Shown here one piece after another: positions 1 to 64,000 of a stretch of DNA of 64,000 nt. The notes under the pieces were generated by a model, which worked only from the letters and a program-made list of their open reading frames with translations, had not been told where the DNA came from and ran no database searches. Position numbers and translations under genes: made by a program. Origin of the DNA: Ligula intestinalis (Eukaryota > Platyhelminthes > Cestoda > Diphyllobothriidea > Diphyllobothriidae); NCBI GenBank assembly GCA_036362985.1, contig JAYGXS010000001.1, positions 52,059,061 to 52,123,060 of the forward strand. Direction: 5' to 3'. The first letter of the stretch is position 1, and the number at the start of each line of letters is the position of its first letter.

Positions 1-50
1 GATCGCTGCCGTTAGGGTTAACCATATTAACCTTACCACAACGCGATAAC
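1..50. repeat. Dispersed repeat, copy 1
   Basis: About 45 bases around TTAGGGTTAA (11-50) resemble a second stretch at 1262-1310, including the closing GCGATA. The two are direct copies 1.26 kb apart. They could be the ends of a small element cut by the window edge; the similarity fades beyond the core. Nothing coding is visible in 51-1107. Confidence 0.4.
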
Positions 51-1107
51 TGGTGACCCACTACATGAGATGAACTCTCAACTTCTGATGTTGCCGAACT
101 CAATCATCATCGAGCCTCCCTCGCCTTCAATTGAAAATTTTCCTGTGTCATCTCATTTGGCCGCGAAATGGAGAATTTAATTACCGATATGCTGTGGTGA
201 ATCGATATGGACAGCCTTAACAGCTCACAGCCCATTGACCCCATGATCTGGTTCCTTTCCAATCCTACAGAACAGTATTCCGCTAAGAGTACCAGCACCC
301 AGATCATCTTTACAAACTCTGATCTTGCTTCTACTGCCAACATTATCCCTTCCTCCTCTCAGCGAACATTAACATGGCATTCTGATTTGCCGTCGAAGTC
401 AAACGCTGCCAACCTGGTTTCCTCACACGAAGTCGAGATGAACAATTTCCTACCGACATGCCGATACACACGTAGTCGAGAAATTTTCGCCTAACAGCAC
501 GCAGACTCAGTAACTCACGTTGTCGAGGTAACCTGCCTCCTACCAAAGGGCACTGACGGCGCTGACATGACTCACACAAACAAGCCACAGAGACTCATGC
601 AAGTCACAACCGTTCCTGCAACCTGGCTCGCATAAGCGAGCTACACGAACACCAGCTGTTCAATCGCTCCTGCTGGTTCATAACTCCTTTCCAATCTTAC
701 TCTTTTCTTATTTCGTAAGATTTCTTTCGTCACCGAACTACGGTCTAGGAGCGGACACTTGCAGTGCGCGTTGGCGCCACTATGGGAACCCGTGATCGCT
801 GACTCATCACACCAAGGCTGCAGTTACGGTGACTGCCGGCACCCTGTCTCACGCTCACTGTCTGTCGCCACCTACTGCCGAATCTCGGCTGCACACACCT
901 CGCGCGGTCCAGCCAATCAGCTCCAAGACTGCAAAAAACAAACACCTCAAGGTGGTGGCTGCCGCTAGATATCACTCCGGATTCTGCCCCCAGCGAGACC
1001 ACGCCGCGCTCTCACACAGCCCTCACGGTCGAACGCCATGCCATATCATGTAAAATTTCCTAGTCCCTCTTTTTCAAGTCATCCTGTTAAGAAGGTATTC
1101 TTCCTAC

Positions 1108-1211
1108 TACAGTAGTCGCGGTTATTAAGCCCACCTCGGTCCCAGACCAAATTGGGCTAAATAAGCGGCTGGACCTATTAACCGTGGGCTTAATAACCGG
1201 CGACTACTGTA
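1108..1211. mobile_element. MITE, Tc1/mariner-like, TA flanks
   Basis: A 104-bp foldback element. The left arm (1108-1134) and right arm (1184-1211) are inverted copies differing by one inserted base. Read with the outer TA pair as the target duplication, the ends are CAGTAGTCG and CGACTACTG, the CAGT...ACTG pattern typical of Tc1/mariner termini. There is no coding capacity, so it would be a non-autonomous element moved by a transposase in trans. Confidence 0.75.
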
Positions 1212-1261
1212 CTGCGGCCTTCCCAAAACTTTTCTAATTCTTATAAGGAACCAGGCCTAGA

Positions 1262-1310
1262 AAATAACAGCCATTAGGGTTAAACCTTCTTAGCCTTCAC
1301 ATCATGCGAT
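1262..1310. repeat. Dispersed repeat, copy 2
   Basis: Partner of the repeat at the window start: TTAGGGTTAA followed by a related 30 bases ending GCGATA. The interval from 1312 to 2461 has no convincing gene; its short open frames lack family resemblance. Confidence 0.4.
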
Positions 1311-2461
1311 AGATCCAACCAAGTAACCGTGGTGAGGCAGGTTACGTGTGCGCATCTATAAGTGCTGAATGAGTACTGCGCGTCGAGTGTTTCCAGTGGT
1401 TGAATAACATTACTAACAGACTGTATTTTGTCAACTGAGTGTACCAGCCCATCGCCCGCATTCTTCTACCCTGCCCCGGTCTTATTGAATGCTGCCTTAC
1501 TAAGATTGTGGTTAGTTGGGCTTTGCATCCTGTTATTGTTCGTTTTTTTTGCATTCATATCAATTTTAACCTCTCTAATATACGAATAAATTGCTATATT
1601 GCATGAGCTATGCCATAGAATTAACGGTGATGTGTAATCAAATTCTGGATTTCGTAGACTCGTACTTGCGAATAAAAGTCTTAACACGAGGTATTCAACC
1701 CAGCCAGGAGCTATTGTCAATATATTTTGGATTAGTAACCTAGCCAAAGCATTCTTACGTTCTCTTATAATTTAACTTAGGTGTCATCTAACTGACTTTC
1801 TTAAACGCAGGATCCTCAGGGAACAGCATGAACGAAATGGACGTTCGTTCCGTTATCTCTTATTCGTCGTTAATTGTGTTGATAATACATCTGCAGAGAC
1901 CTCATATTCTAAGCCATGCTTTGCTCGCACGCCTCGAGGGCATGGCACGCATGTCTGGCTCTCGTATTCACCAGCAAGTGCGCACCACCAGTCAATGTCA
2001 AACCTCTGGTTTAGGTCATGAACTTGAGTTCATCTTCTGTCTGTCCTAACTGGCCAATTGCGTTCCAAGGCCGGTTCACAAAGAAACTTATTGCGGGGAT
2101 TGCTTACGTTCAGACAGCCGCGGAGCCGGCGACTTCACGGTCGGTTGCAGATATCCGGACCCGGTGATCTCACCACCGGAATGTCACTCTGGGCTCGGCC
2201 CGCTCATGGCTGGACTGCATTCGTCTGGGAGTCAATTACCTATTTCTCATATTCTATTCCTTCTGCACATAATTAAACTATCCATAACACGCTGGCTTTC
2301 CATGCCTTACCTTATCTACTGGTTTACATTGAAATACTTCTATCATTTATTGTCCGGCCAGACTACTTCATACCTTACATTGTTGACCCCGATGGTCTCG
2401 ACATCCTACTCACCCAAGTTAGCGGCACGGGGCAACAGTAGTTTATGTAGTTCAACCCATA

Positions 2462-2978
2462 ACCCCTAGTCCCAGCCTTTTGTCCTACAGAAACGATGAT
2501 TGTAGGGGTTATATGGATGGGGAATTAGGATAGACAGTGGAATATACTTTAACTACTGCTAGAGCATTTTTATTTTATTGTATTTAGAAATTTTGTTGAC
2601 TTATATTTCACTAGATTTTCCTAATCTTTATTATCGTTTAACGTATCGCGAAAGAACCCGATTATGAAAATGCAATTTTCTTAAAATTCCTGAAGAGATA
2701 GCAATGTTGGTTAGGTAGTCATTTACTTCAACTTACCTGAAGTCCAGCTTGCCATTCTGAAGTTAGATTGGTATAGTTTGCGGCGCGAAGCGCCGCGCAC
2801 ACCTTTAGTTTACATGCGGAACAATTTACTCCCAGCGGCCGAGGGAAACAAATTCAACTACATTCTTCCACGTTGCGCTTACTTCTAAAAATTTCCGCCA
2901 CCGCCAATCGTATTTCCCCATCCCAAAATACCCCCTATAAACACCGCTTTCGTAGGCCAAACTGCAGGGACTAGGGGT
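2462..2978. mobile_element. 517-bp element with ~60-bp terminal inverted repeats
   Basis: The left arm 2462-2522 starts ACCCCTAGTCCC and ends GGATGGGG; the right arm 2916-2978 is its inverted copy with scattered mismatches. The roughly 390 bases between them show no transposase frame. It is therefore a non-autonomous DNA transposon or MITE. The superfamily is not clear: no convincing target duplication was found. An unexplained stretch, 2979-3291, follows and includes a short GA run at 3141-3153. Confidence 0.7.
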
Positions 2979-3291
2979 CTATGAGGTGCACTACTTCAAC
3001 TACCTTGCCGTGACACTGTGCTACACTCATACGGGGACCAAATTACATGTATATGACACGCGTAAGATAGACACATCCTTTTACTTCAGCTAAAAAGTGC
3101 TCTTATTCTGGTGGACCGAAATTCCACCTTAATCCAAGGTGAGAGAGAGAGAGTTGGGATGCTATTGCTGCAGAAGGTGCCTCATTGGAATTAAGCTTAT
3201 GCATTGAATGTCGTGGTCTGGGACAGCTCGGTTCTTCTGGCTGAGTTTCACTCAGGAATATGCAATTACAATTAGCTTCTCAAAGTAAGCA

Positions 3292-3524
3292 AACTTCGTG
3301 TGGGGGACTAGGTGTCTCAAACAAGCGACTACCTCCCAGGCCAATACCGGCCATGTCCTAATAACAGCGAGGAATGACAAATTTTGGCGGTAGCTTGATA
3401 CAGAACTGTTTCGCGCTTACTTGCCTTCATTCAGCCAAGTATTACCCTGACCACTAACTGGGTCGGAAAGACAACCATACGCACAAGGAGATGGTCCACC
3501 ACTAGGGAGTTTACCAGATGGCTC
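3292..3524 (+). repeat. PLE-type terminal repeat, copy A (left part)
   Basis: It starts AACTTCGTGTGGGGG and matches, in inverse orientation, the stretch 6780-6489. Its right part resumes at 6370 after the Ty3/gypsy insertion, giving an empty-site reconstruction. On the minus strand it contains a hammerhead-like motif. The same family recurs at 38690-38880. Assignment to Penelope-like elements rests on the PLE endonuclease fragment directly beyond copy B. Confidence 0.6.
3385..3445 (-). ncRNA. Hammerhead ribozyme-like motif (decayed core)
   Basis: On the minus strand a stem I strand ending CTTGG is followed by CTGAATGA, a stem II hairpin, CGAAACAG, the loop TT, then CTGTA and TCAAG. Stem III is ACAG/CTGT and stem I pairs CTTGG with TCAAG. 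The core has one extra A compared with CTGATGA, so cleavage activity is doubtful. Layout is type I (open at stem I). Confidence 0.5.
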
Positions 3525-3529
3525 ATAAG

Positions 3530-3896
3530 TACTGTGCATGCCCGCCCGTAGTGTCGAGACCCCATGCCACGAGCGCACAACAAAGGACCAGCTAAGGTCA
3601 CGGGCACGGATCCAACTTTATTTTGTGCTGATTGACCAGCCTTCACTCTTGGCCAGCGGGTTCGCCGCTTTCCCTATTCTGACTGGCCAGCCTTCGGCCT
3701 ATTACTTTTACCCCACACCATATACGCCGCAGAGTCAACATGACTCCCGACTTGAACCGTACCCTCGTCCTCAGTACACGTCCTACCTAGAGACAGCCCT
3801 CTGTTTTGCCTACGTGACATTCTGCCTACAGGAAATCTTCTGTTTCACATACATTTCATTGGGCCTGCCTATGAACTGCCTTCCGGTTTTAATACA
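3530..3896 (+). repeat. 5' LTR of Ty3/gypsy element
   Basis: Directly repeated at 6026-6364. Both begin T(A/T)CTGTG and share long blocks such as GAGCGCACAACAAAGGACCA. This copy retains about 30 bases (around 3625-3655) that the 3' LTR lacks. It ends at TTAATACA. Confidence 0.8.
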
Positions 3897-4149
3897 TGAT
3901 ATTCGGAACGCAGATTAACGGTCATGGCTTCATTATTACCTACACCGTCACCTTTCTGGTCGAAAGGCACTCCGAAACCTTCAAATGACTCCTGGCTACA
4001 ATTGAGGATTACATGGAGCTACTTTCAATTTTGTTGCCTGATATTACACTAGATATCATGTTTAATTTGAAACTCCTTCGTGCCCATTTCGGAGAGCTGG
4101 GACAATTTTAATCCGATGCCCTTTAGTTGCAAACGCCTGCTTATCCCCA

Positions 4150-4458
4150 AACGGTATTTACGAAGCTCGAAACAATGTGAGGTGGAAAAGAAAATATCTT
4201 CCTGAGCCACTTTCGGGTTTGCCAGCTGCGTCAGGAATCCAGTCAATACACTGGTGATTTTATTGCAAATCTGACTCTTGCCATCCAGGACTGCCGACAC
4301 ACAGAGATCAACGATACAAAATTCAAATAGACGATATCGTTACAACAGTTTATTGTGGGTTTACTTGAAGAAAAGTCTAGGAAGGTCTTAACAGGGAAGG
4401 AGGCTCTTTCATGCGAGAAAGCCTGCGATATCGTCCGTCATCAAGAGGACGTACAGTA
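4150..4458 (+). pseudogene. Gag remnant of Ty3/gypsy element
   Basis: The plus-strand frame from about 4229 reads like the flatworm/insect Ty3 gag region, with an aromatic-rich stretch before IANLTLAIQDC and a later QQFIVGLLEEK segment. An internal stop lies between these blocks and another closes the frame near 4458. The nucleocapsid region follows. Identification rests on position and pattern, so it is tentative. Confidence 0.5.
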
Positions 4459-4504
4459 AAACCTCCAGCAGTTATATCAGTAAAACACCGGAGTTGAATC
4501 ATCC

Positions 4505-4765
4505 TTGGAACTTGATTTGGCGATCTCCGTAGTCAACACTGCCGTGTTTTCATCCAAACAGAACCCATCATCGCTTTCAAAGCAACAACGATCCTGTTAC
4601 CGTTGTGGCCAACACTATATCTGTCGGTCAGCCTTTAAGTACCATTATACAATTTTTCGATTTTATAAGACAATAGACCACATCAAACGAGTGTGTTTTT
4701 CAAAAAACGGACGAACACTAATATACACGCCGCTTACTCTTATCCAGCCGGGGATGGCGAGATGA
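4505..4765 (+). pseudogene. Nucleocapsid (CCHC) region of Ty3/gypsy
   Basis: The frame contains CYRCGQH at about residues 31-37 and DHIKRVC further on, the pattern of the two zinc knuckles in gag-pol of this lineage. The second knuckle has lost its first cysteines (FRFYKT in the expected place), so nucleic-acid binding would be impaired. It lies just upstream of the protease frame. Confidence 0.6.
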
Positions 4766-4825
4766 TGCATCAACTATCTTCGGCGGACAAGCCGCTCCAA
4801 ACACTCTATACCATCACACTTCCGG

Positions 4826-5080
4826 TTGATCACCATCAAGTTGAATTTTGAAATCGACACTGGTTCAGCTGTTACTCTCATAAATGAGGTCTCTATTCAG
4901 AAAATTCCCCAGCTTCTTCCGGCTCGCTCTACTTTTCGTTATAATACTAGACAGGACGTAGAAGTTCGAGAAGTCTTTACAGTCGAAGTTGAACAGGATG
5001 GCGAACTTCATTACTTGCCGGTTCGCATGGTCAGTGGAAGCCAACAACCAAACTTTCTCGGACGGGATTGGATTGTATAA
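4826..5080 (+). pseudogene. Retropepsin (aspartic protease) of Ty3/gypsy
   Basis: Shows the active-site signature FEIDTGSAVTLI near residues 8-19 and the conserved C-terminal LGRDWI near 78-83, the two landmarks of a retropepsin monomer. It would cut the element's polyprotein as a dimer. The frame is open but isolated by stops or shifts from the flanking gag and reverse transcriptase, so the element is not functional. Confidence 0.8.
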
Positions 5081-5139
5081 AATATTTTCCCTAGGTGTTA
5101 TTCCACGTACATCGAATTGGAGTTAACCCCGCTCTAGAT

Positions 5140-5640
5140 TTCCAGTTAGTGAAACATAAGAAACTATCTCGCGGCGATTCGAATACGCACTACCGCCGTC
5201 CACCCGTTGAATTCTCCTTTGGATCAGAATGTAAACCCAAATTCTTCAAAGCTCATTCAGTTCCCTATGCAGTTGCTGCGGAGGTCGACGGAGAGTTAGA
5301 TTCCCTACACAAGGCGGGCATTTTTGAGCCTATACAGTATTCGGAATGGGTAACCCCCATAGTTCCTGTTGTTCAAGCCGATAGTTCTATGAGTATGTCT
5401 GGTGACTACAAGATGACTATCGAAGCAGCAACCAAACTAGGCTATTATTCGCTCTCGCGGATCGAGGGCCTGTATGAATCCCTTCCAGGTGGTCAGCGAT
5501 TTAAAACTTGGGACTTGAGTCAGGCCTACAACCAAGTAATCCTAAATACAGAATCCCGAGACGCCACCACCATCAATACATACCGGGGTTTGTTCCGATA
5601 CAAAAGACTACCCTGTGGAAATTATTGCTGGTACTGGTCG
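5140..5640 (+). pseudogene. Reverse transcriptase, N-terminal half (Ty3/gypsy)
   Basis: Reads through the Ty3 RT entry region: VDGELDSLHKAGIFEPI, then SEWVTPIVPV, and WDLSQAYNQVIL with the first catalytic aspartate, ending at FRYKRLPCG. The following segments, including the YxDD active site, are missing. Sequence jumps near 5640 straight to an RNase H-like stretch, so about half the RT was lost by an internal deletion. Confidence 0.85.
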
Positions 5641-5644
5641 GACA

Positions 5645-5780
5645 TCGAATAACGTGCCTCGGATTCATCACGATCCAGAAAAGCCTATCCTGCAGAAATG
5701 CAATGCGTCCCCGTCCGGGTTGGGTTCAGCCTCAGATACCGAATGTCTTCTGGTCATTAGTGGAAAGCAAACTAGTCGCA
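5645..5780 (+). pseudogene. RNase H remnant (Ty3/gypsy)
   Basis: In a shifted frame the text reads HHDPEKPILQKCNASPSGLG, matching the start of the Ty3 RNase H domain (DPxKPxxxxxDASPxGxG). The catalytic aspartate position carries N (CNASP rather than CDASP). The domain then breaks off; most of RNase H and the integrase core are absent. Confidence 0.6.
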
Positions 5781-5849
5781 ACTAGTCGATGAGTACGTTC
5801 CCCACTCCTCTACTATCCATGCCAGCACTAGCACACGGACGGATGAACC

Positions 5850-5950
5850 GCCGACTCCACAAAGCGGTGCAGAAGTGCAAAATACCGTTCTTAGGAGGTC
5901 GATACAAATCTGCAAACCATCCCAAAGTTTTCAGGACGAAATCCGTTTTG
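5850..5950 (+). pseudogene. Integrase C-terminal tail (Ty3/gypsy)
   Basis: A short stretch reads VLRRSIQICKPSQSF, like the basic RRSxRxRxPPxRF tail that ends Ty3 polyproteins. It sits directly before the purine-rich GAAGGTGGAGGGA (6013-6025), which fits the polypurine tract next to the 3' LTR. Confidence 0.55.
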
Positions 5951-6025
5951 ACCATTGTTAACTCCTACATTTTACATTTACTCTATTCTCCTCTTCCCAA
6001 TGCCGTCCACTTGAAGGTGGAGGGA

Positions 6026-6364
6026 TTCTGTGTATGCACACCTGTAGTATCGAGACCTCAGGCCGCGAGCGCACAACAAAGGACCAGCTAAGGTCACAGA
6101 CGCGGATTCACCCATCCTTTGTTCTGACTGGCCAGCGAGTTCACCCCTTTCCTTATTCGGACTGACCAGCCTTTGGTCTATTACATTTACTCCATATCAT
6201 TTACGCCGCAGTGTCAACATGACCCCCGACTTGAACTGTGCCCTTGTCCTCAGTACACGTGCTGCCCAGAAACAGCCATCTGTTCTGCCTACAGGGAGCC
6301 TTCTGCTTTACATACATTTTATTAGGCCTGCCTACAGACTGCCTTCCGTTTTCAACGCATAACA
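6026..6364 (+). repeat. 3' LTR of Ty3/gypsy element
   Basis: Direct copy of the LTR at 3530-3896. It follows a polypurine tract and ends GCATAACA next to the ATAAG target duplication. It is shorter than the 5' LTR by an internal deletion. Confidence 0.8.
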
Positions 6365-6369
6365 ATAAG

Positions 6370-6410
6370 CTCTTCGTCGATCCGAAGTTCATTAATGCCT
6401 CGCAACCTGC
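6370..6410 (+). repeat. PLE-type terminal repeat, copy A (right part)
   Basis: Continues copy A after the LTR element: about 32 bases from 6370 match, in inverse orientation, the stretch just left of CTTATGACCC near 6590, ending at AATGCCTC. This shows that the gypsy element was a late arrival. Confidence 0.7.
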
Positions 6411-6488
6411 CATTTACTATCACTGCAGATCAGGTATATATTCACTTATGAATGTGCAAATACCAAAACAGTTGGCTTCCTGGAGTAA

Positions 6489-6780
6489 AAAAACTTCGTG
6501 TGGGTAGCTAGGTGTCTCAAACCGGCGAAGACCTCTCCGGCCGACCGAGCCATAATGGCAGAGAGGCATTGATGAACTACGGTTCGATTAAGTGCTTATG
6601 ACCCATCGGGTAAACCCAAGTGGTGGACCATCCGCGCCATCTGCGTGTTAATTTGTTTGCATTTCCGGCCCGGCTGGTGGTCAGAGTTATGCTTGGCTGA
6701 ATGAAGACAAATAAGCCCGAAACAGTAACGTATGGTCCGGACAGGTCTACGCTGCGGTTATTTGAGTTGGCATCTGATTT
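6489..6780 (-). repeat. PLE-type terminal repeat, copy B
   Basis: Inverse copy of the repeat at 3292-3524 plus 6370-6410. On the plus strand it starts AACTTCGTGTGGG, so its minus-strand end is an inverted version of copy A's start, suggesting inverted termini. Read on the minus strand it lies just downstream of the PLE fragment at 6865-7419 and may be that element's end. Confidence 0.55.
6685..6730 (+). ncRNA. Hammerhead-like motif (decayed), copy B
   Basis: TGCTTGG, then CTGAATGA (6697-6704), a stem II of the form AGAC/GCCC, then CGAAACAG at 6718-6725. It has the same extra A in the core as the copy at 3385-3445, and its stem III is broken. It is probably inactive. Confidence 0.4.
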
Positions 6781-6864
6781 TTAGACCATGATGACCTACA
6801 TTGCCAGTTTGCTGAAGGCTCGGCCTATCCCTGGGGTACCATCAAAGTCGAACCGATGGTCGTT

Positions 6865-7419
6865 TTATAGACTGTGCATGGTGATGGGTGATCGTACATC
6901 CTTTCGCTTTACCGCTAAAGTAATCTCATGCAGGCGAGCTCTCAGTCGTTTATCCGTCATGCCCCTGTACTTGGTGCGACAGTCTAGATAGTCGACACGG
7001 TAAACAATGCCCGACGTAGCTGCCGGTGCTAGTCGGCTTTTGGGTTGCATTACTAAGCGGTGAATAGTTGCCTCTGGCCGTTGTCCCACGCCCACATTAT
7101 GCGGTCTGAGCACGCGCTCAACGGCCTCGGAGACGTTCCTCGCGCAGGGTAAGACAAGGAAGTTTTTCGTGATTTTGTTTTGGCTCGTGCTTATTCTTTG
7201 TGTCATTGGTACAGTCATTTGTCTACGAAACAACGTGGATGTCCATTGACGGGGGAATAGGCACGATCGGATATTACGTACGCATAGCTTCTTGTTCTCC
7301 TTGCTGCAATGCATCTGGATGTGGCGAAGAAGCGTCCAGAGACAACTGCGTTTATGTGAAACGGGATTATTACTGTTGCAATGCAGCATATTCACCACGT
7401 TGTTCGCTTTACGAAGCAC
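6865..7419 (-). pseudogene. Penelope-like element: linker and GIY-YIG endonuclease fragment
   Basis: A 184-codon minus-strand frame. An early segment, NPVSHKRSCLWTLLRH, matches the linker after the PLE reverse transcriptase. A later GIVYRVDYLDC, then KYRGMTDKRLRARLHEI, matches the GIY-YIG nuclease of Athena/Penelope elements, which normally read GVVYRIxC...YIGETGRxLxxRxxEH. The Y-I-G of the second half motif is changed to Y-R-G. The reverse transcriptase itself is missing, so this is a 5'-truncated copy. PLEs use this nuclease to open target DNA. Confidence 0.75.
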
Positions 7420-7639
7420 GCCTGTCCGTCCTCTTGCCTCGATATCTGGACATCAAGAACTGGGAGCACTGCCTTCTCGTGAATTGAATTGGTGGAAAAG
7501 TTGAGTTCAGTTCTCTTTTTAAGTAATCCTTAGGGCCTCAGTGTAGGATGAAGTGTCGTCTACGTAGCGCATCCAGATGCATACGCGGACGTCGCAAGAA
7601 GCGGTCGAAAGAAGACCCCAGGATCTGACTCGCAATTCT

Positions 7640-8115
7640 TTATGTTAAGAATGCATCAGTAGCGACATCAAGAATCCTGAAAACATTAGGGATCAGTGCG
7701 GTTCATAAGCCAGATTCAACCATCAGACGAAAAATCATGAGGCCTCAAAACACGCAACCATGGACAGAACAGTCAGCAGTAGTAAACAGTATACCAAGCC
7801 AAAACTGTGAAGCAAGGTATGTTGATGAAAGGGGCAAACGTCTTGGCACGAGGTTGCATGACCAACAACTCGTAATCAACCGAAAGGACAAGCTGTCCCT
7901 GGTCTACGACCATGTACAGCAGCTGAACCACGAATTCGCCTTTGAGAATGCGAGTGTTATCGGCAGAGCCAACGATAAGATGACCAGACTAGTGTTTGAA
8001 AGTTGGTCGTTGATGGGCGCACTGAACTGATCACTGTATTAAAAAATCCCACCTACCAGGCATTCTATAAAAGGCTCAGGTTCGCTCAGAACGGCGCAAT
8101 CGGGCGGGTGACAGA
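7640..8115 (+). pseudogene. Penelope-like element: GIY-YIG endonuclease fragment (second copy)
   Basis: Plus-strand frame with IRRKIMRPQN, then VNSIPSQNCEARYVDERGKR, then TRLHDQQLVINRKDKLSLVY, the order found in PLE endonucleases just after the reverse transcriptase. Expected YVGETGKRL has become YVDERGKRL. After ESWSLMGALN a stop is reached, and the usual C-terminal tail continues in another frame to about 8115. It faces away from the fragment at 6865-7419. 8116-8477 shows nothing recognisable. Confidence 0.75.
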
Positions 8116-8477
8116 AGATACGCAGGACCGGCAGCCGGTACCCGCGAGGGAAGACTCGGAAGGCAGGAAAGCAAGTCGCAAAATAATGTACTCCAGAAAT
8201 GCAAAAGTACATACTGTTACAGTGTAAGGTGTGAAAAATAATGTTTTGACTGTGCGAACGACCATAAAAAATATGTGCTAGACGAAATCATAGAGAAGCT
8301 TAATTCAAAGGAGCAAAACCGTTGAAAAAGGCTAAAACACCACTAGACTGTTTCTCGAAACCGAGGACCGCAACACAACCAAAATAAATTTGCAAAACAA
8401 TTAAAGATATGCACAATCCTGAGTGAACTCGGCATCTGTTAGGTCACTGATCAACTGAATGTTTTAGGCGAGAAAAG

Positions 8478-8816
8478 TTAGACAGGAATAGACGTAGGGG
8501 CGTTAAAAGAAAGATAAGCCTGGTTAGTCTCCGGCAGATGACGCATGAAGTAGACGGAGCCGGCAGCAGTCAAGAAAGCGTAAGATAAGAAGGTAAACAA
8601 TTCACCAAACATATTTATTAACGGTTTGCAGGACTGAGTGACCACGTAGGCGGCTATCCAACTCGTCGCTACGGCTGCTCCACCAGCGGGTCCGCGTTGC
8701 GAGACAGGAAAAAGTTCGAGGGTAATGAGCATCGCCAAAGGACCCCAACCACAACAGTAGCCGAAGAGGAAGAAAATTAAGGAGACGATTGGAGGGACTG
8801 GGACGAGTTTCGGAAA
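8478..8816 (-). CDS. SLC2 transporter exon 4 (terminal)
   Basis: Acceptor GTTCTTAG; begins FPKLVPVPPIV, carries GYCCGWGP in helix 10, then the last two helices and LPETNQ, and ends at TAA (8480-8478) after a short tail. Confidence 0.9.
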   Translation of the reverse strand, partial: FPKLVPVPPIVSLIFFLFGYCCGWGPLAMLITLELFPVSQRGPAGGAAVATSWIAAYVVTQSCKPLINMFGELFTFLSYAFLTAAGSVYFMRHLPETNQAYLSFNAPTSIPV

Positions 8817-11453
8817 CTAAGAACATAAGACGCACATAAAGTAGTGTAACTAAGAGCAGATTGGAGTAACTGCAGACTTATTCATTCACTACAACTAAGT
8901 GGAGGATGAGAATAGACAAAAATCCGTCAGTGTCACCAAAACGATCTAAAAGATGAGAGAGCTACACAGTTGGAAGGAATGCGCTCGCGACCCAATGTGC
9001 ACTACCATAAAAGAAGACTGGCCGTGCAAATGACCAGTGCATGTGGATCTTCTAAGAAGGCTAACTTAGCGACGATGAAAGACATACGAAATAGCATTTT
9101 TTTAATTTCGAAAGCAAAATCTCCGACATTATTAATTTATAAATAGGTAACTATATAGTACAGATTTTCTTGACTCTTCACGCAAGGCTGTTCGACAGCA
9201 CGAAACTAAAGGGTCAACATATAAGAACAAATGTGGATGAAAAATTTCCCTTCAGTAATATGAATCTTGGGTGAATCCGTAAATGAGACTATAGAAACAT
9301 CGCGCTTTTCTAAATAAGATAAAAAATACGAGAACTGACAAAAAAACGGGGAGAGAGACGTGCTTTTAGGTACTCAGAATTCGAACGACAGCTTAATTTC
9401 ATTAAATATAACTTTCGGGTTACGTTAAAGAGCAAACGCTTGAGAGCATTAAGCAATTCGTTGTGGGTGCAACTTTCAATTAATTCCGGCCCCAAAATTT
9501 TCCTTTTGATCGAATTCAAATGTACTTTATCCAGAAAAGTTTAATTTTAAAAAACACCAGTAAATGCAGTGGTCAATAGTCTTAAGAGACTGAGTACTGA
9601 ACAACCGAACGACATAATATGAAAAATAATAGTCAAGAGAGTGAGAGCGTTCCATTGATTACTGATGGGAAAATGTATTAGGGCAATAAAATGTCAAAAT
9701 AAAGAGAACTCACTTGTTGACCAAAAGCAAATAAAATCAGGGAGCTGGACATTATAAGACCAGTCGAGAGGATCAAAACGCGCCGGGGAAAGCGATCAAT
9801 GAACAAGCAGGCAATTAAGGAAAACACCAGCTGCGCCAGACCAAGAGAAAAAGCACATCGCGCAGACTGAGATATGGGAACAAACTTCTGACACAACAGC
9901 TCGGTGTAGAAAGTTATGACATTTACACCAGTGAGTTGCTGAAAAATCATAAGATTGATAGCCATGCGCAGACGGGGCCGAAGTTGCGGAAGAACAGCTT
10001 TACAAGGAAACAGAAGGGATATCAGACTAAGCTGACCGTCATCAGCATCCGACTCTTCTGTTGCAGAGGAGGCTGACAGCTCTTCCAAGGCAATCAAATG
10101 CTGAAAAAATCCGAATAGTTGAAAGATATTCCAGATTGAAAGCGACAGTGAAAGCATCGGCAAGTTTAACAGGGTAGCACCAATGTGTATATATACCAAA
10201 CAGTAAGCAGGACAGCCAAAAAAGAAACCAAGTGTTTTACACGGCCTGGAGTTTTAAACATAAAATTGTGTCGTTCAAAACTTACATCTCCTCGAAGCCA
10301 GGAAAGATTGGCAACGGCTAGTTTCAGGTTGCCGTTCCGGGACAGCCATACGGGAGACTCCGGTAGATAGAAACATAGAACGAAGAGGACCGCAGTTGGA
10401 AAAAGCATCAACTTAGCTGTTTCGAACCACGTTTTATACATTCCGAACGCGTAAGCCAAGCAGATGCCCGCTACAATACCGAACTGAGCGAACGATCCGA
10501 TCTGGCCACGCTGGGAAGGTGGAGCCACTTCGACAAGGAACACAGAAGCAGTGGCGAGGAGCATGCCAGCCGCTACGCCAGTCAAAATACGCCCTAAAAT
10601 TAAGAGCGTAATCAGGCCGTTTGTTGGTTCGGAGGGTGGACTTAGTCCCTGTGAACAAAAAATCATGAACCATCCACCAAGGGCAGGCAGCGTAGATAAG
10701 CAAAGTGTTGTCCGGCGGCCCTTAAACGTGAGAAGGGGACCCACAAGAAGGCTGCCAATAAGCGCACCCAAATTGATCACACTGGAGAAGAAGGCCAGAA
10801 TAAAGTCGGCAAGTAGAAGTTGGGCGGATACCGATGACGAATACCCGAGAGTAACACCTTTATGATGGCAAAAAGGTCGGTCTTGTCACACAGCAAGAGG
10901 TGAAAGTGACATGAAATGTTATCAAATACATGACACACAAAATGCAAGTCGAAGGAAAAGGCAAACACAAAATTATAAAGCACTTATGGAGGAAAGGAGT
11001 GAGTGAAATAAGTGATAAATCGACTGCAAACTACTGTACTTCGTCCATGAACGAATTATGGAATGTGAAGCGGGACAATGCAACTGCCAGACAAGAACAA
11101 TGGAGCAACACGTGTATGAAAAGGAAACATAACAAACGTTTCAACAGAGTTCCTATTAAATATGAAGCGGCACGAGCCGCTGCACATGTACCTTATGCAC
11201 AGGAAGTACGTAAATCCATTCACGTAAATTCGGCGTCGGGCGACATGAAGCACCATTTAACATTAATCATATGAATTGTTTACAAGACATTCAATATCAC
11301 TGTTTAATTAAAGTACTCACCACCAGTAACAGAAGCGAGCAAAATAGACATCACTGTAAAATATAATCGGGCTGTCACTAATTTTCGTTTAACTGAGGCA
11401 GCGATTCTTCCCTGGTACGTTAACGTTAAACGCTCCAGTTTATGTCCCGCCAT
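8478..11453 (-). CDS. SLC2-family facilitative sugar transporter (four exons)
   Basis: The predicted 476-residue protein is a 12-helix major facilitator of the GLUT/SLC2 family, closest in pattern to class III GLUT8/GLUT6-like and insect Tret1-like carriers. Exons are 11453-11321, 10857-10286, 10100-9714 and 8816-8478; all have GT/AG introns and matching phases. Landmarks: LGYSSS (48-53) in helix 1, GRR (91-93), GRILTG (133-138), EVAPPSQRG (154-162), PESPVWL (210-216), WLRGD (231-235), QQLTGVN (289-295), DRFPRR (337-342), GWGP (387-390), PETN (459-462). The usual G of the second DxxGRR is P. No signal peptide is seen, as is usual for the family. It would move hexoses across the plasma membrane or an internal membrane; the substrate is not readable from sequence. 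Length is that of an intact GLUT, with no stops or frameshifts. Confidence 0.92.
9714..10100 (-). CDS. SLC2 transporter exon 3
   Basis: Acceptor TTTTTTCAG; begins HLIALEELSAS, the acidic central loop (TEESDADDGQ), then QQLTGVN in helix 7 and DRFPRR between helices 8 and 9. Ends AFGQQ before a GTGAGT donor, phase 0. Confidence 0.92.
10286..10857 (-). CDS. SLC2 transporter exon 2
   Basis: Acceptor CATAAAG then VTLGYSSS; covers helices 1-6 with the GRR, GRILTG, EVAPPSQRG and PESPVWL motifs. Ends WLRGD before a GTAAGT donor, phase 0. Confidence 0.92.
11321..11453 (-). CDS. SLC2 transporter exon 1
   Basis: Starts at ATG (11453-11451) in an AAAAATGGCG context. It reads MAGHKLERLTL, a basic cytosolic tail, then RLYFTVMSILLASVTGG leading into helix 1. 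It ends with one base of a split glycine codon before a GTGAGTAC donor, which the next exon completes. Confidence 0.85.
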
Positions 11454-11514
11454 TTTTCTTTGGATAACGGACGTCACATAATTAACCTCCAGAAAGCCGA
11501 TCCTACGTACGTTA

Positions 11515-11540
11515 CGTTACGGTATGCGTATACCGTAACG
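11515..11540. promoter_or_regulatory. Perfect palindrome upstream of the SLC2 start
   Basis: CGTTACGGTAT, four bases, then ATACCGTAACG: 11-bp perfect arms, 62-87 bases upstream of the transporter ATG. The preceding ACGTACGTTACG repeats the same ACG steps. Position suggests the promoter or 5' UTR; a role as a factor site or hairpin is inference. Confidence 0.5.
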
Positions 11541-12869
11541 ACAGAGAAAACGACGAAAACGTAATTATTTCAAAATGTAACCGGTATGACAGCACATTAT
11601 AACTGCTAGACTCAGAGGTTGTGGGCGAGATTTTTCTTTTAATTTTCTCAATTACTTATATGAAAGACATATGAGGGATTTTAAAATTCCCTTTGCAGAC
11701 GTAGCAAACCCCTGGTTTGATCCATAGCCGAGATATTTCAATCCGATGAGAGGAGAGTTAGTCTACCTCAACTGGAGTACAATATTTTGGATAATGTGAA
11801 CTATGTTAGGACGTTTTTCAGGCGTGTGGCTGGCTAAAAAAGCTACCTTAAAAGATGAATTTTGCATAAAGGCTTAATGATGAAGAAAAACTACGAGACC
11901 AAGCAAGTCAAACATTTTGACAATCATACAACCCGATTAAAAACGGTGAAACACATGGCTTTATAGCCCTCAATGATTCAGAAATTATGGGCTGCAAAGT
12001 GCCATGCTGTATCCAGAATTTTAATCAAAAATATCCACGGAATGACAAGGAATATGCATCAAATTCGACAAGGAAATCTAACACGGGCGTCGAAATTTCT
12101 GAAAACATGTGTTGGGAACGATTATTAAGGCGAGTCGGGTTTTGCTTAAATAGTCGCAAAGTTCTCCGCTCTTCCCTACTCCTTTTTGTGCAATTGTGTC
12201 AAGATTAGTACGTCCTTTCCCGATGGCAACAACCAATTCTCCTACCCATAAGTATAAGTAGCTTTGTGACTGCATCGACTGGATTGTCCTTTTTACATTT
12301 TCGCCAACCAGATTCCCAATTACGCTTATACACCACCTTTTGCGCTGTATTACTTTTTTTTCTTTTTTACCGTATTGCATAACATGCGATTTTTAAGATG
12401 CTGGAGCTGAGAATAAGCAGGAAGGTGAGCATTATATGGACGTTGTGGTGGTGATGGACGCGGACGAAACCTCGACGGAAGTTGCACAAGGGTAAAATGG
12501 AGTATTCTTCAGAGTACTTCTGAGCGGTCTGCACAAATCAGGCAAAATACCTCCTTTTCGCCACTGAAATGATGGCGACTTCATGTATTGTTTAGAATAT
12601 CTGATCCAAAAGGGATTTGTGGATTGGAAAGTACCAGAGTATCCGGATTTGTACGAGGTTCGGGCAAACTTATCTAAGACTTTGAAAGTGAAATTTGTAT
12701 AACTTTGCCAGCACTATGAAAGGGCCCCTGGCCTTTATTTATACAAATAATTATGCAACTTGTTATGAAACTGTCAATAAGTATTACGAAAAGTAAGGTC
12801 TTGCACAAAAGGTAAGCTACTGTCGCTGCAGAGATGGTCCCCAACTCTTAATGGTAGGCACGCGGTTCA
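11541..12869. other. Non-coding stretch upstream of the SLC2 gene
   Basis: AT-rich, short open frames only, none with family resemblance. No repeat was recognised by eye. It separates the transporter from the transposon cluster. Confidence 0.4.
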
Positions 12870-12985
12870 CATCATCTCACAGAGCTTTTGACACAGTACC
12901 ACACCAAAGCCTACTCTGCAAGCTAGAGAGAATGGGAACTAGAAGTTACTGCCTGAGAGGCAAGTACTGGTTGCATTTAAATAAC
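12870..12985 (+). pseudogene. LINE reverse transcriptase scrap
   Basis: One frame reads HRAFDTVPHQSLLCKLERMG, the RT motif A region of CR1/Jockey-type LINEs (usually DFSKAFDTVPHxxLLxKL). Only about 35 codons are recognisable, with no flanking motifs. The rest of 12990-13329 is not identifiable. Confidence 0.6.
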
Positions 12986-13329
12986 CGCAATCATCACACT
13001 AAATGCCGGGGCGTTTCGAAAAGATAGAAGGCATTGGAATGACCCTGAGTTGCCGTCTCAGACATGATTGGGCCCTGGCGAAGCCAGGACTCGCATTGGG
13101 TACGTCTAGCTATGCCTAAGAGAAAGTGAAGCAATTGTTGAAGCTTCTTCTGTATGTCCTAAAGCAGGTTCGAATGGTGTCCAATTGGCGTCTTGCGTTA
13201 TTTTGATTGCATGACTGGCTTTTGATTTATTGCTGGCTTCCAGTCTAGTTCAAAGGTAATATACATAACAGATACCTAATAACAAAATGGCCACAAATTA
13301 CCACGAATTTACCACGAATGCACGACAAC

Positions 13330-13386
13330 TTCGTACGAACTTTCGTACGAATTTGACACACGAATTCGTACGAAAGTTCGTACGAA
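13330..13386. repeat. Nested palindrome of four TTCGTACGAA units
   Basis: Two perfect 24-bp inverted arms (13330-13353 and 13363-13386) around a 9-base spacer. Each arm holds two copies of the self-complementary decamer TTCGTACGAA, at 13330, 13342, 13365 and 13377. CACGAATTTACCACGAATGC just before it is a looser variant. No gene is visible beside it up to 13842. Confidence 0.8.
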
Positions 13387-13842
13387 AATTTGTATCTCAA
13401 ATTTTTTTGCACAGCAGGACGCCTACTTCTCGAAGAAACCCCCCATTCGCACGATATACCCCCGTAGCACTTTTTTGAAGTCTGTTTTACGAATAAAAAA
13501 CTTAATTAAACTCAAAATATTATTTAAAAAATGTGTACAAAATATATTCCTCTAGATCGTCCTTGGGAAGGTTAATTTTCTGTGGAGGGGTTCAGACTCT
13601 GGAATTAAAAAAAGGGTACCAGTATGCAGAGGCAACTTCATTGTTTCCGGTAACTTACCGGCCATGGCCCTCTCAGCGGCTTCCCTTAAAAACCGCTTCA
13701 GATTGCGGTCGTAACCTTTTCTGAACGCAACCTTTAAAGCTTCCTATTAAGCTTTGCGGTCAATCGCCGGTGACCCCCGACAAATAGTAAAGGCCTCTGA
13801 AGGATGGTATGTTAAAGGTACATCAATGGTAATTACGCAATA

Positions 13843-14253
13843 TCACTCTGTAAGCCTCTGTCTTAAAAGAAGGCTTTCTCCCCATACTGGCGGCCGTAAA
13901 GTGTGACGTCTTCTATAATTCTGTCGGTGAAAAGAGTCTGAAAGACCCTTTCCACGAAAGCCAACACGTCGGTTGCGTCGAAACTGGAGAAGAATGCAGT
14001 CTAGTAACTTCATTTTAAAAAAGGGTGCACTTACAACTTGCTTGCGGAATTCCTTATTAGATGAGGTGCAGTCGAATTCCATAAACTCATCCCATGTTTC
14101 AGCTGTTGGGATGAGTGGCCTTTGTCTTGGGGCCGGAGTCCCAGTCGCAGGCTGCACCTCCCCATTCACTATTTGCATAAGCAAATTTTCGATCCCGACC
14201 AGCCGCTCTTCAAGCCGCTCTTCATGTATAATGTTATGACGTCTTTCCTCCAT
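13843..14253 (-). pseudogene. DUF4806-like companion gene of a CACTA-like transposon
   Basis: The frame starts MEERRHNIIHEERLEERL and has TAETWDEFMEFDCTSSNKEF, the start of DUF4806, a domain that often accompanies EnSpm/CACTA-like transposases in animals. After KQV a GTAAGT...TTCTCCAG segment of about 60 bases looks like an intron; beyond it, in another frame, ATDVLAFVERVFQTLFTDR and GRQYGEKAF complete the domain. Phases do not quite match, so either one base was lost or the donor differs. Function is unknown; the protein may bind DNA or the transposase. Confidence 0.6.
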
Positions 14254-14929
14254 TTACGTCTTTATAACCCATTTAAATGCTTTTTGATGGGTTTATTGGA
14301 GCCCCTCTCCCGGCGCTTTGTATGGCGTCGTTTTTGACTGCTGCCTAAGAAGAAGTATGCATTCCTTTGATTGCTTAACTGGGTAAAGTGTGAACTTCCA
14401 GACGGCATGGTCATGACAATTTTTGGAGTCAGAGGAGGATTCCTGTGGCAATAATTAAAGACGTCAATGTCTTGCTTACGGAAAGGGAAGATAGGTTGGG
14501 AATATCTCCAGTTACATAACACTGAAGGGAGGAGGGCTGACGCTTGCTTCGCTTAGATCTTCGTCTTTCTGACTGCTCTTCTTCCGACATGCTGAACTAC
14601 AACCCAACAGGAAAAAGTACATTTTAGTAGGACATTTCTAACTATGGCGTGTACTCTGTGGTAAAAGATAAAGTTTTACTGGGGATAGCTTTATTAATGT
14701 GTACATTCACTGCCACTCTTCACTGTCCACCAATCAATATCCGGGGGCCGTATGATTGTAGGATTGTTTAAAAGTGCCCATGAGGGGAGTCGTACAGTGA
14801 AAAAGGATGACAGGAAGGTGGGTTACCTTGCAGATGAACTATCCGGCGTACTGACGTACCCATCTGCAGAATCCCAACGTCCATTGATTTCAATTAGGAC
14901 GCAATGACTATCCACGGGGAAACTGTGGT

Positions 14930-16604
14930 ACTGTGGTACCTAAAGTAGCTTTGAAAACTTGAAGAATATGAGAGTCCTCTGGGAAATCAAGGTAATCCTC
15001 AACATCCTGGTATTCAACGTACAATGAACCAATTTCACCGGACGGGTAGCGTACAATATTTTGCAGGCAAATCAACTTATCGTCAGCAGCAATGGAGCCC
15101 TCTGAAGGCGTCGCCCTATCATAAGTCTACCTTTCTCTATAGACTTGAATTGCGTGTACGACCCACCACTTGGTGGTACTGGACCATTACGGTGTTCGTG
15201 CTTGAAATTCCACTCTATTCGCTGTTCTATGGGCCTCCACAGCTTCCGCCGTTCAGCTAACCGATGCACAATTTGCGGCACCGATTGCGACGGTTTTCTC
15301 AGCATTTCTTTTATTTGACCTTTCAAGTGGGCCATGCTCTGCTACATCGTCCGGGAGGTGTACAATGCCGTGAACATTGTAAACCACCTCATGATTGCCG
15401 TACAGTTGTGCATATCTATCGACAAACATTTCAAGCAAGCGCCTACTAAATGGCACCCACTTTCTACATGACTGTGGGCAGACTAAACACCGTAGTGCCG
15501 CAAACAATAGGAAGAAATGCTTCCAATACGTTTAAGAAGCATATCTCTCAGAACTAAAACTCCCGTGTACAGCAAAAACTGGCGCAATTCCGTTCCCTTC
15601 TACGTATCAACTTCTGACAGTGACCTCGCACGCTGTGAAAACATCCGTGGCAGGTGCGTGCTAATTGCTTTTAGCCTTTCATCGATTATAGCCAAAGCCT
15701 CATCTGATAGCTTGTACGACTTTCCAGTCGGACTCTTAAGCCATAAATTCAATAACCTGCGCACTACGCCCAGGTACACTAGGTGAAAAGGGTCTAGAGG
15801 GAAACCGCTTACCATTTTAAAAGTACATTCCATTAACGGGGATGTACCAATTCGATGGCAGCACAAATTATGGCTGCTAAACGAAATTTTAGGGTCCTGT
15901 CGATTTCGTCGACATGCAGACCATGCTTACGTAAATTCTTCAGCTCCTTAACTAATGGCATACAAAAAAATTGCACATCAGACGGTTTACCACAACCGCA
16001 GTATACTCCTACAACAAAAATATTGCTAATAAATGGCTGCATAATGCGCCCTAGAATTGGCCAAAAATGCTCTCCGTTTTTTTATTGGTAAACCATCAAT
16101 AGCTAAATAGGCTACTATCTTACTGTCCTTAACAAGCATGGAATTTAGACTTACGTGAACCGATAGCTGCCTAATAAGTCCTATATGAGCATTCTCACCA
16201 CTACCCATTGCTGTTATTTCGGTTTCGGGGTCCTCCGATCGCATCAGCGTTCGCCCGTCAGTAGGTAATTCCGGACAGATACGCCTCAGGATCTTCAGCA
16301 GACTGGTCATATGAATTGTTGGCGTCTTCGACTTGACTGCCCAGGCTCGAAGGGCATCTTCCATACTGAGCTCCTCCTCAATTGTAATTAAACCTCCAGG
16401 TTCGCCATCGTTGCATTCAGAAACCTGTGGCTGTGGGCTCCAAAACGGACCCTCTTTTTCACTAGAAACTAGCTGCTCCCTATCTGATTCAGACGAAGAG
16501 GACGGAGAGGAAGAGGTTCTTACACTCCAGCCGGAGGATGATGCGTCAGATGCGAAAAGTTCCTCAAATTGTTCATTAAATTCGCCAAAACGTTCTTTAA
16601 GCAC
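14930..16604 (-). pseudogene. EnSpm/CACTA-like transposase, broken
   Basis: Minus-strand frames add up to the animal EnSpm-like transposase. 16604-16026 gives a serine/acid-rich N-terminus, then ALRAWAVKSKTPTIHMTSLL and LPTDGRTLM. 16042-15833 continues FISNIFVVGVYCGCGKPSDV. 15866-15600 has SGFPLDPFHLVYLGVVRRLL (the PLDYMHLVCLGV block). 15507-15253 has EVVYNVHGIVHLPDDVAEHG and 15335-15072 RKPSQSVPQIVHRL; the acidic tail runs to about 14930. Breaks: a frameshift in an A7 run near 16080, loss of the segment between LAAIIC and FPLD, a stop replacing W after LSEVDT near 15598, and two further frameshifts. It is therefore not functional. The short region 14262-14522 between this and the companion gene may be an exon of the latter. 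Confidence 0.75.
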
Positions 16605-16619
16605 TTGCTTCCTGCGCCT

Positions 16620-17219
16620 TTAACGGGTACTCCTCGAAACAGGCTTCGACATGCTTGAAAAATCGTCACAGATACACAAATTACGCGTTATAGTCCAACG
16701 GCAACTTTCAGGCAGCAATTCGACTGCTCAGCAGTGAGACAATGCACCAAATGGCGTGCCTAAGCGTGAAGCGGCCGCTCACAGATAAGGAATATCAATT
16801 TTCCAATAGCTCTGCACGAACGCATTTGCGCGCTTAGCAACGGGGCATACGAGTCGTGTAGCAGCCAATCAAATTCAGCCATGATTTTAGCACGACATTT
16901 CGTACCTCGATCCCGTAAATTTTGCTAATAGGGATGGAGCCAGCAGTAAAATAAATTCCTCAACAATTATATATTTACTATTGATTGTCAGCAACCATTT
17001 TTTAAGACAAAGAAGCGCATTTCGTTAAATGATAGCCGTTCGGAAAGAGGATGGGTTAGTATAAGTGCATAATGTTTTCAGTCTCCATTCGGAGTTTTGA
17101 AACCCTCAGTCTGCCCCAATAAATAATGCGTGACCAGTGGCAAGCAACAGAGGCTGCACCAATTTTCTCAAAATAAAACCTGTCCCAGGAAACAGGGGCT
17201 GCAAACGTCCTCAGACTGG
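16620..17219. other. Unassigned stretch between transposon remnants
   Basis: No coding frame or recognisable repeat. It may include the 5' end of the CACTA-like element; no CACTA terminal repeat was identified. Confidence 0.3.
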
Positions 17220-18950
17220 AAGACAGATTCCATCGAGTGTGTACCCAAAATTGGTGAAAGGTATGTTGAACGTAGAAAACTAATGATACCTCTCTTCAAC
17301 AAAGGCTAGCTTAAATAAATTTCGATATTGCTGACTAGTGCACTTCGAATTGAAATGAATTTTACAATAAATAATTTATGGTATCTAATTTTGCATGCTA
17401 GAGTAAGGAAAAGAAGGAACGCGCGTTAACTGGCGCACCAAGGGTGGACAATTTGCTTTGATATAAGGGCATTAAATGCGCAACTGTTTAAACGCATGAG
17501 CAGTTGGTTCAGCTCGGGATGGTTCAGTATATTTAAATATACAGGCAGTCTTTGGAGACACTGCTATAAACGGTATACAAAAATAGGCAAGTTAAACTAC
17601 ATAAAAACACGTTCCTATAAAAATATAACGACATAGTTAAATGTAAATTTGTGTAACAGAACATGCGCAGAGTCATCGTGAAGATTGGATGTGAAATAGT
17701 CACTTATTAGGCAGTAACGTTATCTGCAAGTGTGGGCAAAGCGTTGATATGTTCTAACAGTTTTTTCCCGTGTTAACGAAGGACATCTCTTGAAAAAATA
17801 TTCGTAGCGATTATGCTTAAATGCGTCTGTTGCGTCCACCATTATGATCGCCTCTGGCAGCCCGTTCCAGTCACCAAAGACTCACTGAGAAAATGAATAT
17901 CAGCGAATATCCGGATGCCATTAAGTCCTCAGAGTTTGGTCATAAAAAGTTCTCCTTATGGCTAGCAGTAGGGAACAATGAGAGGGTGATTTTGGGGGAT
18001 TCGTCGTCAGTATATCGGGGTCATTTTGGATGTGGTGCAAGGCTGCGCCATTGAGAGGGTTTGTTATTGCTTTTGGTTTCGGCTTCATTACCTAGACGGA
18101 GTATTGTACACTTGAAGTTGAACTACAAAAGCCAATGGCTCGAAGACTCTTTTAACCAATTTAGATTGATCTGGAGTCCATGCTCTTTGACAGGTCTCTA
18201 ACACACTTTTAAATATAAATTACAAACAGAATGGGCCCTAGTATTGACTCATGGGGCACTCAACCCACGGCCGCTGCAGAATGTGCAATTTCTCCAAAAA
18301 ACTGGTTAATGTTTTGCTTTCGAGAGCGAGATTGAATATCTTACACAGAAGGGAGGGAAAATACGTTTGCACCAGCATTTAAAATATTGACAGAGCTGCC
18401 AAGTAATACAGGACTACCAGCCAGATAAAAATTTTGAATGGCTACCGTAAAGTTTAACAGGGTAAATGTATTCAATTGAGGACGTCACCGGTCCAAGCGC
18501 GGATAGTCGGAAGTAGAGTGATGAAATGTTCAATTATTGTTCTGGAAAATAAAACATTGAATCTATAAGCCGTCAACTTTATATTAGCGTGGGGACTTCA
18601 AAAACTGCCTCAAAGGATGAGATGCATCATTTTGCCATTGGCTCATATTGTGCTGAAAAATCATTTGACATTGCTTTCGGCAAACCTGGCTTTATTGCCC
18701 AGCCGTTTATATTCGGAAATCCTTTCTCCACTCAAACATCAGTCAGATCAAGGACAGGACGAAAATGTCGTTTCCCAGCTGGAAATAATGTATGAGTTCA
18801 GGCAGCATACTGAGAGAAGAGAAAGAGGCCTGGACTTCATTCTTGACATGGATAGTTTCCTTATAATTAGCAGACTAAGACATGAGTGCATTGAAATCTT
18901 TGTACATTCACTGCTCACGATCGTTAGAATAGCAAGTGGACTGCTGATCT
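17220..18950 (-). pseudogene. Composite of decayed CR1-like LINE fragments
   Basis: 17220-17310 matches the 3' end of the nearly intact LINE at 23.9-24.0 kb (shared CAAAATT(C/G)GTGAAAG and TGTAGAAAACTA blocks). 18300-18950 matches its central part at 25.3-26.0 kb (shared TTTCGCTCTC..GAGCAAGATT and CCGTCCAAGC..CGGATA blocks). Between them, 17770-18290 has hallmarks of another LINE 3' region, including GGCAGCCCGTTCCA and GGGCCCTAGTATTGACTC. No frame survives. Confidence 0.6.
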
Positions 18951-19693
18951 CTCGAGGTCTCATGACCGTTTATGTTTTCTCGCATGTTATTATGTATGCT
19001 AGCGCTCAAAAACGCACTATATTTACGTTGAAAAAGCACATTCTGGACGGCCACGATAGCATGAACACACTGTTCGCGAAGCAGTTTTTCTCTTATGGTC
19101 TTTTTACGTGGGGCCTCGCTGAACTCTGCCCCAACTTTCGTCGTAGGAGTTTTTTGGCCTCTTCTTTTTTGGTTCTCAATTATTCTCTTAAGATTGTAGT
19201 GGCTAAAGCCTACTAAGCGCATAAAAGTATTAGAACTATGCGCAACACAAAGTTTTCAAGCGAATTTATAACGAGTATTAACTAAAATACGTACAAATGG
19301 TAAGCATTGATACACAGCGACATGAATGAAAAAGCTACAAATCACTGGGTCCAACTGATCCTCCGTAGCATTAGCCAAGATATGGACGTTCAAGGAATAT
19401 TGATTGATTGCAGTTGGAAATTAGGTTCGACCATAAGGAGCTGGATGTTTTGCGGAGAGGGTGCATTCCAATTACCGTCAGTTGATCTTGAGTCCGGAGT
19501 TTATAAACAGAGAAAGTGTCGTTGACGGGCGATGAGAAGAACGACTGGTGAGATGATGCAGTGCAGACTAATGTAGGAGATATCTTGGATCTTTCAGAAG
19601 ACGCTACATGATGCTTGCCGAAAATGTGGAATATTCCGAAAAAGTGCAGCAACGAAAAACGAAGCAAATTCAAACAAAAACTCTTGCTACCTG
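18951..19693. other. Unassigned stretch
   Basis: Open frames of up to about 200 codons overlap 18617-19216 but follow the antisense of LINE remnants and show no family features. Nothing else is recognised. Confidence 0.35.
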
Positions 19694-20217
19694 TGTTATA
19701 ACCGAGTGTGTTCCTGTGTCAACACTAGTTATTTCCCCCAATTCCGTGTTAGAAAGACAAGACAAAACAAGATAATGGCTAGTAATTTACTGTCAGGTGT
19801 ATTAGTGCATCAACTGTGATTCCGTGTGTCGAGCATCTTGCCTTCTGTGGTCAGTCTCGTCTCAGCAGCAGTCTCGGGTCATCGGCAGCGTGTCAAACAA
19901 CAGAGTCCCAGTTCTGCTCGCAGCCTCGCAATTTAAAGGGCAGTCGTAATTACTCCCCATTGGCTCTTCGAGTGGCCATGTGCGTACTCGCTAACGCACG
20001 CCTGTGCATCTGTCATCAGTGTGACCTCAGTGATAGCAGCGACTCGGTTCTGGGCAGTCTCGCTCGCTCGTGCCTCCTTTGTCCTAGCCTTATGTCCGTA
20101 CTTTGAAGGTCGCGTGATTTGGCATTTTCCGCATGCACCGGACTGGCCTTTTCGTGCACCTTTTTTCCGACTTGACCTCGGATGTCTGTCTGGATGACGT
20201 GCTCTGTCATCCTAACA
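19694..20217 (-). repeat. Probable 3' LTR of the split Ty3/gypsy element
   Basis: Read on the minus strand, the stretch begins TGTTAGGATGACAG and ends GGTTATAACA, so TGTTA...TAACA forms the short inverted ends of an LTR. It lies 170 bases past the integrase C-terminus in the right orientation. No second copy was found upstream of the RT, and the expected polypurine tract is not obvious, so the call is tentative. Confidence 0.4.
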
Positions 20218-20389
20218 AAATGAAAAGACGGTACAAGGGAAGGTGCAAGGGTCTACATAACTCCTATACCAGAGCATTGGTGGTGTAAAACAAACGCTAG
20301 ACGAAAGAAGTGTATAAACCGGTTCAACAGCAAAGTCCTGGAGGTCGGCAGGAAAACTAACAAGTTCACCAGAACGTGTGGAAGGTAGT

Positions 20390-21530
20390 TATGGTACAGG
20401 AGGGAAGGGGGATGGGATGGCTCGTGGTAGTGTCGGGTGGTGAGGGTGGTGAGGGTGGAAGTGGTTGCTGACTGGAAGCGTCAGATAGAATGGGGGTGAA
20501 TATGCAGCAGGAGCAGACAAGTCAGCGGTTGGTGGCGTGCATTCAACGAGGGACGGCTTAAATCTGTCGATGGAGACCGTATCATTAACATCAGCCTTTT
20601 GAATGACGAAATATTTGTCCATCCGCTGCAGCCTCTTAAGGGACCGTCGTACGGTGGGCAAAAGGGCTTGCGAACTGCGTCCTGCCGTATGAAAACGAAT
20701 GGGGGATTATTCAAGTCGTCGTGCATGAAAAAGCGTCGGGGTGTCGAGCGCATGATGTTGGGACGCAATTGGGCAATGCGCCGTTTTAGCTGTTACACGA
20801 AAATGTTCGTAGCGCAAATGGTGACGGGGGAAAACTGCACGAGCTCACCGAGCAAACGAAAAGGTGTGCCGTACACGACATCGGCATCGGTGCATTAAAT
20901 GTCCTTCTTGACAGCTGAGCAAATGCCTAAAAGAACGAACTGCAGCTTGCTGCTCCAGTTGTGCGAGACGGGGTGAGACATCAGTGCGGACTTGGGCTGA
21001 CGATGGAGACGCTCGATGAGGGCGTTAGACGCTGGGTGGTAGGCAGTGGTTGTGATACGTGCGCACTCGAGCTGTCTAGTGAATTTAAGGAAGAGCGTAG
21101 TATTAAACTGACATCCACGGTCAGTCGTGCAGGTAGCTGGAACACTGAAATTGGCTATCCATTACGTAAGAAAAACCATGGCAATAGTATCTGCCGAGGT
21201 ATTCGAAATGGGAAAGACGATAGGCCATCGTGTGAAGCGATTGACAGTGGTCAGAATATGTGTGAAACCGCACGATGGGGGTAACGGCCTGACTAATTCC
21301 AAGTGGACATGTTGGAAACGGACGTCGGGAACCGCGAAGATGCGCGGAGGGGAAGTAGTGTGGCTCTGGACATTGTTTCGTTGGCAGGCTTAACACTCCC
21401 TGGTCCAATGCGCGATTTTGGCATTCATCTTGGGTCAGACGAAATGAGCAGAAATGCGTTTGCGACCGGCGCTGACGCCGAGGTGGACAACGAGTGGAAA
21501 TGATCGAACACAGCCTTATGATAAGACCGT
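20390..21530 (-). pseudogene. Ty3/gypsy integrase region
   Basis: Minus-strand frames, several times shifted, follow the Ty3 integrase: WTREC.ACQRNNVQSH (zinc finger with an internal stop), HVHLELVRPLPP (first catalytic D replaced by E), TTDRGCQF (second D), TTAYHPASNALIERLHRQ (catalytic E), VVYGTPFRLLGE, DAVRKPFCPPYDGP and DKYFVI...DTVSIDRFKP. A proline/histidine-rich tail ends it. It continues the RT/RNase H at 22735-23400 across a nested LINE. Confidence 0.8.
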
Positions 21531-21779
21531 GGTACGACAAGACGAGGAGTACCTCTAGACTAGTCGCACACGATCATTCCCGGAGGTGCTGGGAGGACAG
21601 CATCACGAAGTTGAAGCGAAGAACGTCACTTGAGTCCCTTTAAGTCGCTTTATTGAGAGAAGAAGGCTTTCGCCCTTGAGCTGCCTATTCACAACCAAAA
21701 ATCGCATAATAGGTCCACCGCAACAAGAGTACATAATACAAAATGTAGGCTTAATACGAGCGATAAGTGTGAGCTAGTT

Positions 21780-22715
21780 GCAAGTTGCTGCTACTAACAT
21801 TTTTTTCATTATATCTGCCACAGTTTCTCAGCAAATGAGAATCAAGTTTGTGTTTAAAAATGTCAACAGTATCTGAGAGGACACATCTTCCGGGAGTCCG
21901 TTCCACGCTCCAATTACACTCTGATAGAAGGCGTTTAATCGAATGTCGATACGGGACGGTTTCCTCTGTATTTTAAAGGGATGACCCCGCAGATGGTCAT
22001 TCCAAGCCAATTCGAAAAAATCATCAAATTCTAGGGGCAGTCTCGGCCTCTAACAATACGGTAGGTTTGTATGAGGTCCCCGCGGAGTTGTCTATAATTG
22101 AGAGGGAAAAGATCAAGTTCAGTCAGTCTGTCTTCATGAGGCAAGTAACCAAGTTTCTTGACCATCTGCGTAGCCCTCGCCTGCAGTCGTTCCAGGTGCA
22201 GGTAATCCTACTTGAACCACGGACGCCAGGTCTGGATAGCATACTCCAAGTGGGACCGAACAAACACTCCGTAGGTTTTCCTGAAGAGCTTCTTGTCAAT
22301 GTTGACGAATCCCCACCTAATCGCAAACAGCACCTGTGTCGCGCGTTTAGCTGCCTTCACACACTGAAGAGGTGGTTTAAGTAAGGAATTTATTAGAACA
22401 CTGAGGTCCTTTTGTTCATTCACATTTGAAAGCGGGTGCCCATCGAGGAGGTATTGGAAGGAATCGCTCTTCTCATCAGTCCTTCTAGTACGGAGTCTTA
22501 AAACCACACACTTATTAATTTTGAAGTTCAAAAGCAAACAAGCAGACCAGCAGCTACGTCGATTGAAACTCTCTTGAAGACTTTCCTATCGGCGTCAGTC
22601 CTGATGGCTCTCCAGAGTTTGACGTCGTGGGCAAACATGAGAGCGCTGCAACCCAGGTTGTTGACACAGTCGTTGATATAGATAAGAAGAAGCATGCATT
22701 TCACTGATGGGGTCA
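21780..22715 (-). pseudogene. 5'-truncated CR1/Jockey-like LINE nested in the gypsy element
   Basis: Minus-strand frames read IYINDCVNNLGCSALMFAHDVKLW (RT motifs B/C; the catalytic FADD is FAHD), then INKCVVLRL, KDLSVLINSLLKP, VRSHLEYAIQTWRPWFK and FYQSVIGAWNGLPEDV, the usual C-terminal order. Frameshifts break it. It starts abruptly inside RT near 22715, as expected for 5' truncation at insertion. Its 3' limit lies between 21780 and about 21560. Confidence 0.8.
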
Positions 22716-22734
22716 GCAAGCGCCTGCGTTTCTG

Positions 22735-23400
22735 CTAACTTCGTTAGTTACCGGATACCGGATATGAACTGCAAATTAAATTCAAGAAGGTACACTCTTC
22801 GTGACAAATAGCGTTCTGGCTTGGTCTTGAGGGCGTTAGTGAGAGGCTTGTGATCTGTGTGGACCTGGAAGTCTCTGCCCTCGGGTAGGTGGCGAAAATG
22901 TCGGATAGCCAGGTATATAGCTAGAAGCTTGCATGTTCCTTGGGTGACGAGCTTGCGACGGGAATTTTTTTAATGCAAACGAAGGTGGATGGGACACCGC
23001 ATGAGATTTCATCGATGAGACGCAGAAACGGTTGGGCCGCATTACGCAAACTGAAAGCCATGCGAAGAAATTCGAATAGGTTGAAAGATGTAGTGACAGC
23101 AGTTTAAGTAATTTCCTCCTTCGCTACCGGCATTTGGTGATACGCCCGAATGAGGTCGATCTCTAAGAAAATAATTTTTTCGGCCAGCATGCGCGCAAAA
23201 TCTTGAATATTAGGTGCCGGGTATTGGGTCCAGGACAGTGACTCTATTCAGAGCGCTATAATCACCGCATGGACGCCATCATCAGATGACTTTCTGGGTA
23301 CCATCCGAAGTGGCGAGGCCCATGGACTAAATGACGGCCAAATTTTCTCAAAATTGCGCATGTGCTCAAACTCCTACGCAATCAGAAGCTTCTCAGGATG
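22735..23400 (-). pseudogene. Ty3/gypsy reverse transcriptase and RNase H region
   Basis: Minus-strand frames read FSPWASPLRMVPRKSSDDG, NRVTVLD, FQPIRISSHGFQFA in the Ty3 RT order (several stops and shifts; the YxDD region is not intact), then YLAIRHFRHLPEGRDFQVHT and DHKPLTNALKTKPERY of RNase H. It breaks at 22735, where the nested LINE begins. Confidence 0.8.
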
Positions 23401-23546
23401 AAGCTAACGCGGGTGAGCATGAACGGGACAGCCAGTGGTAGCCAGGTGATAATATGTTTATTATGCCAGTTTACAGGCAATTGTAAAGAGTTGGTAATGC
23501 ACATCTTGGGCGCCTTCCAACACCTCGAAGACCGGAAAAAACCTAA

Positions 23547-23630
23547 AACAAACTCCCTATGTTGCAGCCAGTATTGGTTTTGTTTCAGGTTTTTTGTTTT
23601 GTCAATACTGGGCGAGATAGGGAGTTTGTT
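23547..23630. repeat. Hairpin with ~29-bp arms
   Basis: Left arm 23547-23576 (AACAAACTCCCTAT...CAGTATTG) and right arm 23603-23630 are inverted copies with few mismatches, separated by a T/G-rich 26-base loop. It lies between the gypsy RT and the LINE 3' end. It may be a small foldback element or the 3' structure of a retroelement. Confidence 0.7.
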
Positions 23631-23896
23631 TCAAGTGAAAAAAACCTGCCTTCAAAGGTATGATACAAACGGAATAAATGTACAGTTGTAAGCTGAGTTG
23701 ACTCATCAGCAGGAGAACTGTTTCATATCGTTTAAAAACATTAGTTCCAGACGGAGAGGATTGGCACAAGAACACAGTGTTCTCAGTCTTCCTTCAATGG
23801 TTGTCGGCAAAAGTTGCGCGCTATCGGCTGAAAGGTTAGCAGACTGCGGGCTGCTGCTTCAGCCGCATTATCTTCAGCAGTGAAGCCTGGCGGGGT

Positions 23897-25591
23897 TCAA
23901 AGTCCACGAACGCCATCAGAGTGAAAGAGAGATTCCACCGAGTCAGCACCCAAAATTCGTGAAAGTTGTCCTGAATGTAGAAAACTAGTTATAGCTCTCT
24001 TAAACATAGGGTAGTTTTGCTGGGTTTTAATACTTTTGGGCAGCTTATTCCAGATTGATATGGCATTTACTGAAAAGAATTGCCGGTACTTAACTGTGCG
24101 TGCCATAGGAAGAAATAAAAATACGTCTCGATGACTGGCGCGTCGAGAGTGCTCAAGCTGCCTTATTGTACTAAGAGGATTAAAGGTTTGACCATTCAAA
24201 AGTTTAAACAGTAAAAATAGACCCTTCTGCAATCGACGAAGCCATAGGGGATCCAGCTTTATAAGTTCGCACCTTTGTTGGTAGGTTAAGTTACGGTGTT
24301 CTGCAGTGAAAACTCTTCTAGTGAAGAAGTGCTGCACCGATTCTATTTTCTTCCGTTCACTAGTGCGCAGAAGACTGAATAAGGGTGAGCAGTATTCAAG
24401 ACTAGGTCTCACGTACATATTATAAAGGCTAGTTCTAACCTTGATAGTCTTAAAATTTCTAAGGATAAATCCGGTGGTTCGGCGTGCTTTCGAGACTATC
24501 AGGGCACAGTGCTCTGACAAATTGAAACTATTAGAGTAGGATATGCCCAAATCCTTGATAACTCCTGGGACATTTAATTCGTGGCCGTCAATGCTTAATT
24601 CCGGTTGATGATCGTCGCCAACAACCATAACGGAACATTTGTGCCATGAAAGGGTGAGGCGCCATGTGCAACACCACTGGGCGAAGGCCTGAAGATCCTT
24701 TTTTATCAGCTGGAGCACGATGTTGCGATCTGCCGGTTTATATCGATAAGCGACTTTTAAATCATCAGCGTACATGAAGGGTCTGCCATACTGAAAACAA
24801 TCTGAAACGTCGTTGACAAACAGGCAAAATAGGAGCGGACCCAGTACACTACCCTGTATAACTCCACTCCTCACATGCGTGGGGTTGGAGATAACATTCG
24901 AAATTTTTACTCGTTGTGTGCGAGCATCCAAATAGGAAGATATGAAGTTCAGAGGCTTGCTACCTATGCCGAAGGAGGCCAGTTTCAGAAGGAGGAGTTT
25001 ATGATCAACCCGATCAAAGGCCTTAGTAAAATCCAAATAGACGCTATAAGTGGCAAAACCGCTGTCTCTAGATTGCAGCACATAATCAAAGAAAGAGAGC
25101 TGGCAGGTGTCACAAGATCGTTTCTCGAGAAAGCCATGTTGAGCTGTACTGAGCAGGTTGTTCTCTGTCAAGTGACGCATCATCTTTTCTTTGATTAAGG
25201 TCTCCAAGATCTTCGATGCTGCGGGAAGTGTATTTATTGGCCTAAAGTTGTCGAATGATGTCGATCGGCCATGCTTGCGAATAGGCATTATGTGCGATTC
25301 CTTCCACAACGAAGGAAAGGTTTCGCTCTCAAGAGCAAGATTAAATACCTTACAAAGAATAGACGGAAAGATATCATTCGCTTCAGCTTTTAGAAGGCTA
25401 ACTGGGACGCCATCTGGTCCTGGACTATAGGATTGGCGATAACGAAGAATGGCTACAGTCACATCCCAGACGGTAAAACTTATGGTTTCGAGTATGGCAC
25501 CCGTCCAAGCCCGGATAACTGGAGGTGCAGCGAACGAGCTTTCACTAAAATTTTTTTTGGATAGGAACGCATTGAAGCTATCGGCGGTCAA
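23897..25591 (-). pseudogene. LINE pol, C-terminal part: reverse transcriptase
   Basis: About 564 codons following the TAG directly in frame. RT motifs are complete: YSPGPDGVPVSLLK, MPIRKHGRSTSFDNFRPI, QHGFLEKRSC, VYLDFTKAFDRVDHKLLL (catalytic D), SGVIQGSVLGPLLF, MYADDLKVAY (catalytic DD), LSWHKCSV and VIKDLGISYS, then the conserved C-terminus with SLEYCSPLFS and AISIWNKLPKSI. Apart from the single upstream TAG it would be functional; translation of this half alone would need readthrough or reinitiation. Confidence 0.92.
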
Positions 25592-27226
25592 CTAAGCGTC
25601 AGCTGTGGGGTTTCCTAAAGCATCTTGAAGTATGGGGTGTTGCGTTTTCCTCTGCGCTTTTACTGTACGCGAAAAGAGTTTCGCAACATTAAGGGAAGGG
25701 TTTTCAGCGAAATGAGCCTCATCGGCTATCTGCTTTTCTTCGGAGAGCTTCTTAGCCTGCTCAAAGATCAGTGTGATCAAGGGCAGAACGGAAGTGTCGT
25801 TCTGCCGATGCAAACGACGAGAGAGTTTACGCAGCCTACGACGGAAAGACAGAGGAAGGTACACTTCATCCTTGACATGTATTACTTTCTTACGGGGGAC
25901 AAAGTGGAGGATGAGTGGATCCAACACTTTGTACAGTGCATCGGTACAAACATTTACATCCAAACATTGGAAAAATTCAGACCAGTCGATAGCGTTTAGA
26001 TGTGCCAGTAGGTCAGCCGTGTTTGCTGATCGGAAGTCATGATAAAAACTATACTTTTGGGAAAATGTTTCATCCGCCTCCAGTTCTAGTTCACTAACAA
26101 CTGTAAGATGGTCTGAACTCCCAAGTGCGTCTAAGGATGAGACTGAAAGTGGTTCGCATCCCCTACAAAAAATTAGGTCGAGTATGTTTGCTCCTCGAGT
26201 GGGAAAATCGACTACCTGATCCCACATGCCGATATCTATTGCCTCAAGTAAGTTCTCGAACTTTGAAGGACCGGATGGTGGAAACCATTGCACGTCAGGA
26301 AGGTTAAAATCGCCTGCAATCAAGCAATACTTAAGATTCAAGTCAGCTGCGGCATGAAATGCCTGCGAGAGACAAAGATCGTAGTCTGCATTGGCAGTAG
26401 GTGGGCGATAAACACAGCCAACAAGTAAGGAGTATTTGTTTTTTAGAACAACTCGTAGCCAGCAGCTCTCCTCCACCGCTGTGAATTGTGGATAGTCCAA
26501 CGGGAGAAATGCAAGTGGCTGCTTAATATAGATGCAGCTTCCTCCGCCACGGCCATTGTTTCGATCGTTCCGAACGCATGAATAGCCTAGAACAGAGAGT
26601 TCTGAGTCAGCTACAGAGGCCGATGCCCATGTCTCAGTTACCATAACAATGTCTGGGCGGTTGACGAAAACCATAGTCTGGAGCAGAGGCATTTTATTAA
26701 TCAGTGATCTGGCATTTAAAACGACCAATTTAAGAGGGCATGTCTGAGGTTTCGGTGGCGGGACAGCTAGGCCGTCACTGTTACCGGCTTCGACCAGAGC
26801 GATGTCCTTTTGACCTGAACTATTTTTCCCTCTCTTATTTTGAGATTTGTCTCGCCATTGGATCTCCGTTTTTCCAGCTCTATTATTAGCTGTCTCATCT
26901 TTCTCCGCTCTTTCAACTCGTAATCCGGCTGAAAAAAAAACTTGCGAATGCAGACTCCGTAAGGATGGTTTGCGCTCTAGCAAGAGTTTCGCCTGTGCTT
27001 CAGTTTCTAAAATAACTTTTAGAGGTCGTGGCCGAGAAATTGATTCTGGAGCTGTTGGAGCCTTCCCTATTCGAAATGCCTTAAGAATGCGGAAAGACTC
27101 ACCTGGTTTTAGCAACGGTTTGGCGTACACTCGCATAAGACCCACGTCATGGTCAATTCGTTCTTGTGCAATCGACGACTCTGACTCTGGGGCCCCCTTT
27201 ACAACTATTTTCTGCTTGCGACTCAA
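25592..27226 (-). pseudogene. LINE pol, N-terminal part: ORF1-like segment and APE endonuclease
   Basis: About 544 codons. Residues near 30-120 (LMRVYAKPLL, FRIGKA, PRPLKVILETEAQAKLLL) are the ORF1-like domain seen in flatworm CR1 elements. From about 167 the apurinic endonuclease has all landmarks: LNARSLINKM, VMVTETWAS, GGGSCIYIK, VGCVYRPP, IAGDFNLPDVQW, ILDLIF and GSSDHLTVV, so the catalytic N, E, Y, D, N, D and H are present. The endonuclease nicks target DNA to prime reverse transcription. No ATG starts the frame; it is open from 27286. It ends at an in-frame TAG, after which the RT continues in the same frame. Confidence 0.9.
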
Positions 27227-28147
27227 TGGGGCATATGTTGCAAGCTCACGTGCTTCAGCCGAGGGAGCAGAGTGTTGGACAGAGTGCTAAACCTGGTCCG
27301 TGAAATGGAAAAGTCTGGCGAGAGATGGACAATTTTTCAAGATGTCAAAAATTGGTGGCCTTGGGATAGCCAAGTGTATATCATGGGAACCCTCACGTGC
27401 AACTAACCCTAGTGATGTATGCTGCTTACTGTACAATAATCAATGCGGTTATTAGTCGACAACGACTGTTAATTTCGACAAAAATCTTTCAAGTCGTCAA
27501 AACAAAAAAATCAAAATTAAAGACAATAGAGCCTTTTACAACTGTTTTCGAGAATCACCAAAAAGTAGAACGTTGTTTCCTCGCTAAGGTCCTAAGATTT
27601 CCGCCATTCGCCATTGATTTTCTAAATTATATGTAGGACCAATTAAATCAAATTTTGAATTTTTTATAAGCAAAGTCAGAGTTCTGCATCTTGATCCCTG
27701 GCAACAAGTGCCAATCTATTCCGTCAGATGAAACAACCCTGCCATTTAGCCGCTTCGTCCCTCGTAACTAATAGGGATTGTTTTAATGGGATATTGTTTA
27801 CTAATGCTGTGAACTTTTCGAAATTTTCTATGATGGTTGAGGAAAGTGAAGAAGAGATTTCAAGTAAAAAATCTCTTCACCGTTAAACTCTATTCAAAAC
27901 CCAAGTCCTTGGTTTAAGTTTATTTATCACCAATGGCAGGCACAGCAATTATTACATTTTCACACACTGTAGATGCAGTATTAAAAAAAAACAGAAATGA
28001 AATTTTCAGTGTTTTCCAAGATCGAATAAATAGCTGTACGAACTAGAAGCTGAATTTTTATGTAAAATTCACATTGAAGGTTCTTGGTTGAGCCTGTTGG
28101 TTACCCAATGTACCAACTACAAGTTCTTCGTTTTTAACGTTCTTATG

Positions 28148-28179
28148 TAATTGGTTATTCGGGCCCGAATAATCAATTA
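28148..28179. repeat. 32-bp gapless palindrome
   Basis: Sixteen-base arms meeting at GGGCCC (28161-28166), with a single G-T mismatch. On RNA it would form a tight hairpin; on DNA it could bind a dimeric factor. Confidence 0.7.
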
Positions 28180-29416
28180 TGCTCCCGTCAGTATAATAGT
28201 CACTATCTTTAATTAACCGTACTTAATGGGTGGAAAAATCTGCTGTTATGACGAATTTTCTACAGCTACTTGCTGTCACATACATGTGAATCTGCTTAAA
28301 GGGATTGGCTGACAGCTAACACGGTTAACCTATGAATAGGTTAATAAACCCAGTTCGTATAACAAACTGACCTGAATTTAATAATTTTGTGATTTCTGGA
28401 AGTTAGCGAGAACTGCTCGGAGGAAATTAAGCACCGGTTACCAAGTTTATTTGGAAAAACGCGTTTTAGCTTCGCGTGGGTCAATGTTTTTGATGGTAAA
28501 TAATTTCGGCTACCAACTGGTCATCTCTCTATGACACACTGTAAGTTTTTTGTGACAAAACTGAAGAGCAGCCTGCGATAAAAGTAAAAAAGAACAACAG
28601 CCATTCACCAGGGGTGGATTATGGGATGTCTTAGGTTTCGATAATATCCAAGCCTACCGATTTTGAAATAATCACTTGGAATAGCATTTTCACTACTATA
28701 TCCATGGCATTGTCTTTTCCGTGATAGAGATGAATTAACGAACCATGTCCTGTTGTAAGCAGCATATTTTGGTAGTAATTCGCAGGAACTATTCGTGTAG
28801 TTCATTGTGTAGAATATGTGTTCACTTGCCGAATGGGCAGCTATTTAATGTCTAAATTAACAGTCTTGCAGAAATGCGGTCGTTGTTGCGTTGCTAAGTC
28901 TGGAAAAATAACCCAATCATGACCTTTTCAATATGGTGCTAGCATTTTTTTTACCACCGATGTGAAAATATGTTCTTGGAGTGAATGCCTACTGGATCTT
29001 TTGAATCGTTCACAGTCAGCCAAAAATGCTCGTAACAGGCCATTTTTGCCAGTTTCGTAATAAAGCGATAAACCTTCGATAAATTACACCAAAACTATTA
29101 AGACCCTCTTGCTTACTCATGAAAATGCATTAGAACCGACGATTAAAGAAGTGCGCTTAAAATAGTTTCAAAATTTAAACTCCTTTTTTATTGGACCAGG
29201 TTTGTCTATAAACTTACAGTTATGGGTAATTTAGTTTCATATGCAGCGAGGAGGCACCTGTTCTTGAAAATTGGCGCTTTCATTACGGATTCTTTGAAAA
29301 TTTCATTATGATATTTTCTTTTACTTTCGAAACTGAATTTGCCCATCGAACCGGATGTCAATATTTTGAACTGGTCGTGTCTATTACTTTAGTACCTAAC
29401 AGCATTATATTCTGGT

Positions 29417-29676
29417 AGTTGTGGGAAAAGCAATGCGTGTAGTGGCTATTTTTTGTAATAAAGATTCCCATGACAGTATTATCGCTGAATAAAATGCTGT
29501 TTTGAAAAGAATAAATTTCTTTTTATACAATGATAATATTATCATCCTAGTTTAAATTTATTGTAAATGAAGAAATGCCTTTTTTCAAAACAACATTTTA
29601 TTCAGTGATAATGTTGTCATGAGAATGTATATTACAAAAAATATGCGCTTCACGCATTAATTTTCCTACTATGCCC
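29417..29676. mobile_element. Foldback element with ~80-bp inverted arms
   Basis: Arms 29432-29508 and 29582-29658 are inverted copies at about 80 percent identity (shared CTGAATAAAATG, TTTTTTGTAAT and CATGACA blocks), with weaker similarity outward to 29417 and 29676. The spacer is 73 bases. No coding capacity; a MITE-like insertion. Confidence 0.75.
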
Positions 29677-29689
29677 TTAAATTGGAGTT

Positions 29690-29836
29690 AAATTTAGCGT
29701 AGATTCAACAGAGCATATGCGATATGAAATATTTGAATCAAAATTCTTAAATATCTTATCATACTGACTTAAAATTAGACTCTTTTCCTTTAATTATTTC
29801 ATTTCGCATCTGCTCTGTCGAATCTACGCTAAATTT
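29690..29836. mobile_element. Second foldback element
   Basis: Left arm 29690-29733 and right arm 29791-29836 are inverted copies starting AAATTTAGCGTAGATTC, with about four mismatches in 45. It lies 14 bases from the previous foldback, so the two may be parts of one composite element. Confidence 0.75.
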
Positions 29837-30903
29837 TACTACGATAAAAAGGCATATTAAATCACCCGTGTTCATCTTGAATACTTTTGTCTCATACAGT
29901 GGCGCTCCCGCATATCCGTTGTGTGGCCATTATACCAGCGTTGAGATTTGTTATACGACTTCAATTGTGTAACCTTTTCGGTGACTGCACCGCTGCGGGA
30001 TCTATTTCTTTTCACAATTTATATTAAGTGGCTTTGTTAGTGGAAATAAAATACCAACTCCTTAAGTCATCTTTCGCGCAGTATTGCATAAACGTAGCTA
30101 AAATAGTGGTCTAATTTGGACTTCTATTTTGAAGCTGAAATTTCTGCCGAGTTTCCCTACTAAAACTGTGATACCACCTACCTAATGTGTAGCAACATCA
30201 ATATATGCTATTAATTTATACAGCCTCTTTAACCCCTACGCACTTTGTAATAAACCTGCTTAGTAAGAAAAACGTCAGCCGTGATCTTCCACTATTTCCT
30301 CAAAGGATATTCCACTTTAGTGTGGAAATACTCAAATTTTATAATGTCTATATATGAAGCAAAATATTGAAAGCTAGTTTCCAGTACTACTGTTGAAAAC
30401 TGTCTGTTTGAGTATTTACTCAATTTACTTTAACTAACTTCTGACCCTTGCTTCACACCGAGCGCTTACGTTTTTCAGTTTAGATCCAGATTCTGGCGTA
30501 AGAACTTAATCAACTTACCGAAAACTGATAAATACAAAGATTCCATTTAATAATCAAGCTTTTAAATTAACATATAAGGGTTTTCAAGGGATCTGATTTG
30601 AAGATTTCCCCCTGTAGCCTGTGTCTACATTTACTGCTAAATGCTCGCGATGAAAACTTCGAAAGACCACGCAAAGAAGTAAAGGAACTTATGCTGCCTT
30701 AATGAAAATAACTCAGCCATAGTCCCCTTTCCAGTAGCGCGAAAAAAAGGACTTCAAAAACTTAGAATTTTTCGATAATATTTTCCCTATAAGGGCTTTT
30801 ATTATGATATTTGACAAATTTGAGGCTGATTTGCTAGGTGTTGTGTACTATGTGTTTCTTGGCGTGATTTATGCTTTACTTTTATCACCCTTTGGTCTAA
30901 AAG

Positions 30904-31442
30904 ATACAAACAATGCAAAAGACGAGTCGAAGCCAGGAAAATCAGCGCAAAATTTGGATGCCATCACCAAAACGGAGTCAGCTGAACAGCTTCATCCCCT
31001 TGGCAAAACATTCACGGCGCACGAAGGTGATCCGCACTCTGTCACTAAGACTGTTCTCAGAGTCGCCGTGGAGAGGGATGGGCGCAATCAAAAATCTTCG
31101 GAAGTCTATCCCCGTGACACAGAAACTTACTTCGATCAGACTCTTATCGAAACCGAAGACTTTTCTGCTCTAAATGATGATTCTCACAGGCCTGAAACAA
31201 ATATACCAGCATCGGGTGGTAACCAGCCGAACACAAACGTATCAAATAACGCGGTGGAGGAAACAAAAGGCCAAAGCGAACCTCGAGAGGTCCTCAAACC
31301 GGTTAGGGTCCTGGGCTTCAACCAAACAGTGCCTGTGATTAACTTAAGCACGGGAAGAAATATCAAACTTTTTTACACTTCTGCACACCTGGGTGTTATA
31401 TATGATGTGGGGAAAAATGAACAAGTCATAATGCGTGGTCAC
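30904..31442 (+). CDS. CFAP251: CFAP251 exon a (first one found)
   Basis: Low-complexity, acidic and polar N-terminal region, then VRVLGFNQTVPVINL and LFYTSAHLGVIYDV, the first WD blade, ending RGH at a GTAAGT donor (phase 0). The frame is open back to an ATG at 30804, but that extension encodes a hydrophobic segment unlike the family and is preceded by a good acceptor (CTTTGGTCTAAAAG), so I read 30804-30903 as intron. Confidence 0.8.
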
Positions 31443-34400
31443 GTAAGTCACTTCCTGTTTCAATATTGCCATAAGCATATTTTTGCCTTCAAGGAATGTT
31501 TGCATTATATATAGCGTTTTGACTACAGTTCGAGAATATTAAAGATTTTGCTAACGGATCAAATTTCACATTTTTGATGCGTTCTGCAAAAGGTATACTG
31601 TTGCTTTCGCATACGTAATTAGCTGCTACGTTCTTTGCTACGGAATATGACGCTACAGTGGCTGTATGACACCGTGTATGGCACCGTGAGAATTGAGGCT
31701 GAAGGGTGATTAATGTTATCTAGGTCATACAGAATTACAAGGTGCCCGAATGACTGCTGGTTATTGAAGGTGCACTTGAGCTGAAGCTGTATTTCCTTGG
31801 TTATTTTCCTAATTTCGATTCGCAGCACCATACACCACTGCAGTTTTAGATAAACAAAGGGTTGATGTTCTTTTAGCAAAACAGGGGTTAAATTTCACCG
31901 AAAAGTAACATTTTTGTAAGCCATACTCTAAATATAAGCTTGGCAGTGAGCTCTCGTACCAGCCAGTAAATGCAAGCTGTGGCCTATAATTGATGGCAAT
32001 CCAATTGCCTTTGCAATAGGTCTACTTTCGCATAGTGACGACACACGACTAGAACATCGACATAAACAAATTCAATAAAACATGATGGAATTTCCTTAAC
32101 GAAGAGCCTGGGTAACGTTAAAAGAATGTTTACCGATCTAGTTACTGCATAGAATATTCTGTCCTTTTGTCTTGCTGCAATGCTATTTCTGGTTAAATTA
32201 CATTTATTCAATGGTAAAGTTCCAGCCCCAAGTTTGTATAAGTCGGTACTCAAACCCGAACTACTTGTTCATTGAACTCTCACTATATCGTTCCGCCTTT
32301 AAGCGGCAGAATTAATAACCTGTTGTGCATTCAGCTGCTCGTGTGTACTTCTTATACCAGTGTTGAATCAAGCGGATGAACAGAAAATGAATACTCCTAG
32401 TAATTCTATTTCAGCCGCGAATTTGCTTCATCAGATAGCGAGTACGTAGAATAAATAAAAAATGCTGACAACTTTTTCCTCTGCCAAGGTAAACACAATT
32501 CAAAGCACCTGCTGCAGTAAGGACAAGCGCTGGTTAGTTACTGGTGACGCCGGCCCAGACAGCGCCGTGATCTTGTGGGATGCGAAGACTGTGCAACCGG
32601 TGCGGACCATGCTAGATACGTACCCGAACGGTGTGGTGGGTGTGGCCTTGACCCCGGATGCGCGTTACTTGGCTACCCTGAGTTCAGATATCGACAAGCA
32701 AGTTTTTGCGATCTGGGACTGGACGACGGGCTCGGAAGAACCTCTCTGCTACACCAATTTGTCACCTGACTTTGGCCTGCAAACAAAGATTGCCTTCAAG
32801 GAGGAGGACTATTTTCATGTTATGACAAACAGCGAGACGCAGGTCATCTTCTATGACTGGGTAAGCATCACACCAGGACCTTGACTTCCTGGCCGTATTT
32901 TTCTGAACTTTAACATCCAGCATTCAAAGCATTCAAAAAACACATTCGGTTTTTTGTGGCATCTGTTAATTAAATTCTGACTTGCAGCGCTTTATTGTCA
33001 GTGGGCATTCAAGCAAGCTTGGAAGCATATTTGATTGTGCTGGGGGTGAAGGTGCTTCGGTGAAGGTTAAAAAACCACGAAACTCGAAACTCTGGCTCTG
33101 AAATTACTTTCACAAAGCCTGAGTGATTTTAAAGAACAAGGATTATATATGGGGTGAGAGTACTGTGCATAATTTGACCAACACTCTTATTACTTACTGG
33201 TGGTCGTGAACTTCCACCATGAAACTATCGAAGGTGGGTTTGTCTTTTTTGCAATCGATGATCAGTTTTCGTCCTTCTAGGAACCAAAGAAAGCAAAACG
33301 TGTTTCTGCGTTAAGCAGATGTGCACAGGCCTTCGTTATTATACATTAGAATGCCTTTGCGCAAAACAGACACAACGCATTTAGTTTATTATGAACTGAA
33401 GCCAGTAAGCTATTGCCAGGTTTTTTGCGAAGAAGATTAGCACACGGCCCCTAAAAAAGTAGGTTTTTCAGTCTGGGGTTTCAGACACGTACAGAAGGTA
33501 ATTATGAGAGATTTTGTGACTGCAACAACAAGTAAAATACATGTAATCGAATAACAAGCGAAAATTGCTCATATTGCTCCAGTGGTCGCGTCTTCAGCTT
33601 TTTCCCTGTCTTAAAAATGAACTTCAGTTTTGTTTTAATTAGGGCTAATGCTTACTTTAAAAGAGGCAAGTGTTTAAGAGATATTGACAATACGTCATCT
33701 AGTGGCCGTCATAGTTAATTATTGACCTTGAGAACCATCGTCGCTTTCCATTAATTACAATATGTGAAACCACATGGGACTAGCAAGTTTGTATAAAAAT
33801 CCGTCGAAGGTTTTATAAGCCATCCAAATTCTCAATTGGTTATGCCCGTTGCTAAATACCCGGTTGTGAGTAAACTCCTACCAGCCACCTGCGTTTTGAA
33901 AAGACTTAACCCAGATGGACCTTAGCAGTTCTAGAGACAACCTTCAAAGAGTTTGCCTATACCCAATGTTATTATTATACGTTAAGAGGACTAACTGCCT
34001 CCGTTTCTGGCTACCAAGTAGTGTCGAGTTTATTGGCTCATTTCGTATTGCTCCTGTTACGCCGCATTCTTACCAAAAAATTAAATATTTAAAAAGCGCA
34101 AGTTATTTTAAACTGACTTGCTACTTTCCCTATTGCGCTCTTGGGCCAATAACTGGGAAATAGGTCCTACTTTCTGAACGTTTCCACAAAAGTGTAGTAC
34201 GGTCATTGATGAATGGTCACCGACCGCTACCGGAACTAACCTGTCCCGCTCTGCCTTCAGTCTCACTTCTCGGGACCTAACAGCAGCAGCTGCGGTGGCG
34301 GCAGCGGATAGCATTGCCGGCAACGACAAGGGAGAAATGAGACCCATGGCAGAGCAGGACAGGTGTGTTCCTTTAGCGGTCGGTGAACATATATCAACGA

Positions 34401-37400
34401 GTGTCAATATCTCCCGACCTAAATCGGCAAGACAACGAGGGCAATGGTTACGACGTTCGATTCCGATCTAAAAGGTCGCGAGTTTGAGCGTCGAATGGTG
34501 CTAGCTATGACTGGCTGTCTGCGGCTAATAAGCCAGAAATAGCCATTACATGTTCCTTTGTCATTGCTGGCAATACTTTGTGCTCACTTTATTAAAGTTT
34601 CCGCTAGATTCTACCACCTCATTAAGAACCAGTGCAGTGGATCGAGTGTGCGAGTTTTTGCAGATGGTGTGTATTAAAGAAGAAGATTCGATCGATGGGG
34701 CAACACTTTTATTCACCAGTGACTGAATCTTCTTCTCACTTACTTCCTGGAACTTGCATGTTCGCTTGTACTGGCAGTAATTAGTATGACAAGTATGAGC
34801 ATCGTACTGGCAGTAAGTAGTACGACAAGTATGAGCATAGTGTAGTTATTTCCTTGAAATTTTTAGCATAAAATACAGTGTTGACACAAGGACAGTCAGA
34901 CCACTGCGAACAATAATGTACACCGTGTGTCTTCCACGACGGGGGACGGTGACCTATGCGTGGATTATTTTATAATGATAGCGGGCCTCGAAGATAGCAG
35001 ACATCACAGTATTTTTTGCACTCTCTCCTATCTCACTTCCCCTGGGTCTGCTGCAAAGACATATTCAGCGAGATCAGTTGTGGAATCGTGTGCGGCGACT
35101 AACAAAGCTAAGCAATCCGTCTACGCGTGTCTCAAACGCCTGGTCTGAACAAAGTTCATCAAAATTCGTTGGATAATTTATAAAAAAATAATAAAACACC
35201 AAAATTTAAAAATTTGTCGACGTTTTGACTGGGTTATTGCGGAAAGACAAATTTATGTCAGCAGGCTGTGGAGCTATAACGACCATAGAGTCTTTCTGGA
35301 ACACGATTTTCTATGGTTTTGTGCTACATGACGGAAGTCTACTTAATTAAAGTGGAAAAGGCCACTTTGTTGTACTTCTCAAAGAAGCAAAGTTATTTCT
35401 ATTATCACAGTTTTTTTGTTCCTTTGATGCAGAATTTGAACGGTCCCATGCAGTCTTATGCCCCACCTCTGAGTAATGAAACATTTAAGCAGAATGTCGG
35501 GAAATTTTCAAACTCCACTTACCTGCCTTTCACTACAACAGCATTAACTGGCACATCTAGAGGCATACTCATTGTCTGGCAAACCAGTCATCGCCCTAGG
35601 AAAGGTATGTCGATGGAGCATTCTCGCTTATTTTCCGTTTTCATCTTTGCAGTGCGCAAGAAACCTCACTTTATAATTCAACTGATATTGGAAGGTTCTT
35701 GCTCTAACGCTCATTTTCTGGGCTTATTAACTTATTAAAATGTACTTAATGCGCGTTGTCTACTTGCCAGTGAGGGTCACTTCTGCAGACCGTCAGCTCA
35801 AAGCAACTTTAAGGTAGTGGAGGCCAGACGAGACCGGTGCAGTGCTCTGAGTTATCAGTGATTGCTTGCTTTCCAAAAGCCTCCTTCTTTTCTGGACTAA
35901 GGTGATAGAATGGATTAAAGTTAATCAGCCATAACTCGAACTTCTTATCAAAAATATGAAGTCAGTCAGAAAATACTCCGATTACTGAAGTTGTATAGGT
36001 ACAAGACACTTATATTTGAAATGGAATAACGATAATTCCTGCAACGCGAAAACAGGAAGTTCAAGACAGAATATAAGAAAATGTAGGATAACGTTTGGCA
36101 ATAAGAGCTTATCGGTGCGTGCACCTTCCTAAACATCCTACAAATATTGAAGGAACTTTGCCACACCTAAGGAGTAGAAATGGGTGTTGCCACGTATGGG
36201 AAGAGGTATATTGGACTGCCATAGTCATTACAACACACAACAACAAAATGCGGAATTTTTTTAACATTAGGAGTTTCTCGCATTTAAGTCCATTAAAAAA
36301 CCACTTCCTTTCACATTTTGTATGCCTATATACTCGGTTATTTAGTCTATCAACGAACAAATGTAGAAAGTGAAACCCAACTTATACGTCTAGAGCCTAA
36401 CGCAAGTCCGTAAGGACTCAAGTAGTTCAGCTTCTTAAGCCTGTATTTTAACAGGTCACGTATCATGCAGCGTGCTTAAACTACACTGAGATCATAAAAT
36501 CTCCTTTACAGTTCTCTACCAATCATCGACATTTTCATCATGACAAAATTCCTCGCTGACATTTTTATCGAGGCTAACGATCGTCATGCCTGCTTTTCAA
36601 ATAAAGCGTATTTAAGTAACATAACCGTGCGAAAACTACGATCGAGTCATCGTTGGTTTGATTCTTGTCAGCGCAGGCGTTTGCGTAGGATGTATGTTAA
36701 TTCTCTGATGCCACCTTTTGAGGAATAAAACTAAATATTCGACCCATAGAACATAAACATAAATGAAGCAGGCAGTTTAATTTGATTGGCGAAAATATTG
36801 GATATAAATTAAGTTTTTTTCCCGTGCACCTAGAACCTTGGCAGATGAAATAGTTCAACCGTATTTCTCGACGATGTCCATCGTATGCCTCATATAAGGG
36901 TGGGTGCAGGAACGGTGTTATGGAGGGAAGAAGTGCACGCTTTTTGAGTCATGGCCGCAGGCCGGCCGCGCACTCCCCGAGCACACGTGACGCCCGCGCA
37001 CACGTACACTGCAGATGTTTTAGAAACATCTTGCAGCGTGGGGAACCGCGAATTAGCATGCACGCCAGAATCCCCTTCGTATGCGATTGGTCAGGATTAG
37101 TCTAGAAGGACCAAAGCCTTATAACAGGCTGTGGTGGACACGCTAATTTTCTTATTCTGTTGTCTCTGTATCGTCGTGAATAAAGGCCTGCTATCAGGAC
37201 CATTCACTTGGCTTATTCTGCCTATTAGTCGGGCCAGAATAAACTGGGCTATAACAGACGGTCACTTATGCTTGATTTAGTCTATAATGATAGTATACTT
37301 CTGCAGTATCTACCGCAATCTCTCCTTCTCTCCCTCCTGCGCCAGATATCTTTACCATCTCAAGAAGACCGAAGGCCGGGTGTCTGACGTGACGAGAATC

Positions 37401-40400
37401 CGCACCTAAGCATGCCACCTCACTGGATCTCATGGAATGCGAGTGCCATAAGGGGCATATTAAGATGAAGCCTTCGCAGTCTGACTCTTAGTCAAAATGC
37501 AGACCAGCCAACACAAACGTATGCTGGGCTGACTCTGGGGTCTGGCGTGCATTGTCCGTTGGCAACCTTCCATGCCATGCCTTCTAACCCACCGTGGTAG
37601 TCCGAAGCATGTCAGTTTTTTATATTAAGAAATAAGCGCTGAGGTTTAATGGCTCCCTCTCTGCCCTTCCCCAGACGCCAGTCGATTGTCCAAGCCGGTT
37701 AACCAACTGATGTTGAGATATAGACAGGCAATCTTTTGATCTGTGCGTACCAGATAAGACCTGTAGTCTCACGCCATGCACGCGGAATTCACACAAAGGG
37801 ATAAACTGCTCGGATTGAACATGTACCAGAAGAGCCACATGGAGGAGGAGCCGAATAACACATTTCCCAGTGGTGCCTAGGTCGTGCCTGCGGAGTGTAA
37901 TGTTAGACGTGTTTATGTGTGGCGTAGGTGCTAGTGTGGAGGTAGTAGGTGATGCGTTATGACCGGCGGTATTCTACCGTAGATTGAAATGGAGGCGCAT
38001 GTGGCCAAATAGGTGACTGAATATGCATGGGTAGTGCGGGAAGCTGGGTCGCGTGCGGCAGATGTATTTCAATGCTCGTCGGTCTTTGTATGGTGGATTC
38101 GCATTTGACCAAAGAGGCCAATGCGCGGCGTGCAATTGCGGTAGCAACTTGGACACGATAGGCTGACAGCTGCAGAATCAGTTGCGGCGGGAAGGTTTCT
38201 GATGATATCCGAACTGGTAAAGGGAACATTGGTGGTGCTGGAGATGGAAGAGTTGACCAGTGTGCAAGGTGTGTTTATATTGCGCTGAACCCCGCTGTTG
38301 TGAATAGACTTGCAGGATACGTGAGAACAGTAGTGGTTGCCCTGAAGGTCAGCTCAGGGGGCCGACGGGAACGGAAATGCTGTGTTTAGGCCCACATACA
38401 CGCGCAACACTGGATACCTTCCTCTAATTTAGTCAACTGATCGAGGTGATTACCGGGGTACAGCCGATGGGCAAAGCCTAGCTTCGGAGAGTCGCAGGTG
38501 AGAATTGGGTGTCAGTAAAGGGGCGTGAGAAGCGGACAGCAGCTGCACGTGATACGTGATGCGAAGTGGTAGAACCTACACGATTAAACATTTAACTAGT
38601 CACCGTTACACTTCTGGCTCCCCAACCAACAAGTTGTGCAGAATAGTGAAACTGGTTTTTGAAGTTCCACAGGACTTCCCGCACGCACATTTATATCTAT
38701 TTATATCTGATAGACACCAGTGGTGGACCAACTGCGCCGTCTGTGAGTGCGTTTGTTTGTGTTGTCCGACCAGCTGGTGTTCAGGGTTATGCTTGGCTGA
38801 TGAAGGCTAATAAGCCCGAAACAGTTCTATATCAAGTTACCCCCAGATGCTGTCATACCCCACTTACTGCTTTATCTATATATATACAGGGTGTCCCAAA
38901 AAATGTACACACATTTTACCTATTTTTAAAATTGGTGATTATCATAATTGTATCATTAAATAAGTGTAAAGATATTTACAAGTACCATTTTATTGTTTTT
39001 ATAACTCCATGTTCTGAAACTGATGTCCAATTTGATCATGACACTGTTAACAACGCGAAGCAATTCGATCGCACATACCATGGAACAATTCCCTTGGTAT
39101 TCAGGTGCATTCATTTTCAGCCTCTGTTGTAGTTATAAAAATGCAGTGAAAAACTTATAAATGATGCTTTTCAATATTTTTACGTTTTTGAAATAAAAAT
39201 TACAATCAACACCAAGTTTACAATTACTTAAAATGTGTATACATTTTTTGGGACGCCCTGTATATATGAATGAATGTAGGCGTTTCAACCGATCTAGTCA
39301 GGGAACAATTAAGTTCCGCCTTGCCAAGGAGCTCGTAACGCAAACCCTCAAGACCGTCACACAGTGATAAAGGTGAGATGATTAGGTAGTGGATCTCGGG
39401 GGTGACAGCCCTCGAGATTGGGTATGACTGGCTGATGATGGCTAATAAGCCAAAAATGGCCATTGCGGTCTCCCTTTGCTTTGTCGGATCCACTAATTCA
39501 TTATTTTTGTGTCCGTAAGTTCCAGTTTTATTGGTATTATGTTGTTTAATTTCGACTATTTCATTAACCTTACAGTTGTAATTTCTAGTACGTTTATACG
39601 ACCATTTTGCTGAGGCGTACTATACTGCACTGCGACGTGAGTTGGTAACAGTCCAAACTTCTGTTTGTTCATGTTCTCTCCCAGGTTACACCTGCAACAA
39701 ATCTGCATTTTATAAAGTCTAACTCTGAGGCCTTCTTTTTTTCTAGCTTTTACACAGGAATCATGCTACAAATCCGCCGTAAAGCTGGTTCCAATACATA
39801 AAACAGCAATCACTTTCCTTGGAATCACTTCTTGGTAGGTTATCCGAGTGCCTCCTTACAGGAGAAATTGTGTCACCTTAGTTTTTAGACCGCAATATCT
39901 AACATGCAAGCTAGAGCGTGAGTTAAAACTTGAAAGAATTCTCCAAGAGCAAGTAGCGTACTATTCTCAGCCACTGAATTAATTTTATTTAATTCTGCTG
40001 CAATTTTTGCATGGTTGTTTTAATAAAGTATGCCCATTTGGTCTGAGTATGGGCAAGCAGTAGGTTCTGCGAACACTTCTTCCTGCTGTCAACTACAACT
40101 GTATATTAGCAGCTTACTTGCCGCTGCTCCTTGGATAACATATGTCTTTCACAGGCCCTAAGCAAGCCTCATTTATGGATCCTCACTTCAGGAAGACGCG
40201 CACCGGAGTGGTGTAGTCAGATGACCAAGTAGCGGCATGCATGAAACAAATGTGGCTCCTTGGCAAGCCTAGGATATCTTGTTTGCGGTTTGGGAGGACC
40301 TGGATGTAAAACAGCAGTTTATTTTATGCCTGAACTCTGGGCACGTTCTCGTTTGTATGAAAAAAGAAAAGAAAGAATCAGTAGAAAGTAATTTTTATTG

Positions 40401-43400
40401 GGTACACCTCATCAGGTTTTTGACGCTCTAGTGAGTTAGAGTGATCTGTTATTCAGGTAGCTTGTTGGAAGGCAGCAACCAACCAGAGTCCAGGATAATG
40501 CGTCTTGTAATACATGGGCGGCTGTGATTGTCAAGGCGTACATGTGCGTGGAGCCGTCGGGTGTTTCCGCTGAACGCGTTTTAAATAAAGCCATTTGAAC
40601 AAAGCGAAGATCACAAGTTCAGCAGAATGTATTGACGTCATACAATTTCGTGACCTCTTATTCATCTGCCAATGGTCATTGCCTGTTAATATAGTAAGTT
40701 AACTGTCCAATTAGAAGGAGAAGCTTAATAGGTAAATAGGCTGGGAAACATAAGTCAAAAATGTGGGCGCATAGTGGGTGGTAAAGGAGGGGAAAGGTGA
40801 TTATCACAGCAAGGTGGTCCAGGTGACAGTGAAAGCCTGTGAAGTGTAATTAAAGGGAGGGGGGCAAATCACTGGGCTGCAGTCGGTCATAGCGAGGGGG
40901 GAGAGCGAGGGAGAAGGCGTGAGATGGACTGGGGTGATCGATCGTTATCACAGCAATTCGAGGTTGATCACATGATACAGCTGCTTACAAAGTTCTGGTT
41001 TTCCTCTGCATATTGCAGCGGCCTCGGTAAAGCGCAGGAGACGTCCGGTCGCCGCCCGAAGTAGACCTTAAACGCGGTCTTTTGGTCAACTGTATGACCA
41101 GTATCCACTAAGGGCTTAGTGATTGAGCTCTTTGGTATTTGATTTTCCGCCCTGAGCAGCCACTTCGGCATATGCTCAGCTGACCGCCTTGCCAACTGCC
41201 TTTGCGTGCGCCCGATGTATTTGCATCCGCAACTACATGTAAACTCTTAAACGCAGTTTGAGGTGGCGTGCATTGGCAGAGTGTCTTTGGTTGGTCTTAC
41301 TGGAATAGCCGTTGTTGTGCTAATGTACAACAATTTTGAGGCAGGGTAGGTTCTTTCAATCCTGCATCTAAGCCTTCGCTTGATCATGTTAGGCACATTA
41401 TCGCAGCTGAAGGGGAGGAAAATGCTCACTGGCTTTTTCGCCACGGATATTTCGGTAGAAATTTCTTGTCGGCGTTTGCTATACTTAGCGATGAATTTCT
41501 CAGGATAGCCATTTCCAAGAAACACTTTCTTGAGGAAACGCACCTCTTCATCGATCGTATCCGTAGAACAGATTCTAGCAGTTCTATTGAAAAGGCAAAA
41601 TACCAAGTTTCATTTCCTCTGGATGGGAACGAAACTAAGGAAGTGCATGTATTGCCCTTTTCATGTGGTTTTCCGGTACATGGACCTTTGGATGGAACCA
41701 TCTGCCCGCCTGCGTAGAAGCACGTCTAGGAAAGATAGTGTGTTGTCCTTCTCATGCCATTTGGTAAAAGGAGCTTTGGCGAGCAATTTGAGTGAGTAAA
41801 AGATGGTGGAGGTATTCCTGCATGCGTATTTTCAAGATCTGAAGTAAGAGGCGATGTCTTCGTGGTAGTGGTGGTGTTGGCAGGCCATGGCTGCACTGCA
41901 GTGTCGGTCCAAGACACTTAAAAAAATATGTTCGCACCAAAATCAACTGCATACCTACTGTTTTTTCTGTCTCTCATTTCCATTATGTCCTATACCTTAA
42001 CTTCTGTATTTGCGTGTCGTTTGCGTGACTAGATGATCAATAGCTTAAAAGTTATGTAAAATTTTTAATTACTCGGGTAGTGGCAATTATAATAACGAAC
42101 CTGTGGGACACGATGTGCTCCGGTCGGATAATAGGCGATTGAACGTATCCCAACATTTATAAGCTAGTTGATATGATAAGGCGTGGAAGGCCAGAGTATT
42201 ATGAATGATTTGATAAGGTTAGAAGGAGTAGAATATGAGTAACATGCAACTGACTCCCAGGCAAGTGTAGTCCAGCCATTAATGGGCCGGAGTCCAGAGG
42301 CGCAGTCCGGCAAGTAGATCACCGGGTCCGGACACTCCTACCGAACAGTAAGTCGTCTGCTCTGGGAGTGTCTGAGAATAAGCAGTCGCCACCTTATGGT
42401 CCGTTTGTGACTTTGCCTAGGGAGGTGGTTGGCCAGTTGGCCAGACAGGTCCGTGACCTTAATCGGAGGCTGGACCGTCTAGGGCGCACGGACCGGTAGG
42501 CAAGAAAGCTAGACACTTGGGTCATGCCCCACAGGCATGTAAGCAAAGAATGGCTTAGAATAAGAGGTCGCTACAAACCATTGTCTTTCCTTAGCGATGC
42601 TGTGGAGAACCCTTTCATCGCAACAGTCAGATAATACAGTAATGGTTACCTAGAAAGACGTTGAGAACGAAATCTAGGAATTGCAGGAGAAACATCGGAA
42701 AATGCCTTATGTATCTAAATTCCATTTACTCTCCTGTGATATGTTCTCATTTTTCAGCAAAGAACTCTCAATCTCCACACATCTGAACAAATACCGCTCA
42801 ATAAAATAATTACAAAAGTACCTTCGATTCATTTTTTCAGTGTTTCTACGGGTGTATCGATTGTGACGGGCGATGCCGAAGGAAGAATACGCTTCTCCGA
42901 CCCCAACTTTCTACTACTCTACTGGTATAACGAGGCCAGGTTTGGTGAGATCAGATCTGTCAGCTTTGCTGACCACGGTCTCATTGATGGGTAAGTGCTC
43001 TTAGAGTATGAAAAAATCTAACCGACATTTAATCCTGCCTTTGACTGTTCCCTGGATGTGGTTTTGGTAACTGAACCGTCAACATCACAAATACCTTCAT
43101 GACTAAAAATATGCTTTCCGACTTGCGGTTGTGTAAAATGTTTCTTGTAGGCATCGTACCTAATGTGTTTTTGCGACTGCTAAATGTGCCTAAATTTTGA
43201 TAATGCTGTCAAATCTCGTCTCGTAGAAAACGAATCTCATTGTTTGGGAAGTAGTAAGTTTCCTAATTGCAATCGTTATGTTCTAGCTTTCACAATATTC
43301 GTTACCGTAAATACCTGTTAATTATTTCAAAGATTGTCTGTATTGAACAAGATTTAAACTGGTACCTTTCTCCTTATGCAATCTTCCTGGAAGCGGTCTC

Positions 43401-46400
43401 AACCAATTTGCTAACACAAGGTATCCTGAAGATGCAACGATCCCAAGAGAAAAGTTCGTAGTGGAGGACTTTGTTGTTAGTACCTCGCACGCGGTCCTTG
43501 CAAGCATTGGTGTGGAGGGAAAAGTTGTCAAGGTGCGTCATTCTTTACTATCACTCTCGTTCCAAACCCTGCTCATTTCAGATAAATTTAGTTGATATAA
43601 ATTTTATGGACTTCTTGGTTTTTCAGCATTTCTCAAATCACCACTTGGAGAGGAGTATTTTACAATTGCTTGATTGAGTCATGCCTGTCGTGCTAAGCAA
43701 AACGCGCTTTCTGATATCCATCGTGTAAATCCAGATGTCACTATTTCACTACTGGATGTCTAACTAACAATTTCTGGGTTTTGGGACTGTGCTCTTTTTT
43801 TCCTACTATAGACTGAGCCTAATACCTACTCTGTAAAATTCAATATATGGCCTGGTGTTTTTATAGCGTACAAGACTGGGATTTAAGCCACTCCTAACCA
43901 ATGGATGTACACCTGAGTCAAATGCCCTAATAACTGATGTTACGGTTCGCAAGCGCACGCTGGAAAGGAATAAGGTATTAACTGATCTTCATGCTTGGGG
44001 TTGGCCCCTCTAGCTCTCAAGTCATTAAGTTTGTTTGACAGAGTGTCGGCCGACTTTTGCCATTGGTGATTTAGAATAACCCCTGATCCATAGCCACTCT
44101 ATTGTATCAGACTTGATTATCTTCTATGATACCATTGTGGGAATTGGCGAAATTTCCGCTTTTAGACATTTGTTGTAGTAACGGCTACCGGTGTGGTTAA
44201 TCACTGCACCTAATCTTATTCAATCAGGCCTCTTTAGACTTCTGACCAGCATACCTCATGTATTTGATATTACAGTTAATTCAGCGAGAAGAGTACTCCA
44301 TTGTGAATGCGGTCGCGACGCATCCTAAGCTGTAAGTGCAGTTTTACTTTACCTGCATTGCAAAAATGAAAGTGTTGTATACCAAAAATAACTTTGTAAT
44401 ATTTTAACTTCCCAATGCTTTTAATGGTTGTCTTTTCTTTGCTTTGTTTAATCAAATTCCCTTTCTCTCTAGAGACCTGGTCACAGTAGCTGGCTACTGT
44501 GGGATGGTGAAAACGTGGAATTACAAATCGATGTAAGCAGCTTGCTTGCAGTGACTAAAATAACTCAACAATGACTTAACAAGCTGGAAATTCCAATCAT
44601 CTTAGACTAAAACAGGGTGTTAACTCACATAGATCTGTAAGCGTGGAAGATGGTTGAAATCTTTTTCAGTTTCCACTACTGATGATGATCACTATTGAGT
44701 TCCATACAAAACTTACACCCAAAGTAAACGCTAAATTACGTAAGGACCTTATTTAAACACTGATATACCCATCATTATCTGAAGTAACGCATTTTTCGAT
44801 GATGTTGAACTATGAAAAGCGTGTGATGTAATTCATCCGTCTTACTTGACGGTGGCTGTGACCAGGTGAATTAAAGTGGAACTTGCGCCAGTGAGGCTCA
44901 GACTTTGTGATTTGGGATCCGTGACACCTATTCCATGCGTTTGCTGTTGTCTTAAAAACGTGGTCAGGTGTTTGATGTTAACCAAAAAACATGGTGGCGC
45001 GCGTAGGTGCAGGCTCACGCCGCGTCAGCCACCTGACGATCAGGCCGTAGCAGTCTATATCCTTGTGTGCGTGTCACATGCACCCGACCATGCCCCCGAT
45101 CTTCTTGGCTCTGTCATGTCAGCGGTCAGGTGCGAGTGAGGGAAGAGAGTGTGTGTCATGGTTGAAGCGTCTAATCTTTATTCCTGTGGTGTCTTCGATT
45201 GTATATAATGTGTAAAGATGTCGCCAGCGATATTTGTATGAAAAACAGCGGCTCTTTGAAGTTTTGTGCTGAGATTTGAGCCTAGACGCGTGTTAGAGAA
45301 TTGCGAAGCTTTCAGAAATGGAGCTTAGTAGAAGAAGTGGTATGATTGATTTTAGTTCTGGGGACCCACGGTTTGCCAAAGGCTAGGTAGAAAGCACCAC
45401 CAATTTATCCTAGTTAAGAGCCATAGATGTCATAGTATTAAGTGGGTGGCCCAGTTGTAAACCGATCGCCGCTGCCCTATCTACGGGAGGGTGGTGGTCA
45501 GTGAGGAAGTTTTTATATCGCAGACATTCGGTGTATGTACTGTGTTGCTGGTGTCTCTGCTGAAGTCTTGCCAACAGACTGAGTATTATATTATGACGTT
45601 GTATGCGCCTGCATGTTGCTACTATTTGTAAGGAAAATAAGCGGGTCCGCGATATTCACAGATGCACTAAGACCGTGCAGATTCTTATGGAATTATTTAC
45701 CATACTGGCAGCACAGATACTACCTAAAAACCCAGACACGTGTTTCGGCGGTATTCTGCCGCTGCATCACACAGCTTTGAGGGATCCAGCTGTTCGGTAT
45801 TTTCCTCAAGATTCCCTATAGGATTTCTGGTTGATTCTACTAGGACTTGTCAGCCTCGTCTTCAAAACTGATAATCTGGGGGGGGGGTTGTAAGTACTAT
45901 AAATCTGGTAAATTTCCTCTGGGGCCGTGGCATTTTTATGTTTAATCCCCTCGATTTTGCGGCCTTAGTAATTCATGTATTCTGCCTCGGGTGCGTTCAT
46001 TTTTTGTGTTCTGTGGGCGTCGGTGGGAGCGTCAATGTTCTCACTGTACCGATCGAGTTTGCGAATGAATATATCTGTGTTCTTTTCTATTCGGTTTATT
46101 ATTTTACTATGTCCGAAATCCCGGATAACCTATGTTGCCGGAGAAAGTATTTTCCTCCGTAAGCCTAACTCTCGTGTGTTCGTTGTTGTTCCAGTACCAT
46201 GGACTATCTAAAATGTTGCGCAGTTAGTATTTTATCGAAACCGACCACCTTTATGATACAGGCAGACAGATAAATGTCACTTACTGAAGCTTCCATGAGC
46301 TAAGTTTCAGGTGTGATCTTAAAGGCCAACGCTTCGTAGGACTTCTGTTAAAACAGCATTCTCTTCAAAACTTCTAAGTGTTATTGTACTGTCTCCCTTG

Positions 46401-49400
46401 ATCCTTGAAGAGCAGAGTGTTTGTTTGTCCACAAGCCTTTTCAGCAATTACAAACAGACACATGTTTCTTCGTGCACTTTGATGGCTTGGCACTTTTTTC
46501 CAATTCTTTACAGCCTGCCTGTGAAAACCCGCATTTTCGAAAAGGGAACAGAATTTGAGTCCTGTGCATACGACCCGAACGGCCAGTTTTTGGGTAAGAT
46601 TTGTGTTTATTGCGCTCCCGTATGTTCAATACTTACTCATCATGTTGCTTGAAAATTTAAACAACTACGAACCGAAGTTGCTTTATCTCAGCTCACAAAA
46701 TATTTTAGAAGTAAAGCGAACTAGTGGATAACATACCATTTTATTCTGGCCGAACGCAGCAAAAAGCAGGTTATGCGTAACATTTGATGACTGCGAGACC
46801 ATGTTATGTCCAAGAAATTCGTTATTTAAACGAGTATTAACAATGAAACCGAAGCTCAAGTTATTATTCATCTGGAATCGCCTTCAGCTCAGTAAGCACA
46901 CTTATATCAGGGGTCAAATCATAGTGTTTTCTGGTTGAGGATTGCAGTAGGACCGGCCAGGATATGTGTGTCAATAAGTAACTCTTAGTTATGCCCTATC
47001 CCACCTCAGGTGACCAATCAGCTAGGCGGTGGCCTGTTGCTGGCTGTGGGAGAGAGTTAGGTTGACCTTCAGTGCATTTCTTTCTTCACCATAAACAATG
47101 TGATGCGCTTGAAGCTATTGCAGAACGCTAAATGCCGTGGCTTGGAGGGTTGCCAACTGACGGAATAACTTGGACACTGCAGTCGGACCAGTGTATCTTG
47201 TTGTGTAGAGTGTGGACTGAGAGTCAGACTCAATGCTCCTTCCTAATGTGGGATTTATGGCGCTCCTAGCCGGGAGCCTATTAAGTGTCGCGTGCTGAGT
47301 TTTGGTCGCGCCAGCCGCCTGTGCCCTCCCCCATCTCTGGTCTTCTCGATTTTTGACTTAACACCATGTCCCGCTGTGGGAAAAGTGAGAGAGTGGGGTA
47401 GATTCGCCGCAAGTCTTCTTTCACTATTATCCCGCAGGAGTCACGGTGTTGCTTCAGCTTGCAGAGGCTCGTGGTAAACCTCGTCTGGAGCGACAGTCGA
47501 ACTGTCCTTATCTACGCAGCTTGCCCTTACAACGGGCTACGTGGTGCATATGCTTGACTAATGCGGGTTCTAAGTCAGGATAAAGCATGCACTGAGAAGA
47601 AGACGACTCGATCGCTGGGACCCAGCGGTATTCGATGGGCCCCTCGTAGCTCAGGCGCTTAAAGCGTTTGCTGCTGTGTGTGCGATGACCATCGATAAAG
47701 CTGCATTTTTCTAAATGCGGACAAAGGAATTCTGAATTTGACCTGGATATGAAAAATTAAGGTCCTGTATGTAAAAGCAGTCATACTAATAGTTCCCGGA
47801 ATTTCTAAAGGCCATCCAAGCCCTCCAAACATATCGAAGTGGCCCTCTACGATATGTTCTCTATAAAATCTCGAAAACTTTTCCCGTCTTTACTAAAAAC
47901 TTCAACTTTTTGCCTTTTAGCTGTTGGCTGTACCTCAGGGCGGGTTATGATGTTGGACGGTATTGATCTTAATGACACGATGAGACGACCAATTGATTTT
48001 GCAAAGGGGGTCGTTACCCAACTTGCATTCAGTCACAACAGCGAATATTTTGCCTACGTCGTAAGTTGTTTTAATCGACGATCTAAACTACTTAACATTT
48101 TTCTGTAAAATGCTGAGCAGATTTCGTTTTCATTATTCTGACAGAACTTAAAACCTTCAATAATATTTTACATTAATCGCAAGGTAAAGATAAAGAGCTT
48201 TAAAAGAAGTCCTTCTTGGACGAGCTCTGAGGACAGAGTTAAGACTGTCATTTAGATCACTTAATGCTAACATTTCAAACCACTCACTGATCACAGAAGC
48301 CTTCGACAGTGGTTGTTCTTCGTTTTAACTCATCATCGCAAAGGTAATGGTATAAAATAAGAAAGACATCTGGGAGATCTTAGAAGACTTTCCGACGTAT
48401 GATAACTTTCCAAAAAGCCAAAAGAATATTCATCCTTTTGCTATCGCTAAAACTCTTTCTCAACAACTCGAAATTCTTATTCTCGTCCTGTACTAGTCAA
48501 CCTTGTGGATGCACCAAATCTTGACATGTTTAAGTTTTTATGGCTGGAGTTAATTAAATGTACTCGTTTAAAAAAACAGATAAACTCCCATTACCGAGTG
48601 CTGTGATATCTCGAAAATAATTAGTGCCTTCTGTGCCCTTCGGGACGAAATAAATATCGCGAAAACTTGCAATGCTACTGATCATTTTGTGCCACATGGG
48701 AGCACTTACGTCTGAAGGTTGAAAGGGTTGGGCCCTTCCGGCTTGTAATCAAGGGGTTAGTTTCGTAATAAGCGCATAAATTATGTGACGTGTGTTTTAT
48801 CTTAGGAATCCAATTGGACTGGAAGTCTTATTTTCAAGGTCTCGTACGGCTCAAACAAAGATCGTCCTCCGAAGCTTTGGGAAGCCATCCATTCATTATT
48901 ACACTTTTTATGTATTTCCTCTTTCGTGGCCAAACTTCATATATTTTGCTCTCTCCCAACTCAGGATTCAGAAATGTCAACTACATTGCTAAAGCGAATC
49001 CCGCCCGAACAGGGGGACATATGGCAGTACGTGGGAAGATATCGTGCTCATAGTCGGCCTATTGTGGACATCATGTTTCACTTCTCATCGAACTACGGTT
49101 GCCCAAGGTTGCTCACTCTTGGAGAGGATAGGATTCTTGTAAGAAATTGCCTGTCCTGTTTTGAGACATTTCTGCTCTGGGAGTTCGTAACCTGAAAGTA
49201 GATTTGTGTTCTGATTTACAAAGAAAATGAAAGGCACGACTAATAGTGCTATTTCAGTGACAATCGAAATCTATCAAGTTTAGTTAATCCTCTCAAATTT
49301 CACTAATCTCAATGATAAAATTGCTCCTAAGCAGCTCCCATCAAGTTACTGCTTGTTATTTTCCTATGCCCTGACTTACGGTTTCCACAATCGATAGAGT

Positions 49401-52400
49401 AAAGAAAGTAAAGTAAGTAAAGAAAATCCGTCGTAGGAGTCCATGTTACACTGGTCACAGAATAGATACGAAGGAGGAGGGCCTATGAGTAATTCTTTTT
49501 TGGATTATAAAGACCTAATGGATTTTGCCATTCGGCAGTGACCTTATTCTGAAGCCTTTTTCTTGGTATCCTTTTCGATGGCTTTGCTGATCACTAAAAG
49601 CGACAGATTCACAAAAACAGATACTTCGTCGACTCACAGATCTATTGTTCTGGAGCAGCTAGCTCAGTCTCCTCCAACATTTATATTTACTGCGAAGTAA
49701 AGTTTAATTGACCCTTCGTGCATATTTAATCAAATACACTGCATTTATTTAACTATTATATGTTACTATCCTCCCATAGAATATCATTTTTTAGGCAAAG
49801 ATGCCTTGTTGCAATGTTAGTTTTATCCTTCTTTACAGTGGAATCAAATATCCCTTTCTTATCCCTGGTCCACTGGCCAACGGTCGCATTCATCGCACGG
49901 ATCCTTTACCATATGTTTGATGACATATTTCAACTTTTTTAAAACACCAAAACCTGCGATCTCGTTCTGAACGACGCAAATATTGCTTACCCAGCAGTCG
50001 AGACAGAGTGCCAACCACCGTTCTGCGTAACTGCATCGTTTCCCGACCACAATCCATGAAAATTCAGTTGTCAGTCCCAAAGCTACTGTCTGGCGTTGGA
50101 AATTAAGATCTTCTCAAACCCCTGTTGGGCTATTTCCCGGGACATTTTAAGGATCATCAAACAATTTACACGTCATTGATTTAACACGTAGATTCGGTAT
50201 ATAAGGTAAAATTGACGCTCCAACCTCTCATCAGGCGATCTCCACGGGTTAGGAAAATTTAATTTTATGAAAGTAAACGTATCCCAGCAGTGTTGCTGCT
50301 TTACCTCTCATTCTTATTTTAGTCGGTGTCGTAAACATCCTTAAATTAGGCTGTGTTTAGAACCGACTGAAAATTTCTTATGTTTTACTTCTAATTTTCA
50401 ACCAACTAATGAAGTAAACCGGGGGGTTTAGAGTCAAATTCTACGTTTCAACTCCAAGACTTAAACATAAACTCCTAAACGAACATTCTGGGCTATTGCG
50501 TTCAAAGGGAAAGGTTAAAATTGCAGAGCCTAGTTTTCACTATAATTATTGGGTTCGATTTTAAGATGCATTCTCACCTCAACGCTATCGCGCATCTCTG
50601 TTTTTCAAGTTACAAATCTGCAAATTATTACCTGCACAGTATATTCTACAATTATATTTGTAATAGTATTTTTGGATTGTGAATTGACTTTTTTCATTTT
50701 TAGTTTCAAAATCCCTCTAAGCTCGGCTTGCGCGCCCTCTTCCCTTTCAGGTAGAGTACGACCTACCAAATTCTAGGGATGGAAATCTAGAGTTAAGAAC
50801 GCGGACAAGGGTGGAACAGCGCGCCATACCCAGGTGCTTTGCATCAATGGGCCGCTACTACCAGGAAGACTTCATCTGCATTGCAAACTCCGAGTCCAAA
50901 CTGAAGCTTATTAATATGGTGACATTGATGTGCCGAAAGACAGTACTTGCGCCGTTGCAGTGTCCCCATTATCGAAGGTTGGCACTTCTATGAACTTGGT
51001 GATATATTACTGCTCAATTTTATGAGGATTTGGTCGCATACATTAGCCCTGCTGATGACTAAATAAGACACATTCGTTCCAAATGGGCTGCATTGAAGCT
51101 TTCGGAACTAGTTAGCGGCCTAACTATACCCAGGAGGACTGAGGTCTAAATAACGTTGACTGGTATGTATGTTGCTTGCAGTCAAAACTGATGGTTTTAG
51201 GCCGCGAGTATCGGAGACTCCGAATCGAACCAGTCTCTTCAAGAAAAATAATCCATCTTGAGAGGTACAGCCTCTCTTTAGTGTGCTATGGTTTGGAGTA
51301 TTAGAAAAGTAACTCATTCGGTTTTCCCAGAAAAAAAAGAAACATTGCTGCATAATGTACTGTGATACGGGTGTAGTACAGTCAACAGAAGATTCAACGC
51401 TGCACCACTGCATTGAGTGGCCTAGCTGACGCAAAATACCGGAATTTACGAATGCTGGATAATCACACCCAAATCGGCACCAACGTCTGTACCGAAACTT
51501 TTAAATCCTACTGATGAGACTTAAAGGAAGCATGAGGAGTTATCTTACTTAGCTTAGAAAAACTAGCTTTGCGGCCTTGGAGGGAGATTTTCACAATTGG
51601 GTTAAATTAATTATTGAAGTCTACCAAAATTATTTAGGAAAGCGGCAGATTCAAAAGCGTGAAAAGTTGCTGCAAATATTACGAATAAATCTACCTAAAA
51701 TTGTGAGGTGAAATCCTAAACATGCCATTTTATGAAATGGATTCGACAAAGCAAAGGAAGAACGGAATGGTCATTTCTGGCTTATTAGCTGTCATCAGCA
51801 ATTCATGCTCAATTCCAGATGTGGCTTACACGGGATTCGAACCCGGGACATTTTGTCATTGAGGTTATTGCTCTACCATTGCACCACGGGCTCTACCATT
51901 TTAAGTTTATCACGAAAACTTTTCTTTTGCCAAATTTTTATCGGTATTTCTGGTATTTAATTGCAATGAGTTTCAGCTCGGTGAATACCTTATGTTTTGC
52001 ATGACTTCCTTTCAATCAGTTGGCCATAAATTTGAATTCCGTTCGATGCGTTTACCAACATATTCAAAATAAAATATCTCTTTAAAGCATTTGCCGAATT
52101 GGTGGGTTTTCGGGAATTCATTTCGATGCAGATGGCCATTTTGATCCTATTTGTAGACTCACCCAAACATTTAAATGCATTGCTGAGAAATATGAGTGCC
52201 CCAACTCATAGCTGACAAGAAATATGCTCAACGTCAATTTAAAGAAGTTCTTCAGTATGTTATCTCCTTAAAAAAGGACTTAATTTATATATTTTGATGA
52301 CGAATATTTGCGTCCGTTCCTTTTCTAAGGTTATGCCAAGGTAAAAAAGGTGAAACGATGTCCGGATTTTCTGACTTTCTGTAGAATTTGTGTTACTATT

Positions 52401-55400
52401 TCTCCCAAAAATGACAAAACCCACTTTTATTTATATGGAAAGTTTTTATCTTTATTTTGTTTAATTTGTTGCTGCAAAGGAGTATAACTTGTTTGCAAAG
52501 CACATAATTTTCAAAGGCGAATCCGTTCCTTGTTTCCTTGTTCCTCGATTCCTCGCGTTTGCCTTCACGTGATTCTCATTCACTTAACAACACTATTTTG
52601 CTTCCAGAAAGGATGAACTTGAAACATTTTTGCTCCTATTGCCGTTCTTTTATAGCACAGTATTAAGACTGCAGGTTTGGTTCTGTGGTATTAAATCGTA
52701 TAGATGTTTTCTTATATATCTGGAAATCCCCGATTTTGCCTCAATGATGCCTGTTTTCTTTTAGTAAACGGGACTATAAATGCAGTTTTGTCCAGTGACA
52801 AGTCTTCTGAGCCTCCAATTTATTTCACAAACCAAAATAAAAAGCCCAAATTTATGCTCAACTGTTCATTCAAATTTCGATCTGGACATTGCATGGGTTA
52901 GGTCATCTACTATGCCTAAGATCACTTTAAACTAAATCACGTGATGTTCTGGCCTGCATTGGAGAAAGCGGCCCACGTTGGACTTCGTTTGGTCATCTTG
53001 ACCTTGTCATATCACCGGTTCAGGCGGGTGAAGTTTGATTGAAGTACAGAGTTGAGTCGTCTACACTCACTTAGAACTAACCCCTGCATTCAGTCATCTT
53101 CCCTGCAGCAACCGGTTTGGAGCATCTGGTGGACTTCGTCGAAATCGATGGTCGAACAATAATCGTTGTGTATTCACCCGAAGATTAAGCTCGATAAAAT
53201 AAATCGCAGAAGGTAGCCTGGAACCAAGAACTTTGACATATATATCTGCACATCTAAGCCCATACATTGATATGCATTAAGCCAGCATTTCACCCAGTAA
53301 ATTAGCCCACAAAGTGCGTGTTTTGTCGTTTTACTAATTCATTTGATCTGACTGGAAACTTGGTGGGATTCGAACCGTTGAATAGCAAGGATAACCCTAA
53401 AGCCATTTTACCTATGAAGTCCGACTGTCAGTTGTGAGGTCAATCACATTTGGGTCACAACTGAGTCAAATAATTGCGGAACTCTGTGCACAAACCAACT
53501 GTTTCTGCTACTGTTCAGTGAGTATGTCTCTGAAGATGAATCCGCAACGGACTTCGAAACGTCAGACGAATAAACATATTGTCCAAGCGATCGAGTCGTC
53601 CTCTACTTCTGAGTAAAATGAATTTGCCCAAACCCACTGGGCTTTAAGAAGTATGTTCTGATAGTATGATTTTCGATACACTGTCTGGGGCATAGTGTAT
53701 GTGCAGTAGTCTCGCCGTTCAAGCAATAGTTTAGCATAGGAGACCGCCTGTATCTATGAAAGAAATGAACGGTTGTAATCGTCTTCCTTTGCACAAAGTT
53801 TTTTTTAAAAAGATTTTTTTCTGAAAATTAAACACGGGAAGAATCTCTGGTAGATAAATTATATAAAGTGATGCTGACTTAAATATGCAATCTTCGCCCA
53901 GCAAAAAGGATCGCTAAAAACCTACCTTATTGATGCTTGTAGGGAATGTTTGTAAATGAAGTGGTGAGATACGGTGTAATGGATCGCCACTGAACGGTTT
54001 CTACTCACCTGTTATAACCTCAGAAAGAGCCTGTATAGCTGGGATAGTTGCAGAACAAATTATTTACCACCAAAAGTGTGCGGCTTAGTTGTAATTAGCA
54101 CAACTGCAATCACGTCTGATCTGGCCGGCTTCGATTACATCACAAAGTGTCTCTTTCTAAGCATAAGAATACATGGCAGCAGACCTCAACAGTTCACCCC
54201 ATTCCTTTCACAGCAACGGTACCGAATGTCCGTTGACGAATACGATGGTCGATGCCCAGGTTTAACTCTATCGTGCTACGTTCTGTCGCTTCTGGTGCAT
54301 GTCTCATCTACTATCGAAGATGACAAATTGCTGACAGCTCTCACCTCCTTCATTTGACCTAATTGTCAAACATTTACCGACCTCGGTGAGATTCAAACCC
54401 AAGCCGGCAAGGGGAAGTCTTTAGTACAGTCAACGCTCTAACCACCTGTGCTATGAGGCCCACCGGTAGCCCTGAGAATCGCTCGCTGGTTTGAGCCGCA
54501 CAAATTTGTGAGATTAGGATCCAAGTCTTGGAGGTAACCAATGCTATAATCACTTGAGCTACGAGGCCCCACCAGAAGTCGTGAGCGTACTCACATTTTG
54601 GCCAAGTTTCCCACCCAGTCCAGAATCCATCAATTTTGATACAGTAGGCTGACTGTCAACCAGGAGTTCTAAAGCCATTAACTAAGAATCAACCAGATGA
54701 TTACCGTGCGTGAGAAATTAATACGGGCTTGGAAGATTTGACTTATTTGTTTAACCCTGTTGTGAAAAACCCAGTGGCCTCAGTGTGGTTTAAACTTATG
54801 ATAGCAAAGGGAAGGCTTAACCCGGCCAACACTCTCGCAAACCCCTGTTCGGCCCTTGTGGGTGCGGGCGGATGCAGTAGCTTAAGGAGTTGGCTGAATA
54901 GACCTCCATTGTTACCTGGTTTCGTAGATGCTGTACTGCTTACATTCGTCAGGCCGGGCACATGTAATTTGTTTTTACTCTTTGCAACCGTGCCCTAACA
55001 CGGTCGCGTTTACGAGTCATCCGGTGATTGTTTTGATTACGGAGGATCTGACGTGTCTGAGTCGTGCCTTCATACACAGATGTGCTGAGTTTTCCATTCG
55101 GCCTGCGTATGACAATTAAGAGCAACTCGTGGACTGATTCTTCCCTTCCCCCTTCTCTTTTGGCCTGAACTCCACATGGTTCGTGGAAAGCAATCCTCGG
55201 TCATCCATCGACGCGAAAACCCAGTTCATACCAATTTTATCTTTTTGGTATTATCACTGGTACTTCCCAATGTACCAACATCATTTTACATTTGCATGGT
55301 TAGGCACATTACTACTTTTAAAAAGTAAGGTAAGGATAACTTTTATGGCCGCCTAGAAAGGACACGCAAATACTAACTGCTCACAATGCATGTGGCTTAG

Positions 55401-58400
55401 CACCAACTTTCGAGAAAATTGGGTTTAGAATAAAGGTGAGAGTTAGGGTTACGTTTAAGGTTAGGTATAAGGCTGCGGTTAGGGTCAGGCTTATGTTAAG
55501 GGTTAGGATTTCAGTTTGTGTTTACCGTAAGGTCTATGTTTAGGGTAGAGCTAGGGTTAAGATCAAGGTTACCGTTTAGCGTTATATTAGGATAAAGACA
55601 TGGAAATGTTTACCCTTCCTGAAATGGAACGCAGGTCCAACCATAGTAAGTGGGCGGGGTGTTCCTATTCCTATGCCCTATTTAGATGAACTGCCTAACA
55701 CAGCATGCGCCACCGTCCTGTGCATTGATTGGCTACTTCGCCTAAGCTTCTTTATTATTATGCCATTGTAGAATGATTGTTATTCTTTTATTTGCTGTAT
55801 TAATAAATGTTGATGATTCATATTCTATAGCTTTCCTTCCATGCATTATCATTTAACTGAATAAGGAGACACTTAAACATTAAAATGCACAAAAATGTAA
55901 CCCAAAAACTGATTAGAAAAACACCAATATTACCTAATTTTACCAATAAATGCGTTATTTTCCTCAATTATATAATTCTTTAATGATGACTGACTATTCA
56001 GACTACGGAAAACGTAAACCTTGCCAAAAATAATGTGGTACCCATATTGTATATCATTTTATTTATACCTATTACCTTTCAGAATAATTGCACTTCCTGA
56101 GAAGGAAACAGAAAGCACACCGCCAAGCTCTCCACTTCGCAATTGCTTGAAATACAACAATCATCACTGCCTACTTTTTTTGACCAACGAGCGTCTTGGA
56201 CTAGTACTTCTCCCCCTAGACGGAGATCCCTACAAAACGGTAAATGTGATTGCCCATCCCAGTTTTGAGCGCGGTAGTGGCTATGCTACCGGATTAGCAG
56301 TGAGCCGAGACGGGCGGATCGCGTTTACGACAGGTGGACCGGACAACTCCATCCACATGTGGAAGATTGATCGAGAGTACGTTGATGCTCTTTATTTCTT
56401 CTTTATCTCTGTGCATGTCTCACCGTCTCCCTTGCTCACTCCACCGTCGATTGTGGGTTTTGCCGTGATCTGAATGATCAGATGATTGCGCCAAAACTTT
56501 ATCAATGCAACATACAGAGCCTTCCGATCGGTTTCACATCTCAACTGTTCACACTTGAACCTCTTATTCGGAACCATTGGGTAAGATCCTAACTTTCGGC
56601 TAATTTTCAGGGCTTACATTTCCGACGGTGGATCCAATTATTGGCTAAAGCAACACTTTGTAACGCATTGTTCATTTTTTCTGATTACAAAGCTGTCTTG
56701 TAGGGCCGCCTAAAATTATATCCTCCCACCCAACTGTCTTACATAACTGTGGCTTAACCTTTAATTCTTTGTTAAAGAGTGTAAATGAATATTGAATTTT
56801 GTTGAAAGTGCGCAATGAATATTAAATTAGAGCCACTTATGGTTGTTTCAATAAACTTAACACAATCAATTCCATCAACATAACCTCCTACTGCTCAGGG
56901 AGCTGATACCTGTCGATGGAAATTTGACCCCTTATTAGCAAATTTTAATAAAAAAGGGAAATGTGGGCTACTGAAGTTGTAAAAGTAGGTTATTGTTATG
57001 AGTCAAATGCAAATAGGACCTCTAAAGACAGTCCTATCGTTCTGTTTTCATGTAAGACAAAAGCCAAACGCTTCGACTTAATCGAATAAGGCCTTCTTGA
57101 GAAAATCCTGAAGTCAAGATCCTTCAACGAAAAAAAAATACTTTTTTGTTTTATTTAGCTTTCAAAATACACATTGATTACTTTTCGGTAAAAGAAGTTT
57201 TTTGGGAAAGAGTACTTTAATGTATTAATTTTCGACTCTGGTTCCCCAGTTTGTCTTCAGACAGAATAAGAGTCTTGATTACTATGTGTTCCAGCCCCCA
57301 ACTTTGACTCATCTAAATTTTACCGACTGCTCAAATTTCAGCCAGTTACTAGCTATAAAATTAGTTTGTATTGTTTAAATATCTTCTTTTTAAAGCGTTC
57401 TCATTGCACAGTCGGGCCTGTATTCGGACGAAATGGTGCCCTTCTACAACATGCTGACACCAGAACTACTAAATGATCTGAAAGACTACTTCTACTTGGC
57501 ACTTCTCCGTCAACAGGGTCTTTCTTCTATGGATACACGAATAACAGCCGAGAAGATACCCATAACTGAGATTCCTTTCGTAATGCGTGCAATAGGATTC
57601 TTCCCGACTGATGAACAGGTTAGATTGTCAAACTTAGCAAGATACAATGGCTGTATAGGATATGGAGTTTGTTTGCTTCAATTTGGCGTCCTCTGCCTTT
57701 TGTATGTTTGCTAAATACGTCTCTTACAGTTTTACCTAATACGTCCACTCAGAGTGCGGCCAACTTGACAATACCCTATCCATTGTAATCGAGTATGCCC
57801 ATCTTCCCCAGAATAAGATGATGATGATTTAGATGACGACTTAACAATTTTGGTATGCCATGTTAAGGCAAATGATGTGGTGTTTGAATGGGCCATTTGT
57901 GCCTGATGCCTGTCTGTTGAAATTGACTGATTAAAATGATATTGTTATGGATAATAAAAAGAAGGACTGGTCGCTGTGAAAATCAGTGTGTTCACCTTAA
58001 CGTTTGAACTTGTCATCATAAAATTAGTTGACTCACAGGATATGTTGCATTCAGAGGATGTGTATATTGCGCCACTATACCTACCAAAATAAGCACTACG
58101 CACTTGCGTTGCAGGTGTCCCTAATTGCTGTTCACCTTTGTGCATATTTACCGGTGATATATGTATCTGCAGTAAGGTATCTTCGTTTATGTAAATGCGT
58201 GCAATGTCTGCCTAAGCCCATGCACGAGCCTCGAGTGGCCGTACATCTGCACCGTCGGTGCCAGCCCATAGCATGTTTAAAGTCCCACTTGGTGCTATCA
58301 CGAGCTCGGTTGCAATTTTGACTAGGTCCACCATGTTCCCCCGTAGCAAGGTGGTGCAGAGATGATGAATTGTGCATAAATTAAATTATAGTGAGTGGAG

Positions 58401-59696
58401 AGGTGCGCCACCTTTACAAAAGACTTCCCTCCCCCACCCGGATTCGGTGTCATGAACAAATCAAAGAGACCTGAGGCCGCGTCAGCTACCTCACCGGACC
58501 CCCTCGGAGGAGAGGCGCCATAGCAGTCACATTAAGAACGAGACATTGTAGCCTGACTATTAGCCCGCCAGTCGATTACGCCACCAAACGACAGTTTGAC
58601 CATCGATTCAAACGAGGTAATTTAGGGACGTTGACTTGCATATGAATTAGTTTTAAGTGATTGTAGACTTGTACAGAATCTACCACACTCTTTATTACCT
58701 CACCCAGCTTTGCCCGGTGTCAAAAAGACCGAAGATAGGATCGGGCGCAGGTGGCTGGCGCGACCGAAACCGCCCCTACGCGTGCCATCATACCCCCACT
58801 CCACACAAACGCACATACTGACCAAAGAAAGCATTGTCGTTTCCAGCACGCCTATTTTACCGTGTCCTCTAAGCCTATATGACACTAAGTTGTCTGTGGA
58901 TCTTTCCCACGTGGTTAATTGCGTATAACCACCTTAACAGCCAGCTTTCAGACTATCTCTAGCATGCTTTGGATAACTTTTCGACTTCTCTTTCTACTGC
59001 TTCATTGCAGATTGAACTGATGATGAACGAAATCAAATTTTCTTCATTTTATGAAACTGGACACTATACAGACTCCATCGATCTGGACACCTTTATAAAA
59101 TGTGAGAATTATTTTCAAGCTAAACTGCTTTCTCTCCAGCTGCTCAAATTATTGTTCTTCAGTATATAAATTTGGCTAGTTTCCGGTGAATTAAATATCG
59201 CCTATTGGGCCAAACTTGTTTGCCTATGTGATGCATAGTTTTCGCCTCTGACTGACTAAACTAAGCAAACCGAGAAAAAAAAGGCAAGGTCTGGGAGTTG
59301 ACTGCCAAAACGTTAGCCCATACTACTTCATCAATCCCAGGCGGTTACTTAGGTTTGCGTCACTAACTATGATTAGCATAGAGACTACAGAATCCCCAAA
59401 TAAAGCATCCCTCTTGTTAATTTTGAAACCTTTTCTATGGACAAATAATATAATCCGTCCTACATAACCCTGTCGCCTTCACTGTGTTATTTCTGTCTAA
59501 TTTTCAGTGTACATCAATCACCGTGACAGGCATGGCACTCTCCTGGATGATATAACACAGGCCTTCTCAGCAATAAAGGCCGCAAAACGGCCCTGCACGC
59601 CGCTTTGTCCCCATCGCAACATATGCCCAGATGTGCAGGGCAGAGAGGAACCGGTTATTGACAGGAACCATCTGCTAACCGTCATACAGACACTGG
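30904..59696 (+). CDS. CFAP251: CFAP251 (WDR66), WD-repeat and EF-hand ciliary protein, 16 exons
   Basis: Exons 30904-31442, 32489-32860, 35433-35604, 39747-39834, 42841-42990, 43394-43532, 44276-44331, 44473-44532, 46514-46593, 47921-48060, 48965-49138, 50751-50977, 56083-56376, 57396-57618, 59011-59101 and 59508-59696 join to 998 codons, all phases agreeing. The order follows vertebrate WDR66: variable N-terminus, two WD-repeat blades, then YYQEDFICIANSESKLKL, GLVLLPLDGDPYKT, the helical PFVMRAIGFFPTDEQ and an EF-hand-like C-terminus. In the family this protein belongs to the calmodulin- and spoke-associated complex at the base of radial spoke 3 in motile axonemes; its loss causes sperm flagellum defects in mammals. 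In a flatworm it would serve flame cells, sperm or ciliated larvae (inference). The start codon exon and terminal exon are unresolved. Introns are up to 5.1 kb and filled with transposons. Confidence 0.9.
32489..32860 (+). CDS. CFAP251: CFAP251 exon b
   Basis: Acceptor TCTGCCAAG; 124 codons with KRWLVTGDAGPDSAVILWD, LTPDARYLATLS and FAIWDWTTG, two clear WD repeats, ending VIFYDW at GTAAGC. Phase 0 at both sides. The best conserved exon of the gene. Confidence 0.95.
34204..34399. mobile_element. Foldback MITE with ~65-bp arms
   Basis: Left arm 34204-34271 and right arm 34332-34399 are inverted copies (GGTCACCGACCGCTA, CCTGTCC(C/T)GCTCTGCC, GTCTCA(C/T)TTCTC), with a GC-rich 60-base spacer of CAGCAG and GGCGGC steps. 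It lies in intron b-c of CFAP251. Confidence 0.75.
34430..34565 (+). mobile_element. tRNA-derived SINE with hammerhead-like tail, copy 1
   Basis: The tRNA-like head has GGCAATGGTTACGAC (A box) and GAGTTTGAGCGTCGAATGG (B box), the same as in the copy at 59978. The tail has GACTGGCTGTCTG, GGCTAATAAGCC, GAAATAGCCATTAC. The ribozyme core CTGATGA is mutated to CTGTCTG, so this copy should be inactive. Confidence 0.65.
34768..34839. repeat. 36-bp tandem duplication
   Basis: Two head-to-tail 36-base units beginning GTACTGGCAGTAA and ending AAGTATGAGCAT, differing at a few positions. In an intron; function not apparent. Confidence 0.8.
34925..35110 (+). repeat. Dispersed repeat family R1, copy 1
   Basis: Shares GGTGAC(C/T)TA(T/C)GCGTGGATT and TAATGATAG blocks and the following CTCCTATCTC region with copies at 37255, 58480 and 61245 (plus) and 47290 (minus). 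No coding capacity and no recognised superfamily. Confidence 0.55.
35433..35604 (+). CDS. CFAP251: CFAP251 exon c
   Basis: Acceptor TTTGATGCAG; carries NETFKQNVGKFSNSTY and GILIVWQTSHRPRK, a WD repeat. Ends one base into a codon before GTATGT. Confidence 0.9.
35605..37254. other. Intron c-d of CFAP251, first part
   Basis: No exon or coding frame of note. A GC-rich stretch at 36940-37100 with a GCAGATGTTT/AAACATCT hairpin stands out from the AT-rich surroundings but was not identified. Confidence 0.4.
37255..37400 (+). repeat. Dispersed repeat family R1, copy 2
   Basis: GGTCACTTATGCTTGATTTA, then AATGATAGTA and CAGTATCTACCGCAATCTC match the copy at 58600-58700. The region 37400-38690 after it is G/T-rich and unassigned. 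Confidence 0.5.
38690..38880 (+). repeat. PLE-type terminal repeat, copy C (truncated)
   Basis: From AGTGGTGGACCA to AGCCCGAAACAG it matches 6620-6725 and the inverse of 3400-3500. It carries the best-preserved hammerhead-like motif of the family. Confidence 0.65.
38784..38844 (+). ncRNA. Hammerhead ribozyme-like motif, near-canonical
   Basis: Type I layout. The 5' stem I strand is GGGTTATGCTTGG; the core CTGATGA is at 38797-38803; stem II is AGGC TAATAA GCCC; GAAA is at 38818-38821; stem III is ACAG, TT, CTAT; the cleavage-site base is A38831; the 3' stem I strand TCAAG pairs with CTTGG and CCC with GGG across an internal loop. All invariant core bases are present. Defects: an A-C pair at the base of stem II and one mismatch in stem III. 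It lies on the sense strand of CFAP251 intron c-d. Confidence 0.7.
38887..39260. mobile_element. Mariner-like non-autonomous element (374 bp)
   Basis: Ends are CAGGGTGTCCCAAAAAATGT and, inverted, CAGGGCGTCCCAAAAAATGT, continuing to about 32 bp of inverted repeat with few mismatches, and both sides are flanked by TA in TATATA runs. The CAGGGTGTCCC start is typical of many animal mariner elements. No transposase frame. It lies in CFAP251 intron c-d. Confidence 0.85.
39275..39493 (+). mobile_element. SINE-type repeat with hammerhead-like tail, copy 2
   Basis: The tail from 39424 matches the SINE copies at 34510 and (inverse) 51800, ending TTTGCTTTGTCGGATCC. The head (39275-39420) is less tRNA-like than the others and may be a different or rearranged head. 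Confidence 0.6.
39426..39470 (+). ncRNA. Hammerhead-like motif in SINE copy 2
   Basis: Stem I strand GACTGG; core CTGATGA at 39432-39438; stem II TGGC TAATAA GCCA (four perfect pairs); then AAAA where GAAA is expected; stem III ATGGCCAT; U-type cleavage base 39464; 3' stem I strand GCGGTC. The G12-to-A change should disable cleavage. Confidence 0.6.
39747..39834 (+). CDS. CFAP251: CFAP251 exon d (88-bp small exon)
   Basis: Found by matching the gap between exons c and e. Acceptor CTTCTTTTTTTCTAG; reads AVKLVPIHKTAITFL, which fits the family's KPCKLVHLQKKSITVL segment; donor GTAGGT. Two bases in, two bases out, exactly as the neighbours require. Confidence 0.8.
40985..41790 (-). pseudogene. 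Penelope-like element: RT C-terminus, linker and GIY-YIG, antisense in a CFAP251 intron
   Basis: Minus-strand frames read FTKWHEKDNTLSFLDVLL and TTWKGQYMHFLSF (end of RT), RFLKKVFLGNGYPEKFI (linker), RTYPASKLLYISTT, MHATSNCV, a TAA replacing the expected Tyr, then CSCGCKYIGRTQRQLARRSA (GIY-YIG second half with a conserved R). One frameshift and one stop. The same lineage appears at 61750-62560. Confidence 0.8.
41991..42840. other. Intron d-e, remainder
   Basis: No exon found. Around 42420-42500 one frame reads LPREVVGQLARQVRDLNRRL, a short coiled-coil-like stretch that may be the start of an unrecognised retroelement ORF; stops flank it. Confidence 0.3.
42841..42990 (+). CDS. CFAP251: CFAP251 exon e
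   Basis: Acceptor CATTTTTTCAG; reads VSIVTGDAEGRIRFSD and ARFGEIRSVSFADHG, a WD repeat. Donor GTAAGT, ends two bases into a glycine codon. Confidence 0.9.
43394..43532 (+). CDS. CFAP251: CFAP251 exon f
   Basis: Reads YPEDATIPREKFVVEDFVVS and ends VVK at GTGCGT, phase 0. The acceptor is either CTTCCTGGAAG (43394, chosen for its pyrimidine tract) or CTAACACAAG (43421); both keep the frame. Confidence 0.75.
44276..44331 (+). CDS. CFAP251: CFAP251 exon g (56 bp)
   Basis: Acceptor GATATTACAG; reads REEYSIVNAVATHPK, start of a WD repeat; donor GTAAGT. The leucine codon is completed by the next exon. Confidence 0.85.
44473..44532 (+). CDS. CFAP251: CFAP251 exon h (60 bp)
   Basis: Acceptor CTTTCTCTCTAG; reads DLVTVAGYCGMVKTWNYKS, the end of the WD repeat begun in exon g; donor GTAAGC. 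Confidence 0.85.
46514..46593 (+). CDS. CFAP251: CFAP251 exon i (80 bp)
   Basis: Acceptor ATTCTTTACAG; reads TRIFEKGTEFESCAYDPNGQ, matching the family's RVFEKGxxxxSLxYNPEG; donor GTAAGA. Confidence 0.9.
47290..47440 (-). repeat. Dispersed repeat family R1, copy 3
   Basis: TTGGTCGCGCCAGCCGCCTG and GTGGGGTAGATTC...CAAGTCTTC match the inverse of 58760-58660. It lies in CFAP251 intron i-j. Confidence 0.55.
47640..47690 (+). repeat. tRNA-like SINE head (truncated)
   Basis: GGGCCCCTCGTAGCTCAGGC with the A-box pattern TAGCTCAGGCGCTTAAAGCG; no B box follows. It resembles the heads at 54372 and 54500 (minus). Confidence 0.4.
47921..48060 (+). CDS. CFAP251: CFAP251 exon j
   Basis: Acceptor TTTTTGCCTTTTAG; reads AVGCTSGRVMMLDGIDL and VVTQLAFSHNSEYFAYV, a WD repeat; donor GTAAGT, phase 0. 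Confidence 0.92.
48965..49138 (+). CDS. CFAP251: CFAP251 exon k
   Basis: Acceptor TCTCCCAACTCAG; reads IWQYVGRYRAHSRPIVDIMF and PRLLTLGEDRIL; donor GTAAGA, phase 0. Confidence 0.92.
50751..50977 (+). CDS. CFAP251: CFAP251 exon l
   Basis: Acceptor TCTTCCCTTTCAG; begins VEYDLPNS and carries GRYYQEDFICIANSESKLKL and MCRKTVLAPL. Ends two bases into a codon at a GTTGGC donor, a weak match to consensus but the only one in phase. Confidence 0.88.
51744..51893 (-). mobile_element. tRNA-derived SINE with hammerhead-like tail, copy 3 (best preserved head)
   Basis: Minus strand: GAGCCCGTGGTGCAATGGTA (A box TGGTGCAATGG) and CCCGGGTTCGAATCCCGTG (perfect B box GGTTCGAATCC), then the hammerhead-like segment and a tail ending TTTGCTTTGTCGAATCC. 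RNA polymerase III transcription is therefore plausible. It lies in CFAP251 intron l-m, antisense to the gene. Confidence 0.8.
51760..51804 (-). ncRNA. Hammerhead-like motif in SINE copy 3
   Basis: Minus strand: stem I GAATTG, core CTGATGA, stem II CAGC TAATAA GCCA (only two firm pairs), GAAA intact, stem III ATGACCAT, cleavage base T, 3' strand CCGTTC. Both conserved boxes are intact. Compared with the copy at 39426, the third stem I pair is A-T instead of C-G. Confidence 0.65.
53345..53425 (-). repeat. tRNA-like SINE head
   Basis: Minus strand: CATAGGTAAAATGGC (A-box-like) and ACGGTTCGAATCCCACC (B box). The anticodon arm is not well formed; read as a tRNA-derived repeat, not a gene. Confidence 0.5.
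53519..53580 (+). ncRNA. Hammerhead-like motif, separate variant
   Basis: Core CTGAAGA (53530-53536, fits CTGANGA), stem II GAATCCG/CGGACTTC with one bulge closed by CAA, GAAA at 53556-53559, a short CGT/ACG stem III with extra bases, and stem I AGTATGT paired with ACATATT. The stem III closing pair is irregular, so activity is uncertain. Confidence 0.45.
54372..54462 (-). repeat. tRNA-like SINE head, GGGCCTCATAGC type
   Basis: Minus strand: GGGCCTCATAGCACAGGTGG (A box) and TTGGGTTTGAATCTCACC (B box), with acceptor-like ends GGGCCTC/GAGGTC. No clean anticodon loop, so a SINE head rather than a tRNA gene. Confidence 0.5.
54500..54572 (-). repeat. tRNA-like SINE head, second copy
   Basis: Minus strand: GGGGCCTCGTAGCTCAAGTG (A box) and a damaged B box (CTTGGATCCTAATC). 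It lies next to the previous head in the same orientation, so the two may be a dimeric SINE or two insertions. Confidence 0.45.
55436..55600 (+). repeat. Degenerate interstitial telomere-like repeat
   Basis: A run of imperfect TTAGGG-type units (GTTAGGGTTACG, GGTTAGGTATAAGG, GGTTAGGGTCAGG, TTAAGGGTTAGG, TTTAGGGTAGAG, CTAGGGTTAAG) over about 160 bases. TTAGGG is the flatworm telomere unit. It lies in CFAP251 intron l-m. Confidence 0.75.
56083..56376 (+). CDS. CFAP251: CFAP251 exon m
   Basis: Acceptor ATTACCTTTCAG; reads IIALPEKE, a serine/proline insert, LGLVLLPLDGDPYKTVNVIA, GLAVSRDGRIAFTTGGPDNS and HMWKID, the last WD blades; donor GTACGT. Confidence 0.93.
57396..57618 (+). CDS. CFAP251: CFAP251 exon n
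   Basis: Acceptor TCTTCTTTTTAAAG; reads VLIAQSGLYSDEMVPFYNML, then LNDLKDYFYLALLRQQGL and EIPFVMRAIGFFPTDEQ, the helical linker before the EF-hand part; donor GTTAGA, phase 0. The acceptor at 57411 would be out of phase. Confidence 0.92.
58480..58765 (+). repeat. Dispersed repeat family R1, copy 4
   Basis: Blocks GACAGTTTGACCATCGATTC, GTTGACTTGCATATGAATTA, GATTGTAGACTTGT and GTGTCAAAAAGACCG match 61265-61450. The left part (GGCCGCGTCAGCTACCTCAC) also resembles 45015-45040. It lies in CFAP251 intron n-o. Confidence 0.6.
59011..59101 (+). CDS. CFAP251: CFAP251 exon o
   Basis: Acceptor CTTCATTGCAG; reads IELMMNEIKFSSFYETG and SIDLDTFIK, an EF-hand-like helix; donor GTGAGA. Confidence 0.92.
59508..59696 (+). 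CDS. CFAP251: CFAP251 exon p (last one secure)
   Basis: Acceptor CTAATTTTCAG; reads LYINHRDRHGTLLDDITQAF and VIDRNHLLTVIQTL, the second EF-hand-like unit. It leaves one base at a GTAGAT donor, so at least one more exon follows. Confidence 0.9.
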
Positions 59697-59977
59697 GTAG
59701 ATAGCAAATTTTCGACCACTAAAGTTTTCTGCGAGATTTATCCTCCTGGAGGGGTTGAAGTTCCTTGTATAAGTAGGATGTCAACAAACACAGAAAATGT
59801 TACTTGCAGTGGGGGGACAAGAATTTCCCTTAAAAAAAGAGTAAACTTACGCCACTAATACGAGTTGTACGCAATGGCAAATTTTATGGGGAATTAACAT
59901 TTGGTTCAAGAATATGAACATTTGTAGATGGGCGCTCACCGATCGGTTATGGGACTTGCTTGTCCCGACAATTCAAT

Positions 59978-60150
59978 GAGCCCGTGGCTCAATGGTTAGA
60001 GGTTTGGACCTTCAACCGACAGGTTGCTGCTTTGAGCCTCGAATGGTGCAACACCTGAGGTTGGATATGGCTGACTGATGACAGATAACAACCCAGAAAG
60101 GGCCATTCCAGTTTATCTCGTCTTTTTTGGTAATTGTCTTTGGCCCATTA
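59978..60150 (+). mobile_element. tRNA-derived SINE with hammerhead-like tail, copy 4
   Basis: GAGCCCGTGGCTCAATGGTT (A box), TGCTTTGAGCCTCGAATGG (B box), then CTGATGACAG, an altered stem II and CAGAAAGGGCCATTCC. The head is close to copies 1 and 3; the ribozyme part is partly decayed, with GAAAG in place of GAAAT. Confidence 0.65.
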
Positions 60151-60656
60151 TGCTAGTACCTGTACCCCTGCTGATGGAGCTTAAGAGTGAGCTTCAAGAC
60201 AGTACGGGACGAGTGAGTCCTTTAACCGATCGATTAGACCTTATCTACCAACAGCGACTTTGAATAACAACCATAAAACGGGATAACCATGATTGTTTGG
60301 AAAAATAAAAGGTGAACTTATCTCACTGATTCGAGATTTATGCAAAAGCTAACTTCATAGGAACGTCCCATTAGTTGCAAATAACATCAAGATTTATCGG
60401 TGCACTTATCTCCAATCAATTCTTGAATGGATTTTCTAGGAGCCATTCAGCTTTTGCCTAATTTTAGAGAAACAATACATAAGGTGAACTATGTGCAATC
60501 AATCGGAACTGTGGTGAAATTTAGGCACTTCATTTCCATTCCTGGACAAGTTATGTAAACTGTTTCCCGTTAGTTCGTCAATGAAAACAATTTCGTGCAT
60601 AATGCAGGTGTTAGGCTTGCCTCCAATCAAAATTTGTTAAAATCAATCAGGAACAG

Positions 60657-60823
60657 GAGATAAGTTGCACGAATTTATCGAAGAGGGTACTGACTGCGAC
60701 GGTTGTGTCTCAGTTTTGAAGGGACTCTCTGAAAAGTCTCGCTCCGGGTTCAGAAAAGACAAAATTAAACAACAGTGGTTTATTCTGCCTTACTGCTCAC
60801 TCATTAAGTTAATGGCAAACTAA
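60657..60823 (+). CDS. Candidate terminal exon of CFAP251
   Basis: After an AACAG acceptor, a 54-codon frame in the required phase starts GDKLHEFIEEGTDCDG and ends at TAA (60821-60823). Its start resembles the acidic GExxTEEE that follows in vertebrates. The acceptor's pyrimidine tract is poor and a 54-codon run could be chance. Confidence 0.25.
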
Positions 60824-61244
60824 ACAGCTAAGGACAATAATGCCAACATAAATTAAAACTGAACTAACTTCAGTTAATTTCGGCTACTCAATAATTTTGC
60901 AATTAAAATTCGTGCACAAAATCTGGATCAGCACGTGGTTTTCCACAGTAGGTGTTTCAATTCTTCTTGTTTAACCTCCGAATGATTGACGTAAGTAACC
61001 ATATCATTATGGATTTTGGTTAATCAACTAATTGGTGACTTGAGTCAGACTTTGTTCAGGCCAATTTTTTGAAGAAGAGAACCATGTATGCATAATCGCA
61101 AAGTGAATGCACTTATCAGGACTACTGTGCTGTTTAACGGTATCGGTGATTTTCGCAAAACAGAATTCTGGACAACGGGTTTGAGATTATAACACGCATT
61201 TTCGCGGACAAGGGGAGGACTAGCTGATTGGGAGCTCGAGCAGG
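60824..61244. other. AT-rich spacer after CFAP251
   Basis: No coding frame, repeat or RNA gene recognised. Confidence 0.3.
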
Positions 61245-61470
61245 CAACTAAGCGTAGGCAGTAAGTGACAGTTTGATCATCGATTCCGACGATGTCCCTC
61301 AGTGTATTACGTCGGGGTGGTGCAGGTGACTTACGCGTGGATTCCTTTTAAATGATAGTAGACTTGTGTTTTATTTGCCGCATTCCCTTTTTCCTCGCCC
61401 GGTCGAGTCCGGTATCGAGACAGAGTCAAAAAGACAGGAGGCGAGATCGACCGCAGGCGGCCGAAGCCGC
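61245..61470 (+). repeat. Dispersed repeat family R1, copy 5
   Basis: GACAGTTTGATCATCGATTC, GGTGACTTACGCGTGGATTC, GATAGTAGACTTGT and GAGTCAAAAAGAC match the copy at 58590-58740. Confidence 0.6.
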
Positions 61471-61749
61471 AACGTTTGATTCAGATCCAACTGAATATGA
61501 GTGTCATAAAGGCCACGGGTGGTTGATGCCTGTGCTTGCGCCTACGCGTGTCACCGAGGCTTATAGAACCGGCAACGGGGATTCCAGGTCACACAGCCTG
61601 GGCCTCCGGGCAACAAACCGATCATACACCGCCTGTTCGCAACCTACTCTTGACCAGGATTATAGCACAACAAGACGATAAGCACTGGACTACGAGATAC
61701 CGATGCTGGCGGTTACTCATCAAATTAGGAGATGCCGGCAGGCTGAGGG

Positions 61750-62560
61750 CTTCTAAAAGAGAGGTTGATTGAACGGCGGAGACCTGTTCAGCTGGGGAAA
61801 GAAGCTTCAGGGCTTGTCGATAACTTTTTATTCGGCGCTCGGTATTTCACAAAAATACCTGGAGAGGGCAATACCTACACTTTACGAGTTTTGTGCCAAT
61901 ACAATGGAGACAAAATGTGGTGTACACTCTTTTTTAAAGAGCGAGGAATATTTACTATAGTGAGACTTTTCCTGCAGGGCCTTCCCTCATCAAAACAGCC
62001 GTACTTATCCTACGAGTTTCATCCAAAAGTACAGCAATCCTTTACGGCCAAAATTGACGGATAAGTCGGTTCCGAAAAAGCTCGTCATTATACCCTTACC
62101 ATTTCGAATGTAGCCAAGCGATTGTTTTACTGTACCGTAGAAAGGACGTACAACGCAGCTGAACTTGTCTTCATCAGTTCTACTGAAAGCCTTACGGTAA
62201 AAGGGGCAAATGATGCCTTGCCATTGCACGCCACCCTAAATTGTATCTATGATTCCACTGCACTTGCTGATGCACGTACGTTGGGCGTACGCAAAGGCAA
62301 CTGGCAGCCAAAGCCCCTGAACACTTGCCTAATTGGCTTTTCAAGCAAGAAGTCAGAGTACGACTAACTTTGATTACTAAACCCCTGCTAGACCGTGGTC
62401 AATCAGTTGACCTCGAAACACCTTTCCCAGTACTTGTTCGAACACGAACAAATCGGACCCTGCGTTGCTTGGAAGCAGCCTACATACGGTGGGAGAAGCC
62501 CGACCTGTGCAAGCAGCTAGACCACGTGACAGTTAGTTTTAATCATGACTTGGTTTGCGC
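61750..62560 (+). pseudogene. Penelope-like element: linker and GIY-YIG, decayed
   Basis: Frames read VERTYNAAELVFISSTESL, LPLHATLNC, then RKGNWQPKP and NWLFKQEVRVRLTLITKPLL, homologous block by block to the PLE at 40985-41790 (RTYPASKLLYIST, LPMHATSNC, KWLLRAENQIPKSSITKPLV). The GIY-YIG core is scrambled by a frameshift. It is the 3' end of one PLE copy; 330 bases later another begins. Confidence 0.7.
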
Positions 62561-62989
62561 CAACTTCCTCTCCCCCTCCCTTTCGCCCTGTAGGCTGATT
62601 TAATGAAGTTTCCTTCAGTTTATCATTATTTACACAGAACTATGACCCCTACTGCTATACATTGACATTCTACGAAATTCTATCTGCTGTATGCTTTCGT
62701 CCGTCACCTGACTCACGCAACGACGGGATGCAGTTGAAAAGCCGTCGCAAAATTTGTTCAATTCAACAAATCCTGCTGTCTACGCTTGTTTTACATTCGT
62801 ATCGGAGAACCATTTCTTCAGAATTTTTATTCGCTGATTGACCCAAACTAAGGCCGGTCAAAAGAGACACAAATTTAAGCTACCATCTCGCATATATTGA
62901 AGATGGCAGATAAAGGTTTGTCACTAGTGGGCAAAATTAGTGCTGAATTAACTAATAGCTCAAATTCTGCAAATATTCCCATGGTTAAT

Positions 62990-64000
62990 ATTAGAAGTCA
63001 GTTTATGGCAAACACTAAGACCTGTAGGAACGACGATACCTAGAATGTATGGACTTCCGAAAATTCACAAACAGGGGCTACCTTTACGTCCTATCCTGGA
63101 TATGAGAAACTCCCCTTATCACACCATTGCTAAATGGCTGGTAGAAAAACTGAAACCTCTTGGAAGTTACATGTATCCTCGAAGCCTGAAATACACATTT
63201 TTATTTGTTAAAGGTATAAAGAATATGAATGTTGCAAGAAGTAAGATGCTCTCATTGGATGTATCCTCATTATTCACTGACGTACCCGTGGCAGAAACCA
63301 TCAACTACCTCTGCGACGTTATTCGGGACACGAACTACCAGATAGGTATGCCCGTGAAAACCCTCAAAGATCTCCTTACGCGCTGCACACAAGATGTCCA
63401 ATTTCTCTGCAATGGTCAGTTTTACAGATAGATAGATGGTGTGGCGATGGGCTCAACACTTGGACCGTTTCTTGCAAATGTCTTTATGGGCAAGATCTAG
63501 AAAACGCGTCTAGGGGACACCATAAATGACCTTGCATTCTACGGTCGAAATGTAGGTGATATCTTCTGTTTGACAGACTATAACGTTGACATTGACGCCT
63601 TGGTCGCGAAGTTTAACAGCGCTCACCCATCGCTCAAGTTTTCTGCTGAGACTAAAGTGGACGATGAAATTGCGTTCCTTGATGTCCTTCTGCGAAGGCA
63701 AGAGGATGGATCTATCCTACGCAGGGTTTTCCGAAAGAAAACCTGGACAGGACAATACACTATTTTCCACAGTTTTGTCCTCCTTAATATAAAACGAAAT
63801 CTGGTCCAGGGATTAGCAGCTACAATACGACAGATCTGTTCTCCTAAAACTGTCGAAGCAGAACTTCAACAGCTGCAGCATACACTAATTGAAAATAGAT
63901 ACCCGGAAAGGTTCATCCTCAGAAATATTGGTGAACGCGCCAAAAAGCCTGTCACCTTAACTGCAGAAAAGAAAGACGTGTTCATAAGACTGCCTTTCTT
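62990..64000 (+). pseudogene. Penelope-like element reverse transcriptase (runs off the window)
   Basis: One frame runs through the PLE RT: TLRPVGTTIPRMYGLPKIHK, LPLRPILDMRNSPYHTIAKW, LSLDVSSLFTDVPV (catalytic D), DGVAMGSTLGPFLANVF, then NVGD at 63549-63560 where YVDD is expected, KVDDEIAFLDVLLRR, TWTGQYTIFHSF, and the linker ENRYPERFILRNI. Two in-frame TAG stops (63429-63431, 63498-63500) interrupt it; there are no frameshifts. The endonuclease lies beyond the window. With the active-site loss it cannot be functional. Confidence 0.9.

Follow-up and report, generated by a model that had tools for sequence, protein, structure and literature searches.

An old tRNA-headed SINE family with a hammerhead-like central domain in the tapeworm Ligula intestinalis

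Among the systems closest to the one described here are the hammerhead-bearing repeats of Schistosoma mansoni and S. japonicum, in which hammerhead matches are reported to exceed 38,000 and 5,000, respectively; the same paper derives the Sm-alpha-like SINE elements of S. mansoni from tRNA-Gln-TTG (PMC2770079). The Sm-alpha hammerhead is classed as type I in a study that also reports functional evidence for hammerheads (PMC8490949), and schistosome repeats are reported to contain a full tRNA (PMC4918200). Two further papers describe non-LTR retrozymes and the minimal type I hammerheads of Penelope-like elements (PMC7229834, PMC7761336), while for Sparganum and Spirometra the proportions reported are 1.1–1.2% for SINEs and about 10% for Penelope (PMC8166898). 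No hammerhead SINE from a tapeworm appears among the titles and abstract openings listed in a literature search. Here we analyse a repeat family of this kind in Ligula intestinalis; all copies and counts refer to one 64-kb stretch of its DNA, which we call the window.

A dispersed repeat family with a tRNA-like head

The window holds four copies of one dispersed repeat family, referred to below as S34, S39, S51 and S59. Head and tail are common to three of them (34430 on the plus strand, 51893–51744 on the minus strand and 59978 on the plus strand), and the tail only is found at 39432 on the plus strand. We built four nhmmer profiles, each from three copies, and searched with each for the copy left out; all four copies were recovered, at E values of 1.7e-12 (S34), 7.4e-18 (S59), 3.4e-20 (S51) and 1.5e-19 (S39), the match covering head and tail in S34, S59 and S51 and the tail only in S39 (39409–39494). 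By blastn, the tail at 51738–51813 matched 39417–39492 with 84% identity over 76 bases (E = 6e-19). Because every left-out copy was recovered, the repeat is real, and the four places assigned to a single family in a preliminary description of this DNA are correct. The main subject of our analysis, S51, occupies 51733–51895 on the minus strand and consists of a tRNA-like head, a hammerhead-like domain and a short 3′ tail; its limits are taken from a candidate target-site duplication, and its profile match runs from 51735 to 51892. The remaining copies lie on the plus strand, S34 at 34435–34586, S59 at 59978–60146 and the tail-only S39 at 39409–39494. A weak profile match on the minus strand at 32260–32183 (E = 0.11), extending from the B box to GAAA, is perhaps a worn fifth copy.

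The 5′ end of S51 carries the A and B boxes of a type 2 RNA polymerase III promoter. The A box, TGGTGCAATGG at 51876–51886 on the minus strand, agrees exactly with the consensus TRGYNNARNNG, and the B box, GGTTCGAATCC at 51833–51843 on the same strand, is likewise exact. An exact A box and an exact B box at a spacing of 25–70 bases occur together once in the window, in S51, and simulation gave a mean of 0.0015 such pairs per window (4,000 simulated windows). In S59 the A box, TGGCTCAATGG at 59985–59995 on the plus strand, fits the consensus and the B box is degraded, as is that of S34; the perfect B box noted previously is therefore exact in S51, but in that copy only. Identity among the three heads is 49–62%. 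ARAGORN reported no tRNA on the window, and the Rfam tRNA model gave no match on the window, nor close round S51 and S59 up to an E value of 10. A second exact B box (GGTTCGAATCC) lies at 53376 on the minus strand, unaccompanied by an exact A box within the spacing scanned.

Pairwise identity between the copies is 55–66%, from which we conclude that the family is old. A candidate target-site duplication of eight bases, TAAAATGG, flanks S51, with its 5′ copy at 51896–51903 and its 3′ copy at 51725–51732 on the minus strand (p = 0.011; an equally long common word was found in 1.1% of 2,000 random flank pairs), and the head begins two bases from it. No such duplication was found in S34, S39 or S59 (p = 0.51–0.93). 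Recent activity, which had been proposed from the perfect B box, is contradicted both by the identity values and by a duplication detectable in one of the four copies; an intact B box in a single copy does not show that a family has been active recently.

These features also bear on a different origin, in which the copies are what remains of a non-LTR retrozyme that spread as small RNA circles and the tRNA-like head is a passenger promoter. The length of the element, about 160 bases, is near the 170–400 bases reported for animal retrozyme RNAs, and retrozyme-like repeats are reported from platyhelminths; animal retrozymes are described as tandem, however, and the four copies here are single (PMC7229834 for each of these points of comparison). 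The head of S51 moreover starts near the candidate target-site duplication rather than at the cleavage site, a SINE-like arrangement, and we regard a retrozyme origin as quite unlikely.

When translated frames of the copies were compared with predicted proteins, ten candidates were considered and none matched up to an E value of 10. Pattern scans returned one match in a viral collection and two in a prokaryote collection, none resembling a SINE relative, and blastn revealed no partner retrotransposon with a common 3′ tail in the window. Other content of the window includes a LINE on the minus strand at 23897–27286, with two adjacent open frames of 564 residues each from stop to stop, one for an endonuclease (PF03372) and one for a reverse transcriptase (PF00078). 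A sugar transporter ORF at 10166–10885, also on the minus strand, matches a protein of the tapeworm Dibothriocephalus latus (order Diphyllobothriidea) with 97% identity across 65% of the query.

Conservation and pairing of the hammerhead-like domain

In the tail, CTGATGA is followed by a short hairpin whose loop is of the TAATAA type, then by GAAA and by a stem III that is palindromic, of the ATGGCCAT type. In S51 the domain spans 51760–51804 on the minus strand and comprises stem I (51804–51799 with 51765–51760), CTGATGA (51798–51792), stem II (51791–51788 with 51781–51778), GAA (51777–51775), stem III (51774–51767) and the predicted cleavage base H17, a U at 51766. The domain lies at 34509–34553 in S34, at 60069–60113 in S59 and at 39426–39470 in S39. 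CTGATGA is present in S39, S51 and S59 and mutated to CTGTCTG in S34 (at 34515); GAAA is present in S34, S51 and S59 and replaced by AAAA in S39; and the loop is TAATAA in every copy except S59, which reads TAACAA (60086–60091). The motifs listed in the preliminary description, the palindromic stem III included, thus exist, but each of the first three is carried by only three of the four copies. A CUGANGA and GAAA core with both parts intact and correctly spaced is found in S51, in S59 (two of four copies) and in the majority consensus. H17 is U in all four copies, and U is a weak cleavage base at this position.

The four copies can be aligned without gaps over 73 columns round CTGATGA. Within the element, the most conserved window of 33 columns coincides exactly with the block that starts at CTGATGA and ends at the predicted cleavage base, with a mean pairwise identity of 0.80 compared with 0.54 for the rest, a result matched in 0 of 20,000 column permutations; part of the low identity outside the block is alignment noise, because alignment is easiest where conservation is highest. 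This profile is as expected of a ribozyme domain, and the conservation of the block hints at a role for the domain in the active period of the family.

Pairing is complete in no copy. Across the four copies, 18 of 24 cells are paired in stem I, 10 of 16 in stem II (one of four pairs in S59) and 13 of 16 in stem III. Pairing over the whole structure is 73%, and it drops to 23–54% when the 3′ partners are slid by one to three columns. Among 3,321 six-base helices, stem I at the hammerhead register ranks 33rd by weighted score and 36th by pair count; at least 18 paired cells are reached by 58 of these helices, 40 of which also include a two-sided change, and stem I alone is therefore unexceptional. 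Within single copies, the register ties for first place with four or five other offsets out of 38 in S39, S51 and S59, and comes 13th in S34. One stem I pair has changed on both sides (C-G, and A-U in S51); covariation within the four copies was not above that of shuffles (254/500), and since shuffles yield a two-sided change about as often, covariation proves nothing at a depth of four copies. The closing pair of stem II, 10.1:11.1, is C.A in S51, S59 and S34 and U-A in S39, and active hammerheads need G-C at this position. The present copies lend no support to the idea that transcripts of these elements may self-cleave, given that none of the four combines a full core with three stems and that 10.1:11.1 is mismatched in three. 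The minimum-energy folds of single copies are not hammerheads.

We scored the window with a hammerhead descriptor consisting of the core and 14 pairs, and compared the scores with those of 4,000 simulated windows that keep the dinucleotide make-up. The highest score, 12, belongs to a motif at 38797 on the plus strand, outside the four copies; S51 scores 10 and S59 scores 9, while S39 and S34 fail at the core. The best score was 12 in nine simulated windows, at least 10 in 208 and at least 9 in 570, so that S51 and S59 are unremarkable when taken singly. The majority consensus of the four copies forms 12 or 13 of the 14 pairs, depending on ties, and setting a consensus against single simulated windows is not a like-for-like comparison. 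The argument is thus built on the family, on how conservation is distributed along it and on its majority consensus, rather than on single copies. Two further candidates on the minus strand, at 32434 (score 9) and 57260 (score 7), belong to no repeat found here and were taken as chance.

The Rfam hammerhead models gave no match at the gathering threshold on the window, and none on the four copies up to an E value of 10, S34 being covered only within the whole window. Rfam is a weak test here, since a complete-looking hammerhead elsewhere escaped it: in L003, on a contig of the bacterial metagenome-assembled genome UBA6025, inspection by eye shows at 482–542 what looks like a complete hammerhead of type III, with stem III CTATTCGT/ACGAATAG, stem I CAACG/CGTTG, stem II GTCC-TAATAA-GGAC and GAAA, and it goes unreported by Rfam at gathering.

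One may postulate that what is conserved is an ordinary central domain of a SINE, with a superficial resemblance to a hammerhead. The lack of an intact copy, the mismatch closing stem II, the lack of an Rfam match and the non-significant covariation are all compatible with such a domain; yet the limits of the conserved block are exactly those of the hammerhead core, pairing at the hammerhead register persists in the flanks despite their lower conservation, and anything as good as the motif at 38797 turned up in only nine of the 4,000 simulated windows. On balance, an ordinary domain appears unlikely.

A second repeat family and putative Penelope-like sequences

The motif at 38797 belongs to a separate repeat family with a related motif, which was missed in the preliminary description and has copies at 38705–38859 on the plus strand (Q38), 6605–6726 on the plus strand (Q66) and 3519–3371 on the minus strand (Q35). 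The Q38 motif, at 38791–38837, is the best-scoring hammerhead-like motif in the window, and a permissive Rfam scan reported 38781–38853 on the plus strand as HH9 at 19.4 bits, against a cut-off of 52 (E = 4.6). The core of Q66 and of Q35 contains an additional A (CTGAATGA). In each of the three copies stem II is closed by an A.C pair, which brings the mismatch at this position to six of seven motifs (three of four in the first family, three of three in the second). The nhmmer profile of the four SINE copies found Q38 at an E value of 7e-7 and Q66 at 0.17, and Q35 was not listed; the leave-one-out profiles found Q38 at 1.2e-6 to 2.1e-6, and blastn linked Q35 and Q66 to Q38. The match between the SINE domain and Q38 extends over 32 bases by blastn and about 50 by nhmmer. 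Six of six stem I pairs form in Q38 and five of six in Q35. Over six copies (the four SINE copies, Q38 and Q35; Q66 was excluded, its 3′ side being disrupted), the hammerhead register pairs 29 of 36 positions, the best of 34 shifts, the next reaching 25; this sum leans towards the hammerhead register because the register between the two families was set by the hammerhead model. The stretches 3247–3892 and 6028–6726 have three blocks in common, in differing order and orientation, and one of these blocks bears the second-family motif.

An ORF on the minus strand (6865–7452) lies about 140 bases away from Q66, and the two are convergent. The nine database matches of the ORF are to Sparganum proliferum (six) and Spirometra erinaceieuropaei (three), and seven of the nine carry the precomputed domain PF26215. 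From inspection by eye, we take this ORF to be the end of a Penelope-like element, and the stretches at 41768–41190 (minus strand) and 61830–63998 (plus strand), which match each other, are presumably Penelope-like fragments on the same grounds. No hammerhead-like motif was seen by eye in the inspected stretches of these two fragments, and a Pfam search up to an E value of 1 gave no match for the ORFs at 6868–7452, 62952–63431 and 63501–63998. With the neighbouring ORF convergent and without a Pfam match, we infer a Penelope origin of the second family rather than observe it.

In a rival scenario, the domain of the SINE came from a Penelope-like element or is held in common with one, and the SINE owed its mobility to the reverse transcriptase of that element rather than to that of a LINE, the hammerhead acting as a common processing signal. 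Minimal type I hammerheads are reported in the pseudo-LTRs of Penelope-like elements, which are given as likely mobilisers of retrozymes (PMC7761336), and the scenario would account for the resemblance of the SINE domain to Q38 over 32 to about 50 bases, for an ORF so close to Q66 whose matches are all in Sparganum or Spirometra, and for the two mutually matching fragments. We nevertheless consider it somewhat unlikely: the Penelope-like label comes from inspection by eye and the three ORFs have no Pfam match, the convergent orientation of the ORF leaves the second family linked to it by neighbourhood only, the SINE profile reaches Q66 only at an E value of 0.17 and does not list Q35, and the stretch common to the two families stops at the motif, so that no common 3′ end is shown. 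A broader version, which we find distinctly doubtful, assigns the hammerhead to a whole SINE superfamily of tapeworms as its conserved central domain: subfamilies whose tRNA heads are diverged, and perhaps of different kinds, would retain a single ribozyme domain in common with Penelope-like elements and rely on it for copying by a Penelope-type reverse transcriptase; if true, this would amount to a SINE partnership other than with LINEs. The second-family motif provides a handle on the question of which retroelement mobilises SINEs of this sort.

Origin of the family and comparison with known systems

The explanation we favour is that the copies are probably old members of a tRNA-headed SINE family whose central domain is derived from a type I hammerhead of the minimal sort. 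The ancestor probably carried such a hammerhead with a tiny palindromic stem III, and the present copies, which have decayed, are probably dead or feeble as catalysts. A tRNA-derived SINE with a hammerhead-like tail, as originally proposed, is a supported description of the ancestor, given the conservation, the stem I register, the second family and the A and B boxes, but no copy in the window is intact. In an active ancestor, RNA polymerase III would start at the head, where the boxes are observed and transcription is predicted from them. The domain would then cleave the transcript 3′ of H17, and would probably do so as a dimer, given the loopless stem III. The RNA would be reverse-transcribed by an enzyme of the host genome, and insertion would produce a short target-site duplication, of the kind seen in one copy.

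To judge from the titles and abstract openings listed, what is new here is a decayed tapeworm family; the tRNA-headed hammerhead SINEs of flukes, Sm-alpha and Sj-alpha, were already known. A tapeworm family built on the schistosome plan would imply that the joining of a tRNA promoter to a ribozyme either dates far back in parasitic flatworms or took place more than once. Like Sm-alpha of Schistosoma mansoni and Sj-alpha of S. japonicum, the family belongs to a parasitic flatworm and unites SINE-like features with a hammerhead-like domain; unlike them, its host is a tapeworm rather than a fluke, it has no intact copy in the window, and its stem II has a TAATAA loop and a mismatched closing pair, a distinction drawn from descriptions of those elements. 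With the minimal hammerheads reported from Penelope-like elements and Terminons it shares the type I order and a vestigial stem III that would need a dimer (PMC7761336), whereas the domain of the SINE family is joined to a tRNA-like promoter. Finally, it resembles the metazoan non-LTR retrozymes in that it is short and non-coding and has a hammerhead-like domain of type I order, as these are reported to have a type I hammerhead (PMC7229834), and differs from them in that its copies are not tandem in the window and bear a head with A and B boxes.
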